Source: Austropuccinia psidii (Eukaryota > Basidiomycota > Pucciniomycetes > Pucciniales > Sphaerophragmiaceae). From it: a DNA stretch of 64,000 nt. Positions 1 through 64,000 of the stretch are shown here, piece by piece (within the stretch, counting starts at the first letter, position 1; every line of letters begins with the position of its first letter). Under the pieces are notes generated by a model, which searched no databases, was not told where the DNA came from, and saw nothing but the letters and a program-made list of their open reading frames with translations. The position numbers were made by a program, and so were the translations under genes. The stretch is from positions 80,369,785-80,433,784 of the forward strand of contig JALGQZ010000002.1 of NCBI GenBank assembly GCA_023105745.1. The letters are read 5' to 3'.

Positions 1-1891
1 CAAATAGGCCACAATTATCTTAAAAAGAAATTTTGAATTATGCACAACTCATAAGTAATGCATATATCCAAAATTCATCATTTTCAATTTGAGAAAAGAT
101 GAATAACTTTTTATTGAGTAAGTAAATCCATGGATTTAAGACCAGATTTGGATTCTACACAGAAATTCACCTAGGGTAGCTCCATAGAGTGAATAAGCTC
201 AATTTAAGTATTTGAGGTGGTAAAATAGAAAATACTTCAATACCACATCATTAATACCACATAAAAGATCCGTGAAAATTTTTGTTTTTCTTGATTTTTA
301 GCCAAAATAATGGGAATGTGAGAAATCCCATGTTACATATACACTACGAATAGTGTTATGCATGTTTTGAGCACTTAATATCATGGTATTCTTACATGGA
401 CTTTTGGTACACCCATAGTGGATATCTCACTTTAAGCTTAAATTACTATTTTGACGTAAAAAATAGGCAAGGGGGACAAAAGACATCAAAGAGAGCCAGG
501 GTACCCAACTTCTGAGGCCTCAGAGGCGTGGATAGCTCCAGAGCATGGATCCATGGCTCATCTTGGCCTAATTGGTAAACTAAAACTCTTTGGGAACTTG
601 GTTACCAAGTTACAACTACTGTAAAACACCAGAAAATAGCAAATAACCTGCTATTTTGACGTGCCAAGGAGGTAATGAGCTACTTACACTCCTGTAACCA
701 TGTCAATTACTAATGACTTTCCATGGATAAACCCCAAAAGAGTAATTAAAACCCTTTTGGGACCCATATTCATTGATTTACCTCATAGCAACCAGCAAAA
801 CACTGCTATTTGCAATTCTACGTAGAAATAAGGTAAAAACTTCAAAAATTCATTAAAAATACAATTCTTAATGAATCTTTCTGAACATTTCAGGACTAAA
901 GGAGAACTGTATTATCTATGGTCCAACCAAAGAGAATTACAGTTTTACTAGTAAAATTAAAAGTTTTACTTACAGTCCATTTTTGGTTATTCTACGTGAA
1001 ACACTGAATCTTCAAAAATTCACAGTAATTACAACCTGTGATGAAATTGGCAATAACATTGATAACTTTGAGAAATCAATGATTATTTTAGAATAAAAGA
1101 AGATTTACAAGTGTTACTCCTTTTATTCTTAACCATATTGGGGTTGGTAGTCACGTAAAAGCATCAATTAAGTAATTATGATAATCTTACGTGACAACTG
1201 ATGATGCAATCAATAATCCAAAAAGGTTTATTGTTTTCTCACTCACTGGTTTTTCAGTTTGCTCCATGGCACGCCTCTGTGAGCTGTTGTTGACTTAAAA
1301 GAGGCCTCCTCTTGCTGTTTTTTCCAGGAATCATCTTATCAATTTATTAAATCTTTATTACCAACAAATAAGTATTAGTTACAGCTATTCTTAAGTGTTT
1401 TAAATCTTTCAGAATCAATCAGAAAGACGTGAAATCATAGAATCCAACTATATATTGTTGTAATACTGTTATAAATCCTTTTGATCCCTTAAATCCACAA
1501 TTCCACGTCAAATTTCTCTACTTTTATTATCAATAAGTTCTTTGGAGTATTAGTGAGTCTTTTATCTTTAATTCTTAAAGTTTTTCTCTAGTAATAGTTT
1601 TCTTCAAGAATTATCTTTATAATTATTCTTGTAAAAGATAATTATATATTAAAATAATTTTATTATTTTAATAAAAGAAGTTTTTATTATTAAATTCTTC
1701 TTGTAATTGATTCTTGTAGACAATTACTGCTCACTGTTATAATCACTAGTAGTGTATAACACGTGAAAGAAATAATTTTATAGCTATTTAATTGTGGTTA
1801 TAATAATTTTTATTATTATATTTCATAAGAACAGACATAGTACTGTTGATTAATAGTAATATCATCATCAGTTTCATAGTCACATCTTACA
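1..1891 (+). repeat. Family-B LTR, left end outside window
   Basis: Reverse complement of the family-B LTRs at 13614, 34740 and 42964; it ends with the LTR terminus ACATCTTACA at 1891. No primer-binding-site motif follows, so it is a solo LTR or a fragment rather than the 5' end of an intact element. It keeps many ACGT cores (about 453, 658, 820, 993, 1153, 1188, 1428, 1505, 1760), unlike older copies in the window. The sequence after 1891 is a family-C gag fragment, so this LTR probably landed in that element. Confidence 0.85.
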
Positions 1892-1916
1892 ATTCTCCTC
1901 CTCCTCTTCACCATCT

Positions 1917-2162
1917 TCACCTGGACCTTTGAAAATAGTCCTTGAAGTTCTTGGAAACCCACCAACTACTCCTGAAAATGAACTTGATCTTCTGGGCCCT
2001 CTTCCTTCCTTCCTGGATGGTGCTGCTCCTTCCATGCGGGGCCCTCAGTTGAGGAACTGCTGGGGTGCCATCTAGAGGAGCTCTTGGAGTTGGAGTGAGA
2101 ACAGCTTGAGCTCTGGCCTGAGATCTTGTCTGTCTTGCCGGAGGTGAATGTTGAACAGGCAT
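1917..2162 (-). pseudogene. Family-C Gag N-terminal fragment
   Basis: On the minus strand an ATG at 2162 opens a frame starting MPVQHSPPARQTRSQ and running through PTPRAPLDGTPAVPQLRA. It matches the degraded plus-strand copy at 50286, where the same order of residues (PVQHSPPA, VLTPTARDPLD) continues into DRGPP.EGEAPSRRGG. Here the frame leaves this homology after LRA, so the rest of gag is deleted or scrambled, and the fragment is cut near 1891 by a family-B LTR. Role in the intact element: structural Gag of an LTR retrotransposon. I recall near-identical starts in many Austropuccinia predicted proteins; that is memory, not a search. Confidence 0.7.
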
Positions 2163-2962
2163 GATATCGGGAACAAAATTGGTATAAAAGAATAAAAAAT
2201 CAAAATATTTCTTGAAGTGAAAAGAGTCAACAATCAAATCTTGAGGAAAATGAATAAATCAAAATGAAAATCTTCAAGTACGTCAATAAATCAAAATAAA
2301 ATGGAGTCTTGAAGTCAAATCAAATCAAAGTCTTGAAGAATCAATGAATAAAAATGAAATCTTGAGGTAAATCAATCAATCAAAGTCCAATAAAGTCTTC
2401 AAGTCAATAACTCAATGAATCAAATCAATCAAAAATCAAATCTTGCAAAAAATCAATCAATCAAATGAATTCTTGAAGAAAATCAAGTTATGTCAAAATT
2501 CTTGATGTGAAAAATCAGCAAAATCAATGAAATCTTCAGGTCAATCAATTTTCTTGAGGTAAATATCAAATATGTCAAATCAATCAATCAATCAAAATCA
2601 AGTGAATCATTTTTTAAAAACCAAAATTCTTGAAGAATGAATCAATTATGAATCTTGATGTGAATAACGTGTCTGAATATCTTGATGAAAAATTTGAAAA
2701 TCAAAGAAAACCAAGATGACGCCTGAATTATGAATGAAATGAAAATTGATAATTTGAAAAAGATTTTAAAGAGAATAACAAAATAAAAATAGGTCAGCTT
2801 TCAATTTTCAAAAGGAATAATGAATGAAAGAAAATTGAGAGATGACAATGAATCATTAAGTTCATAAGCGTAAAAGAATCATAATTTTGATGAAATGAGT
2901 GAATGAAATTATAAAGAAATAATGAACAGAATGAAAAAGAAATTATGAGTTAATTAATATAA
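2163..2962 (-). repeat. Family-C untranslated leader, low complexity
   Basis: Non-coding AT-rich stretch between the family-C LTR and gag. It is built from short variants of AATCAATCAATC, TCTTGAAG and TCAAATCAA. The same composition in the opposite orientation separates LTR and gag at 49063-50285, and a shorter copy is at 28050-28436. In all three the LTR boundary is followed by a similar run (reading outward, TTATATTAATTAACTCATAATT here). Function unknown; a long leader between LTR and gag would contain the packaging signal. Confidence 0.65.
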
Positions 2963-4414
2963 TGTCACAGGGGCTCTAGTGGAAATACAAGAGTGGCCTG
3001 GCACTCAGCAATCAGGGAACTCACTTGGAAGACTCCAAAAGAAATAAAGAAATAAAAGAATAAGAATGAATTCCTCTAAGAGATATGCAGGTACAAGATG
3101 AGATGCAAAGAGGAAAAGGAAGCCAAATGGCCAAAGAGCCAACCAAGTAAGTCCTTAATCACTGTTTCAACCTGCCAAAAATGAACAATGGAATTAGTAA
3201 GGATATGACCACCAAATATCCATTGACAGGCAAAGAAAGAGAAAGTGAAATGTGCTAAATGACTGACTTAATAATATCAGTATTTGCTTAACTAAAATGA
3301 AAAGAAAATAAAGATAAAATAAAATCAAAGTATATTAATTAACTGGGGAAAAACCCCCCAGGGTGAAAAGGGTAGCCGGTATATGTGAAAAGTTGGGAGC
3401 TTGAGTTCTTCAGGCTGAAAACTGATCTGTATTGATCTTTGAGGCTGTATTGATTGTTTTGGGAATAGATACAGCTGGCTAATATTGAAATTGAATTGGG
3501 TTGAATGAACTTCCCATGCTTGAAAATGAAATACAGTCCTTGGTGGATCCAGACTGTATTGAAATGAATATGGTTACCAAGATGGATTGAGTGGAGCTTT
3601 GACACTTGACAACTTCTTTTGGCACCGCCTCTTGAATACACTTTTGAGAATGAATTGAAAGTATTCCATTGGAAGGAATACTTGGAGTGAGAATAACCAA
3701 TGACTGCTTGATGGCGTCATTGGTCTTTGATGCTGAAAACACTTGCTCTTGAGCCTTGATGATTCCTCTGAATGATTGGGTGCCTTGATGACGTGATGAG
3801 ATGTTGGAATGTTGAAATGACCATTTGATATTGCCACCATTGAATTGCTGTTGAAAAATGGTGCAAAATGATGTATAACATCATTTGTGGCATATTGGTT
3901 CATTGACAAGAAGATTACGTCCAAAGGTCTTGAGATGGAAAGGCAGAGGGGAAAAGGATGGCTGTGGTGACTTCAGAGCTTGGAAGGTGTTTCTGGACCT
4001 TTTGGGGTTTTTGGCCATTTTTGGGTTCTGAGCCAAAACTGGCCCAAAAGGCGGGATAGTGTCTTTTGGACACTTTGCGTCAAAGTGCGCAAAAGTGCGC
4101 CAATGCGCAAAGTGCGCAAAAATGCGCAAAATGCGCATTATGAGCCCAAATGGCCAAAAACAGCCATTTGGGCCATTTCCCCTGGTTTTGAGGGAAATGA
4201 CCAGAAATACCCATTTGGGCATAAATTGCCGCTATGGGTTCTGGATTGAGGTGAAGGGCCATGAAGGCCCCAAATCACAAATGGCAATAAATGGTCCATA
4301 ATATGATGACGTGGCCATGTTGGCCACTGGTGATGGATATGGCCAATTGGCCATAAATGAACTGTGGCTTGATATGCCATATGGGGATCCAAGGAGGTGA
4401 ATTGCGATGGTTGT
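2963..4414 (-). repeat. Family-C LTR with GC-rich upstream part
   Basis: Minus-strand 5' LTR of the family-C fragment. The plus-strand edge TGTCACAGGGGCTC at 2963 matches 60403, 50929 and (with changes) 28437 and 52493. Close similarity to 60403-61316 ends near 3892. I include 3893-4414 because the plus-oriented copy at 51185-51765 has the same kind of GC-rich, GGCCA/TGGCC-dense sequence directly outside the same landmark. The inner boundary is sharp; the outer one is inferred, and an alternative is that 3893-4414 is a separate repeat. The outer end abuts an integrase fragment at about 4415. Confidence 0.6.
4069..4140. repeat. Short tandem TGCGCAAA array
   Basis: Six or more TGCGC units spaced 8-11 bp apart in about 60 bp (variants GTGCGCAAAA, GTGCGCCAA, ATGCGCAAA). 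It is conspicuous because CpG is scarce elsewhere in the retrotransposon DNA. It lies in the GC-rich outer part of a family-C LTR. Confidence 0.8.
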
Positions 4415-5543
4415 GACACAGACCTTGGGAAATTGTCCATATGGATTGGGTAACTGGACTACCACCAGGAGGTGACAGAAGCTATAATGCTTGCCTACTA
4501 ATTGTGGACAGATTCAGTATAACTCCAATCTTTTTACCATGTCATAAAGATGATACAGCCATGGATACAGCTCTTCTGATATGGAATAGAGTAGTGTCAT
4601 GGACTGGGATATTTACAAATATAATTAGTGATAGAGATCCTAAATTCACTTAAGCACTATGGACAAATCTTCACCAACTATTTGGCACTAAGCTGTCTTT
4701 CTCTACAGCCTACCACCCACAAACTGATGGACTGGCTGAAAGGATGATCCAAACCTTTAAGGACATGGTAAGAAGATATTGTGCATATGGCCTTGAATTC
4801 AAAGATTGTGATGGATTTACCCATGATTGGTGTACTCTGCTACCAGCACTGGAATTACCATATAAAACATCAATCCATGCCAGTACCAATCAAACTCCTG
4901 CTATCCTAGAAAAAGGATGGAACCCAAATTACCCCAAGATTCCTTGAGGAAAGATTTGATTGAAATACATCCAACAGCTGCTAGCTTCAAAGGAATGCTA
5001 GACAAAGCTAGGAAGCATGCAGTAAGATGCATGGAAGACTCCTTTGCATATGCTAAAGACAAATGGGATATATCACATACAATTCCATATTTCAAAGTGG
5101 GGGACCTAGTTCTTGTATCCACCACTAACTTCAATAACATCAAAGAATGTAAAAAGTTGAAAGACTTCTTTGCAGGACCTTTTGTTATTAAGGGCCTCCA
5201 TGGAGAAAATGCTGTTGAAGTAGAGTTATCTGAAGAACTCACCAATAAGCATCCCACATTTCCAGTGAGCTTGATAAAGCCATATAAATCTAGTGATGCT
5301 GAAAAATTCCCCTTGAGGAATAAAGTTCCCCAAGTTATACCTCCTATAGAGTAATCTGGTAGTAAGAAAATTACCAAAGTTCTCAAAGAAAGAAAGTTGA
5401 GAACCAGCCAACTAAGGGAATACCTTGTTAGGTACAGTGACCTAACTTGTGAAGATGAATGGTTGCCAAAAAAGGACATACCTGAAGCTACTAAACTTCT
5501 CAGAAGGGCCAGGCGCACTAGAAATAACAATATTACAAAGTAA
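4415..5543 (+). pseudogene. Family-A integrase and chromodomain-like tail (broken)
   Basis: 5'-truncated pol remnant. Homology starts at about RPWEIVH just before 4441 and continues [19 protein letters not shown]. The three integrase catalytic residues are present: Asp in HMDWVTG, Asp in IISDRDPKF, Glu in GLAERMIQ. After the core come [12 protein letters not shown], the GPFVIKGLHG segment, then KERKLRT..LREYLVRYSD..CEDEW..KKDIPEATKLLRR, which resembles a chromodomain. An in-frame TAA replaces a sense codon near 4651 (PKFT*ALWTN), the frame shifts near 4917, and another TAA is at 5352; the natural stop is 5541-5543. Followed at once by a polypurine tract and LTR, so this is the 3' end of a plus-strand element. 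It cannot encode a working integrase. Confidence 0.85.
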
Positions 5544-5550
5544 TATTCTA

Positions 5551-5567
5551 TTTTTAGGGGGAGGGAA
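5551..5567 (+). other. Polypurine tract
   Basis: TTTTTAGGGGGAGGGAA immediately precedes the LTR start TGTGAGCC. The same run on the minus strand precedes the 3' LTR of the young family-A element at 17086. In LTR retrotransposons this purine run primes plus-strand DNA synthesis. Confidence 0.8.
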
Positions 5568-7362
5568 TGTGAGCCTTAGAGGTAATTTCATATACCCAAA
5601 AGACCACAAAAATACAAAATTAACATATAAATATAAATAAAATAAATTTATTTATATTATTAAAATAAAAATAAAAAAAAAAATTTAAAATTAAAAATTT
5701 AATTACAATTTAAAAGTAAAATTACATTTGATTTTGAAATTGTAAAATTACATTTATACTTGAAAAAATTAAAGTAAAAATGAATTTTTAATAAAATTGT
5801 AAAAAATTAAATAAATTTGGAAAAAAGTTAAATAAAAATTATTATAACTTTTTATCCAATAAATAAACATATAAAAATTATTTCACCATTTGATTCCTCA
5901 TAAAAAATTAGGTGGGGTCACCTCTGAGTGAAATTTTTGTTACTCAACTCTAAATAAGCTTAAATTAAGTATTTAGTATTTTCAATACAAAAGTTGAAAA
6001 TCCTCAAAACACTAATTTAATTCACACCACATGTGATGTTAACCATCAATTTTTGTGTTAAAATTGAGGTGTTGTGTTTAGTTTAGAAGTTATGAGGAAT
6101 TGAAGTATTTTCAATTGAATTCCATTGAAATGTCAAAATGTGTGCTTGTATTACATAAGTGAACTTTGATTTACATATGAGGTGTCAATTATTACTGTAT
6201 TGTACTGTACAATTCAATTGAATTACATATGTAAATTATAAGTATAATACATGATGAGGAATTAAAGGAAAAATAAATTGGAAAGATTAAAATTGGGGGG
6301 GAAAAGGAACTCTAGCTCTAAGGGGGAGCCAGACCCCAAAATCCTTTCTGACAGGCGTGGGATGTCAAAATTCATGCAAAATTTCATCACTTTTGGCCTG
6401 GAATTGAGTTACAGGGTCTGTGGACTCAATTGATGATGAGGTTTTGATACCAACTGGGGTAGTTTTAGCTGTTGCCAAGAGGGTAAAACTACCCTTAAGA
6501 TAAAACAAACTTAGCAAAAACAGTTTTATATGATTTCTACGCCTCTTACACACATTCTGACGTGTTTTGAAGGCTCTAGACTAGGTATTGCTATAGTAAT
6601 GGCTGATTTAAGGGTCTAAAATGGCTAAAAATGGCTTAAACCAGCCCTTTTTTGGTCCAAACCAGGGTTCAATGATGCCATAATTGGCTTTTCTGTTTTC
6701 AGACGGTTTTTCACGACTGACAAGAGTAAATTTTACTTTTGAAGTAAGAAAATTGGTGGCTATAAAAGAATGTCTTCTTTGCCCCACTTTTCTCTTCATG
6801 TTAGAATCTTTTCCTTTTATTAATTTGTTTAAACACTGTTAAACCAATCAATAAAAGATTCCAACCACCATTTTTAAATCATTTTAATCCTTTTAACCAC
6901 GTGAAAAAATCATTATAATCATTGTTTGTAACTCTTATAATCATTTTTACCCCTGAACCACCCCAAAAGTGAATTAAAGCATCTTTCATCACTGTAAACT
7001 TTGTCACTTTGTTTCCAAATTCACTCTGGTCACTTTTGGGCATGTTTTCTCTTGAATATTCTTTTTAAAAACTTTGTTCTTTAATTGATTTCTTGCAGTT
7101 CTTTTCTCAATTAATTCCAATTGAAATTGCTCTTGAAGAAATTTCTTTTGTAGCCTTAAAATATCTCTTGTAGAGTATTTTTTGGATAAATTTTTATAAT
7201 ATTATTGTTTTATACTAATAAAGTTATAAACAATAAAATTGGCGTGTTTTCTCTTAAAAATAATATTTCTTACTATTTTTAATTGATTTTTACCTTATAC
7301 AAATTTTGAGGACAGGAAAAGTACTTGATTTTTTAATCAAAGTTTCATATCCACACCTTACA
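5568..7362 (+). repeat. Family-A 3' LTR
   Basis: Starts TGTGAGCCTTAGAGG and ends CCACACCTTACA; 1795 bp. It aligns over its length with the reverse complements of 15247-17085 and 20525-22362 and with 23226-25048. The partner 5' LTR is missing because the element is truncated at about 4415, so no target duplication can be scored. Unrecognised AT-rich sequence follows (7363-7544, no gene seen). Confidence 0.9.
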
Positions 7363-7544
7363 CTTCCATACCTCAACAAGAGGAACTCTTTCAAAAAAGG
7401 TTATCAAACTGGTTGAACTCTTTCTTTTTTCATCTCAAATATTCTATAGAATGAATTGGCTATAATTTTCATTTATAACAACTGGAAAATCCAAAATAAT
7501 ACATCATTTATTTCTTATTCTGGGGTATATTCTTAAGTAATACT

Positions 7545-9100
7545 TCTTCTATTTTTTTTCAACACCCCATCCTAATCCTGAAACTACATTTCCAAGTGCT
7601 TTGAGTTCTTCAAACGCAAAATGGTATATTTAAGCTAAATTTCTGTATTTAATTCTGAAACCTTGTTCAGTACTCTTTAAAGTCTTTTCAGGTGAAAATA
7701 CCATGAGTCTGAACATATGATTATATCATCAATATAGATAATGAGCCATCCTTCAGACAATTCTGTGGGGAATATGATATTCATCATTCTTTAATAATGA
7801 GATGGGGCATTATTAATCCCAAGGGCATTCTCAGATACTCATAAATACCACAGTGAGTGATAATTCTAAATAATTTATTTGCTTTTGCCTTCAATAAATT
7901 CTGATGAAATCCTTTCAATGCATCCATTGAAGCTATTCATTTGGCTTTACATAATTGGTTCAAGGATTCTTGGATTCTAGGAATGTGATGGCTATCTAGA
8001 GCTTTGTAGGTATTATATTCTCTAAAATCCCAAACCATCCTAGAATTATCATTATTCCATGCAATAATGACAGGTTTTTCAACTTCAACTTCTTCATTAT
8101 GGGCTACTTTCCTCAGTAAACTAAGTTCTATTAAGTCTTGGATATGTTTCTCAAAGGCTTCTCTAGCTCTTGGGCTTTCTGGATAGGCTGGTATTGTATG
8201 TACTGGAGGGTATGGTCTGTCAATATGAAGAGTAATATCACCTTCATGTCCTCTAATAGCGCCTAATGGTTCATTATATGAAGCAAAAGCATTCTTATAT
8301 CTATATGACACATGAATAAGCTCTTGCCTCATTTTGGATGATAATTCTGGATTAGTTTGTGCTTCATTAAGTTAATTTGACACAAATTCCTCTTTATTTA
8401 TATCTTTATTTGAAGACACTACTTATATTTGTTTGGGCATATTGTAAAAAGAAAGAATTTTTCTCTTGTTCTCTCCAATTTTGAAATATGTGTCTTTATG
8501 GCTATTCATGTCAATACCATAAAGGTTTGAGTAGCCATTTCCAAGAATGATATGCTCAGAAGTACATTTTTCCATTACTACTATCTCTTTTTTCCTTATC
8601 CCACTTCCTTCATGGTATGGAAATATCAGGTTAGTATCTAATATTCTCAAGTTGTACATATCATTACTGGCACTACTGTACTTTACACCTTCTATTGGTA
8701 TTAGATGGGCTTTCCATTGGGGGAGTATTACTTGAAGGGAATCTTTTTGTACACAAGTTCCAAATTCTCATTTTACCAATTGAATTTGGACTCTACATCA
8801 TTAATCAAGATTGATGGGATAAAAGATGCTCCAGAAGTGTAAGCTTTGCCTCTTGCAGGTTTTGTCTTGCAAATTCTGGACTGCTGGATATTGATCAGGT
8901 TGTATAAATCCTCAGGTATTGTGGCAAGTGAATACAGACTTCAGTGACTTTCAAAAACACTGTGGTGCTCTCAATATGATAGTCCTCTGATGGCTTTTAA
9001 TCATAGATTGAAGAATGTTGGTCAGATTCTTCTTTCTATTCAGCGCACTTAACCTCTTCAATAAATTGAACTCAATTGATTTTAGTTTTTTTCATTAAAA
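7545..9100 (-). pseudogene. Family-B Pol remnant: reverse transcriptase and protease region
   Basis: Decayed minus-strand pol of the copy ending at 13462. The best open piece (8332-7937) reads YRYKNAFASYNEPLGA, HIDRPYPP, PVIIAWNND, MVWDFREYNTYKALD, the N-terminal half of a Ty3/Gypsy reverse transcriptase. Further along, about 7710-7760, the strand encodes [16 protein letters not shown] with the catalytic YIDD intact, although stops and frameshifts surround it. Upstream (8423-8660) lies the end of the protease region with ILGNGYSNLYGIDMNSHKD. Homology stops near 7545, so the rest of RT, RNase H, integrase and 3' LTR are gone. Non-functional. Confidence 0.75.
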
Positions 9101-10988
9101 TTATTGGCTAAATTTGAGGGGCTCCCACGTTTATGGAGCTTTAATACAAGTCTATCAGGTCTTTTATCCTCTTTAGAAGTCTTTGGGACCACATTGTACT
9201 CTATATTTTTTCTATTCCAGGTTGTAGTAATGATATCTTCCATTGCATTAATATAGTCCTCTTCTGAACAGGGTTCTTCACATCTTCACTTGATATTATG
9301 TGCTAGTTCTCCTCCACATTTTCTTAATGTTTTCATATAAATCATTGAGTAAGACATATTTGTGTGTAAAGCAGATAATATGTATTTTTTTTTGAGGAAC
9401 CAAGTAAGTGGTTCATCTTTTTCTGAGCTAAAGATGACACTTTAAAAAGAGTTTTCCATTCTAAATATCCATGGATTGTTGGCACATTTGGTGATTATTT
9501 TAGATTTCCACCAAAACAAATCATGTTTTCCATGTTCTTGTCTCATCTTCTAATACCATTTCTTTGCATTTCTAGTAAACAAGGAGTGTAATTTTCCCAC
9601 TGTCATTTCATCAGGTATATGAAAATGTTCCTTTAACATATCAATTGTTGTAATGAACTCAATATGGTTATATCTACCTTCAGCAGAGAGTGTTGGCCAT
9701 TCTTCTAGTTTGGGAATATTTCTTTCAAAGATTACATTTTCTCCTAGAAAAGGGGGTCAAACTTGTTTTTCACAGAGAGCTTTTCTTCAGTTAAAGGCAT
9801 GGTATTTGTGGGAATATGTGAATTTGGTTCATAATTCTTAGGAATTTGTGTCACTTATGCAATTATTTAATCCTTAACTTTTTTATTTCATTATCACTTT
9901 TTTTAGATGTGCTGCAAAAATATTTGTATTATCAACTATTTCCAGAAAGTTTTCTTTCAGATTTTGAAGTTGGCCATCAATGTGATTTCACAATTCATCA
10001 TTCTGCACTTGACAATTTCTCTCAATTCTGTCACATGTGTTGGAAATTCACTCAATTCTGGAATTTGTCACTTTGCACAATTAAGTGAAAGTTTTGTAAT
10101 TGTTTCTCAAGTAATTATTACTTGATGTTAATTTCTTTAATTATTTATCAAATTTACCAATTTTAACATCAATAATGGATTAAATATGTCTAATTTCATC
10201 CATCATTTTCCTGAAAAATTCCTGTTAAGCCTTTCCTTTTCCTTGGCTGTGAGCTCAATAAGGATTTTGGCTATATTGAATGCACTGTCCATGGCTGAAT
10301 GTTCCCATTTGGGAATCCTGTACCCTTGTGGGTAAGGTCTGTGCCAATTAGCTTTGCCTTTTCACTATCCTTAATTTTTCTTGGAACCTCTATGTTTTTT
10401 CTGGGGTCTTTTGGGCTTGTCTTTTGGCTGTTCTTGAGCTGATTTGGTTCTGGTTGATGCTACTGGCCCTTCTTTCTCCAAACACATATAGGGTCATTTC
10501 CAACTCTTTCTTCTGGTTTATGGATAAAAGACTTTGGTTTTTAAACCAATTATTCATTTTTTTACCTTGTGCTTGCAAGAAAAGGGATTCCATTCTCATA
10601 AGAGTTCTATGGTCTTCTCCGACCCAGAATGCTCTTGATGCATAAGCAGGAGGTCATGGCCCCCTGCCAAAGACTTGGACAAATCCCCCACTCATCTTCC
10701 TTGTCTTCTCTTTACACTGTACAAGCTTTTGTACTGGGACTTATATATTTCTATTTCTCTCACTTGGAAGTGGTTCAACCCTTAAACCATTACCTTGAAT
10801 CAGTTCAGGCTCAGAGTTAATTTCAAAGGTTGTTGGTAAAGACCTTGGGGAATGGGGGGAACTCTGGAATTTTCCAAATGTGTCTTTCTTGAGGAAGGCC
10901 TACCAGGTCTGGTCCTGGTCTTTCCTTTTTCTTGTCCAGATGCATCTCTATGTACTGAATAGTTGCTTCCATTTCTGTTATGCACCAT
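9100..10988 (-). pseudogene. Family-B Gag remnant, both overlapping frames still traceable
   Basis: The ATG at 10988 begins MVHNRNGSNYSVHRDASG, equivalent to MVHTRNGSSYSV of the B element at 42403; it lies 14 nt before the end of a predicted intron. Stops and indels break the frame soon after. The overlapping +1 frame is also traceable: SLWQGAMTSCLCIKSILG near 10620-10670 and PYPQGYRIPK...SAMDSAFNIAKILIELTAKEK near 10220-10330, equivalent to the conserved motifs at 19388-20037. Downstream Gag capsid sequence (9240-9800) is badly decayed. No product expected. Confidence 0.65.
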
Positions 10989-11038
10989 TTTCACATCAAT
11001 TTAAGAGAAAATAAAGAATAAAGACAAAGGACACATAC
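10975..11038 (-). other. Predicted 64-nt intron spanning the Gag start
   Basis: Minus-strand donor CCAAAAG/GTATGT (intron starts at 11038) and acceptor CATAACAG/AAATGG (ends at 10975). The Gag ATG (10988-10986) is 14 nt from the acceptor. The upstream reading frame meets a TAA in the intron shortly before that ATG. Length and ATG position equal those of the introns at 42390-42453 and 20038-20101. Confidence 0.7.
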
Positions 11039-11565
11039 CTTTTGGTGGTTGTTTGGATAGCTCTTCTTTGAATAAATTGCCTCTTTGAGCAATTTGCACT
11101 TCAATGATCTCTTAAGATTATGGGCTGGTAATAAATCTCTTACTGAGGTTATCACCAGCTGAAATTTACTTGATTAAAGACACAAGGGAAAAATTGATAA
11201 AATAAAATTATTTTTTATACTTTTAAAATATTATTCAAGAGTTTTTTATAAGTTTATCATTTTTTCATATATTAAAAAATTATTCTTTTTGAAGAAAAAA
11301 ATTCAAAATTTAGATTTTTATTCAAAATTTAATTCAGAGGAACTCAAAGGACTTTATAATTTTTTCAATGTGAAAATCCACATGTAAAACAATATAGAAT
11401 TAATATGAGTTCCTGAATGAAAAAAGACTTATAAGACAATTTAAAGAATAAAAATAATGTTAGCACTAAATTGAAAGAAGAAAATTGTTAAATTAATATA
11501 TTTTGGAGCTTAAAACTATTTTAATTGGGAGTACAAGGTTCAAAAAACACATCAAGTACCCCAAA
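11039..11565 (-). other. Family-B leader and first coding exon remnant
   Basis: Lies between the intron donor at 11038 and the LTR at 11566. About 11039-11158 matches the upstream exon of the B element near 42454-42579 (after a candidate acceptor TTTCAG/CTGGT at about 11158). The rest is AT-rich. CCCCAAA abuts the LTR, a decayed form of the primer-binding candidate at 42946-42963. Confidence 0.5.
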
Positions 11566-13462
11566 TTTAAGATGTGTCTATGAAACGGTTGATAATATTA
11601 CAATTAATCAACAGTACTATGACTTTTCTTATAAAATATAATAGATGAATTTATTATAACCACAATTAAATAATTAACTACTTAATCATTTCTTTTACTT
11701 TTTATAAGCTACCAGTTATTATGACAGTAAGCAGTAATTGTCTACAAGAAGTATTTAATAATAAGACTCTTGTAATATATATCTGTCCTTTTCAAGGATA
11801 ATTATAATGATAATTCTTGGAGAAAACTATTACTAGAGAAAAACTTAAATAACCAAGTAAAAACACCAATTACTACTCCAATAATACCCTGTAAAGAATT
11901 CGCAGAGTGATTTTGACAGATTAATTGTGGATTTGAAAAACCAAAAGGGTGTTATAGAAGTAATGAAACAATATAATAGTTAGATACTATCTTAAATAGT
12001 ACATTTCTATGGTTTCAGGTCATTTTGATTGATTTTGAAAGAATCAAAACACTTAAGACATGATGAACTAATATTTACTTTTTGTTACTAAAGATATAAT
12101 TGGATAATAAGATTATTTGGGAAAAACAGAAAGAGGAGGCCTCTTTTAAGTAAATAAAAGCTCACAGAGGCTTTCCATGGAGAAACTTGAATAACCAGTT
12201 AGTGATAAACCATTAATACTTTTTTGATAATGGGTTAAATCATCTATTGCCACATAAGATTATCATAATTACTTGATTAAGTCATTTTACATGACTACCA
12301 ACCCATTTATGGTTAAGAAATAAAGGATCAAAAAACTTTGAATATTCTCTTATTTCAAAATAAACATTAATTTCTCAAAGGTATCAATATTATTGGAAAT
12401 TTCAACACAGGGTGTATTTTCTGTGAATTTTTGAAGATTCAGTGCTACACATGGAATCATCAAAAATGGACTATAAGTAAAAATTTTAATTTGAATTATG
12501 AAATCATAATTATTTTTGGTATCTATATGAACTATTCTTCTTGAAATTAGTCCTGAAAGGTTCAGGAATTTTCCCTAAGAATTGTATTTTTAATGAATTT
12601 TTGAAGTTTTTACTTTATTTCTATATAGAATTACAAATAGCACAGTTGTAGCTTGTTGCCATGAGGTAAAGGCATGGATACTAGTCCAAAAAGGGGTTGA
12701 TTACTCTTTTAAGGTTTTATTAATGAAAAATAATTAATAATTGACATGGCTGCAGGAGTCACAGTAGCTCATTACCTTCTTGTCACATCAAAATAGCAGC
12801 TTATTGGTTATTTTCCTATGATTTTATGGGATTTTAACTTGGTAACCCAGTTTCCAAAATGGTTTAGTATACAAATTTGGCCATTATCAGCCATTGATAC
12901 AATATCTAATGCTTTCTACACCCTGGATCCCTCAGAAGTTTGGTACCCTGACTCTCACTGATGTCTTTTGTCCCCCTTAGCTATTTTCACATCAAAAATA
13001 GTAATTCAGGCATTGATAGTAATATCCACTATGGGTGTAACCAAGCTTTATGTAAGAATACTATGCTTTTAAGTGCCACAAACATGCATAAAACTAATCT
13101 TGGTTTATTTTTAACACATGATTTCTCACATTCCCATTATTTTGGCATAAAATTGGAAAAGAACAAAAATTTTCAAAATTCTTTCATGTGGTATTTAATT
13201 ATTTTTCATATTACCACCAAAAAGAATTAGCTTAAGCTTATTCACTCTATGTAGATACCCTTGGTAAATCTTTGTGTAGAATTCAAATCTGGCCTTGAAT
13301 CCATTGATTTAACTACTCAAAAAAAAGTCATTTATCTTTTCTCAAATGAAAAAAAATAAATTTGGGATATATGCATGACTTATGGGTTATGCATACCTCA
13401 GAGTTTCTTTGAATATTAATTGTGGCCTATTTGGGTATATAAAATATACCTCAAGGCTCACA
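11566..13462 (-). repeat. Family-B 5' LTR (old copy)
   Basis: Begins TTTAAGATGTGTC, a decayed TGTAAGATGTG, and ends CTCAAGGCTCACA; 1897 bp. Sites that read ACGT in the copies at 1-1891 and 13614 read ACAT or ATAT here (for example about 12250 and 12290), as expected for decay at CpG. The 151 bp from 13463 to 13613 are not recognised. Confidence 0.85.
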
Positions 13463-15246
13463 GGCTCACTCATGGGAAAAATAAATAATCATGAAATTGG
13501 AACTGTTCAATTTGAAAAGAGGCTTATAAAAAATCTTAGAATTCCTTGGGGACCTTTTGACTGTCTTGATATATACATATTATGAAAAAGATTCCATACC
13601 ATTTAGCTTTTTTTGTAAGATGTGTCTATGAAACTGTTGATAATATTACTATTAATCAGCAGTACTATGACTGTTCTTATGAAATATAATAATAATAAAA
13701 CTTTATAACCACAATTTAATAATTAAAGAATTATTTCTTTTATGTGCTATACACTACTAGTGATTATAACAGTAAGCAGTAATTGTCTACAAGAATCAAT
13801 TAAAAGAAGAATTTAATAATAAAAACTTCTTTTATTAAAATAATTGTATTATTTTAATATATAATTATCTTTTAAAAGAATAATTATAAAGATTATTCTT
13901 GAAGAAAACTATTACTAGAGAAAAACTTTGAGAATTGAGATAAATTACTCACTATTAATCCAATGAACCTTTTAGAAGATAATAGTAGAGAAATTTGAAG
14001 TGGAATTGTGGATTTAATGGATTGAAATTGATTTATAACAGTATTATAACAAACTATAGTTGATTTCTATAATTTCAAGTCTTTATGATTAATTTATGAA
14101 AGAAGAAAACACTTAAGAAATAGTTTTAACTAATACTTACTTGTTTTGTAATAAAGGTATAATATGATAATGTGATGATATGGAAAAAACAGTAGGATGA
14201 GTCCTCTTTTAAGTCTAAGACAGCTCACAGAGGCATTCCATTGAGCAAACTGAAAAACCAGTGAGTGATGAAACAATAACCCTTTTTGGATTACTGATTT
14301 TATCATCTGTTGTCACGTAAGATTATCATAATTACTCAATTGAGGCTTTTACGTGACTACCAACCCATTTATGGTTAAGAATGAAAGGAGTAACAACTGT
14401 AAATATTCTTTTATTCCAAAATAATCATTTATTTCTCAAAGTTATCAGTTTTATTGGAAACTTTATCACAGATTGTGTTTTCTGTAAATTTTTAAATATT
14501 CTGTGTTTCATGTGGAATCCTCAAAAATGGACTGTAATTAAAGCTTTTAATTTTACATATAGAAGTATAATTCTTTTTGGTTCTTATATGAACTATAGAG
14601 TTTGCAATTTTTCCTTAAAGTTTCAGAAAGATTCATTCAGAATTGTATTTCTAATGAGTTTTTGAAGTTTTTACCTCATTTCTACGTAGAATTGCAAATA
14701 GCAGTATATGGCTGGTTGCTATGAGATAAATCAATGGATACTAGTCCAAAAAGAGTTTTAATTACTCTTTTGGGGTTTATCCATGGTAAGTCATTAAGAA
14801 TTGACATGGCTACAGGATTCTAAGTCGTTCTTTACCTCCTTGGCACGTCAAAATAGAAGATTATTTGCTATTTTCTTATGATTTACTGAAGTTGAAACAT
14901 GGTAAACAAGTTCCCAAAAGGTTTTAGCTTACTAATTGGGCCAAGATCAGCCATAGATCCAAGCTTTGGAGCTGTCCAAGCCTCAGAGGCCTCAGAAGTT
15001 GGGTACCCTGGCTCTCTTTGATGTCTTTTGTCCCCCTTGCCTATTTTTTACGTCAAAATAGAATTTCAAGCTTCAAGTGAGATATCCACTATTGGTGTAC
15101 CAAAGGTGCATGTAAGAATGCCATAATATTAAGTGCCCAAAACATGAATAAAGCTATTCTTAGTGTATATGTAACATGGGATTTCTCACATTCCCATTAT
15201 TTTGGCATAAAATAGAGAAAAACAAAAAAAATTCACGGATCTTTTA

Positions 15247-17085
15247 TGTAAGGTGTGGATATGAAACTTTGATTAAAAATCAAGTACTTTTCCTGTCCTC
15301 AAAATTTGTATAAGGTAAAATTCAGTTAAAAATAGTATGAAATATTATTTTTAAGAGAAAACACGCCAATTTTATTGTTTATAACTTTATTAGTATAAAA
15401 CAATAATTTTATAAAAATTTATTGTTTTACCAACAATAAAAATTTATCCAAAAAATACTCTACAAGAGATATTTTAAGGCTACAAAAGAAATTTCTTCAA
15501 GAGCAATTTCAATTGGAATTAATTGAGCAAAGAACTGCAAGCAATTAATTAAAGAACAGAGTCTTTAAAAAGAATATTAAAGAGAAAACACGCCCAAAAG
15601 TGACCAGAGTGAATTTGGAAACAAAGTGACAAAGTTAACAGTGATGAAAGATGCTTTAATTCACTTATGGGGTGGTTCAGGGGTAAAAATGATTATAAGA
15701 GTTACAAACAATGGTTATAATGATTTTTTCACGTGGTTAAAAGGTTCAAAATGATTTAAAAAGGGTGGTTGGAATCTTTTATTGATTGGTTTAACAGTTT
15801 TAAACTAATTAATAAAAGGAAAAGATTCTAACATGAAGAGAAAAGTGGGGCAAAGAAGACATTCTTTTATAGCCATCAATTCTCTTACTCCAAAAGTAAA
15901 ATTTACTCTTGTCAGTCGTGAAAAACAGTCTGACAACAGAAAAGCCAATTATGGCATCATTGAACCCTGGTTTAGACCAAAAAGGGCTGGTTTAAGCCAT
16001 TTTTAGCCATTTTTTAGCCATTTTAGACCCTTAAATCAGCCATTACTATAGCAATACCAGGCCTAGAGCCTTCAAAACACGTCAGAATGTGTGTCAGAGG
16101 CGTAGAAACCAGTTAAAACTGTTTTTATTATGATTGTTTTATCTTAAGGGTAGTTTTACCTTCTTGGCAACAGCTAAAACTACCCCAGTTGGTATCAAAA
16201 CCTCATCATCAATTGAGTCCACAGACCCTGTAACTCAATTCCAGGCCAAAAGTGATGAACTTTTGCGTGAATTTTGACATCCCACGCCTGTCAGCAAGGA
16301 TTTTGGGGGTCTAGCTCCCCCTTAGAGCTGGAGTTCCTTTTCCCCCCCAAATTTAATCTTTCCAATTTATTTTTCCTTTAATTCCTCATCATGTATTATA
16401 CTTATAATTTACACATGTAATTCAATTTAATTGTACAGTACAATACAGTAATAATTGACACCTCATATGTAAATCAAAGTTCACTTATGTAATACACGCG
16501 CACATTTTGACATTTCAATTGAATTCAATTGAAAATACTTTAATTCCTCATAACTTCTAAACTAAACACAACACCTCAATTTTAACACAAAAATTGATGG
16601 TTAACACCACATGTGGTGTGAATTAAATTAAGGTTTTGAGGATTTTCAACTTTTGTATTGAAAATACTAAAAACTTAATTTAAGCTTATTTAGAGTTGAG
16701 TTACAAAAATTTCACTCAGAGGTGACCCCACCTGATTTTTTATGAGGAATCCAATGGTGAAATAAAATTTATATGTTTATTTATTGGATAAAAAGTTATA
16801 ATAAATTTTATTTAACTTTTTTCCAAATTTATTTATTTTTTCACAATTTTGTTAAAATTTCATTTTTACTTAAATTTTTCAAGTATAAATGTAATTTTAT
16901 ATTTACAAAATTTAAAGTAATTTTCTTTTTAAATTATAATTGATTTTTTATTTATAATATAATTTTATATTTATATTTTGATTTTTATTTTAATAATATA
17001 AATAAATTTATTTTATTTATATTAATATGTTATTTTTTATATTTTGTGGTCTTTTGGGTATATGAAATTACCTCTAAGGCTCACA
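15247..17085 (-). repeat. Family-A 3' LTR of the young element
   Basis: Plus strand reads TGTAAGGTGTGG at 15247 and ends AAGGCTCACA at 17085. Nearly identical to 20525-22362. Ends are the usual TG...CA. Confidence 0.92.
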
Positions 17086-17103
17086 TTCCCTCCCCCTAAA
17101 AAA
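17086..17103 (-). other. Polypurine tract
   Basis: On the minus strand TTTTTTAGGGGGAGGGAA directly precedes TGTGAGCC, the LTR start; identical in kind to 5551-5567. Confidence 0.8.
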
Positions 17104-17705
17104 GAATATTACTTTGTAATATTGGTGTTTCTAGTGTGTCTGAATCTCCTGAGGAGTTTGGTAGCTTTTGGTATATCTTTTGCTTCTAACCATTTATCTT
17201 TCACAAGTTGGGTCACTGTACCTAACAAGGTATTCCCTTACTTTCTTGGTTCTTAATTTCCTTTCTTTAAGAACTTTGGTTATTTTCCTAGTACCAGATG
17301 TCTCAATAGAAAATTATCTGCCTTTTTTATTATGTAAATCTATCCCATACATGATTAAATAGTCATTTCCCAATAAAAATGGGTACTAGAGCAATTTTCC
17401 ATAACAAAAAAATTCAACTGTGATTCTCAAATTCTCATTTATGTGTGGGAATATGACATTGGTCTCAAAGATTCCTAATGCTTTCATTGGGTTACTTGTA
17501 CTGTTGGGTTTTATACCATCAAGTAGGTGAAAACTTCCTTTATCATATGATCCTTTCCATACTTCATCCAAGGCATGTATTAGAGAGTTGTCTTTACAGT
17601 CTTTGTTCACCAATTGGTATAAGATGTTACAATTGTTATCTGGAATGTAACTATTTCTGACCTCTTCAAAGGAGGTGGTGTTCAAGTCTGTAACACTTAT
17701 TCCTT
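17104..17705 (-). pseudogene. Scrambled Pol remnants (RNase H/integrase linker, protease piece, chromo tail)
   Basis: Directly after gag the minus strand reads IPIEGISVTDLNTTSFEEV, CKDNSLIHALDEVW, FHLLDGI, which in the D element (56567-54873) lies between RNase H and integrase. At HLLDGI it switches to KPNSTSNPMKALGIF.TNVIFPH..ENLRITVEF, which in D lies in the protease region upstream of RT (FSSASESMKPLGII, near 58350). The last part, 17104-17300, encodes a shifted remnant of the chromodomain-like tail. So domain order is inverted relative to intact elements and RT, RNase H core and integrase core are missing. Best explained by two deletions or template switches. Not functional as Pol. Confidence 0.8.
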
Positions 17706-20051
17706 CTATTGGGATTTGGTTTTCATAAGTTGTGCCCCTTGAGCTTTTGATAAATCAATTTGACTATTGCTCAATTGTGGCAAGTGGGAATAAGATTCCA
17801 TGATGTCAAAAGTGGCATTGATATTTTCTATATCTTTTGAAGATTCAGAAAATATAGATGACTTATCATCTGAATTGTCTTCAATTATGTCATCTTTTTC
17901 AACATCAGCTCTCTTTCCAATATTAATTTCATTGATTTTCCCCCTTTTTGGACATGCATTAGCTAAATGGGTGGTGCTTTGGCAAGTATGGCACTTTTTG
18001 ACTGTATCTGCAGATTTATACCCAACATTATTAGAATTTTCTTTGGGGTTTTTGTCCACAGAATCTTTCCAAGGTGTATTAAACCTTGTTTCAAGATTCA
18101 CCCTACTAGAACCAATTTTTGTTCTGGTGGTTACTTCTTCTAATATATTGATAATATCCTCTGCTGAAGATTGTTCAGTAGTCCTGCTTTTGATAGCATG
18201 CTCTAAGTCACCTCCACATTGTCTCAGAATTTTCCTATGGATCATAAATTCTGACATGTCAGGATATAATGCTGTTAATCTGTCCTTTTGTTGGCAAAAC
18301 CATGGTAAAGCTCTGTCTTTATCAGCATTAAATTTGGCAGATTCAAAGGCTGTTTCAACTTTAAACCTCCAAGCATCATTTGCCCATTTGTTTATGATTT
18401 GGGTTTTCCACCAAGTCCAACTCTGGTGTCCATGTGCTTGTCTTATTTTGATGTACCATCTGTGAGCTGATCTGGTAAACAAGGTGTTAAACCTGGCTGT
18501 TACCAATCTGTCTGGTAATTCAAAATCCTCTTTGATCATGTCAATACCTCTAATGAATTCCATATGGTCATATTCTCCTTCACCACTGAAGTGAGGCCAT
18601 TCTTTAAGTTTTGGAACTTCTTTCAAGAGTGCTTGGCCCATTGATGGTTTTAAGTTCTGAAAAGAAGTGGATAATTCATTTTTTAATTGTGAATTATCAG
18701 GATCCAATACTTGTGGATTTGAAATTCTTATGCCCTCATTTTGATTTAGAGGTGTAGACATTCTTGGTAAGGTGTTCAGTATTTGTTCAATGTCATTCAT
18801 TTTACTGTTGCTACACCTTTGGGAATTCCTGTATTCATGTTGGAAGCTTTGTATTAAATTTATTACTTCAATTTTATACATGTCTTCCTTATGTGTCAGT
18901 TCTTGCCATAACTCTGTTTGTCTTGTATTATCAGCAGTGACTTGATTCAACTTCATTGATAATTTTGATACTTCTTCTTGTGAAGCATCAAAACACTTTT
19001 TCAAGGCAATGGTATATGTCTTTACTTCAGTAAATGAATTTGAAATGTCATCAAGGACTTTCTTGTTGTCTGTTTTGATAATATTTATGGCTTGTTTAAT
19101 TCTTGTTTCAATTATGTCATCAATATTGAATTTAGAATATTTATCTGTTAATTCTTTAATAATGGCAGATTGTTCATTTATTTTATTGTTAGAAGAATTG
19201 TCATTATTGGAATTTTTAATTGTTCTCAAAACTTTTTCAAAACACATAAGTGTTTCATTAATTTGGCACAGACTCAGGTTGTTTGTTTTGATGTTGTTAC
19301 AAATGGTGTCATTTTTATCAGAAAGATGTTTTTTCACGTCATTTATAGCATTATAAAACTCTGGGATGGAATCAAATATGTCAGAAATCATTTCTGGAAC
19401 CTTAATCTGGCTTCCTCCTTCTTCTGTAATTCCATCATGGTTCTGGCCATCTGAAATACATTTTCCATGGCATCCTGCTGAATCTTTGGGATTCTGTAGC
19501 CCTGGCTGTAAGGTTTTGGGGCTGGTGCCTTCCCTTTGCCCTTGTTTGGAGTTTGTGGCTGCTTTTTCACGTTGGAATTGCTGCTGCTGGCCACTGGGGC
19601 TGTTTTTGGCACTGGTTTGGGTGGTGGAGGGTTGTTTTTCCTCCATTCTAGTGTCAAAAGCATCATGTTTTTCTTCTCCATCAATGGATGCCATCCATTG
19701 AGCAATTTGCAAGTGTTGGGATGGCCCAGGAACTTTCTTACTGTCAGATAAGAATTCATGCAATTCTTCCACAGGTCTGCAAGGATCTGGTACTCCTTGA
19801 ACTGAAGTGCATTGTTGTATGCACTGTGGCTGGCTTTGTATATGTCCACAGAGGCTTGTTGTGGCGGTGTCAGCTCTTTTTGAAGGTAAAATGGTATTAT
19901 CAGCTTCAGAATGACCCATTTTAGTTGTTTGGAAGTCATCAACTGACCCTTTTCCTTCTGTACCTGATTGGCCTCTGCCATAATCACGTCTATTACCTTT
20001 TTGGGAGCTGCTTGAGGGGTTGTAGCTGGCTCCTGACCTGGTTGAAGGCAT
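17706..20051 (-). CDS. Gag polyprotein, family A (intact, 781 codons)
   Basis: Structural protein that would form the virus-like particle and bind element RNA. The ATG at 20051 starts MPSTRSGASYNPSSSSQKG and lies inside a predicted intron (20038-20101), so Gag is expected only from unspliced RNA. Approximate regions: residues 1-225 are Gln/Ser-rich and overlap another frame; 225-430 is predicted coiled coil (long Lys/Glu/Asn-rich helices); 470-640 is the capsid-like retrotransposon Gag domain with LKEWPHFSGEGEYDHMEFI, RWYIKIRQAHGHQSW and NKWANDAWRFKVE; about 695-708 is a zinc knuckle CHTCQSTTHLANAC with all four ligands (C-x2-C-x4-H-x4-C); the tail is acidic. Its end is truncated against scrambled pol. 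It is the only intact retroelement gag here. The 221-codon plus-strand frame at 17800-18465 is its shadow. Confidence 0.88.
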   Translation of the reverse strand: MPSTRSGASYNPSSSSQKGNRRDYGRGQSGTEGKGSVDDFQTTKMGHSEADNTILPSKRADTATTSLCGHIQSQPQCIQQCTSVQGVPDPCRPVEELHEFLSDSKKVPGPSQHLQIAQWMASIDGEEKHDAFDTRMEEKQPSTTQTSAKNSPSGQQQQFQREKAATNSKQGQREGTSPKTLQPGLQNPKDSAGCHGKCISDGQNHDGITEEGGSQIKVPEMISDIFDSIPEFYNAINDVKKHLSDKNDTICNNIKTNNLSLCQINETLMCFEKVLRTIKNSNNDNSSNNKINEQSAIIKELTDKYSKFNIDDIIETRIKQAINIIKTDNKKVLDDISNSFTEVKTYTIALKKCFDASQEEVSKLSMKLNQVTADNTRQTELWQELTHKEDMYKIEVINLIQSFQHEYRNSQRCSNSKMNDIEQILNTLPRMSTPLNQNEGIRISNPQVLDPDNSQLKNELSTSFQNLKPSMGQALLKEVPKLKEWPHFSGEGEYDHMEFIRGIDMIKEDFELPDRLVTARFNTLFTRSAHRWYIKIRQAHGHQSWTWWKTQIINKWANDAWRFKVETAFESAKFNADKDRALPWFCQQKDRLTALYPDMSEFMIHRKILRQCGGDLEHAIKSRTTEQSSAEDIINILEEVTTRTKIGSSRVNLETRFNTPWKDSVDKNPKENSNNVGYKSADTVKKCHTCQSTTHLANACPKRGKINEINIGKRADVEKDDIIEDNSDDKSSIFSESSKDIENINATFDIMESYSHLPQLSNSQIDLSKAQGAQLMKTKSQ

Positions 20052-20299
20052 AATTATGGTTAAAAAGGCTTAAAATAGTATTTTTACGTCAAAAAACTTA
20101 CTATTGGCCAAATCTTTAGCTTTCTGAAGGGTATTACTTATGTCCAAGTTAATTAATTCAGAAGATATTGGTTCAGGTTGGTTATTTTGAGTCACAATAA
20201 CAGTACTATTATGATCAGAATTAACAGTACTGGCAGGGATAATGCTGGTTGCTGTTGAGGCTGTTTCAATATTTTCTTGTCTTACCACGTTGTCAGACA
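19388..20299 (-). CDS. Overlapping second-frame protein, spliced (family A)
   Basis: Predicted exons 20299-20102 and 20037-19388. Splicing out 20038-20101 joins LQKAKDLANS to QEPATTPQAAPKKVIDVIMA without a stop; the frame then stays open to a stop at 19388. Exon 2 is +1 relative to Gag and overlaps it for 650 nt. Motifs: LWKNCMNSYLTVRKFLG, LLNGWHPL, a Pro/Lys-rich linker with NKGKGKAPAPKPYSQGYRIPK, then AMENVFQMARTMMELQKKEE. The same motifs occur in the same relative frame in B (41646-42389) and D (60122-60402), which supports a real protein. No ATG is visible in the upstream exon; a candidate acceptor TTTTAG/TGTCTGAC at 20300 suggests a further 5' exon that I could not place. Function unknown: the basic linker suggests RNA binding and the C-terminal helix suggests oligomerisation, both guesses. 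Confidence 0.6.
20038..20101 (-). other. Predicted 64-nt intron containing the Gag start codon
   Basis: Donor GCCAATA/GTAAGT (first intron base 20101) and acceptor CAACCAG/GTCAGG (last intron base 20038). The intron holds the Gag ATG at 20051, 14 nt from its end. The upstream exon frame, if unspliced, stops at 20072-20070, 18 nt before that ATG. Splicing removes the Gag start and fuses the upstream exon to the second frame. Identical length and geometry in two family-B copies. Confidence 0.75.
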
Positions 20300-20506
20300 C
20301 TAAAATTAATGAAAAAACCAATTAATTAAGTAAAAAAAAGATATTTCAAAAAAGAAATAAAAAATTTAAGCCTCACTTATAATATGAAAAAAAAATTATT
20401 TTTTATGGATTTTTTGGATTATAAGTATTTTTTATATGTTTTTAAATTTTTCAATATAAGAAAAAAGATTTAAAAAGAGTTAAAAAATATGTCACAGGTA
20501 AACTAT

Positions 20507-20524
20507 CACGGCTGGGCCCCCAAA
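20507..20524 (-). other. Candidate primer-binding site
   Basis: On the minus strand TTTGGGGGCCCAGCCG follows the 5' LTR directly. Family B has TTTGGGGGCCTGGCCATG in the same place (42946-42963). The shared TTTGGGGGCC next to the LTR, containing TGG, fits a site paired to the CCA end of a tRNA; the tRNA is not identified. Confidence 0.55.
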
Positions 20525-22362
20525 TGTAAGGTGTGGATATGAAACTTTGATTAAAAATCAAGTACTTTTCCTGTCCTCAAAATTTGTATAAGGTAAAATT
20601 CAGTTAAAAATAGTATGAAATATTATTTTTAAGAGAAAACACGCCAATTTTATTGTTTATAACTTTATTAGGATAAAACAATAATTTTATAAAAATTTAT
20701 TGTTTTACCAACAATAAAAATTTATCCAAAAAATACTCTACAAGAGATATTTTAAGGCTACAAAAGAAATTTCTTCAAGAGCAATTTCAATTGGAATTAA
20801 TTGAGCAAAGAACTGCAAGCAATTAATTAAAGAACAGAGTCTTTAAAAATAATATTAAAGAGAAAACACGCCCAAAAGTGACCAGAGTGAATTTGGAAAC
20901 AAAGTGACAAAGTTAACAGTGATGAAAGATGCTTTAATTCACTTATGGGGTGGTTCAGGGGTAAAAATGATTATAAGAGTTCCAAAAATGGTTATAATGA
21001 TTTTTTCACGTGGTTAAAAGGTTCAAAATGATTTAAAAAGGGTGGTTGGAATCTTTTATTGATTGGTTTAACAGTTTTAAACTAATTAATAAAAGGAAAA
21101 GATTCTAACATGAAGAGAAAAGTGGGGCAAAGAAGACATTCTTTTATAGCCATCAATTCTCTTACTCCAAAAGTAAAATTTACTCTTGTCAGTCGTGAAA
21201 AACAGTCTGACAACAGAAAAGCCAATTATGGCATCATTGAACCCTGGTTTAGACCAAAAAGGGCTGGTTTAAGCCATTTTTAGCCATTTTTTAGCCATTT
21301 TAGACCCTTAAATCAGCCATTACTATAGCAATACCAGGCCTAGAGCCTTCAAAACACGTCAGAATGTGTGTCAGAGGCGTAGAAACCAGTTAAAACTGTT
21401 TTTATTATGATTGTTTTATCTTAAGGGTAGTTTTACCTTCTTGGCAACAGCTAAAACTACCCCAGTTGGTATCAAAACCTCATCATCAATTGAGTCCACA
21501 GACCCTGTAACTCAATTCCAGGCCAAAAGTGATGAACTTTTGCGTGAATTTTGACATCCCACGCCTGTCAGCAAGGATTTTGGGGGTCTAGCTCCCCCTT
21601 AGAGCTGGAGTTCCTTTTCCCCCCCAAATTTAATCTTTCCAATTTATTTTTCCTTTAATTCCTCATCATGTATTATACTTATAATTTACACATGTAATTC
21701 AATTCAATTGTACAGTACAATACAGTAATAATTGACACCTCATATGTAAATCAAAGTTCACTTATGTAATACACGCGCACATTTTGACATTTCAATTGAA
21801 TTCAATTGAAAATACTTTAATTCCTCATAACTTCTAAACTAAACACAACACCTCAATTTTAACACAAAAATTGATGGTTAACACCACATGTGGTGTGAAT
21901 TAAATTAAGGTTTTGAGGATTTTCAACTTTTGTATTGAAAATACTAAAAACTTAATTTAAGCTTATTTAGAGTTGAGTTACAAAAATTTCACTCAGAGGT
22001 GACCCCACCTGATTTTTTATGAGGAATCCAATGGTGAAATAAAATTTATATGTTTATTTATTGGATAAAAAGTTATAATAAATTTTATTTAACTTTTTTC
22101 CAAATTTATTTATTTTTTCACAATTTTGTTAAAATTTCATTTTTACTTAAATTTTTCAAGTATAAATGTAATTTTATATTTACAAAATTTAAAGTAATTT
22201 TCTTTTTAAATTATAATTAATTTTTTATTTATAATATAATTTTATATTTATATTTTGATTTTTATTTTAATAATATAAATAAATTTATTTTATTTATATT
22301 AATATGTTATTTTTTATATTTTGTGGTCTTTTGGGTATATGAAATTACCTCTAAGGCTCACA
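20525..22362 (-). repeat. Family-A 5' LTR of the young element
   Basis: TGTAAGGTGTGG at 20525 to GGCTCACA at 22362, 1838 bp, near-identical to 15247-17085. It would contain promoter and polyadenylation signals for the element; I could not assign them to exact bases. Confidence 0.92.
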
Positions 22363-22662
22363 TTTTATGTGGTATTGATGATGTGGTATTGAGGTATTTT
22401 ACATATTACCACCTCAAAGAGTTGATTTGAGCTTATTCACTCTATGGAGCTACCCTAGGTGAATTTTTGTGTGGAATCCAAATCTGGCCTTAAATTCATG
22501 GATTCATTTACTCAATAAAACGTTATTCATCTTTCCTTAAATCAAAAATGATGAATTTTGAATATATGCATGACTTATGGGTTATGCATAGTTCACAATT
22601 TATTCTCAAGATAATTGTGGCCTATTTGGGTATGTAAAATATACCTCAAGGCTCACATTTTT

Positions 22663-23220
22663 CCTCTTATAAAAAGCTGTATTTTGTGAGGCATTATATG
22701 TCTTATCTTTTCTCTCTTTTAAGATCAAGGGTTTAATCAAAATTCAAACAAGCTTTCAATATTTATGGTTCAGAGTCATTTTAAGGAGAGGCAAATAAAA
22801 ATGTAGTTTATATATCAAAATGATACCACTTGTATTTTAGCCTATAAATTACATTCAAGGAGAAATTTACCCTTGTACCTAGATAAAATAGATATTCAAA
22901 GTATAATATATGGTTTTAGTTTTCTTATTGAGCAAATTTTCCTTATACTATTCCATGGTGTAAGCTAAAACATATTTTTATCTTCATTCAAAAAAATTGG
23001 CTTAATAATATAACTTTAGATATTCATCAAAATCAAAAACATTATTTTCTTGAATTCTGAGGAGCATTCAATTCTTATTAATTGATACAAATTTAGCTCA
23101 GGTTGGAATATTTCTGTGGAGAAATTGTGAGTTCTAAAATCAGTATCTTTATATAAGGTGTTACTTGAATATGTGGTTACTAAGATCATTTGAATTTCTA
23201 GGTTGAGGAGATGAGAGTAG
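22663..23220. other. Unrecognised AT-rich spacer
   Basis: Between two solo LTRs. No reading frame with recognisable protein features; probably old intergenic or decayed repeat sequence. Confidence 0.5.
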
Positions 23221-23225
23221 TATCT

Positions 23226-25048
23226 TGTGAGCCTTAGAGGTAATTTCATATACCCAAAAGACCACAAGTACAAAAATAACATATTAATATAAATAAAATA
23301 AATTTAGTTATATTATTAAGATAAAAATCAAAATATAAATATAAAATTATATTAAGAAATTAATTACAATTTAAAAATAAAAATACATTAAAATTTTGTA
23401 AGTATAAAATTACATTTATACTTGAAAAAATTAAGTAAAAATGAAATTTTAACAAAATTGTGAAAAAATAAATAAATTTGGAAAAAAGTTAAATAAAAAT
23501 TATTATAACTTTTTATCCAATAAATAAACACATAAAAATTATTCCACCATTGGATTCCTCATAAAAAATCAGGTGGGGTCACCTCTGAGTGAAATTCTTG
23601 TAACTCAACTCTAAATAAGCTTAAATTAAGTTTTTAGTATTTTCAATACAAAAGTTGAAGATCCTCAAAACTCTAATTTAATTCACACCACATGTGGTGT
23701 TAACCATCAAACTTTGTGTTAAAATTGAGGTGTTGTGTTTAGTTTAGAAGCTATGAGGAATTGAAGTATTTTCAATTGAATTCAATTGAAATGTCAAAAT
23801 GTGCACGTGTATTACATAAGTGAACTTTGATTTACATATGAGGTGTCAATTATTACTGTATTGTACTGTACAATTGAATTGAATTACATATGTAAATTAT
23901 AAGTATAATACATGATGAGGAATTAAAGGAAAAATAAATTGGAAAGATTAAAGTTGGGGGGGAAAAGGAACTGCAGCTCTAAGGGGGAGCTAGACCCCCA
24001 AATTCCTTGCTGACAGGCGTGGGATGCCGAAATTCATGCAAAAGTTCATCACTTTTGGCCTGGAATTGAGTTACAGGGTCTGTGAACTCAATTGATGATG
24101 AGGTTTTGATACCAACCAGTGTAGTTTTAGCTGCTGCCAGGAGGGTAAAACTACCCTTAAGATAAAACAATCATAGTAAAAACAGTTTTAACTGGTTTCT
24201 ACGCCTCTGACACACATTCTGACGTGTTTTGAAGGCTCTAGGCCTGGTATTGCTATAGTAATGGCTGATTTAAGGGTCTAAAATGGCTAAAAATGGCTTA
24301 AACCAGCCCTTTTTGGTCTGAACCAGGGTTCAATGATGCCATAATTGGCTTTTCTGTTGTCAGACTGTTTTTCACGACTGACAAGAGTAAATTTTACTTT
24401 TGGTGTAAGAGAATTGGTGGCTATAAAAGAATGTCTTCTTTGCCCCACTTTTCTCTTCATGTTAGAATCTTTTCCTTTTATTAATTAGTTTAAACACTGT
24501 TAAACCAATCAATAAAAGATTCCAACCACCATTTTTAAATCATTTTAATCCTTTTAACCACGTGAAAAAATCATTATAATCATTGTTTGTAACTCTTATA
24601 ATCATTTTTACCCCTGAACCACCCCAAAAGTGAATTAAAGCATCTCTCATCACTGTAAACTTTGTCACTTTGTTTCCAAATTCACTCTGGTCACTTTTGG
24701 GCATGTTTTCTCTTGAATATTCTTTTTAAAGACTTTGTTCTTTAATTAATTGCTTTCAGTTCTTTGCTCAATTAATTCCAATTGAAATTGCTCTTGAAGA
24801 AATTTCTTTTGTAGCCTTAAAATATCTCTTGTAGAGTATTTTTTTGGATAAATTTTTATTGTTGGTAAAACAATAAATTTTAATAATATTATTGTTTTAT
24901 ACTAATAAAGTTATAAACAATAAAAATGGCGTTTTTTCTTTTAAAAATAATATTTCTTACTATTTTTAATTGATTTTTACCTTATACAAATTTTGAGGAC
25001 AGGAAAAGTACTTGATTTTTAATCAAAGTTTCATATCCACACCTTACA
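23226..25048 (+). repeat. Family-A solo LTR
   Basis: TGTGAGCCTTAGAGG at 23226 to CACACCTTACA at 25048, 1823 bp, flanked by TATCT on both sides (23221-23225 and 25049-25053). A perfect 5-bp target duplication with no internal region marks a solo LTR left by LTR-LTR recombination. Opposite orientation to the young element 0.9 kb to the left. Confidence 0.93.
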
Positions 25049-25053
25049 TATCT

Positions 25054-26870
25054 GTATAAAATGGTTAAATGAAGATGGAAGAATGCAAGTTATTTTTTTG
25101 AGATTTGAGGAAATATAATCTTCATGTGTCCATATGGCCAGCCATTCTTGTCCTCAATTATTTAACTATGTAAAAGAGATTTATGAACAAAATGTTTTAC
25201 ATAATTATTGTGATAATTTTTACTGTATTCTAAAGGATTTTGGAAATTTTAACTCAGCACACTTAATCTTCCAACAATTTTTAATGATTAGGATATATGG
25301 AGAGCTCTCCATGGAATCAAAAACTCAACATCCCATATGAAATCAATGGTTTTATAATCTTAATCATCTTGAAATATATTTTTTAGCTTATAAATACTCT
25401 GTAATCTAAACTCAGATTATCAGGAGTAATTCAGAAAAGAGTTTTTTACTTTCTCAAGATTGAAATTTCCTCGACATTTTTCAGGAAAAATTCATATGCT
25501 ATATTTTATCACTTAATTTGAACTGATATATATATTAAATATATATTGGAAATAATTGAAACTAAATATTTATTAATACCTGAGAAGACTCATTTAGCTT
25601 TCTGTGAAACAATAGGACCCCTATACAATATTAAGGAAAAAGAACTTGTATAAATAGGTTCTTTCAGCAAATTTATTTCTAAGAATATATCTATAGAGCT
25701 CCTGTGGGTCTTTTGCATTAATATTTATGTCAATAAACTCGTAAAATCTAAAGGTATGATAGATTTAGAATAACCAGCTATTTAGAAATTGGAGGTAAAA
25801 AGATCATATACACATATCTCTAAAGTGATTTTAAAAGATAATATGAGATAAATTTTTGTTTTCATTTGGTATTTATCCTTCCCAAAATTGCTAAAGTATG
25901 CATCAAACTCAAATCTCAAAAATGTATGCCACATAAATAGGCTGAACCCTTTGGGGAATTGGCTTTTAATGGCACAAATATCACTTCAGAGCCAGGTCCC
26001 ATCAGAATCTAAAATTCTCTTCATAATTTCTCAAGTATTTGATCTTAGTTATAAATCATTTATCAAGTAATTGACCCATTCAATATTCATCTTTTTCATG
26101 GAAATTTATGAACAGTGTCTTTTCAAAAAAATTCAAACTTATATTTGATTTTTTTTACAGAAAATGAATTGATTATTCAAAATAATATTGAATAATTTTC
26201 TTTTATCAATTAAAATTTGATGAAACTTTGCAGATTTATCTTTTTGGAAATGAAGGAGAGCTCTGTTGAACCTGCAAAAAGTAGAAAAATATTATCAATC
26301 TACATATTGGCAATATTTGAACTGGCTTACAGGGAAATAAAGCTTTTATATATATATTTGACATAATCCTATGCTATATTGGCAGACAGCTATCAGATAT
26401 TGAGAGAAATGGCCCTTTATGTTTGAAAAAATAAAAATTATTCTCATTTTTTATTAATTTGATAAGCATGCTAGTGAACTTACAAGCTCCAACTAGACTT
26501 TTCAAAATTATTTTATAATATAAATATTCTTTGATTTTGTTGTTGAAAGAGAAAACAGAAACAATGAAAAAACAAAAAACTCTCAAAAAGGCATTCTCAG
26601 AAAAGATTTTGAATAGAATGACAGAACAACCTTAAAAAAAGAAGGATACAAAATTAGAAAATGTGCAGTGCATTTGTTAATATTATTGAAATCTATATAC
26701 TTGGTCCATCCCATGAAGAAAGGAAGAAAATCTTTGAGCTTCTTTATCATTCCAGTGGCTTGAAATAACTTGGAATACTAACAAAAATTTAAATCCTGGG
26801 TTCAACCTGCGTTCCAAATGCAACATCTGCTGTCAGCTGTAGCCATTTTTCTCATGGTGATTTTAGCTCA
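25054..26870. other. Unrecognised AT-rich sequence
   Basis: Only short frames (60-70 codons) on either strand, none with protein-like composition. No LTR edges, tRNA or rRNA features seen. Confidence 0.5.
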
Positions 26871-26879
26871 AAACAAGAA

Positions 26880-27460
26880 CTGAGCATAAGCCGTAATTTT
26901 CACCTCTCAACTACAATCTATAAGAATATTCAGAGAGCTATCAAACAGGTTTTCAATTTAAGCTCTACATCAGGGCTATCTAATGATACTAGCCAAATTT
27001 AGCCAGAATCAAAACTACAGAAGTTGTGGCTATAAATAAGCCACATCAGGGTGAACAAGATATTATCCTCTCATATAACTTCTACAGTCTTATCGGGAGA
27101 TAACTGAAGTGGGGTCTCTTTAGAAAGAGCTCAATCAGGAATTTCTGATGGTGCCATTGATTTCCTCATAGCTCATTTATAACAAAAGCTATGGTGCAAA
27201 CAAGTTCAATATAGGATTCATGATAAATCCACAAATTGATAATGGAATATAGAACTGGTGTAGCTTTGCCATATTGAATGCTAGCTATACCAGATGATGT
27301 ACCATTATTTGGAATCCATTAAGGGCTAAAAAATGAGCCACTTTTGAGAGCTTTATCTTAAAAACTGACAAAGATATTCAGGCTTTAAGATTATAATACC
27401 ACACTATCCAGTATGGGATCTTACTGTGGGACAGCTGTCCATATAATTAAGTTAAGTGCT
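26880..27460. repeat. Unclassified dispersed repeat R, copy 1
   Basis: Aligns collinearly with 47400-47960. Shared landmarks include GAGCATAA, ACAGAAGTTGTGGC / ATAGAAGTTATGGC, TCTGATGGTGCCAT followed by TTTCC, and ACAAGTTCAATA. Identity looks moderate, so both copies are old. No open frame runs through both. It lies left of a family-C leader here and left of a family-C LTR at the second site, but the C parts have opposite orientations, so R is probably independent of C. Confidence 0.65.
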
Positions 27461-28049
27461 ATTCATTCGTTTATTTCTCATAAACTAACAAATAAGAGTC
27501 ATACAGGAATGTTCTGTAAAGTTTTTGATGTGTCAAAAGCACTAGAGTACACCTGTAAGCTCCATTGGTGAAAATATCCACCCTGTAGAGGGTAAAAATG
27601 ATAACCTTTGGTTCTAACACCATATTTCCACAAAAAGACAGTCTGTATTGAGAGTATAGAGCCACAGACCAGCCCTCAGTAGTGCAAAGTTTCACTCTGT
27701 GGCCATGTGCAGATGTAAGAAGCCTCACACTACCCCAGAACAGGATAAAAGGAGCCTTTTCCTCACAAAAAAGCAAATCCATCACCCTGCTGTTGAATTC
27801 CTACATAGTACAACTTTTTAGCAACAGTTATACTCTTGTAAAACTACCAGGTATAATTATAATCTTAATTATTGTAGGATTTATTATAAGAAACCAATTG
27901 ATGAAGCTGCACCCAGGGTTTTCAATAGTACTCACCGCCACTATCTTTCCATATTGAATCATTAATACCATTAATGAAGGTTTTTATTTACTTGATATCA
28001 AAGTAAAAGTCATATTTAAAGCTGTATATACATCTATTATCACTTTATA
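27461..28049. other. Unrecognised sequence between repeat R and family-C leader
   Basis: A 104-codon minus-strand frame (27785-27471) lies here but has no recognisable features and is not preserved in the second repeat-R locus. No gene supported. Confidence 0.4.
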
Positions 28050-28436
28050 ATAGACTCGGAATGACAAAATCAATCAATCAAATCAACTCTTCAGAGTTAA
28101 TCAGATATCATGAGGAATCAAATCAAAATCATGAAATGGAAAATAAATTGTCCTGATGAATTCTAAATGCAAATCAACCAATAAAAAAAATTTATAAACA
28201 CCTGAATTCCAGATATAAAGAAATATAGAATATAAATTAAATGGCTAGAAATGATTAAGAAATGACAAAGAAATCAATTTTCATATAAATAAAATGAATG
28301 AGATGAAAATTGATGAGAGAATCAGAAAATCATGAAAAATTATAAAAATCATAAACAGGTGATAATTTATGAATGAGTGAATGATTAAATGAAAAGAATC
28401 AGAAAAGAAAGAAGAAATTATGTGTCAATTGATATA
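28050..28436 (-). repeat. Family-C leader fragment
   Basis: Low-complexity AATCAATCAATC-type sequence leading into the LTR edge at 28437. The last 25 bases before the edge match 2938-2962 closely. Gag is missing on the left. Confidence 0.65.
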
Positions 28437-29160
28437 ATGTTACAGAGGCTCTTCTAAGTGAAGAGTTCCTGGAACTCAGTGAAAAGAATTACTAAGAGAT
28501 GACTCGGAGAGGATCCACAAGGAATTAAAGCAATAGCAAAGAAATAAAATTCTTGATGAATAAAGAAACTAAGTTAAAAACACATGAAATAAAATGATAG
28601 AAATGATAAAGAGCCAACTGCAAAGTAATTCTGTATCACTGTTTCAACCTGTTCAGAAAGAAGGGTAAGGTTAATTAGGATATGGCAACCAAAACTCCAC
28701 TGAACAGCAGAGGGAAGGAAAATACTGACTTAAACATATAATAGTATAATACTCCTTAATAATAAAATAAAATATTACTATTGGTAAGTCCAATATAACA
28801 ATGAACTGGGGGAAACCCCCAGGTCAGTGAAGAGGGGCTGGTATATGAGAAATACCAGCCTGGAGCTTGAGTGCTGAATCCAGGGGCTGTATTATGCACA
28901 GAGCCTGCTTGATTGATGAATTTTCATTTCTTTTGTTCCAGTTGAGCTGGAGCTTAATTGGAAACTTGTATTGGTGTCCCAATACAGGTTTTGTATTCTT
29001 TGGGTGAATACAGCCTTCCTCACCTGTATTTAATGAATCCTGTATTTGTGTTTGAACTGAATTGAGCTGTAGTTGGGTGTATTTGGTGGATCTTTTATGA
29101 TCCCCCTTCCTGGCTGGTCTTGGAATATCTTCAATTATTCACATTTTCTGATGCCCTGGT
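28437..29160 (-). repeat. Family-C LTR, diverged and truncated
   Basis: Edge TGTTACAGAGGCTC corresponds to TGTCACAGGGGCTC at 2963. Internal landmarks follow in order: CACTGTTTCAACCTG, the AACTGGGGGAAACCCCCAGG segment, and GGTATATGAGAAAT. Homology fades near 29160. More decayed than the copies at 2963 and 60403. Confidence 0.7.
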
Positions 29161-31299
29161 CCCTCTCTTCATGTCTATGACAGAAGTCTCAGAAGATGAT
29201 TGGAAATATATATTTAATAGTAGTTGTCTGAGAAAGATTGAGGATTCAGTATTGAAATAATGCAATTTTCTAATATATCTATTTTTTCTTATTAATTACA
29301 ATAAACTATAATCATTATAACTTTCACACTAATCAGCCACTATTATTAATATTTATTTGCAAGTTCTTTAGTTTTCAAAGAGGCATGAAGGAAGATAATC
29401 ATGAATTTTTTGTCCCATTGAATTTCAAAATCCGATTTAATTCAATAGCAGGAGGTGTTGGAAACTTTCAAAATTTCCAGAAAATTTGTTCAAATGGGGA
29501 AACAACACTTATAAATTGTAATTGGGGAATGTCTTTAATTAAATGAAGCTAGTTCTTTTTCTATTTTTCTTCAACACAGTGTATGACAAATTTTTTCAGT
29601 TATTCCATAGAATATCAATAAGGACTTCTTACATTGTATTAATTTGATTTTTTGTATCAGCTTGCAGGTCTCTCAGTTCATTGAGGAGTTATGTGATTGG
29701 TGAATCCTTATCTTTGGGTGTTTCATCTTCTGCAATGTTAATAAGCTCCTTGCTCCTTCTCAATTTTGGATTTTATTATGTACTTGTCTGATATTTGAGT
29801 GAAATATGTAGACTGTAGGGTTAAAAAGGGAGACTTTCTCTTTTAATGAGATGTACCTTTGTAATTTGGCTTCTAATATGCAGTTATGTCACATATGGAG
29901 ATAAAAAAATCATTTAGCTGTTTGGAAAAGATAATATAAGTGCTTGCGGAAAATACATAAATAGAAGCAGGAGTAATATTGGAATTGAACTTAGCTAGTA
30001 GCAAAAAGATAAAATATGTAAATTAATGGAGATTTATTGATTTTTTCTGTTGTCATAAGTGATAAGGATTTCCCTCTATAAGCAGGAACAGACAATTCAA
30101 CTTTATTCAAATGAGGGTTTTTGGAATTAATGATTCTTCATTCAAAAAAGGAGAGTTTTTGCCAAGTTTCAATTTAATTAATATAAAAACAATGTATATC
30201 TATGGAACATGTTTCAAAGTAGTAACCCTAGCTGTTTTAAACAAGTGGTCCTGTACTTCCTGTCATAGCCATTGTTACACAACTCATTGCCAAATTGAAT
30301 AATGAATTATGGTTTTTGAAATTATAAAGTGCTCATCCGACCTCTCAAATATCTTGGGTTGTGTTTCTCACACACATCAGCCTTTATTCACTAATGTGGG
30401 TTCTTTTCCTCAATTTATTTTATTTTTATGTATTATTATAAGCTTCTCTAATGCATGTCAACATATATTTAGTATCTTTTTCTCAGAAATATCTCATTAA
30501 GAACCTGTTAAGTAATTTTTTGGTGCTCATATTCCAATCCTACCTTTCATTAATTCCTAGAGAGTTGGAACAGTGATTGAAAATGGCTGGCACATATTCT
30601 GATTTTTCTTTGGGTTATGAAATTTCATTATGTCACCAGGAATTAATCCCTTAAATTGTATCTCTAATCTCTAGAGTCTTTTATAGTTTTATTTGTCAGT
30701 CCTCCTATGTCTTTGACATTGAGAGAATACAAAACACTTCATTTATAAGAGCCCCCATGAAATTAACTTCCTGAAACTTGTGATCCTCCATTTTCTTTTC
30801 ACATTTGAGTGAAAATTTGATCCCTTTCAACATCCTCTCCTAATGAGGTTGAATGAGAGTAATCTCTTCCCATCTCATCCACTTGGATTTATTAAAATTG
30901 AAAATGTCTTATTCATTTCCATCCTATTCTAAGAACTAAACACATTGTGTTAATCAAAGGAATTATATCACATAAGCCAAATTACTTACATTTTTCATTT
31001 AAATGAATTATGTGAGATTATTAGGTTGAAAAAATATAACTCTTTTTGATGATCCACCTTTTTGATTTTACTCAAATCTTCATTTTGAAATTTTAAGTGG
31101 TAATTAATTAGTGATTACATTGCTCAACTGAAGGTTAGTTGAGCTATAAATAATGTATGATACAAATTTAAAATATGAAACCTCACATGAGCTATATGAA
31201 TATTACCATAAAAACTCAAAATAAAATTTATCACTTTAACTACTCAGGTATCTCTATGGGATGGAGTTATCATCTTTATTCTCTTCCAATTCATTGTCT
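29161..31299. other. Intergenic region upstream of the porin gene
   Basis: AT-rich, no LTR edges, no long frames. A short protein-like stretch on the minus strand near 29640-29790 is broken by stops. Base composition shifts to higher GC only after about 31300. Confidence 0.5.
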
Positions 31300-31319
31300 T
31301 GTGAATGAAATATTTCCAG

Positions 31320-31626
31320 AGCGGTTAAATTTCGTTTGTGGCTAAACATGGTATCCATTTTCATTTGAGAATGAGCGGGGAATGAATTTCGTTGTATGCT
31401 TCTAGAAGGTTTCGGAATCCAATGGATCGTGATATGCTAATGCAGCGTGCCATGCTCCGACTCCGACTTCCCGTAGCCCAAGCGGCCCGGTCTGAGCCTG
31501 AGTCTGGTTTTGTTCCGCCTCCATCCAGTAATTTTATTTTCATCCGTACATCCATTCATCCATCCACTCCCCTACCACGAAGACTCAATCGATCCGCATC
31601 GATAGCCGATCAATAGCTTTCCTGTC
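31320..31626 (+). promoter_or_regulatory. Likely promoter and 5' untranslated region of the porin gene
   Basis: Composition changes abruptly from AT-rich to mixed sequence with CpG, and a pyrimidine-rich run (CATCCATTCATCCATCCACT) lies 50-80 nt before the ATG, as is common near transcription starts of fungal housekeeping genes. The ATG context is CCTGTCATGG with G at +4. No TATA box is assigned with confidence. Confidence 0.4.
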
Positions 31627-33095
31627 ATGGCCACTCAACCCGTTCCACCTAGCTTCAAAGACCTTGGGAAGGCTGCCAACGATCTCCTCGGCAAGGACTA
31701 TCCGATCTCCGGTACTAATCTTGAGGTCAAAACTAAGGCGCCCAATAATGTGGTTTTCAAAGTGCGTGTCCGACAGTCGGTTTCTTGTCGATCTTCAGCT
31801 TCTATTCTCTTTCGTCCGTCACAACAACTAAGTATCAGGTCCACTCTGACTCATTCACCGCCCACTGTTGGTTTTAATTTCGGACCATTTACCTAAAAAT
31901 TCACCCTAATAAATAAATAAATCAATTCTGTCGACAAATTCCTGCTTCTTGATGATTGTTTTTCATCCCCTTATCTTTTTTGGCTGGTGTATCGCTACTT
32001 TTCATTGCGCTTTATCTATCTCGGAAATCTAGGTTGCTGGTCTGCGAGATGGCAAAAGCGGTGCGATCACCGGTGATCTTGAGGCCAAGTACCTCTTCCC
32101 AAAGTATGGCCTCACCTTTACCCCGACCTGGAGCACTTCTAATCTCGTAAAAGCTCAATTCGAACTTGACAACAAGATCGCCAAAGGTAGTTGTTTTCAT
32201 CTTTCAGCTTTTCCAAATCTTCTAGTCTCATTGACCCCCATCCGATCTCAAATCTCCTTCTAGGTCTCAAGTTGGATCTTGCCACAAGTGTTAACCCAGT
32301 CACAAATGCCAAAAACGCTGCATTGACGGCTACTTACAAGCAACCAGGCTTACACACCAGGACCTTGGTTGATTTGCTCCGAGTTAGTCTCATACGTTGG
32401 CCATAATCAAATCTTTTACAGTTGCTCACGACTCGTAATCCTCTTGATGAACTATTATTTCAAAGGGACCCTCATTTACTCTTGATGCCGTTATCGGGCG
32501 TGATGGATTTCTAGCTGGTGGCGATGCTACGTACGATGTCCAGAAGGCCGCCATTAGCGTAAGTTCCTTCTTGATTCCCTCCGATCCAGTTTTAGCCCTC
32601 TGTACAAGCACTGATGTATGTACTTGTATCTGTAGAAATACAACGCCGTCATCGGTTACTCTGCCCCTGAATATGCAATCACCTTACACGGCCTTTCTAA
32701 CTTATCTACCTTCCATGCCTCGTATTATCATAAAGTCAACAGGGACGTTGAAGCAGGTGCCAAGGCGTAAGTGTCTTGATTTTAAACAAGAACTTTGAAA
32801 CAAATCGATTTACTTGAGTTGCCCCAACAGGATTTATGATTCCAAATCCAGTAATAAGAACATTTTACTCGAAGTTGGTACACGTGCCTATCTCGATAAT
32901 GCTTCATTTATCAAAGCCAAAATCAACAGCACCGGTATCCTCGGCTTAGGCTATACTCAAGCTCTTCGGCCTGGCGTCAAAGTAAGTTTTGGCCTTGCGC
33001 TCGATACCCAACAAGTCGGCAATGCTTCAACGGATGAGAAAAGTGGCGGACTCAACGCTCATAAAGTTGGAGCTAGCTTAACATTTGAATCTTAA
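31627..33095 (+). CDS. POR1: Mitochondrial outer-membrane porin (VDAC), six exons
   Basis: Voltage-dependent anion channel: the beta-barrel pore for metabolites (ATP/ADP, anions) across the mitochondrial outer membrane. Exons 31627-31761, 32033-32186, 32264-32382, 32466-32558, 32636-32766, 32831-33095; 298 residues, normal for fungal porins. All introns are GT-AG (271, 77, 83, 77, 64 bp) and phases fit. The N-terminus VPPSFKDLGKAANDLLGKDY is the family's N-terminal segment. KTKAPNNVVFKV and the GLK motif (about residues 97-99, in KGLKLDLATS) are conserved. The C-terminal region YLDNASFIKAKINSTGILGL is close to the eukaryotic porin signature. It has no cleavable presequence, as usual for this family. 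It is a roughly 1.5-kb island of codon-like, CpG-containing DNA among decayed repeats, and looks intact. The symbol is the yeast ortholog name. Confidence 0.95.
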
Positions 33096-34734
33096 CTGCA
33101 CAAATTTAATTAAAAGCGGAAGAAATCTCGCAAAAGCATTGTCACTTGTTAAGATAGAGTAATGCAAATATACAATCCAGACTTTTCAAGGAGAAAAATT
33201 TAATAAATGTTTAATGAGATTGATGTATTACAGCTAAACAACGCGAACAAGAGCGCGGTATTGGAGATTCCCTTTATTCATCGACCCTTTTGCTTGTCAA
33301 TTTGAGACAATTTATGTACTTGCAAAATAAGTCGCTTGCTATTTTTGCAGGTTGTTTTTGCGGAGAATTTTTATTCATAGAAGGCGCAATGGAATTAGGT
33401 AAACGAATTCAAAGGTTGGCACAAGTTAAATCATGAGATTCTTAGAAGGTTTTGGAGAAAAATTGAGTTAGTGTTGAAATATTATTTTTTACTTAATAAC
33501 TCAATTTGAAAGGGGAAAAAAGAAACTGAATCAAAACTTGAATGAAGATTATTTATTGAATTAAGAACTATTAAATTCATATTTTTCTCAATTTAAAAAA
33601 AACTCTATCTCCAATCAATTAACATATACTTTTGATATTTTTCTAATCTTCGACATACTGATTCAACTGATTGCCCTAAGTATGCTTATTTTCTCTCAAT
33701 TCCAATTTCTAAAGAAGATGGTAGTATTATATTAGCTAAGTATGATTTATTAATTGAAGTTTTGTTATTTCCTGATAATGCTATAAGTATATATTTGACT
33801 GGAACACACCCAGGAATTGTTCAAATGGTGTGAAAATCCAAAAGTGTCCAGCGTTTCACTTTGAATCCTGAAGCTGGCTTTAATTATTGCTTTACCAGAC
33901 TATCAATGTCTATAAAAATCTTTGAAAAAATTTAAAATATTGTTTGGAAATTGAATGAAGGAACCATCATTAAATTTGTAGTAGATGAGCATAATACTTT
34001 TTTGAATACATTAGTTTCTATTTTAAAGGAAATTTCTTATAATATCCAATCAGTAACTAAACCCCTACAGAAATCATTATAGATTAAATATCAAACTTTT
34101 TTTAATTAATAAAAAATGATGTAAATTAATCATATGAAACAATTAACCAAATTTCAAAACTTCAAAAACTGAACAAAAAATAAAAAATTGAGAAACTAAT
34201 TAATAAAGAAAATTAAAAATTAATTGAAGAATTAAAAAAGAATAAAAAAAATCAAAAAAGCATAAAATGAATAAAAAATGATCAAAACATTCAAACTAAT
34301 AAAATATTCAACAATCAATAAAACAAGTTCAAAATAATGAAATAATGACAAATTCATAAAGTAAATAAAATTAATAGAATACTCAAAAATCAACAGAATG
34401 ATTATAAAGTTGATTGGAAAGTTCAAATTTTGTCAAATAAAGCAAAATAAAGAAAAATTTAATAATTGATAACATAAACAAAGTTTAATAAAGAAATTTA
34501 GAATTAGTGAAAAATGCTCAGATTAACAAAATCATGAAAAATCAACTAAAAATGTAGAGTTAATAGAAAATTACTCAAAATATCCTCCCACAAATTTGCC
34601 AAAGCCCACAACCAAAATAACTATTTTTTTTCATACTAAGTACCAAATTTAATTTTGGGTAGGAAAAATATATTTATTGTTTTGGAAATCCATCTTTTCT
34701 TTTTCAGCCAGTGACTCAAAACCAGAGCACAAGC
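33096..34734. other. Intergenic region downstream of the porin gene
   Basis: Very AT-rich. A possible polyadenylation-like AATAAATG is near 33200. From 34170 to 34560 it is a simple A-rich stretch with AAAATCAAAAAAG-like runs. No gene supported. Confidence 0.5.
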
Positions 34735-34739
34735 ATGAC

Positions 34740-36608
34740 TGTAAGATGTGTCTATGAAGCTGTTGATAAACAGTACTATAACTGTTCTTATGGAATATAA
34801 TAATGAAAAATCATTAGAACCACAATTAAATAATTAATTAATTGATTATTTCTTTTACTTGTTATAGACTATTAGTGATTATAACAGTAAGCAGTAACTG
34901 TCTACAAGAATCAATTACAAGAAGTATTTAATAATAAAACTTCTTTATGAAAATAATAAAATTATTGTGAAATATAATTATCTTATATTAGAATAATTAT
35001 AAATATAATTCTTGAAGAAAACAATTACTAGAGAAAAACTTTAAGAATTAAGATGAATCACTCACTAATACTCCAAAGAACTTATTAAAGATAAAAGCAG
35101 AGAGATTTGATGGATAGTTGGGGATTTAAAAGATCAAAAATGGATATATAAAAGTATTAAAACAATATATAGTTGATTTCTATGATTTCACTTCTTTCTG
35201 ATTGATTCTGAAAGATTTAACTAATACTTACTTGTTGGTAATAAAGGTATAATTGAATAATGTGATGATTTGGAAGAAACAGCAAGAGGAGGCCTCTTTT
35301 AAGTCTAAGAAAGCTCACTGAGGCATGCAACTGAGCAAACCAAAAAACAAGTGAGTGAGAACAAGAAACCTTTTTGGATTATTGATTGCATCATCTGTTG
35401 TCATGTAGGACTATCATAATTACTTAATTAATGCTTTTACTTGACTACCAACCCATTTATGGTTCAGAATAAAAGGGTTTACAAACTGTAAATCTTCTTT
35501 TATTCTAAAATAATCATTTATTTCTCAAAGTTATCAATGTTATTTCAAATTTCATCACAGAGTGTATTTTCTGTGAATTTTTAAAGATTCAGTATTTCAT
35601 GTGGAATCATCAAAAATGGACTGTAAGTGAAGCTTTTAATTTTACTTATAAAATTATACTTATTTTTGGTTTTTATATGAATTATTCAGTTTGTAACTGG
35701 TCCTGAAAGGTTCAGAAATATTAATTAAGAATTGTATTTTTAATTAATTTTTGAAGTGTTTACCTCATTTCTATGTAGGATTGCAAATAGCACTATATGG
35801 CTGGTTGCTATGAGGTAAATAAATGGATACTAGTCCAAAAAGGGTTTTAATTACTCTTTTGGGGTTTATCCATGGAAATTCATTAAGAATTGACATGGTT
35901 ACAGGAGTCTAAGTTGCTCTTTACCTCCTTGGCATGTCAAAATAGGAGCTTATTTGCTATTTTCTTATGATATAATGAAGGTTTGACTTGGTAACCAAGT
36001 TACCAAAAGGTTTTAGCTTACTAATTGGGCCAAGATCAGCCATGGATCCGAGCTTTGGAGCTGTCCAGGCCTCAGAGGCCTCAGAAGTTGGGTACCCTGG
36101 CTCTCTTTGATGTTTTTTGTCCCCCTTGACTATTTCTTACATAAAAATAGAAATTCAGGCTTAAAGTGAGATATCCACTATGGGTGTACCAAAAGTGTAT
36201 GTAAGAATACCATAATATTAAGTGCCACAAACATGTGTAACACTTTTCTTAGTGTATATGTAACATGGGATTTCTCACATTCCCATTATTTTGGCATGAA
36301 ATTGAGAAAAAAACTTTTTCACAGATCTTTTATGTGGTATTGAAGTATTTTCCATATTACCACCTCAAAGAGTTGATTTGAGCTTATTCACTCTATGAAG
36401 CTACCCTAGGTGAAATTTTGTGTAGAATTCAAATCTGGCCTTATATCCATGGATTTACTTACTAAATAAAAACTTATTCATCTTTTCTGAAATCAAAAAA
36501 GATGAATTTAGAATATATGCATGACTTATGGGTTATGAATAGTTCAGAATTTATTTTTAAGAAAATTGTGGCCTATTTGGGTATGTAAAATATACCTAAA
36601 GGCTCTCA
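34740..36608 (-). repeat. Family-B 3' LTR
   Basis: TGTAAGATGTG at 34740 to AAGGCTCTCA at 36608, 1869 bp. Several sites that are ACGT in the young copy at 13614 read ATGT or ACTT here (35399-35455). Confidence 0.92.
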
Positions 36609-36624
36609 TTCCCTCCCACCAAGA
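36609..36624 (-). other. Polypurine tract
   Basis: Minus strand TCTTGGTGGGAGGGAA directly before the LTR start TGAGAGCC; same position as in families A and D. Confidence 0.7.
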
Positions 36625-36754
36625 AATGAAATTTTACCACAATTTTATTAATGGTATCAAGAAGAAAAAGGCCCCAAAGGGGGTAATGTCCACTTTCCAA
36701 CCTCTTTACATTACTCAGATCAAGTAATATAAAGCACATTTATAGACATATTCA

Positions 36755-38220
36755 GGCTTGTGGCCTTCTTTCATGTCTAAATCCTCTTAAGAGTTTTTCT
36801 GAGTCAGGTATTTCTGATTCTTCCAGCCATTCATCTTCATGTACTGGATTTCTATATCTGACAAGATATGCTCTTTGATTTTTACCACTAAGTCTCCTTT
36901 CTTAAATGAATTTCTTTATCTTTTTTTCTTCATTCTGTTCCACTGGTGGCACAGCTAAAGGAGTTGGGTTCCTTAAAGGAAACAATTCTTTGTCAGCTGG
37001 TTGATGAGGTTTTATCAAGTTGACTGGAAAGGGGGGGTTTTATTTTCCAATTCACCACTCAATTCCACTTGAACTGCACTGGTTCCATGTAAGCCAAAAA
37101 TAACAAAAGGTCCTACATAATAATCTTTAAGTTTCTTTGGGCCTTTGATATTATTAAAATTCAAGGTTGAAACTAGAACTAAGTCCCCTACTTTTAAGTC
37201 TGGTAGTTTGTGACTCTTGTCCCACTTCTGTTTTGCATAGTCAAAAGCATCATTCATACTTTGTTTTGCATAATGTTTCACTTTATAAAGCATTATCTTC
37301 AAGCTGGAAGCTGTAGGATGAATTTCAATCAAGTCTTTCCTCAGTGTGTCTTCTGGGAGTCTTGGATTCCATCCTTTTTCTAACATAGCAGGAATTTGGC
37401 CTGTAGAAGAATGGACTGATGTCTTATATGCCAGTTCCAATTCAGGTATTACAGTGCACCAGTCATGAGTAAAGCCATCTGAGTCTTTGAATTATAACCA
37501 ATAAGCACAGAATCTTCTGATCATGTCCTCTAAAGTTTGAATAATTCTTTCTGCTAGTCCATCTGTTTGAGGGTGATATACTGTTGAGAATGATAACTTA
37601 GTCCCAAACAATCTGTGAAGATTGGTCCAAAGTGCAGATGTGAATTTGGGATCTCTGTCACTTATAATATTCTTAAATAACCCTGTATGAGAAATAACTC
37701 TACTCCATAGAAGCTTCATTTTTATGACATGGTAAGAATATGGGAGTTTTTCTATATCTGTCTAAAATGAATAAACAATAATTATACCGTTTGTCACCAC
37801 TTGGAGGATGTTCTGTGACCCAATCCATGTGAACAAATTCCCAAGGGGATCTTGGTTCTTGAATATGGATCATAAGTCCAAATTTCTTGCCTTTACTCCT
37901 GTTTGCTTTTTGGCATCTGTCACAGGTATGGCAATATTCAATGGTTTCTCTTCTCCAAGATGGTCTGTCTTCTGACAGGTGTCCAGAGTAGATACTATGA
38001 TAGCATTCATGAAGAATGATATTGATAATCAATCTGCTACACAATCTCATTACACAAGAATGTTTGGTTCTGTAGTAAATTATCCCATCAAACAAGTGAA
38101 ATCTCCCTTCACAATAGTAATTCTTCCAAGCTTCATCAATTACATTGACTAGAAATGTATTTTTGCAGTCTTTATCTAATAAGGAAGTCAGGATATGGCA
38201 ATTCTTGTCTTGATTATAAG
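36755..38220 (-). pseudogene. Integrase and chromodomain-like tail, family B
   Basis: Three open pieces in shifting frames. 38095-37700 has the H2C2 zinc region (HECYHSIYSGH...CHTCDRC) and the first core Asp (HMDWVTEHPP). 37719-37492 has the second Asp (IISDRDPKF) and the Glu ([14 protein letters not shown]). 37440-37015 has LAYKTSVHSSTGQ, KWDKSHKLPDLKVGDLVLV and GPFVIFGLHG. A decayed tail (36790-36900) reads RAYLVRYRN..HEDEWLEES, like the chromodomain-like ends at 54873 and 5400. At least two frameshifts and a stop prevent a product. The intact protein would insert the cDNA; a chromodomain tail would steer it to marked chromatin. Confidence 0.85.
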
Positions 38221-38224
38221 ATTA

Positions 38225-39454
38225 TCAGAATTCTTCAAAGAATTCAGTCCCAATATTTGTTATGTTAATTCCTTCAATTGGAATCTGTGGTTCTGCTTCC
38301 AAAGGTACATAAGCTGGGTTATCAGGAGTATTGGCTAATGCCCACCTGCTAAGTCCATCAGCATTCTTGTAAATTTTTCCTTCTTTATGAACTATAGTCC
38401 TGTTACCTCTATATTCTTGAATGGCTATTTGCCATCTCAACATATGTCTGTTGGGAGCTTTCATGTTAAGAAGTGATTTCACGGCATTACAGTCAGTTAA
38501 AACCTCAAAAACACTGCCATCAAGATAATAGTTAAATTTCTCAAGTGCCCATACCAAACATAAGCACTTCATCTGTATTGCACCATATCTGGCTTCTTTT
38601 GGTTTGATTTGTCTTGAGATGTAACAAAATGGTCCCTCTGTAGGTTTGTCATCAATAATTTGTACTTGATGTAGGGCTGCCCCTAATCCATCTGCACATG
38701 CATCAATGTACAATTTAAAAGAAATATTCCAGTCAGGCATTAGGAGTAAAGGTGCTTCTGTAAGAGATTTCCTTATCTTCTCATAAGCTTCAATTAATTC
38801 CTGTGTCATCTCAAATACTGTCTGTTGATCACAGGTTCTATAGCATGACTTGGCTAGAATTGCAAAGTCTTTCAGGTGCTGCCTGTAATAACTGGCAAAG
38901 CAAAGAAAAGACATCATTTCTTTCTTATTATGGGTAATTGGTTTAAGTAACACTGCTGCTACTTTATTTTTGTTAATACCCAAGCTTAAACCAGAAACAA
39001 TATGCCCTGAATCTTTAAGTTCTTTGAAGCCAAAATTACATTTCTTGAGGGAAATCTTCATATTCACTTCTGTAACTTTATCAAGTACTATTGCAAGTAT
39101 TTCAAGGTGCAAAGACCATGAGTCAGAACATATAATTATATTATTGATATAAATGATAAGCCATCCTTCAGATAATTGTGTGGGGAAAATGGTCTTCATC
39201 ATTCTTTGATAATGAGATGGTGCATTTTTAATACCAAATGGCATTCTGAGATACTCATAAATACCACAGTGAGTTATAATTCTAAGTAATTTCCTAGTTT
39301 TGGGCGTCAAAACATTTTTATGAAAGCCTTTCAATGCATCCATGGATGTTATATACTTGGCTTTAGACAATTGGGTCAAGGTTTCTTGAAATCTAGGAAT
39401 TGGATACCTATCTAGAACTGTGTAGGTATTCAATGCTCTAAAATCTCCAACCAT
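38225..39454 (-). pseudogene. Reverse transcriptase-RNase H, family B, with dead active sites
   Basis: 409 open codons covering most of RT and RNase H. RT landmarks: [50 protein letters not shown]. The catalytic box, YIDD in the E1 and D copies, reads YINN in [13 protein letters not shown] (near 39140), so two metal-binding Asp are Asn. RNase H: first Asp in [10 protein letters not shown], third in LTDCNAV and fourth in KNADGLSRW are kept, but the Glu is Lys ([14 protein letters not shown] against [14 protein letters not shown] in D). The frame starts within RT; the N-terminal part (39454-39740) is shifted. An open frame without catalytic residues suggests decay by point mutation more than by indels. 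Confidence 0.9.
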
Positions 39455-39885
39455 CCTTTATTTATCAGTATGCAAAGCAATAATAACAGGTGTTTTCACT
39501 TCAGCTTCTTCATTATGGCCTACTTTCCTTAGTACACCAAGTTGGATTGACTCTTGGATATGTTTTCTATGGCTTCTCTAGCTCTGGGACTGGCTGGATA
39601 AGCTGGTCTTCTAAGTAATGGAGGGTATGGTCTGTCAATATTAAGAGTAATATCAACTTAATGCAATTAAATAGTGCCTAATGTGTCATTATCAGAAGCA
39701 AAGGCATCCTTATATGTGTATAACACATCAATAAGGTCATGCATCATTTTCAGTGATAATGGTGGATTAATTTGTGCTTAAAAAAGTTGATTAGCCACAA
39801 TTCTTTCCTTATAAGTATCTTTAACAGAAGATATCCCAGATATTTTCTTTGGCATATTGGAAAAGGCAAATTTTTGTCTTTTATT

Positions 39886-40674
39886 TTATCCAATTGTGAA
39901 ATATCTGTCTTTATGGTTATTGATGCCAATATCATAAATATTCAAGTACTCATTTTCAAGAATGATGTGCTGAGATGTGCAATTGTCCATTAATACTATA
40001 TCAGTTTTCATTCTTACACTTCCTGCTGTATGTTGGAATACAAAATTAGTGTCCAATATGCCCAAAGGGTACATATCATTACTGGAACTACTAAATTGTA
40101 CACCCTCTATGGGTAATCAATGATTCTTCCATCCAGGGAGTATGGCTTGAAGATAATCTTTGCCTACACAAGTACAAAATTCCCCTGTATCCAAATTTAC
40201 TATGGCTTCAATATCATTAATCAGGATTGATGTGATAGAAGATGCTCCAGAAGTGTATCCTTTACCTCTAGAAGGTTTGGTTCTACACATTCTGGAATCC
40301 TGGATATTGATCAGGTTATGACAATCCTCACTGTACTGTGGCAAGTGAGTATGGACTTCTGTGACCTCAAAGAAAGTTGTAATGTTTTCAATGGTATATT
40401 CCTCTACTGGTGTATCCACAGAGACTTCATAACCTAGGTCAGATTCTTCTTTCTCTTCAGTACACTGAGCTTCTTCAATGAATTTAAGTTCATTAATATT
40501 TGTCTTTTTGGTGCAAGTGTTGGCCAAATGTGAAGTGCTTCCACATTTATGACACTTCAAGACAGGTCTTTCAGTCCTCTTATCTTCTCTGGAAGTTTTA
40601 GAGACCATTTTGGACTCCATAGGGACTCTAGTCCAGGTTTTACCAATTCTTGTTCCAGTAATGATATATTCCAT
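39886..40674 (-). pseudogene. Zinc knuckle and aspartic protease region, family B
   Basis: 40674-40117 carries a complete zinc knuckle CHKCGSTSHLANTC, an acidic linker, SRGKGYTSGASSITS and the aspartic protease motif VNLDTGEFCTCVG (DTG). 40074-39886 continues with YPLGILDTNFVFQH and IILENEYLNIYDIGINNHKD, the C-terminal half of the protease. A frame break separates the pieces. In an active element this enzyme would cleave the Gag-Pol precursor. Confidence 0.8.
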
Positions 40675-40938
40675 GACATTGATGTAACCTTATGTTGAGA
40701 AGGGTTCTACACATCTGCACTTGATAGCATGTTATAGTTCTCCTCCACATTTCCTTAATATTTTCATATCAATCATAGGGTCAGACATATCTGGGTGTAA
40801 GCCAGATAATCTTTCTTTCTGTTTGAGGAACCAAGGAAGTGGTACATCCTTTTCTGAGTTAAAAATGGCATATTAAAAAGCATTATCCATTTTAAATCTC
40901 CAATAATTGTTAGCCCATTTGGTAATTATTTCAGATTT

Positions 40939-42403
40939 TCACCAAGGCCAATCATGTTTACCATGATCTATTCTCATTTTGTAATACCATTTATTTGCAG
41001 TCCTGGTAAATAGAGAGTGAAGATTTCCCACTCTTATTTCATCAGGTATGTGAAAATCTTCTTGCAACATATCAATTGTCCTGATGAACTCAATATTATT
41101 GTATTCTCCTTCACCAGAGAATGTTGGCTTTTTTTTCATTTTTGGAATATCTTTTTCACAGATAGGATTTTCTCCTAAAAATGGGGTTAAACTTCCTTTT
41201 ACAGAAGGTTTTTCTTCAGTCAAAGGTATAGAATTTCTGGGCATATGTGGTTCATAGTTTTTATGAATTTTCTCCACATTTGCAATGATCTCATTTTTCA
41301 GCTTCTGTCTTTCACTGTCACTTTTTGCCAAATGTGTGGCAAACTGATTGGTATTACTAATTATCTCTAAAACATAATATTTTGGAATTCTAAGTTGATC
41401 ATTGATGTTTAAAATGGAAAGATCTTCCATTTCATCATTTTGGGATTGACATTTACTTTCAATTCTGTCACATGTTTTGGTAGTTGAATCAAGTCTGACA
41501 TTTGTCAACTTATACCACTTGGTATAATTCTTGTCATTTCTTTTTAATTCACTTATATGTGATTTTATTTTATTTAACTTTGCATCAAATTTGCCAAGTT
41601 CTACATCAATACTATATTTAACAAATTGTATTTCATCTATTATTTTCATGGAAAAGTCCTGTTCATCCTTTCCTGCCATTTGGCTGTGAATTCCATGAGA
41701 GTCCTGGCCATATTGAAGACACTGTCCATGGCTGAAGGCTACAACTTGGGGAATATGTACCCTTGTGGGTAAGGTCTGTGCCAATTTGCTTTGCGTTTGC
41801 CCTTGCCCTGATGATTCTTGGGATTTTTCTTCTTCTTCTGAGGTCCTTTGGGCTTCTCTTTGGATGCTTCTGAAGCTGGTAGATGCCACTGGGCCTTCAT
41901 CCAAAGCTGGTGTCATTTCCAATTCCTTCTTCTGGTCTACAGATAAAAGACTTTGGCTCTTCAACCAATTCTTTATCTTTTTGACCTTGTCTTTGCAAGA
42001 CAATGGGCTCCACCCTCCTAAGAGTTCTATGGTCTTCTCCTAACCCAGAAAGCTCTTGATGTGTAAGTAGGAGTTCATGGCATCCTGCCAAAGGCTTGGG
42101 CATATTTCCCACTCCTCTTTGTTTTCTTCTCTGAACCAATTTTTGTATTGGGACCAATATATTTCTATGGCTGCCACTTGAAAGTGGTTCAGCCCTTAAA
42201 ACATTGCCTTCAATTATTTCAGGCTCAGAGTTCACATCAAAGTTTGTTGGTACAGAGCTTGGGGAATGGGGGGCAGCTCTGGAATCCTCCAGATGTGTCT
42301 TTCTTGAGGAAGACTTGGCAGACCTTGTTCTGGTCTTACCTCTTCCTTGTCCAGGTCCATCTGGTTGGACTGAATAGCTGCTTCCATTTCTGGTATGCAC
42401 CAT
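40939..42403 (-). pseudogene. Gag, family B (broken)
   Basis: The ATG at 42403 starts MVHTRNGSSYSVQPDGPGQG and stays open for 168 codons to a TGA near 41897. Gag homology resumes in the frame of 42003-40939 after a short deletion near 41870: SIQREAQRTSEEEEKSQESS, a coiled-coil-like region, then KKKPTFSGEGEYNNIEFI and KWYYKMRIDHGKHDW of the capsid-like domain. The start codon lies 14 nt from the end of a predicted intron, exactly as in family A. Upstream of residue 44 of the 42003 frame the translation is actually the overlapping second frame (see 41646-42579). Confidence 0.8.
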
Positions 42404-42579
42404 TTACATGTCAATTCAAGAGAAAATAAGAATTGAAAACAGAAAATACACACCTTTTGGTGGTTGTTTGGCTTGTTCTGTTTTAAATAAAGTACCTCTT
42501 TTAGCAATTTACACTTCAATACTGTCTTCAGATTCTTGACTGGTAATGTATCTTTTACTGAATCTGTTACCAGCTGCAC
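41646..42579 (-). pseudogene. Overlapping second-frame protein, family B (decayed)
   Basis: Upstream exon about 42579-42454, predicted intron 42453-42390, second exon 42389-41646. Splicing gives PPKEMEAAIQSNQMDLDKEE, then LPQERHIWRIPELPPIP. The frame (+1 to Gag) then contains several stops but keeps EIYWSQYKNWF, LWQDAMNSYLHIKSFLG, ELLGGWSPLSCKDKVKKIKNW, and HRPYPQGYIFPKL.PSAMDSVFNMARTLMEFTAK. These align with the intact family-A frame at 19388-20037 (LW..MNSYL..FLG, L..GW.PL, PY.QGY..PK, MARTMME). Unknown function; dead in this copy. Confidence 0.6.
42390..42453 (-). other. Predicted 64-nt intron containing the Gag start codon
   Basis: Donor CCAAAAG/GTGTGT (first base 42453), acceptor CATACCAG/AAATGG (last base 42390). 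ATG at 42403 is 14 nt from the end; a TGA (42418-42416) closes the upstream frame 12 nt before the ATG. Confidence 0.72.
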
Positions 42580-42945
42580 AGTAGTTGATTAAATTTAAAG
42601 ACACTAGAGAAGAAGTGATAAAAGAAAAATTATTTTTTATACTTTTAAAATATTTTTTAAGATTTTTTAAAAGTTTTTATTTTTTAATATTAAAAAAAAA
42701 TTAAAATTTAGGATTTTGAATCAAAGTTAATTCAGAGTAACTCAAAGAATAATTTTATAAGTTTTTGGATGTGAAAAAGCAACGTGTAAAAAAACAATAT
42801 AAAATTAAACCAAATTCCTCAATGAAAAAGATTTTGAAAAAATTTCAAGAATAAAAATAATTCTAACTTCATATTGAAAGGAAAAAATAATTAATATATT
42901 TTAATGCTTAAAAATATATTAATTAAGGGTACAAGGTTTGAAAAA

Positions 42946-42963
42946 CATGGCCAGGCCCCCAAA
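42946..42963 (-). other. Candidate primer-binding site
   Basis: Minus strand TTTGGGGGCCTGGCCATG directly after the 5' LTR; first ten bases shared with the family-A element at 20507-20524. Confidence 0.55.
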
Positions 42964-44835
42964 TGTAAGATGTGTCTATAAAACATTTGATAATCTTACT
43001 ATTAATCAAGAATACTATGACTGTTCTTATGAAATATAATAATAAAAATTATTATAACCACAATTAAACGATTAATTAATTGATTATTTCTTTTACTTGT
43101 TATACACTACTAGTGATTATAACAGTAAGCAGTAATTGTCTATTAGAATCAATTACAAGAAGTATTTAATAATAAAACTTCTTTATTAAAATAATAAAAT
43201 TATTGTGATATATAATTATCTTATATAAGAATAACTATAAATATAATTCTTGAAGAAAACAATTACTAGAGAAAAACTTTAAGAATTAAGATGAATCACT
43301 CACTAATACTCCCAAGAACTTATTAAAGATAAAGGAAGAGAGATTTGATGGATAATTGTGGATTCAAAAGATAAAAAATGGATATATAACAGTATTACAA
43401 CAATATATAGTTGATTTCTATTATTTCATGTCTTTCTGATAGATTCTGAAAGATTTAACTAATACTTACTTGTTGGTAATAAAGGTATAATTGAATAACA
43501 TGATGATTGGGAAAAAACAGCAAGAGGAGGCCTCTATTAAGTCAACAACAGCTAAAAGAGGCATGCCATCAAGAAAAATGAAAAACAAGTGAGTGAGAAA
43601 ACAATAAGCCTTTTTGGATTATTGATTGCATCATCTGTTGTCATGTAAGATTATCATAATTACTTAGTTGATGCTTTTATGTGACTACCAACCCAGTTAT
43701 GGTTGAGAATAAAAGGAGTCAACATTGTAAATCTTGTTTTATTTCATAATAATAATTAACTCCTCAAAGTTGTCAATGTTATTGGAAAAATCATCACAGA
43801 GTGTATTTTCTGTGAATTTTTGAAGATTCAGCATTTCATGCGGAATGATCAAAAATGTACTGTAAGTAAAACTTTCAATTTTACTTATAAAAGTAGAATT
43901 ATTTCTTATTTTTATAAGAATTATTCTGTTTATAATTGGTCCTGAACACTTAAGAAAGATTCATTAAGAATTGTATTTTTAATAAATTTTTGAAGTGTTT
44001 ACCTCACTTCTACATAGAATTGCGAATAGAAGTATATGGCTGGTTGCTATGAGGTAAATCAATGGATACTAGTCCAAAAAGGGTTTTAATTACTCTTTTG
44101 GGGTTTATCCAGGGGAAGTCATTAAGAATTGACATGGTTACAGGAGTCCAAGTTGCTCTTTACCTCCTTGGCACATCAAAATAGCAGCTTATTTGCTATT
44201 TTCTTATGATATAATGAAGTTTTGAATTGGTAACCAAGTTCCCAAAAGGTTTTAGTTTACTAATTGGGCCCAGATCATCCATGGTTCCAAGCTTTGGAGC
44301 TGTCCACACCTCAGAGGCCTCAGAAGCTGTATACCCTGGCTCTCTTTGATGTCTTTTGTCCCCCTTGAATCTTTTTTACATCAAAATAGAAATTCAGGCT
44401 TGAAGTGAGATATCAACTATGGGTGTACCAAAAGTGTATGTAAGAATACCATAATATTAAGTGCCACAAACATGCATAACACTATTCTTAGTGTATATGT
44501 AACATGGGATTTCTCACATGCCCATTCTTTTGGCGTGAAATTGAGAAAAACAAAACTTTTCACAGATCTTTCATGTGGTATTGGAGTATTTCCCATATTA
44601 CCACCTCAAAGAGTTAACTTGAGCATATTAGCTCTATGGAGCCACCCTAGGTGAAATTTTGTGTAGAATCCAAATCTGGCCTTAGATCCATGGGTTTACT
44701 TACTCAATAAAACATTTTTCATCATTTATGAAATCAAAAAAGATGAATTTTGAATATATGCATGACTTATGGGTTATACATAGTTCAGAATGTATTTTTA
44801 AGATAATTGTGTCCTATTTGGGTATGTAAAATATA

Positions 44836-47209
44836 TGTGAGCCTCAGAGGTATTTTCATATACCCAAAAGACCACAAATGATAAAGTAAGATACAAATAT
44901 AAATAAAATGAATTTGTTTATATTATAAAAATAAAAATTGAAATATAAATACAAATTTATATTTAAAAATCAAAATTTGATTATAATTTAAAAAATAAAA
45001 TTACAATAAAATTCAAAATTATGAAAATACATTTTTACTTGTAAAAATTAAGCAAAAATTATGAAATTAAAATAGGGTGTTGGTAAACACACGTAAGCTT
45101 TTAGTAAAAACACGTAAGCCCTTACGTGTTTTTACCAATTTATGGTAAAAACACGTAATTATATGTTAAAAAGACATAAGGGGTGGTTTTTGAATGAAAT
45201 ATGGCTATTTATGGCATTTTTAAGGCCATTAATGGTATTATAAATGCAATAAAGGGCATTATTGATTCCATAAATGGAATTGTTAATTCCATTTATGGTA
45301 TTTTGAAGGCCATTAATGCCATTTATGGCATTTTTAAGGCTATAAATGCCATTAAAAATGCCATTTATGGAATTGGTAAGGCTATAAATGACATTAACAA
45401 TGCCATGAATGGCATTAATGGCCTTAAAAATGCCATTCATGGCATTAATGGCCTTAAAAATGCCATTCATGGCATTGTTAATGTCATTTATAGCCTTACA
45501 AATTCCATAAATGGCATTTTTAATGGCATTTATAGCCTTAAAAATTCCATAAATGGCATTGTTATTGTCATTTTTGGCCTTAATATTTTTAGTAAAAACA
45601 CGTAAGGGCTTACGTGTTTTTACTAAAAGCTTACGTGTGTTTACCAACACCCTTAAAATATTTTTGGTAAAATGTTATATAGAATATATTATAGCTCTTT
45701 ATCCAATAAATAAAAATAAAGAAATTATCACACTATTGGATTCCTCATAAAAAATAGAGTGGGGTCACTTTTGGATGGAATTTCTGTAACTCAACTCTAA
45801 ATAAGCTTAAATTAAGTTTTTTGAATTTTTTGTACAAAAGTATGAAAATCCTCAAAACCTTAATTTAATTTGTACCACATGTGGTGTTAACCATCAATTT
45901 TTGTGTTAAAATTGAGGTGTTGTGTTTAGTTTGGAAATTATGAGGAATTGAAGTATTTTCAATTGAAATGTCAAAATGTGTGCATGTATTACATAAGTGA
46001 ACTTTAATTTACATAAGAGGTATCAATTATCACAGATTCATAATTGAAAACTCAATTGAATTACATATGTAAATTATAATAGTGTTACATGATGAGGAAT
46101 TAAAGAAAAAATAAATTGGAAAGATTAATTTTGGGGGGGAAAGACACTCTAGCTCTAAGGGGGAGCTAGACCCCCAAAATCCTTGCTGACTGGCGTGGGA
46201 TGTCAAAATCCACGCAAAAGTTCATTACTTTTGGCCTGGAATTGAGTCACAGGGTCTGTGACTCAATTGATGATGAGGTTTTGATACCAACCAGCGTAGT
46301 TTTAGCTGCTGCCAAAAGGGTAAAACTACCCTTAAGTTAAAACAATGTTAGTAAAAACGGTTTTAGCTGCTTTCTAAGCCTCTTACACACATTCTGACAT
46401 GTTTTGAAGGCTCTAGATCAGGTATTGCTATAGTAATGGCTGATTTAAGGGTCTAAAATGGCTTGAACCAGCCCTTTTTTGGTCTAAACCAGGGTTCAAT
46501 GACGCCATAATTGGCTTATCTGTTGTCAGACTGTTTTTCACAACTGACAAGAGTAACTTTTACTTTTGGAGTAAGAAAATTGATGGCTATAAAAGAATTT
46601 CTTCTTTGCCCCACTTTTCTCTTCATGTTAGAATATTTTCCTTTCATAATTAGTTTAAACACTGTTAAACCAATCAATAAAATATTCCAACCACCTTTGT
46701 TTAAACATTTTGAACCTTTCAACCACGTGAAAAAATCATTATAATCATTGTTTTTAAGTCTTATAATCACTTTTACCCCTGAACCACCCCAAAACTGAAT
46801 TAAAGCATCTTTCATCACTGTTAACTTTGTCACTTTGTTTCCAAATTCACTCTGGTCACTTTTGGGCATGTTTTCTCTTTAAAATATCTTTTTAAAGAAA
46901 TTTTCTTTAATTAATTTATTGCAGTTCTTTGCTCAATTAATTCCAATTGAAATTTCTCTCGAAGAAATTTCTTTTGTAGCCTTAAATATCTCTTGTAGAG
47001 TATTTTTGGATAAATCTTTATTGTTGGTAAAACAATGAATTTTTATTATATTATTGTTTCATACTTAAAAAGTTAGAAACAATAAAATTGGTGTGTTTTC
47101 TCTTTAAAAATACCATTCCTACTATTTTTAAATAAATTTACCTTACACAAATTTTGAGGACAGGAAAAGTACTTGATTTTTAATCAAAGTTTTATATCCA
47201 AACCTTACA
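44836..47209 (+). repeat. A-like solo LTR nested in the family-B LTR
   Basis: Begins TGTGAGCCTCAGAGG and ends AAACCTTACA; flanked by ATATA (44831-44835 and 47210-47214). About 1788 bp of LTR once the 578-bp insertion at 45075 and its 8-bp duplication are removed. It is recognisably family A (same order of landmarks, e.g. the GGGGGAGCTAGACCCCC segment near 46160) but a diverged subfamily. Confidence 0.9.
45075..45652. mobile_element. 578-bp inverted-repeat DNA element (MITE) with palindromic core
   Basis: Perfect 61-bp terminal inverted repeats starting GGGTGTTGGTAAACACACGT (45075-45135 and 45592-45652). Flanked by the 8-bp duplication TTAAAATA (45067-45074 and 45653-45660). Inside each terminus is a second palindrome (arms GTAAAAACACGTAAG). 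The core, about 45190-45580, is made of GCCATTTATGGC, GGCATTAATGGC and TTTTTAAGGCC variants in both orientations. It codes for nothing recognisable: because the core is quasi-palindromic, both strands read as Ile/Asn/Ala/Gly repeats (INAIYGIFKAIN-like). Length, ends and 8-bp duplication fit a non-autonomous hAT-like element; the ends do not match a hAT consensus I can recall, so the superfamily is open. Confidence 0.88.
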
Positions 47210-47399
47210 ATATACCTCAAGGCTTACAATGACAGCCAAATACCATAAACCAATGGTAGAGCAAAATAACACCAAAACATGAAGCTGAGCCAAACAAGCT
47301 CAAAAGGTATTAATGGAAAGAGGAAACTCACCTGTTTCCAAATAGACAAATCTCATAATCATAGGAAAAAGAATAAAAAAGTTATTCATGCTCAAAGAA

Positions 47400-47960
47400 G
47401 TTGCTGAGCATAAACCTTAATTTTTGCCTCTGATCTGAAATCTGGAGAAAGAGGCTTGACCCAACCAAATGGGTATTAAAATTGAATCTCTAAGGAAGGG
47501 CTATTCAATGGTCCTAGCAAAATTGCTCCAGAACCAAAGCTATAGAAGTTATGGCCAAAATAATGCCAAATAAGGAGGAAGAAAATATTTACCCCTGGTC
47601 TAACTTCTACAGTTTTAATGTGAGATACCTAAAGCAGGTTCATTTTGGAAATAGCACAATCAGGGGTATCTGATGGTGCCATCCATTTCCCCATATCTCA
47701 TCTAGAACAAAACCTATGGGGAAAACAAGTTCAATACAAATTTTGAGAAAATCATATATCTGGATAACTAAAATTGAAGACGGCATAACTTTGCCATATT
47801 TGATGTTAACCATAAAAATAGAAGTACCCTTGTGTATATACTATCCAGGGCCACACAATTAACCAACTTCGAGCTCAATATCTTAAACACCAACAAAGGT
47901 ATAGCAGTGTTAAGGTCAAAATCCCACATTTAGACAAATACAGCTTTACAGTGGGATACT
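47400..47960. repeat. Unclassified dispersed repeat R, copy 2
   Basis: Collinear with 26880-27460 (see there). Lies just outside the family-B element, whose insertion site is at 47229. The sequence left of the B element at 34600-34734 is probably the original neighbour of this copy. Confidence 0.65.
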
Positions 47961-48149
47961 ATCCCATAACTATGATTATGAGGTGTCAACTAGAGGAATA
48001 ATCTTTTTGATAATTCAATACCTCATAGCTCAGCCAATACAGAGGTCTTATTCAGGTTCTGTACAGCATTCTACACATGATCCATGTCAGAAGAGGGCTG
48101 TAAGGTCCACAGGTGACACGTTTCACCCTGTATTGGGGAAAACTACCCA
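47961..48149. other. Transition between repeat R and family-C LTR
   Basis: No clear boundary; part of either repeat. Short plus-strand frames (47983-48316) have no recognisable features. Confidence 0.35.
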
Positions 48150-49062
48150 GATGTGGTTTCAAAAACCCACCTGATCACAATACAGAGTATACAGGACTTG
48201 TGAAACCCACAAGCCAGAACTCAGAAGTGAAAAATCTTCACTTCCTATACTTGGATGGTCTAGAGGACATTTCCACCTCATTTCAGGATACAAGGAGGCC
48301 TTGTAACAACCACTAGCCAGGGGTAAGGGTATTCATACTTAACTCCACTCAAACACCTCAAACCAGCAAAGTCACTGTGTGTATCAGCACTCAGTTTCAG
48401 GAAGCTTCCTGGCTGAAACATGCATGCATTCTGGTTCATCAATACAGCCTGTCAACTTCTGTACAGGTTGGAATTACCCAATACAGTTTGGATACACCAT
48501 CCTGAAGCTTTATGATCACTCAAAACCACCACAACTCTTGTACAGGCTGTGTAAAGCGGTACAGGCCCTGTATTGGCCAGATTCAACTCAATCATCAATC
48601 ATTCTCATGAAAATTATGTGTCTGGATAAGGGATGGTTATTCTCACATATACCAGCCCCTCTGGTGCCCCTGGAGACTTTTCCCCATTTAATTGATTTAG
48701 TTTATTTATTATTTTCTAAATATTCTTATCCATATCTTGGGTAATATATTCATTTAATTTTAATTTAGTCTTTGCATTTTCTTTCTTTTCCTGTACAGTA
48801 TGGCTTGGGTGGCCATATTGTTATTAACCCTTCTCTTTCCATTCTGACAGGTTGAAACAGTGGACTTGGACTTTTTTGTGGTTGGCTCTTTTATTTCTTA
48901 CTCTTATTCTTTTGTTTCTGCTTTTCTTATATTTCTTTATTTAGTAATTTCATCTTACTATGCTCTTAAGTGTGTTTTCCATTTACCATATCCTGAGCCC
49001 TCCATAAGTAAGTCCCAGTTTACTGAGTGCCAGTCCCTCTTCCTTTAGGAGAGCCCCTGTGA
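48150..49062 (+). repeat. Family-C LTR, plus orientation
   Basis: Ends GGAGAGCCCCTGTGACA at 49062, the reverse complement of the edge at 2963 and 60403. Internal landmarks occur in reverse order: ACATATACCAGCCCC, CTGGAGACTTTTCCCC, CTGACAGGTTGAAACAGTG. The left limit is set by the length of the copy at 60403 and is uncertain. Confidence 0.65.
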
Positions 49063-50285
49063 CATTAAATTCATTAACTCATATTTGCTTCTTTCTTTTC
49101 ATTCATTTAAATTCATTTTTCTCATTCTTCAAAATATGACCCTTTATGATTTTATGATTCTTCATGATTATGATTTCTCTCTCATCAATTTCAATCTCAT
49201 TCATTATATTTAAATGAAAATGGATTTTTCTCATTGCTTTAACATTTCTGACCATCTTAATTTCATTCTCAATTTTTTATAAAATCAAATTTTTCTTTTG
49301 TTTTCTTATTCAGGTTGTATTAGGAATTTTTATTGATTGGGGTTTATTTTGGTTATTGATTCAGAAATTCAGGATTCCGTTTGAATTGGATTTATTGACT
49401 GATTTAATTCCTCAAGATAACTGATTATCCTCAAGAATTGATTTGATTATTGATTGACTTTATTCATCAAGATATTGAACTGATTCCTGAAGATATTGAT
49501 TGACTAATTGATTATTGATTATCAAATTCTTCAAGGTTCATTGATATTTGATTTGAATTGACTTTTGATATTGACTGAATTGATTGATTGATTGATTGGA
49601 TTTGTTTTTACTGAAATTCAGGTACTGCAAATTTGTTTTCTGCCCTATTATGCTGACTAAAAAAAACTCTTGCACAGCAAAGGAAAACTTGACTCATCAA
49701 CAGCTCAACTCCTTTAAATGTTTTAAAAAAAATCTCAACACTCAGTCTCTTATTTCACAAAACCCCTGAACAACAACTTCACTAATGACCTTAAAAGCCC
49801 CTCTCTCATTCCTTTCTCTAACACTAGGATCAATTCTCCTTCTATTCTTAATTCTTAAATTTTATTTTTATATTTATATTTTTCTAATATCTCTCATTTC
49901 TATTCTCCTATATATTCATTGTATCATTACAATAAAACAAAAACCACAAGTTAATGTCTCAAACAATTTCTGTAACTTACCAATTCATCTCACTCATCTC
50001 TTCCAATAATTTAGTCTCCCAGATAGTTGATCATATTCCATAAAAATACTTCAGCTGTTCATATTAAATTAATATTCACTTTAGGTATTCATATTTCCTC
50101 TGATTATCATTACTGCGCTTGTATTAACCTTGTTCACTTTTATCTGAAATAAATCTTTCAGTTTTCACCTCAAGACTTTTGATTGATTCCTCAAGATTCA
50201 TCAAGGATTTCATTGATATTGATTTGGCCAAGCTTTTGATTCCTTATTTTCAAGTACCATCAAGTTATTTTCTTATTCTTTCATA
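49063..50285 (+). repeat. Family-C leader, low complexity
   Basis: TTGATTGATTGATTGG-type and TCAAGATTGATT-type runs between LTR and gag, the mirror of 2163-2962. Short frames inside (49785-50009) are not protein-like. Confidence 0.65.
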
Positions 50286-50930
50286 ATTCCAGTTCAGCAT
50301 AGCCCCCCAGCCAAGGATAAAAGATATCAAAGACATCAATCTGTTCTTACTCCTACAGCAAGGGATCCTCTAGACCACACACCATCAGTTCATCAACTGA
50401 GTACAAATTTGGACAGAGGACCACCAACGGAAGGAGAAGCACCCTCCAGAAGAGGAGGTGTGAAGTCAAGAAGATTAAGATCATTCTCTGGCTTATTGGG
50501 TGGTTATCCAAGCATGTCTCAAGAGCCTAGAAGTAGATTAGGGGAAGCTGAAGATGAAGAGGGGGATTCTGAGGAAACTGAAGTGGCAGCTGTCTTGGCA
50601 AGTGCCCCTGAGGTTTCTGAATTAGCAAATCTAGCCAATTCTAATCAACATCTTGTCTCTCAAGCTGAACCAAATTTCCTCAAGATGATGGAGCAGATGA
50701 CTCAATTCATGGGGCAACTCATTCAAGCAGTTCCTCCCAGGGACAATTACAAAGCCCCTTGATTCAAGACTCCATCAATGAAGGCACCTGACCCTTTTTA
50801 TGGTACTCAAGCACATAAATTGGGACGATTTATCCAATCCTGTCAATTTATTTTCCATAATGATCCAGCAAATTTCTTCTCTGACAGGAAGAAAGTTCTT
50901 TATTCAACTTGTTTTCTCACTGGTAGAGTG
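50286..50930 (+). pseudogene. Family-C Gag, start lost and truncated
   Basis: The frame opens with IPVQHSPPAK where the minus-strand copy has MPVQHSPPAR, so the start ATG has become ATT. It continues VLTPTARDPLD, DRGPPTEGEAPSRRGG, SFSGLLGGYPSM, SRLGEAEDEEGDSEETE, SQAEPNFLKMMEQMTQFMGQ. A TGA interrupts at 50760, then the same frame resumes with FKTPSMKAPDPFYGTQAHKL, FIFHNDPANFFSDRKKVLYS, FLTGRV, the beginning of the retrotransposon Gag capsid domain. At 50929 it runs directly into an inverted family-C LTR (TGTCACAGGGGCTC), so the rest of gag is missing. Gag would assemble the particle; this copy is dead. Confidence 0.8.
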
Positions 50931-51765
50931 TCACAGGGGCTCTTATGGAAGCAAGAGTGGCCTGGAACTCAGGAATCAAGAGCTCAATTGGAGGGCTCCA
51001 AAAGAATAAAGAAATAAAATGAAACATATTCCTCTGAAGAAGGATGAGAGTAAAGACAAGTATTCCAACGATAAAAAGAGAAAGGGTAAGCCAATGGCCA
51101 AGATGATAAAGAAAGCCAAAAGCCAAAGAGACAACCAAAGGAATTCTCACAACCACAAAGAATCACCGCCACAATGGCTGAACGCAGTTTATGGTCAGTT
51201 GGCCATATAATATATTTATGGCCAATTGTGCCTTCTTGTTCATATCACCCTTCCACTGGCCTTATTGGCCAATTCTCCACCTCACCAACCCCCATCCATT
51301 ATCCTTGTTTTTGGGCCTGGGGGTCTTTTTAGTCTTCCAGGGGCCTATGGTCCATCTAGCCACCACCAGGGCCCTTGGCCCAACCCTTTATGTTATGGGG
51401 GTTTGGCCTAAATGGCATTTTTGGGCCATTTAGGCCGCCTACGGCCTCTACAGCCCACAGTCGGTGGGACCATTAGGCCCCTTTTGACCCAAATCCAATG
51501 AGGCCAAGGGGGAAGCTCATCATCCCCCAAGGCCAGGTGGGTAAAAACCACAAGTGGGCCCACCTGAGCCGGTTTTGGCCCCAAAATCCAACCAACCCAG
51601 AAATGGCCAAAAACACCTTATGACCCAAAATTGGCCGCAATTCAGCCCATGGCCTCTGGCAACCACCAGAGGCCACCAGCTCAGCTCCAAGCAAGGATCC
51701 CCCTCAGTTTCAGGGGAAGATTTTTCCTTCCTCAATGCACCCCATACTCAAGGATCCAGGAGTGG
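50929..51765 (-). repeat. Inverted family-C LTR end joined to GC-rich sequence
   Basis: TGTCACAGGGGCTCTTATGG starts here in minus orientation, opposite to the LTR and gag on its left, and stays recognisable to about 51140. Then comes GC-rich, GGCCA-rich sequence (51185-51765) like 3893-4414. Short frames on both strands are composition artefacts. Confidence 0.6.
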
Positions 51766-52471
51766 TACATATATGGTATAATATACCATTATGCACCATT
51801 TTTACCCAAAACTCCAATGGAGACGTTTTCAGGACCAAATTATGTGATTCCAACTCAAGTCCCCAATCCATCACCAATTTCAAAGGAGGATTTTTCAGCT
51901 ACTCAGTCTGGAAATTCCCTGGGGCTATCAAAAGACCATTTGAGGACCCCAACCACCTGGCCCTGCAGGAGTTGGGTTGTCAATTCTCATCAGGAGTATT
52001 ACAAGGGAAATTCTCATAGGTTATCAATTATTTCAATCATGTTCAAGGCATCAAGTACTCAGAATTCCTTGGACAACTCAATTGGTCCATACAGGTATTA
52101 ATCAAGCATCCTGTATGGCATTGGCCCATTTGGGCCAATTCATATTCCACTGTGGGAATTCAGTCACACAGTTCAATTCTCAAGATGGCCAGAGCTGTAT
52201 TGGCCCAATTCAGATAATACAGCCAGTTGACTCACCTTCCAGGATCAGCCTTTCAGCTTTTCACATATACTGGCCACCTTTCATCACCTGGGGACTTTTT
52301 CCCCAGTTAATTAATATATTGGATTTATTTTTATCCTTATTTTCTTTTCTATTTATTAAATTAAATACTGATAATATTAAGTCATTCATTTGAACCTTTC
52401 TTCTTTGCCTGTCAGTAGATATGAGTGATCATATCCTTTACTAATTTCATTGTTATTTCTGGCAGGTTGAA
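51766..52471 (+). repeat. Family-C LTR body, plus orientation, left arm of an inverted pair
   Basis: Starts near TATATGGTATAATATACC and runs to GGCAGGTTGAAACAGTGAATT. It is the reverse complement of LTR sequence, and its first 85 bp mirror 52757-52841. Confidence 0.65.
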
Positions 52472-52492
52472 ACAGTGAATTAATGATTCATG

Positions 52493-52841
52493 TCACAGCG
52501 GCTCTTATGGAAGCAAGAGTGGCCTGGCACTCAGGAATCAAGAACTCACTTGGAGGGCTCCAAAAGAATAAAGACATAAAAAGGAATATATTTCTTCAAA
52601 GAAGGATAAGAGTAAAGACAAGTATGCCAAAGATAAAAGGAGCAAAGAAAGGCGATTGGCCAAGATGATAAAGAAATCCAAAAGCCAAAGAGCCAACCAA
52701 ATGAATCCTCAATTCACTGTTTCAACCTGACAGAAAGAACAATGGAATTTTGATTTGGAATCACGTAATTCCGTCCTGAAAACGTCTCCATTGGATTTTC
52801 GGGCAAAAATGGTGCATAATGGTATATTATACCATATATGT
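52493..52841 (-). repeat. Family-C LTR fragment, minus orientation, right arm of the inverted pair
   Basis: TGTCACAGCGGCTCTTATGG at 52493, then CACTGTTTCAACCTGACAG, then a jump (about 52745) to the outer LTR end with AAACGTCTCCATTGG and GGTATATTATACCATATATG. The middle of the LTR is deleted. It abuts the family-D LTR. Confidence 0.65.
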
Positions 52842-54754
52842 TGTAAGGTTTGACTATGAAACAATAAGTGAAAATTACTAATATTTTACTTATTGTTCTA
52901 TTAATGTCCTTATAAACAAAATAAATAAGATGAAAATAATTATAATAATAAAGAATTACTATAATTATGGCAGAAAAAAAATTATATTATTGAATAAATA
53001 TAATAATATAATAAATAAATATATTAAGATAAGATAATTAATATATTTAAAAACACTTTATTATTGTTACCAACAAATAATAAAGGCGTAAAAAATTGTT
53101 TTTTATTAATAAAAAACAATTAATAACAATAATATTACTAATATTAAAGTTATAAATTAATATAAATACTAGTTATATTAATTGTAGAATTATTCAAAGT
53201 AATAATAGAAAGAAAATTATTATAATAAGAAGAAATAACCTACTTTTAATACTTAATGTAATAATTTTGAATAATTTTATGCCAAAAAATGTAAATACAA
53301 CTTTTTTAAATTGTGTTTACAGTAAATTTTAAGGGAAATTACAAATATTCTTAATTTTACGTGGAATTGAGGTTTTTAAGAGAATTTGAAACAAAACAAT
53401 TAAATAAATATAATAATCACATCAGAGATGATGATTATAATAAGATTATCTTTGGTCTTTGATAATATAAGGGTTTTATATATAAATAATAAAGAAATTA
53501 CATTTTGATTCAAATATTTTAGTGTTTTGTAAGCATCTGAGGGGAAAACAGAGTAAAAAGAGCTCTATTAAAGTAAATACCTCCCTCCTAGAGTCCAGCA
53601 GTCTTCTAGTAGACGTCTACTGATGCTTTCTACTAGAATTGATTAATATTTTAAGGTTTGGTGATGAGTACATCATGATCAAACCATCTTACCTCATAAT
53701 TATGCCATTATTTAGAGTTATCACTATAACTCTAAGTTTAATGAAATCATAGGCTTGGAAGAAGCCTAAAATTTGTGGATTCTAATAGTATTCACCAGTT
53801 TTATCACCTATATGACTGTTAAACTTAAAATAAAATTACAGTGAGTGATCTTAAATGATCAAATTTAAACTTAAACCTTGATCATTGATAACTTTTAAGT
53901 TATACACGCTACAGCGATTCTGATAGCTTGGCATGTCCCTATTACACTTCCAAGATAATACCATTACATCATGAAAATTCTATTTTTGATGATTTTTCTT
54001 GTAACTCATCTTTTCTGTTGAAATCTAATATTTTAAACTTCAAACCATGATTTCAAGGGGTTATACCTTGAATATTGTAATAAAAAAACGTCATTCTTCA
54101 CAAATGAGGTAGTAGAATCTTAGTTTCTACTTTTTTTAATTTTGGACCACTTTCACAACAAATTGGTCTACAGCTCTATTGATTTTAATCAATAATCCAT
54201 TACAGGTTTTAACCTTGTTTATAGCTTATGAAATGAAGTTCCTTTCTTTGTTCCTACAGTAATTACGTGGTGACTTTATTTTTGTTTTATCACTCTATCA
54301 TGTATATTTCAAAAGATATTAGCTAAAATCCTTGAATATATGCATTGACCAAAAAATTGCATATATTCAGCTTAACTCCTCAAGTATTGACTTTGGAGAT
54401 TAGCTTCTTAATTGTTTTCTGTGTAGAATTGTATGGAGATAATCCAATGGTACAATTCATTTCAAATTTTGTTTCATTGGTATTTGAAATAATTAAGGAT
54501 TCATGTTTTCTATAAGGCCTTATTAATTATAATTCATTGAATATTGACTTTACAGATATGCCATAAAAATGGTATATGTGTATTTTACCATGAGAAATCC
54601 ATTGGTGTAATTTACTTCAAATGTTTATTCATTGGCCTTTAAGTTAAACCAAGTTTTATGCCTATTTATGGCAGTTTTGTAGTTTTAAGGTATAATTACT
54701 TCAAATATTTCTTGTGACCTTTTTGGGTATGTGGTCATATCTCAAAGGTTCACA
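52842..54754 (-). repeat. Family-D 3' LTR
   Basis: TGTAAGGTTTGACTATG at 52842 to AAAGGTTCACA at 54754, 1913 bp. Ends resemble families A and B but most of the sequence differs. It contains a GTAGACGTCTAC palindrome near 53610 in the part where family B has AGAGGCCTCT. No partner LTR is in the window, so no target duplication can be scored. Confidence 0.85.
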
Positions 54755-54774
54755 TTCCTTACCACCAAAAAAGA
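54755..54774 (-). other. Polypurine tract
   Basis: Minus strand TCTTTTTTGGTGGTAAGGAA directly before TGTGAACC, the LTR start. Confidence 0.7.
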
Positions 54775-54872
54775 TTGTACCACAATCTGATATGTGTAAT
54801 GAGGGTATCATCCACTGTCCTACCTCTTCAATAGACTTTGTTAGTCTTGCAGCTCAATAATGCTTTATTTTT

Positions 54873-56567
54873 CTATTCTTTAGGTTTTCTTTCATGTCTG
54901 AACCTTCTTAGTAGGCTATCAGAATTTGTTATATCTTTCTCAAGTAGCCATTCACCTTTGTGAGTTAAATTCCTATACCCTACAGGGTATTCTCTTTCTT
55001 TTTTGTTTCTTGTCCTTCTTTCTTTAAGGAATTTCAAAATTTTCTTTTCCTCTCCTTCTTCCAAGGGGGGTATTTCAAGTGGGGGTTTATTTCTTAGTGG
55101 AAATAGTTCTTTATCACTTGAGCTGTAAGGTTTTATCAGACCTACAGGGAAAGCTGGGTGGTTGCTCATCAGTTCACCTGTGAGTTCCAATTGCACAGCA
55201 TTGGTTCCATGAAGTGCTTTTATCATAAACGGTCCTGCAAAGGAATCTTTCAAGTTCTTTGGGCCTTTTATGTTATTAAAATTAAGGGTTGATACTAGGA
55301 CCAAGTTTCCTATTTTGAAGTCAAGTGGTTTATGACTTTTATCCCATCTTTCTTTTGCATATTTGAAAGAATCTTGCATACATCTGTTTGCATGGTGTCT
55401 AGCTTTGTCAAGCATTATCTTAAAACTGCTTGCTGTTGGATGTATATCCACTACGTCCTTTTTGAGGGTAGCATAAGGAAATCTTGGATTCCAACCTTTT
55501 TCTAGCATTGCTGGTGTTTTGACAGTAGAAGAATGGATTGATGTTTTATATGCCAGTTCAAGGGCTGGTATTAGTGTACACCAATCATGGGTAAAACCAT
55601 CAGAATCTTTGAATTCTAGTCCATAAGCACAGAGTCTTCTGATCATGTCCTCCAAGGTTTGTATCATTCTTTCTGCTAAATCATCAGTTTTAGGATGGTA
55701 AGCTGTTGAGAATGATGACTTTTTCCCAAACAGGTTATGGAGATTTGTCCATAATGCTGAAGTGAATTTTGGGTCTCTGTCACTTATGATATTTTGGAAT
55801 ACGCCTGTGTGGCTGATGACTTTATTCCATATCATTATGGCTGTGTGCATAGCTGTTTCCTCTTTGCTACATGGTAGGAACATGGGAGTTTTGCTATACC
55901 TGTCAACTAACACTAGGCATGCATTATAGCTTCTGTCTCCTCCTGGAGGTAATGCTGTTACCCAATCCATATGAACTATTTCCCAAGGGGATTTTGGTTC
56001 TTGGATTTGGATCACCATTCTAAATTTCTTTCCTGTGGCTCTGTTGCCTTTTTGACATATGTCACAGGTTTGGCAGTATTCTGAAACATCTTTCTTCCAA
56101 TTTGGCCACCAAGAGCAGGTTTTCACCCTCTCTAGTGTTCTATCTTCTGAGAGATGTCCAGCTGCAACACTATCATTACACTCATGTAAAGTAGTGTTTA
56201 TCAGGGTTCTATCTGTTAAGGCCATAACACATGTGTGTTTTGTTCTATGGTAAAGGATTCCATCAAGGAGGTGGAATCTTCCTTCATCATATGCCTTTTT
56301 CCATGTTTCACCTAATTTTGATGAAAGTGATGGATCTTTGCAGTCTTTCATTAGAAGTTGGCTTAAGATATGGCAATTCTTGTCTATCTTATAGCTTTCT
56401 TTAACTTGGTTAAAGAATTCTGTGCCAATGTCTGTAACACATATTCCTTCTATATGGTGCTCTTCCTGTGGTACCCATGCTGGATTGTCAGCAGTATTTG
56501 ATAGAGCCCATCTGCTAAGACCATCTGCATTTTTATTAATATTACCAGATTTATGAACAATGGTCAT
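54873..56567 (-). pseudogene. RNase H end, integrase and chromodomain-like tail, family D (564 open codons)
   Basis: Longest open pol piece here. It begins in RNase H ([11 protein letters not shown] holds the last catalytic Asp). Integrase: H2C2 zinc region ([11 protein letters not shown] ... CQTCDIC), catalytic Asp in [12 protein letters not shown], Asp in IISDRDPKF, Glu in [14 protein letters not shown], all intact. Then [38 protein letters not shown], and a tail [33 protein letters not shown]...LLRRF, which resembles a chromodomain. Only a TGA just upstream separates it from the RNase H piece ([11 protein letters not shown], where B reads [12 protein letters not shown]), so an Arg codon, probably CGA, became a stop. 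The integrase itself could be intact but has no start of its own. Confidence 0.9.
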
Positions 56568-56573
56568 ATTTCC

Positions 56574-57083
56574 TCAATATTCTTGGATAGAAATTTGCCA
56601 TCTCAGCATATATCTATTTGGAGTTTTCATATTTAATAGATATTTTACAGCATTACAGTCTGTAATCACATCAAATACTGTTCCATCCAAGTAATAATGT
56701 AATTCTTCTAAAGCCCACACTAAGCAGAGGCATTCCATTTGGCTTGCTCCATATCTTGCCTCTGTTGGCTTTATCTGTCTTGAAATAAAACAAATTGGCC
56801 CTTCCACTGGTTTATCATTGATAATTTGTGTCTGGTGTAGTGCAGCACCTAGTCCTTCTCCACAAGCATCAATGTAAAGCTTGAAGGGTATTTTCCAATC
56901 TGGCATTAGAAGAAATGGGGCATTTGTTAAGGAATTTTTCAATTCTTCATATGCCTTGACTCTTTCTTCTGTCATTTCATAGACTGTTTGTTTGTCACAT
57001 AGTTTATACAAGGATTTGGCAATTTTTGCAAAGTCCTTTATATGCTTTCTATGGTAACCAGAAATTTGTAGAAATGATTGCAT
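56574..57083 (-). pseudogene. RNase H and RT connection, family D
   Basis: 170 open codons: [40 protein letters not shown] (first RNase H Asp), [20 protein letters not shown] (Glu intact), [17 protein letters not shown] (Asp), ending at the TGA noted for the next piece. The upstream end is shifted near 57110 and cut off from RT by the 117-bp insertion at 57150. Confidence 0.88.
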
Positions 57084-57149
57084 TTCTTTTTTGTTTGAGG
57101 CATTGGCTTAAGTAGTACTGCTGCTACTTTATTCTTGTCTATGCCTAGA

Positions 57150-57266
57150 TGTCACATGGTGGAATGTGATCTACAACTTGCCAGTATTAATCAGTCTTTC
57201 AACCATTTTAATGGCCTTTTTGGCAAGAGTTCCCTTTGCTGAGGTCTGGAAGACAGCATTTTGACA
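57150..57266. mobile_element. 117-bp insertion with TG...CA ends and target duplication
   Basis: Interrupts the RT/RNase H part of family D. Bounded by CTAGA on both sides (57145-57149 and 57267-57271); removing the insert and one CTAGA restores the order of flanking pol homology. Ends are TGTCA and TGACA, a 5-bp inverted repeat. A 5-bp duplication with TG...CA ends is what an LTR retrotransposon leaves, so this may be a very short solo LTR of a TRIM-like element. A tiny MITE is the alternative. Confidence 0.8.
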
Positions 57267-57271
57267 CTAGA

Positions 57272-58180
57272 CCAAGTCCAGATACAACAGGTCCTAGTGC
57301 CTTGAGTTCACTATATGCAAAATGACACTTTTTCAAGGAAATTTTCATATTCACTTGCACTATTTTTTGTAAAAACCTTTCTAGTCTTGTAAGGTGATTT
57401 TCCCAAGTTTCTGAGAAAACTATGATATCATCAATATAGATAATTAACCATCCTTCTGATAATTATTCAGGAAATCTGGTATTCATAATCCTTTGATAAT
57501 GGGAAGGTGCATTCTTGATACCAAATGGCATTCTTAAGTATTCAAAAATCCCACAGTGGACTATTATCCTAAGTAGTTTCTTGGCATTGTCTGTTAAGAC
57601 ATTTTGATGAAAACCCTTTAAAGCATCCATGGCTTTAATGAACCTAGCTTGTGACAATTGTGTCAATGTCTCATGGCTTCTGGGTATTGGATATCTGTCT
57701 GGAATGGTACAGGTGTTCAGAGGTCTGAAGTCTCCTACCATTCTTGATTTTCCATTATGCCAAGTTATAATGACAGGGGTAGTGACCTCTACCTGTTCAT
57801 TATGTCCTACATTTCTTAATAATCCAAGGTCCATTAACTCTTTAATGTGTACCTCCAAGGCTTCTCTAGCCCTTGGACTAGCTGGGTAAGCAGGTCTCCT
57901 CAGTAAAGGTGGGTAAGGCCTTTCCACATTAAGAATCATATCCACCTCATGCCCAATTATGGCACCTAGTGGCTCTTTGTCAGTTGCAAAGGCATTTTTA
58001 TACTTAAATAAGACGTCAATAAATTGTTCTTTCATTTTTTCTGTTAATTCTTGATTGAATTTTGCCTCTTTGAGTTGTTCAGATATGAAAAGTTCCTTTT
58101 CTGGAATTTTCTCTTCATTCTTAATAGCTGTAATTTGTTTTTTGTTATTTAAGAAGCCAAACTTTTGTCCTTTGTTGTCT
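57272..58180 (-). pseudogene. Reverse transcriptase, family D
   Basis: 58035-57463 encodes the N-terminal two thirds: [104 protein letters not shown] follows PE where the family has PEEL or PTQL. Beyond it the strand still reads [16 protein letters not shown] with the catalytic YIDD, then [12 protein letters not shown] before the 117-bp insertion. 58180-58036 is the protease-RT linker, frame-shifted at an A-rich run near 58200. Confidence 0.87.
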
Positions 58181-58181
58181 C

Positions 58182-59489
58182 CTATGGTAAAATATCTATC
58201 TTTTTTTGGTTAGAGATATCTATACCATAAATTGACAAGTAGTGATTTCCAAGTATGAAGTGATTCCTAGTACAGTTGTCCATTACTACAAACTCTACTT
58301 TAATTCTGACACATTGTGAGGGGTGAGGAAAAATGAGTGTTAACTCAATTATGCCAAGGGGCTTCATGCTCTCACTTGCACTACTGAATGTGACACCTTG
58401 TATTGGCATAAGTATTTCTTGCCAATCTGGAACAATGGTTTTTAAACAAATTTTACCAACACAGGCACAATATGCTCCTGTATCCAAGTTCACTTTTTCC
58501 TCTTGGTTATCAACCAGAGCAATACTTATACTTGATTTTCCATCTGTATATCCCATTCCTTTTGCAGGTTTGGTTGTATACATTTTGGCATCTTGTACAT
58601 TTGTAAGGTTTGTGTCAGATGTTCCAACTTGTGGTAAGTTTGAGTTAACATCTAGTACTTCATAAATTATAGCAAAATTATTAATTTGTGCATTAATTAT
58701 ATTAGTTTCATCACTTTCAGAAGTTTCTGACTCTTCTGTCTCTTTTTCAGAGTCAGATTCCTCCTCTTTGTCATTGTGGTTTTCTGTTTCCACAATTTCA
58801 TTAATTTTTGCCTTTTTGAGGAAGTTATTGGCTAAGTGTCCAATACCTTCACATTTATGGCATTTCCTTTGCGCATTATTGTTGGATGTGTTGGGCTTGA
58901 AAGCTTCTTTTGATTTGTCTCTTTTGATATATGGCTTATTTGGACTTTTAATGTCCAATTTCTTCCAAGTTCTTCCAATTTTTGTTCTTTTCACTATGTC
59001 TTCTAGTGCATTGATATACTCTTCTGTGGAGCATGGTTCTATGCACCTGCTTCTTAGGGCATGCTCTAGCTCTCCTCCACATTTCTCAAGTATTTTCATG
59101 TGCACCATCTTTTGTGACATTTCTGGGTACAGTGCAATTAGTCTTCCAAATTGTTTTAAGAACAAAGTTAAAGGTTTGTCTTTGTCTGGGTCAAAGAAAA
59201 AACTTTCAAATGCATTCTCTATCTTGTACCTCCAGGCATCATTAACCCACTTGGTGATTATTTCTTGTTTCCACCAAGACCAGGTGTTTTTGCAATTTGT
59301 TTTTTTTATTCCATAATACCATCTTTTTGCAGATTTTTCAAACAATGAATGTAATCTTGCAGTAATTAATTCATCTGGTATGGCATAATCTTCTTGTAGC
59401 ATGTCAATTGTCTTGATAAATGACATATGGTCATATTCATCTTCTCCTGTGAATGTTGGCCATTCTTTTAATTGAGGTGCTTCGTTCAT
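58182..59489 (-). pseudogene. Gag capsid domain, zinc knuckle and protease, family D
   Basis: 435 open codons. Capsid-like Gag: LKEWPTFTGEDEYDHMSFI, RWYYGIKKTNCKNTWSWW, TKWVNDAWRYKIENAFES, ALYPEMSQKMVHMKILEKCG. The zinc knuckle reads CHKCEGIGHLANNF, so the last Cys ligand is Phe (families A and B keep Cys). An acidic linker (about residues 240-265) precedes the protease with VNLDTGAYCACVG (DTG intact), SMKPLGIIELTLIFPH and FILGNHYLSIYGIDI. It ends by frameshift in an A-rich run. Upstream a TAA near 59540 separates it from the Gag N-terminal part. Confidence 0.87.
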
Positions 59490-59537
59490 TAGGGCTTGGT
59501 TTTTGTCTTTGTGACTTAAGTCTGTTATGAATGGACT

Positions 59538-60402
59538 TTATAATTCCTTTTTTGGCTTAACAGGGCTTCTTATGTGAGAAAATGGGGTTGATAAATTTGG
59601 AATATTTGAGTTAGCCTCATCAATTTTATCCATTTTTTCAGTAATAAGCCTTATTTCACTTTGAATGTCATCTTTCAGATGCATTCTTGCTTCATCACTT
59701 TTTTCCACATGGTCCAAAAGTAATTTTTGGTGTGATGAAGTTTTTTCTTCAAATTTTTCTACAGAAATACTTAGTTTGTTTAATTTTTCTGTAAGATTGT
59801 CAATACTCACGTCATAATTGATTGTCAAAGTTTTATCTTTGATATCTTTTATGTATTTATACAATTCTTGTTGTCCTTGTATTAATTTTTGAGTATTATC
59901 AATTAAAATCTTTGGTTTGTTATTTTCAACAATAAGCTTAATGTTGTCAATTTCTTACTTATTTTGTACAACAATTTTTGTTAAAGAAGGTAAGTTATTG
60001 TTTATTTCTTGTAATGATAATAAACTTTTTTTAATTTCTTTTAGAGGTAATATACTATTTTTAATTTCAGCTAAAATATTTAAAACATCTTTGGACAAGG
60101 TTATTTCTTTGGGAAATGAGGTTATCTCATTCTTTGTTCTTCCTTGTCCTTGAATTCCATCAAGGTTCTGGCCATGTTGAATACATTTTCCATGGAATCC
60201 TTTTGTATTTTTGGAATCCTGTAGCTTGGGGAATATGGTTTTCTCAAATTCTTTTTCTTGTTCTTCTTCCCCTCTTGGGGAAGTGGGTTGGCTTGGGGCT
60301 TGCTGGTTGAAGCTACTGGGGCTTCTTCCTTGGTTGCCTCCTTCTTTTTGGCATGGTACTCCTTGATCTTTTTGATTTGAGGTTTGGATAATAGTGGATT
60401 CT
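59538..60402 (-). pseudogene. Gag N-terminal and coiled-coil part, family D, 5'-truncated
   Basis: The Gag frame enters at 60402 (GGNQGRSPSSFNQQAPSQP), stays open through FHGKCIQHGQNLDGIQGQGR to a TAA near 59955, then resumes as 59864-59538 with Lys/Glu-rich coiled-coil sequence (NLTEKLNKLSISVEKFEEK) and PFSHIRSPVKPKKEL. Its 5' end, with the start codon and any intron, is cut by a family-C LTR at 60403. Confidence 0.75.
60122..60402 (-). pseudogene. Overlapping second-frame protein, family D (C-terminal part)
   Basis: In the +1 frame relative to Gag, open from the LTR junction at 60402 to a TAA at 60124-60122: KPQIKKIKEYHAKKKEATKE, EAPVASTSKPQANPLPQEG, a Lys/Asn-rich run, RKPYSPSYRIPKIQKDSMEN, VFNMARTLMEFKDKEEQRMR. 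This aligns residue for residue with the C-terminus of the family-A frame (KPYSQGYRIPKIQQDAMEN, VFQMARTMMELQKKEEARL). The Gag frame is open over the same bases. Confidence 0.6.
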
Positions 60403-61316
60403 TGTCACAGGGGCTCTAGTGGAAATACAAGAGTGGCGTGGCACTCAGCAATCAGGGAACTCACTTGGAAGACTTCAAAAGAATAAAGAATAAAATAATA
60501 AGAATGAATTCCTCTAAAAGATATGCAGGTACAAGATGAGATGCAAAAGAGGAAAGGGAAGCCAAATGGCCAAAGAGCCAACCAAGTAAGTCCTTAATCA
60601 CTGTTTCAACCTGCCAAAAATGAATAATGGAATTAGTAAGGATATGACCACCAAATATCGATTGACAGGCGAAGAAAGAGAAAGAGAAAGGTGCTAAATG
60701 ACTGACTTAATAATATCAGTATTTGCTTAACTAAAATGAAAAGAAAATAAAGATAAAATAAAATCAAAGTATATTAATTAACTGGGGAAAAAACCCCCCA
60801 GGGTGGAAAGAGTAGCCGGTATATGTGAAAAGTTGGGAGCTTGAGTTCTTCAGGCTGAAAACTGATCTGTATTGATCCTTGAGGCTGTATTGATTGTTTT
60901 GGGAATTGATACAGCTGGCTAATATTGAAATTGAATTGGGTTGAATGAACTTTCCATGCTAGAAAATGAAATACAGTTCTTGATGGATCCAGACTGTATT
61001 GAAATGAATATGGTTGCCAAGATGGATTGAGTGGAGCTTTGACACTTGACAACTTCTTTTGGAACTGCCTCTTGAATACACCTTGAGAATGAATTGAAAG
61101 TATTCCCTTGAAAGGTATACTTGGAGTGAGAATAACCAATGACTGCTTGATGGCGTCATTGGTCTTTGACACTGAAACACTTTCTCTTGAGCCTTGATGA
61201 TTGCTCTGAATGATTGGGTGCCTTGATGACGTGATGAGATGTTGGGATGTTGAAATGACCATTTGATATTGCCACCATTGAATTGCTGTTGAAAAATGAT
61301 GTACAATGATATATAA
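60403..61316 (-). repeat. Family-C LTR inserted in the family-D element
   Basis: TGTCACAGGGGCTCTAGTGG at 60403; about 915 bp very similar to 2963-3892. It ends where the DNA transposon terminus begins (CACCGGGG at 61317). The left flank ATTCT is not repeated at the right, consistent with its outer part lying beyond the transposon, outside this window. Confidence 0.8.
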
Positions 61317-61440
61317 CACCGGGGCAAATCTCGTGTCAATCGCCGGCGATTGACTTCACGTCAAGCAGGATAAAAGTCAAGCTCACGTCAAGCAAAAATC
61401 AAGCGAACGTCAAGCACACGTCACACTCTGGTCTTACACC
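61317..61440 (-). mobile_element. Terminus and subterminal repeats of a Tnp2/CACTA-like transposon
   Basis: Begins CACCGGGGCAAATC. A perfect 20-bp palindrome with arms GTCAATCGCC and GGCGATTGAC lies at 61335-61354, followed by five TCAAGC units, mostly in CACGTCAAGCA context, within 70 bp. CAC ends with subterminal repeats are usual for CACTA-type elements, and a Tnp2-like transposase lies inside. The other end is outside the window. Confidence 0.6.
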
Positions 61441-61602
61441 AAATCCTGTGACATCCAATAATATTGGTTCCCCTGTGCCTTCAACTCAGATTCCTCACCA
61501 CCTGATCATCCCGCAACCGTCCAATGGTTGGTAAAAATTACACAAGACCCGCCTGTTTGCAAAAACACACATCAAAGAGGTCCTTCAGCCAGTCTTGATG
61601 TA
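61441..61602. other. Transposon interior, non-coding
   Basis: Mixed-composition sequence between subterminal repeats and tandem repeat; no gene seen. Confidence 0.4.
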
Positions 61603-61968
61603 GGCGGGGGGTTTGACTTCACCAGGTCATCCATAAAAGGACTCCGCCTGAGCGGGATTGTCGTTTTGCAGGTGACACTGGTAGGGCCCGCCGCACAATA
61701 CCGCGTGTGCGGGTGCGGGTGCGCAAGGGTTGCTTCCCCTTCCTACATGATGATGGCACCGTTAGAAATTTTGGCGGGGGGTTTGACTTCACCAGGTCGT
61801 CCTTGAAAGGACTCCGCCTGAGCGGGATTGTTGTTTTGCAGGTGACACTGGTAGAGCCCGCCGCACAATACCGCGTGTGTGGGTGTGGGTGCGCTTGCGT
61901 GTGCATTGGCGTGTGCGCAAGGGCCGCTTCCCCTTCCAACATGATGATGGCGCAGTTAGAAATTTTGG
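61603..61968. repeat. Two-copy GC-rich tandem repeat (170 and 196 bp)
   Basis: Unit 1, 61603-61772, and unit 2, 61773-61968, both start GGCGGGGGGTTTGACTTCAC and end near GTTAGAAATTTTGG. They share GGACTCCGCCTGAGCGGGAT and CCGCACAATACCGCGTGTG. Unit 2 is longer because its TG/CG-rich part expanded. Open frames on both strands (plus 61528-62045, minus 62089-61619) are by-products of GC content and repetition. Confidence 0.85.
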
Positions 61969-62176
61969 ATGCTGTGAAAGGTGAGTGTGTGGGTGATTTG
62001 ATCATTGAACTTGGCTTATTCACACTGTACCCAATGTCAAAATAGTAAGTTCTTTGTGGCAATGTGAAATAATGGGCTTTGCTTGTCACAATGGCATGTC
62101 TCTGTCACTAAATTTTGAGGCAGTTATTTCACTAGCAAAATTGCTAATGAATCTGAGATATTTGCATTTCTGTAGA

Positions 62177-64000
62177 CTAAATTTCATGAAATAACGGCTT
62201 TATCATTACAAGCAGTCCACATGACAGAACTTTGTTATCATACAATCCACAGTTACCTTCTATTTCTTCTTCAGATATAATCAAGTGTCCATCATCAAAA
62301 CCAACAGCTTTATAAAAATTCAGATGCGGCCAATCTGGTAAGAAATTCACATCAATCTTCAAAGTTTTTAAGATCAGAAAGTTATTGTTCAGTATGCTAG
62401 ATGGCTCAGAGACTTTAAAAATGCTATTAATAATACCAAAGCGTCGTGAGTTGCCCCTCAGAAAACATATCACACTGTTGCTGACATTTTTGGATTCAGT
62501 TGAAAATATATTGTTCCCAATATTAATGTTTGAAACTGGAAAATACCAAGGTGAGACAATCCTTGAAGTGAGATGACTTGTGGATTGCACAGTAGTGTCT
62601 AAGCTGATCCAATCAACTATTTCCCTTGTTGCATGAAAATTCTGTAAGTACTCAACCAGGCAATCATAATTTTCTTGGTCATGGCGGGATGGTTTGTTAT
62701 ATTTATGGTCATTGAACAGGGCAGGTGGCTGTGATTTGAAAAGCTGTTTTATTTCACATGGCACGGATGGGGATTTCAGGAGAACGGAAAGGTTGGAACA
62801 TCGACAGATATGTTGAAGTAAGGTTTTATCTATATCATCTATTTAGAGTTGCAAGAAGTTAATCTTATTCAGTTCAGGTGTTTAATCAATGTGAATATAT
62901 TGATCTTATTAATTGACGTACATATTTTGTTATTTGTTGGCATTTTTGCAAATACTCCAATCAAGCGCTCATAACCCCATGTGGCTGAGGCTTGTGCTGG
63001 GCCCCAACGTTGGAAGATTTTGGGAATATGGTCAGCAAAATGAGGATTTGGTTTACTTTTCTGTTTTGGGAACAGGAGTTGATTGGAAAGGCGGAATTTT
63101 TTCCAATGTTCAGCAAATGCAGTCTCATCTCCTATTGAAACAGTCCAACTTGTGGCAATGTTGATAGCACTAATCAAATGGAATGTATTCTTGGTTAGTT
63201 AATTTCCAAGTTGTTCTGACTGACCCATTTGCCTTTGAATGTTGGCGGATTGGTGTACATCTAATGACATCTGTTGACTGAGCATTAAAAATGGAATATA
63301 GACCTTATATAAGAGAGCCCATTCAGCAGCTTTTAAGCTACCATGAGAGGGGGAACCCATGTTGTGAGGTACTTGTGTCCATGATGAGGGAATTATTGTC
63401 TCAGATATGATTTGTCGGAGATGCTCCAGAGCCTCACCCTTGATCTGGTGATCACTCAGTGCAGTGATATCCAATTCAGAGGGGATTTCAGAAGTGGGGA
63501 TGTAATCGGCATCAAATGAAGGAATCTCCACAGAACCACTAGATGGATGTTCTGTGTTAGGGGTGGGCATTGGGAAGTAGTTTTTTTGGGTGGAAGTAGT
63601 GGGGAGTGGCTCATTTATTATTTTTGCTGCGTCTCTTCTCAGGGAGCGGGCCTCTCTCAATGTGATTTTATCAAGAGAGCTGTTGGAGGTCATGGAATCT
63701 GAGTCTGAACCGTTGGTGTCATTGGATTTCCTGCGGGACCTGAGGTAAATTTTTGATTTGGACTCTGGAATGCACAATTTGAAAGTTGCATGATCCTTCA
63801 AAATTCCAAGTATTAAATTATGCATTATTTCAAGATTAACCATTCTGGTGGCATCCCAATACGGAAGGTCTTCTAAAATTGAATATTGCACTCCATACTC
63901 AGAGAAAATTGCTTGTCTTGGTTGTGGGGTTGCCCAAAGCCATTTGGCAATGGTTGATTTATGATTTTGATATGAGCGTGTGTAGTGAAATTGAGGACCA
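62177..64000 (-). pseudogene. Tnp2-like DNA transposase, C-terminal part, one in-frame stop
   Basis: Minus-strand exons: (beyond 64000)-62922 and 62838-62177. The frame is open at the window edge. Features in order: KWLWATPQPRQAIFSEYGVQ, LEDLPYWDATRMVNLEIMHN followed by LILGIL (the Asp/Met-His-Asn/Leu-Gly motif of Tnp2-family transposases of basidiomycetes), a Ser/Asp-rich segment, HNMGSPSHGSLKAAEWALLY, then ATSWTVSIGDETAFAEHW, KPNPHFADHIPKIFQRWGPA and WGYERLIGVFAKMPTNN, typical of the family. After a predicted intron: YDIDKTLLQHICRCSNLSVL and the C-terminal domain. A TAA at 63201-63199 (EQLGN*LTKNTF) interrupts an otherwise consistent frame. It would cut and join transposon ends; inactive unless the stop is bypassed or lies in an unrecognised intron. 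Confidence 0.8.
62839..62921 (-). other. Predicted intron in the transposase gene
   Basis: Donor AAAATAT/GTACGT at 62921 and acceptor CTAAATAG/ATGATA at 62839, 83 nt. Splicing keeps the frame from MPTNNKIY into DIDKTLLQHICR and removes a stop, joining two open regions. Confidence 0.7.

What the first reader, a model, noticed from the sequence alone, without database searches (positions are those of the whole stretch)
20038..20321. Gag start codon hidden inside a short intron: splicing appears to choose between two overlapping proteins
In the young family-A element a canonical 64-nt intron (20038-20101) contains the Gag ATG 14 nt before its acceptor. Unspliced, the upstream exon frame stops 18 nt before that ATG and Gag is read. 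Spliced, the Gag start is removed and the upstream exon joins a second frame that runs 650 nt inside gag. Two family-B copies (42390-42453 and 10975-11038) have a 64-nt intron, the ATG at -14 and an in-frame stop 12 nt before it, despite considerable sequence divergence. Identical geometry in diverged copies is hard to get by chance. I know of no described Ty3/Gypsy element with this arrangement.
Basis: partly seen in the sequence, partly recalled or inferred. Interest (0 to 1): 0.93.

Follow-up and report, generated by a model that had tools for sequence, protein, structure and literature searches.

The report
Intron that hides Gag's start codon
In a rust-fungus jumping gene, the start codon of the coat protein Gag lies inside a short predicted intron, and removing that intron would delete this start and expose starts for a second, evolutionarily conserved protein read from the same DNA in another frame, so splicing likely decides which protein is made.

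Summary
The geometry is real. In three copies from two diverged families, a canonical 64-nt intron holds the gag ATG 14 nt from its 3' end. Three results go beyond the finding. (1) The second frame is a real protein: 604 homologues (the 120 listed are all Austropuccinia psidii), and in the C-terminal part of the overlap gag's first codon position, the second frame's third, changes fastest, the reverse of gag outside it. (2) In family A the 1,059 nt before the gag ATG hold no ATG (13.5 expected), the longest ATG-free run on either strand of the window. (3) The first two ATGs past the acceptor are in the second frame in all three copies. Removing the intron would therefore swap the first AUG from Gag to the second protein. 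The upstream exon has no ATG; a second candidate intron (20300-20376) could create one by joining A to TG. Splicing is unproven: no RNA data were available. Both family-B copies are broken and show no significant ATG depletion, leaky scanning could use the same AUGs, and public gene models also use an acceptor 5 nt downstream that would fuse the exon to Gag.

The parts
15247..22362 (-). Element A: young LTR retrotransposon, gag intact, pol mostly deleted; flanked by TAAAA on both sides
   Evidence: LTR pair with 5 mismatches and one 1-nt gap; edges TGTGAG...CTTACA; pol remnants
20525..22362 (-). 5' LTR of element A
15247..17085 (-). 3' LTR of element A
21142..21148 (-). TATA-like box (TATAAAA), candidate promoter
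   Evidence: motif recalled, function not tested
20052..21110 (-). 1,059 nt without any ATG upstream of the gag ATG
   Evidence: 0 ATG, 13.5 expected in 2,000 dinucleotide shuffles; longest ATG-free run on either strand of the window
20300..20376 (-). Candidate leader intron 1 (A|GTGAGG...TTTTAG|TG); joining would create ATG TCT GAC
   Evidence: predicted, family A only
20102..20299 (-). Exon 2: open frame of 66 codons, no ATG
   Evidence: frame open in 26 of 5,000 shuffles; same peptide in public models
20038..20101 (-). 64-nt intron that holds the gag ATG
20049..20051 (-). gag start codon inside the intron
17706..20051 (-). gag ORF, 781 codons, with a weak zinc-knuckle match below Pfam's cut-off
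19388..20035 (-). Second frame (frame 2), 215 codons and stop, overprinted on gag; first ATG in frame at 19981
   Evidence: 604 homologues; codon-position test; ATG list
42390..42453 (-). Family-B copy B2: 64-nt intron, gag ATG 42403
10975..11038 (-). Family-B copy B1: 64-nt intron, gag ATG 10988
60125..60322 (-). Family-C remnant: end of frame 2 overlapping gag, 57% identical to A over 67 residues; its 5' part, where an intron would lie, is missing

Best explanation
The 64-nt intron likely works as a start-codon switch: unspliced RNA would give Gag, because the gag AUG inside the intron is preceded by 1,059 nt without any ATG, and splicing would delete that AUG and leave first AUGs in the overlapping second frame, so a different protein would be made. 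Shown by sequence: canonical splice signals at the same spacing in two families, the positions of the start codons, the ATG-free stretch of family A, and selection on the second frame in the C-terminal part of the overlap. Inferred: that the intron is spliced in only part of the transcripts, that transcription starts near the TATA-like box and ribosomes scan from there, and that the second protein is an accessory protein of the element. A second predicted leader intron (20300-20376) may add the 66-residue exon-2 peptide by creating an AUG (A|UG) at its junction.
For: Same intron geometry in 3 of 3 copies of two families. Frame 2 has 604 homologues, the 120 listed all A. psidii MF-1, and aligns between families at E 7e-20 (A-B2), 5e-15 (A-C) and 2e-12 (A-B1). 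Codon-position test: in the overlap gag position 3 changed 3/39, 9/40, 8/34 against position 1 at 15/39, 19/41, 19/35 (A-C, A-B2, A-B1); in gag outside it position 3 is fastest, 81/175, 84/171, 76/168. No ATG in 1,059 nt before the gag ATG (13.5 expected, minimum 3 in 2,000 shuffles, 19 on the antisense strand), longest such run in the window. First two ATGs past the acceptor in frame 2 in 3 of 3 copies, the first with a purine at -3 and G at +4. Exon 2 open in the phase that fits the junction, 26 of 5,000 shuffles. Of 34 public models with KVID[VM], 30 keep Met at the place of ATG 19981.
Against: No RNA or ribosome data. B2 and B1 have stops in frame 2 after the junction; the stop at 42198 has a counterpart in B1 near 10784, out of register there by a 1-nt deletion, so it may predate decay of the single copies. 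ATG depletion before gag is not significant in B2 (3 against 6.6 expected) or B1 (6 against 8.8), and the A LTR upstream of the TATA-like box is also slightly low (19 against 25.9). Frame 2 would be open by chance in 1,763 of 20,000 synonymous resamplings of gag. Public models also join exon 2 to Gag through an acceptor 5 nt downstream (44 against 49 in the rough sorting). The AUG order also suits leaky scanning.
Confidence: 0.66

Rival explanations
1. Leaky scanning: a single unspliced RNA yields Gag from the first AUG, and ribosomes that pass it start the second protein at the next AUGs, which lie in frame 2. The intron is not needed.
For: The next two ATGs after the acceptor are in frame 2 in 3 of 3 copies, the first in a context with purine -3 and G +4, while the gag ATG has C at +4 in A and T at -3 in B2.
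Against: Does not explain a canonical 64-nt intron with the only good donor at the same distance in two families, nor exon 2 being open in the phase that fits only the spliced frame.
Confidence: 0.14
2. Ordinary gag intron: splicing to the acceptor 5 nt downstream (intron of 69 nt, a multiple of three) joins exon 2 in frame to Gag, giving a longer Gag; frame 2 is a by-product of the first acceptor.
For: About 44 of 134 public models in the rough sorting join exon 2 to the Gag frame there (RASYNPSS); also visible.
Against: The first 10 Gag codons, partly inside the intron, are alike in A and B (MPSTRSGASY, MVHTRNGSSY); B2 and B1 have no AG at +5; frame 2 is under selection. The models also contain other introns that skip broken stretches, so their junctions are weak evidence.
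Confidence: 0.12
3. Stop-restart: spliced RNA makes the second protein, and a shorter Gag restarts at the ATG that overlaps its stop codon (ATGA); the 221-residue Gag extension is of little use.
For: Frame 2 ends in ATGA in A (ATG 19391), B2 (41649) and B1 (about 10206).
Against: ATGA needs only a TGA stop after an A, so it is cheap by chance; family C lacks it. With frame 2 fixed, the Gag extension stays open in 0 of 20,000 resamplings, so that frame is maintained.
Confidence: 0.05
4. Chance: frame 2 and the splice signals are accidents of an AT-rich element, and the public proteins are gene-finder artefacts.
For: Frame 2 open in 1,763 of 20,000 resamplings of gag; public models look ab initio, with many ad hoc introns.
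Against: Reversed codon-position pattern in three family pairs, homology across families, same geometry in 3 of 3 copies.
Confidence: 0.03

Closest known systems
Arabidopsis EVD/ATCOPIA93 (Ty1/Copia), spliced short GAG RNA
   Same: One LTR element makes an unspliced full-length RNA and a spliced RNA that encode different products (passages of PMC8892269).
   Different: There the spliced, prematurely ended RNA makes GAG and the unspliced RNA makes GAG-POL. Here splicing would remove the Gag start and give a protein in another frame of gag.
Drosophila copia and plant Ogre elements (recalled, no call)
   Same: LTR elements with an intron whose use sets the protein output; Ogre has an extra ORF near gag.
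   Different: As recalled, their introns separate gag from pol functions and do not contain the gag start codon.
Retroviral alternative splicing, for example CAEV Rev and Rtm
   Same: Alternative splice sites join a shared leading part to different frames (passages of PMC2291067).
   Different: Those products share the env start codon; here the start codon itself is removed.
Start codon created by splicing, Epstein-Barr virus EBNA-LP (recalled, no call)
   Same: An AUG made at a splice junction, as proposed for candidate intron 1.
   Different: Unrelated DNA virus; no second start codon is removed in turn.
Overprinted genes of viruses (general, recalled)
   Same: Two proteins in two frames of one stretch, with the codon-position pattern seen.
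   Different: Access to the second frame would be gained by splicing out the first start codon.

Membership tests
Ty3/Gypsy LTR retrotransposon | Long terminal direct repeats with TG...CA ends and a short target duplication | tested here: met
   LTRs of about 1,840 nt, TGTGAG...CTTACA, 5 mismatches and one gap; TAAAA on both sides
Ty3/Gypsy LTR retrotransposon | pol order RT, RNase H, integrase | tested here: met
   In the family-C copy RT (58035-57466) precedes integrase (56567-54876) on the minus strand; RT and RNase H in family B (39454-38228). Element A itself has lost most of pol
Ty3/Gypsy LTR retrotransposon | Gag with a zinc knuckle | tested here: inconclusive
   Zinc-knuckle matches at residues 685-702 below Pfam's cut-offs
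Ty3/Gypsy LTR retrotransposon | Primer-binding site and polypurine tract | tested here: inconclusive
   AGGGGGAGGGAA directly before the 3' LTR, TTTGGGGGCCCAG after the 5' LTR; the tRNA was not identified
Spliceosomal intron | Canonical donor, acceptor and suitable length | tested here: met
   GTAAGT, GTGTGT, GTATGT with CAG; 64 nt in 3 of 3 copies
Spliceosomal intron | Spliced RNA observed | not testable with these tools
   No RNA reads on hand
Overprinted overlapping gene | Purifying selection on the second frame | tested here: met
   Second frame's third position fastest in three family pairs, blocks of 103-121 nt at the C-terminal end of the overlap only
Overprinted overlapping gene | Both frames kept open beyond chance | tested here: inconclusive
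   Gag frame: 0 of 20,000 resamplings open with frame 2 fixed; frame 2: 1,763 of 20,000 open with gag fixed
LTR element with spliced and unspliced mRNAs | Both RNAs made and translated | not testable with these tools
   No RNA, ribosome or peptide data on hand

The most novel reading that the evidence does not exclude
A double start-codon switch: the gag leader has been purged of AUGs; splicing the first leader intron creates an AUG (A|UG), and splicing the second removes the gag AUG and shifts the frame, so that the doubly spliced RNA makes a second protein of about 280 residues, overprinted on gag, while unspliced RNA makes Gag. One stretch of DNA thus codes two proteins, with splicing alone as the switch.
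Probability: 0.33. Interest if true: 0.87.

Novelty: new variant of a known kind. Interest (0 to 1): 0.72.

Why it matters
LTR elements must balance Gag against other products, and genomic RNA against mRNA. An intron that holds the Gag start would mark the RNA that makes Gag, and would let one splice event switch the same RNA to another protein. Elements of this superfamily dominate the myrtle-rust genome (over 90% of it is transposable elements, mainly Gypsy: PMC8063080, passages), and RNA reads from that fungus exist, so the question can be settled. It also means that many annotated hypothetical proteins of this fungus are a conserved retrotransposon protein read in a second frame of gag.

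Tried and rejected
Genome-wide copies: the genome search on the window's own genome did not complete nine times, so conservation rests on window copies and public proteins. Scans of viral and prokaryote contigs with frame 2 confirmed no relative. Pfam had no family for frame 2 at E 0.1. The predicted structure of public spliced model P0001 (48-row alignment) is helical but weak, mean pLDDT 61, pTM 0.32, exon-2 part mostly low; the PDB fold search gave 0 matches at E <= 0.001. No function is read from it.

Considered and set aside. An ATG at codon 5 of exon 2 (MVRQ models): the window copy has GTG; of 51 public models that begin at the partial start, 40 have Val there and 5 Met, and CpG decay (AACGTGG to AACATGG) would make the Met (inferred). 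The LTR donor of model P0196 (21165) lies upstream of the TATA-like box. For family B no shared donor for intron 1 was found; the best one near the LTR end (42999) is private to B2.

Corrected on the way. Whole-overlap counts mixed badly aligned stretches and were replaced by local alignments. A claim that B1 and B2 share a stop in the junction frame was withdrawn: the sites correspond, but B1 is out of register.

Rows and limits. Only the 120 best of 604 and of 159 homologues were listed. One search found 4 proteins. One search kept 134 of the 219-223 proteins held, by a 13-residue match with up to 6 mismatches; at least P0017, P0048, P0073 and P0081 matched outside exon 2 and remain in its counts, and 38 of the 134 were left as 'other'. 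One search aligned 47 of the 120 proteins with the window frame. Papers: one search found none; one search gave only a listing.

Full report
What is there. Element A (15247-22362, minus strand) is an LTR retrotransposon with LTRs of about 1,840 nt that differ at 5 sites plus one gap, flanked by TAAAA on both sides and with a purine tract before the 3' LTR. It keeps a 781-codon gag but only fragments of pol. Related copies in the window carry RT, RNase H and integrase in Gypsy order. The 120 listed homologues of the second frame are all hypothetical proteins of Austropuccinia psidii MF-1, so the window most likely comes from A. psidii or a near relative (inferred).

At 20101-20038 lies a 64-nt GT..AG intron; the gag ATG (20051) is 14 nt before its end, and the exon frame meets TAA 18 nt before that ATG. 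After splicing, the exon frame continues into a second frame of 215 codons inside gag. The two family-B copies have the same geometry. In 3 of 3 copies the only GT[AG][ATG]G site in the 161 nt that end at the acceptor is at exactly 64 nt, although the intron sequences differ without gaps at 15 (B1-B2), 33 (A-B2) and 39 (A-B1) of 64 positions.

The second frame is a real protein. It has 604 homologues at E <= 0.001. Between families it aligns at E 7e-20 (A-B2), 5e-15 (A-C) and 2e-12 (A-B1); the gag frame of the same region reaches 1.5e-6 (A-C) and 0.013 (A-B2). The sharpest test is the rate of change by codon position: frame 2's third position is gag's first. In the overlap, gag positions 1, 2 and 3 changed at 15/39, 10/39, 3/39 (A-C), 19/41, 10/40, 9/40 (A-B2) and 19/35, 8/34, 8/34 (A-B1). 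In gag outside the overlap position 3 is fastest, at 81/175, 84/171 and 76/168, against position 1 at 50/174, 59/171 and 58/169. Fisher p for position 3 against position 1 runs from 0.0009 to 0.045 over the six comparisons, which are not independent because A is in all of them. The overlap blocks are 103-121 nt long and lie at its C-terminal end. Openness alone is weaker evidence: with the Gag protein fixed, 1,763 of 20,000 synonymous resamplings leave frame 2 open; with frame 2 fixed, 0 of 20,000 leave the gag frame open.

The leader of family A lacks ATG. From 21110, 38 nt downstream of the first base of a TATA-like box (21148), to the gag ATG there are 1,059 nt without an ATG on the element strand; 2,000 dinucleotide shuffles give 13.5 on average and never fewer than 3; the antisense strand has 19. 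It is the longest ATG-free run on either strand of the 64 kb, and the next three runs (711, 633, 625 nt) lie in LTRs of families B, B and A (assignment). The start of the run is set by an ATG at 21111, and the transcription start is not known. Controls: gag outside the overlap is not depleted (45 against 48.0); the LTR upstream of the TATA-like box is slightly low (19 against 25.9); in family B the stretch from the LTR end to the gag ATG holds 3 (B2, 6.6 expected) and 6 (B1, 8.8 expected), not significant. Three other A-type LTRs, at 91-96% identity, have 1 or 2 ATGs in the part where A has none.

How it most likely works. A scanning ribosome on unspliced RNA would meet the gag AUG first. Without the intron that AUG is gone, and the next two AUGs are in frame 2 in 3 of 3 copies (A +57 and +99; B2 and B1 +3 and +30), the first of them with a purine at -3 and G at +4. 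The intron would thus swap the first AUG. This explains why the gag AUG sits in the intron, why exon 2 has no ATG (one there would interfere with Gag), and why the acceptor is written within gag codons 4-5 (ACC AGR in A and B2, AAC AGA in B1; sequence). Of 34 public models with KVID[VM], 30 keep Met at the place of ATG 19981. Splicing itself is inferred.

Exon 2 (20102-20299). It has no ATG (4.6 expected) and is open only in the phase that fits the spliced product, which happens in 26 of 5,000 shuffles. Public models carry it as SDNVVRQENIETAS...LAN, and 50 of 134 in the rough count begin as partial models just after the acceptor TTTTAG|TG TCT GAC. If the preceding exon ends in A, the joined A|TG is a start codon. 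Gene finders do not usually model a split start, which could explain the partial models (inferred). In A the best-scoring donor between the TATA-like box and this acceptor is A|GTGAGG at 20376. In B2 the acceptor-like TCTCTAG|TGTC is in the same phase, in B1 it is altered, and no shared donor was found. This second step is a prediction for family A only.

Against. There are no RNA data. B2 has stops in frame 2 after the junction at 42234, 42216, 42198 and 42042, and B1 has more; the 42198 site has a counterpart in B1 near 10784, out of register there by a 1-nt deletion. An intact spliced frame is therefore shown only in A. In the first 10 codons A and B share the gag frame (MPSTRSGASY, MVHTRNGSSY) and not frame 2. 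Public models also use an acceptor 5 nt further on that keeps Gag in frame (44, against 49 at the first acceptor, of 134's rough sorting); these models contain other introns that skip stretches, so they are weak evidence for either. Leaky scanning could use the same AUG order without splicing.

What it is like. Splice-controlled output is known for LTR elements (EVD short GAG, passages of PMC8892269; copia and Ogre recalled) and for retroviruses (passages of PMC2291067). I found no paper describing a Gag start codon inside an intron, or an overprinted second protein in gag of a Gypsy element. This rests on search listings 11, 31, 43, 48, 54, 55 and 62 in an open-licence library, so it is no proof of absence. 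In the A. psidii genome paper (PMC8063080, passages only) the word intron does not occur in the main text.

Scores. Confidence in the switch is 0.66: two selected overlapping frames are close to certain in the part tested, splicing is likely, and the choice between splicing and leaky scanning needs RNA data.

Noticed in passing
19388-19391; 41649; about 10206 (minus strand): The stop of frame 2 overlaps an ATG in the gag frame (ATGA) in A, B2 and B1, not in C: a possible stop-restart site for a shorter Gag.
   Followed up: partly
17088-17705: Element A is young but has only fragments of pol between gag and the 3' LTR, so it probably moves with enzymes of other copies.
   Followed up: partly
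20293-20296 (minus strand): In public copies the GTG of AACGTGG in exon 2 is often ATG, as CpG decay would make; gene models then start there. Of 51 models that begin at the partial start, 40 keep Val and 5 have Met.
   Followed up: partly
21165 and 20300 (minus strand): Public model P0196 joins an exon in the LTR (ending TTTTGG A) to the TG TCT GAC acceptor, reading ...FWMSDNVV; its donor is upstream of the TATA-like box in this copy.
   Followed up: partly
45183-45602: Array with a period of about 21 nt that gives a repetitive 163-codon frame on the minus strand.
   Followed up: no
1267-1978 (+), 13602-14235 (-), 34814-35325 (-): Long ATG-free stretches also lie in family-B LTR copies, so lack of ATG may be shared by both families' LTRs.
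   Followed up: partly
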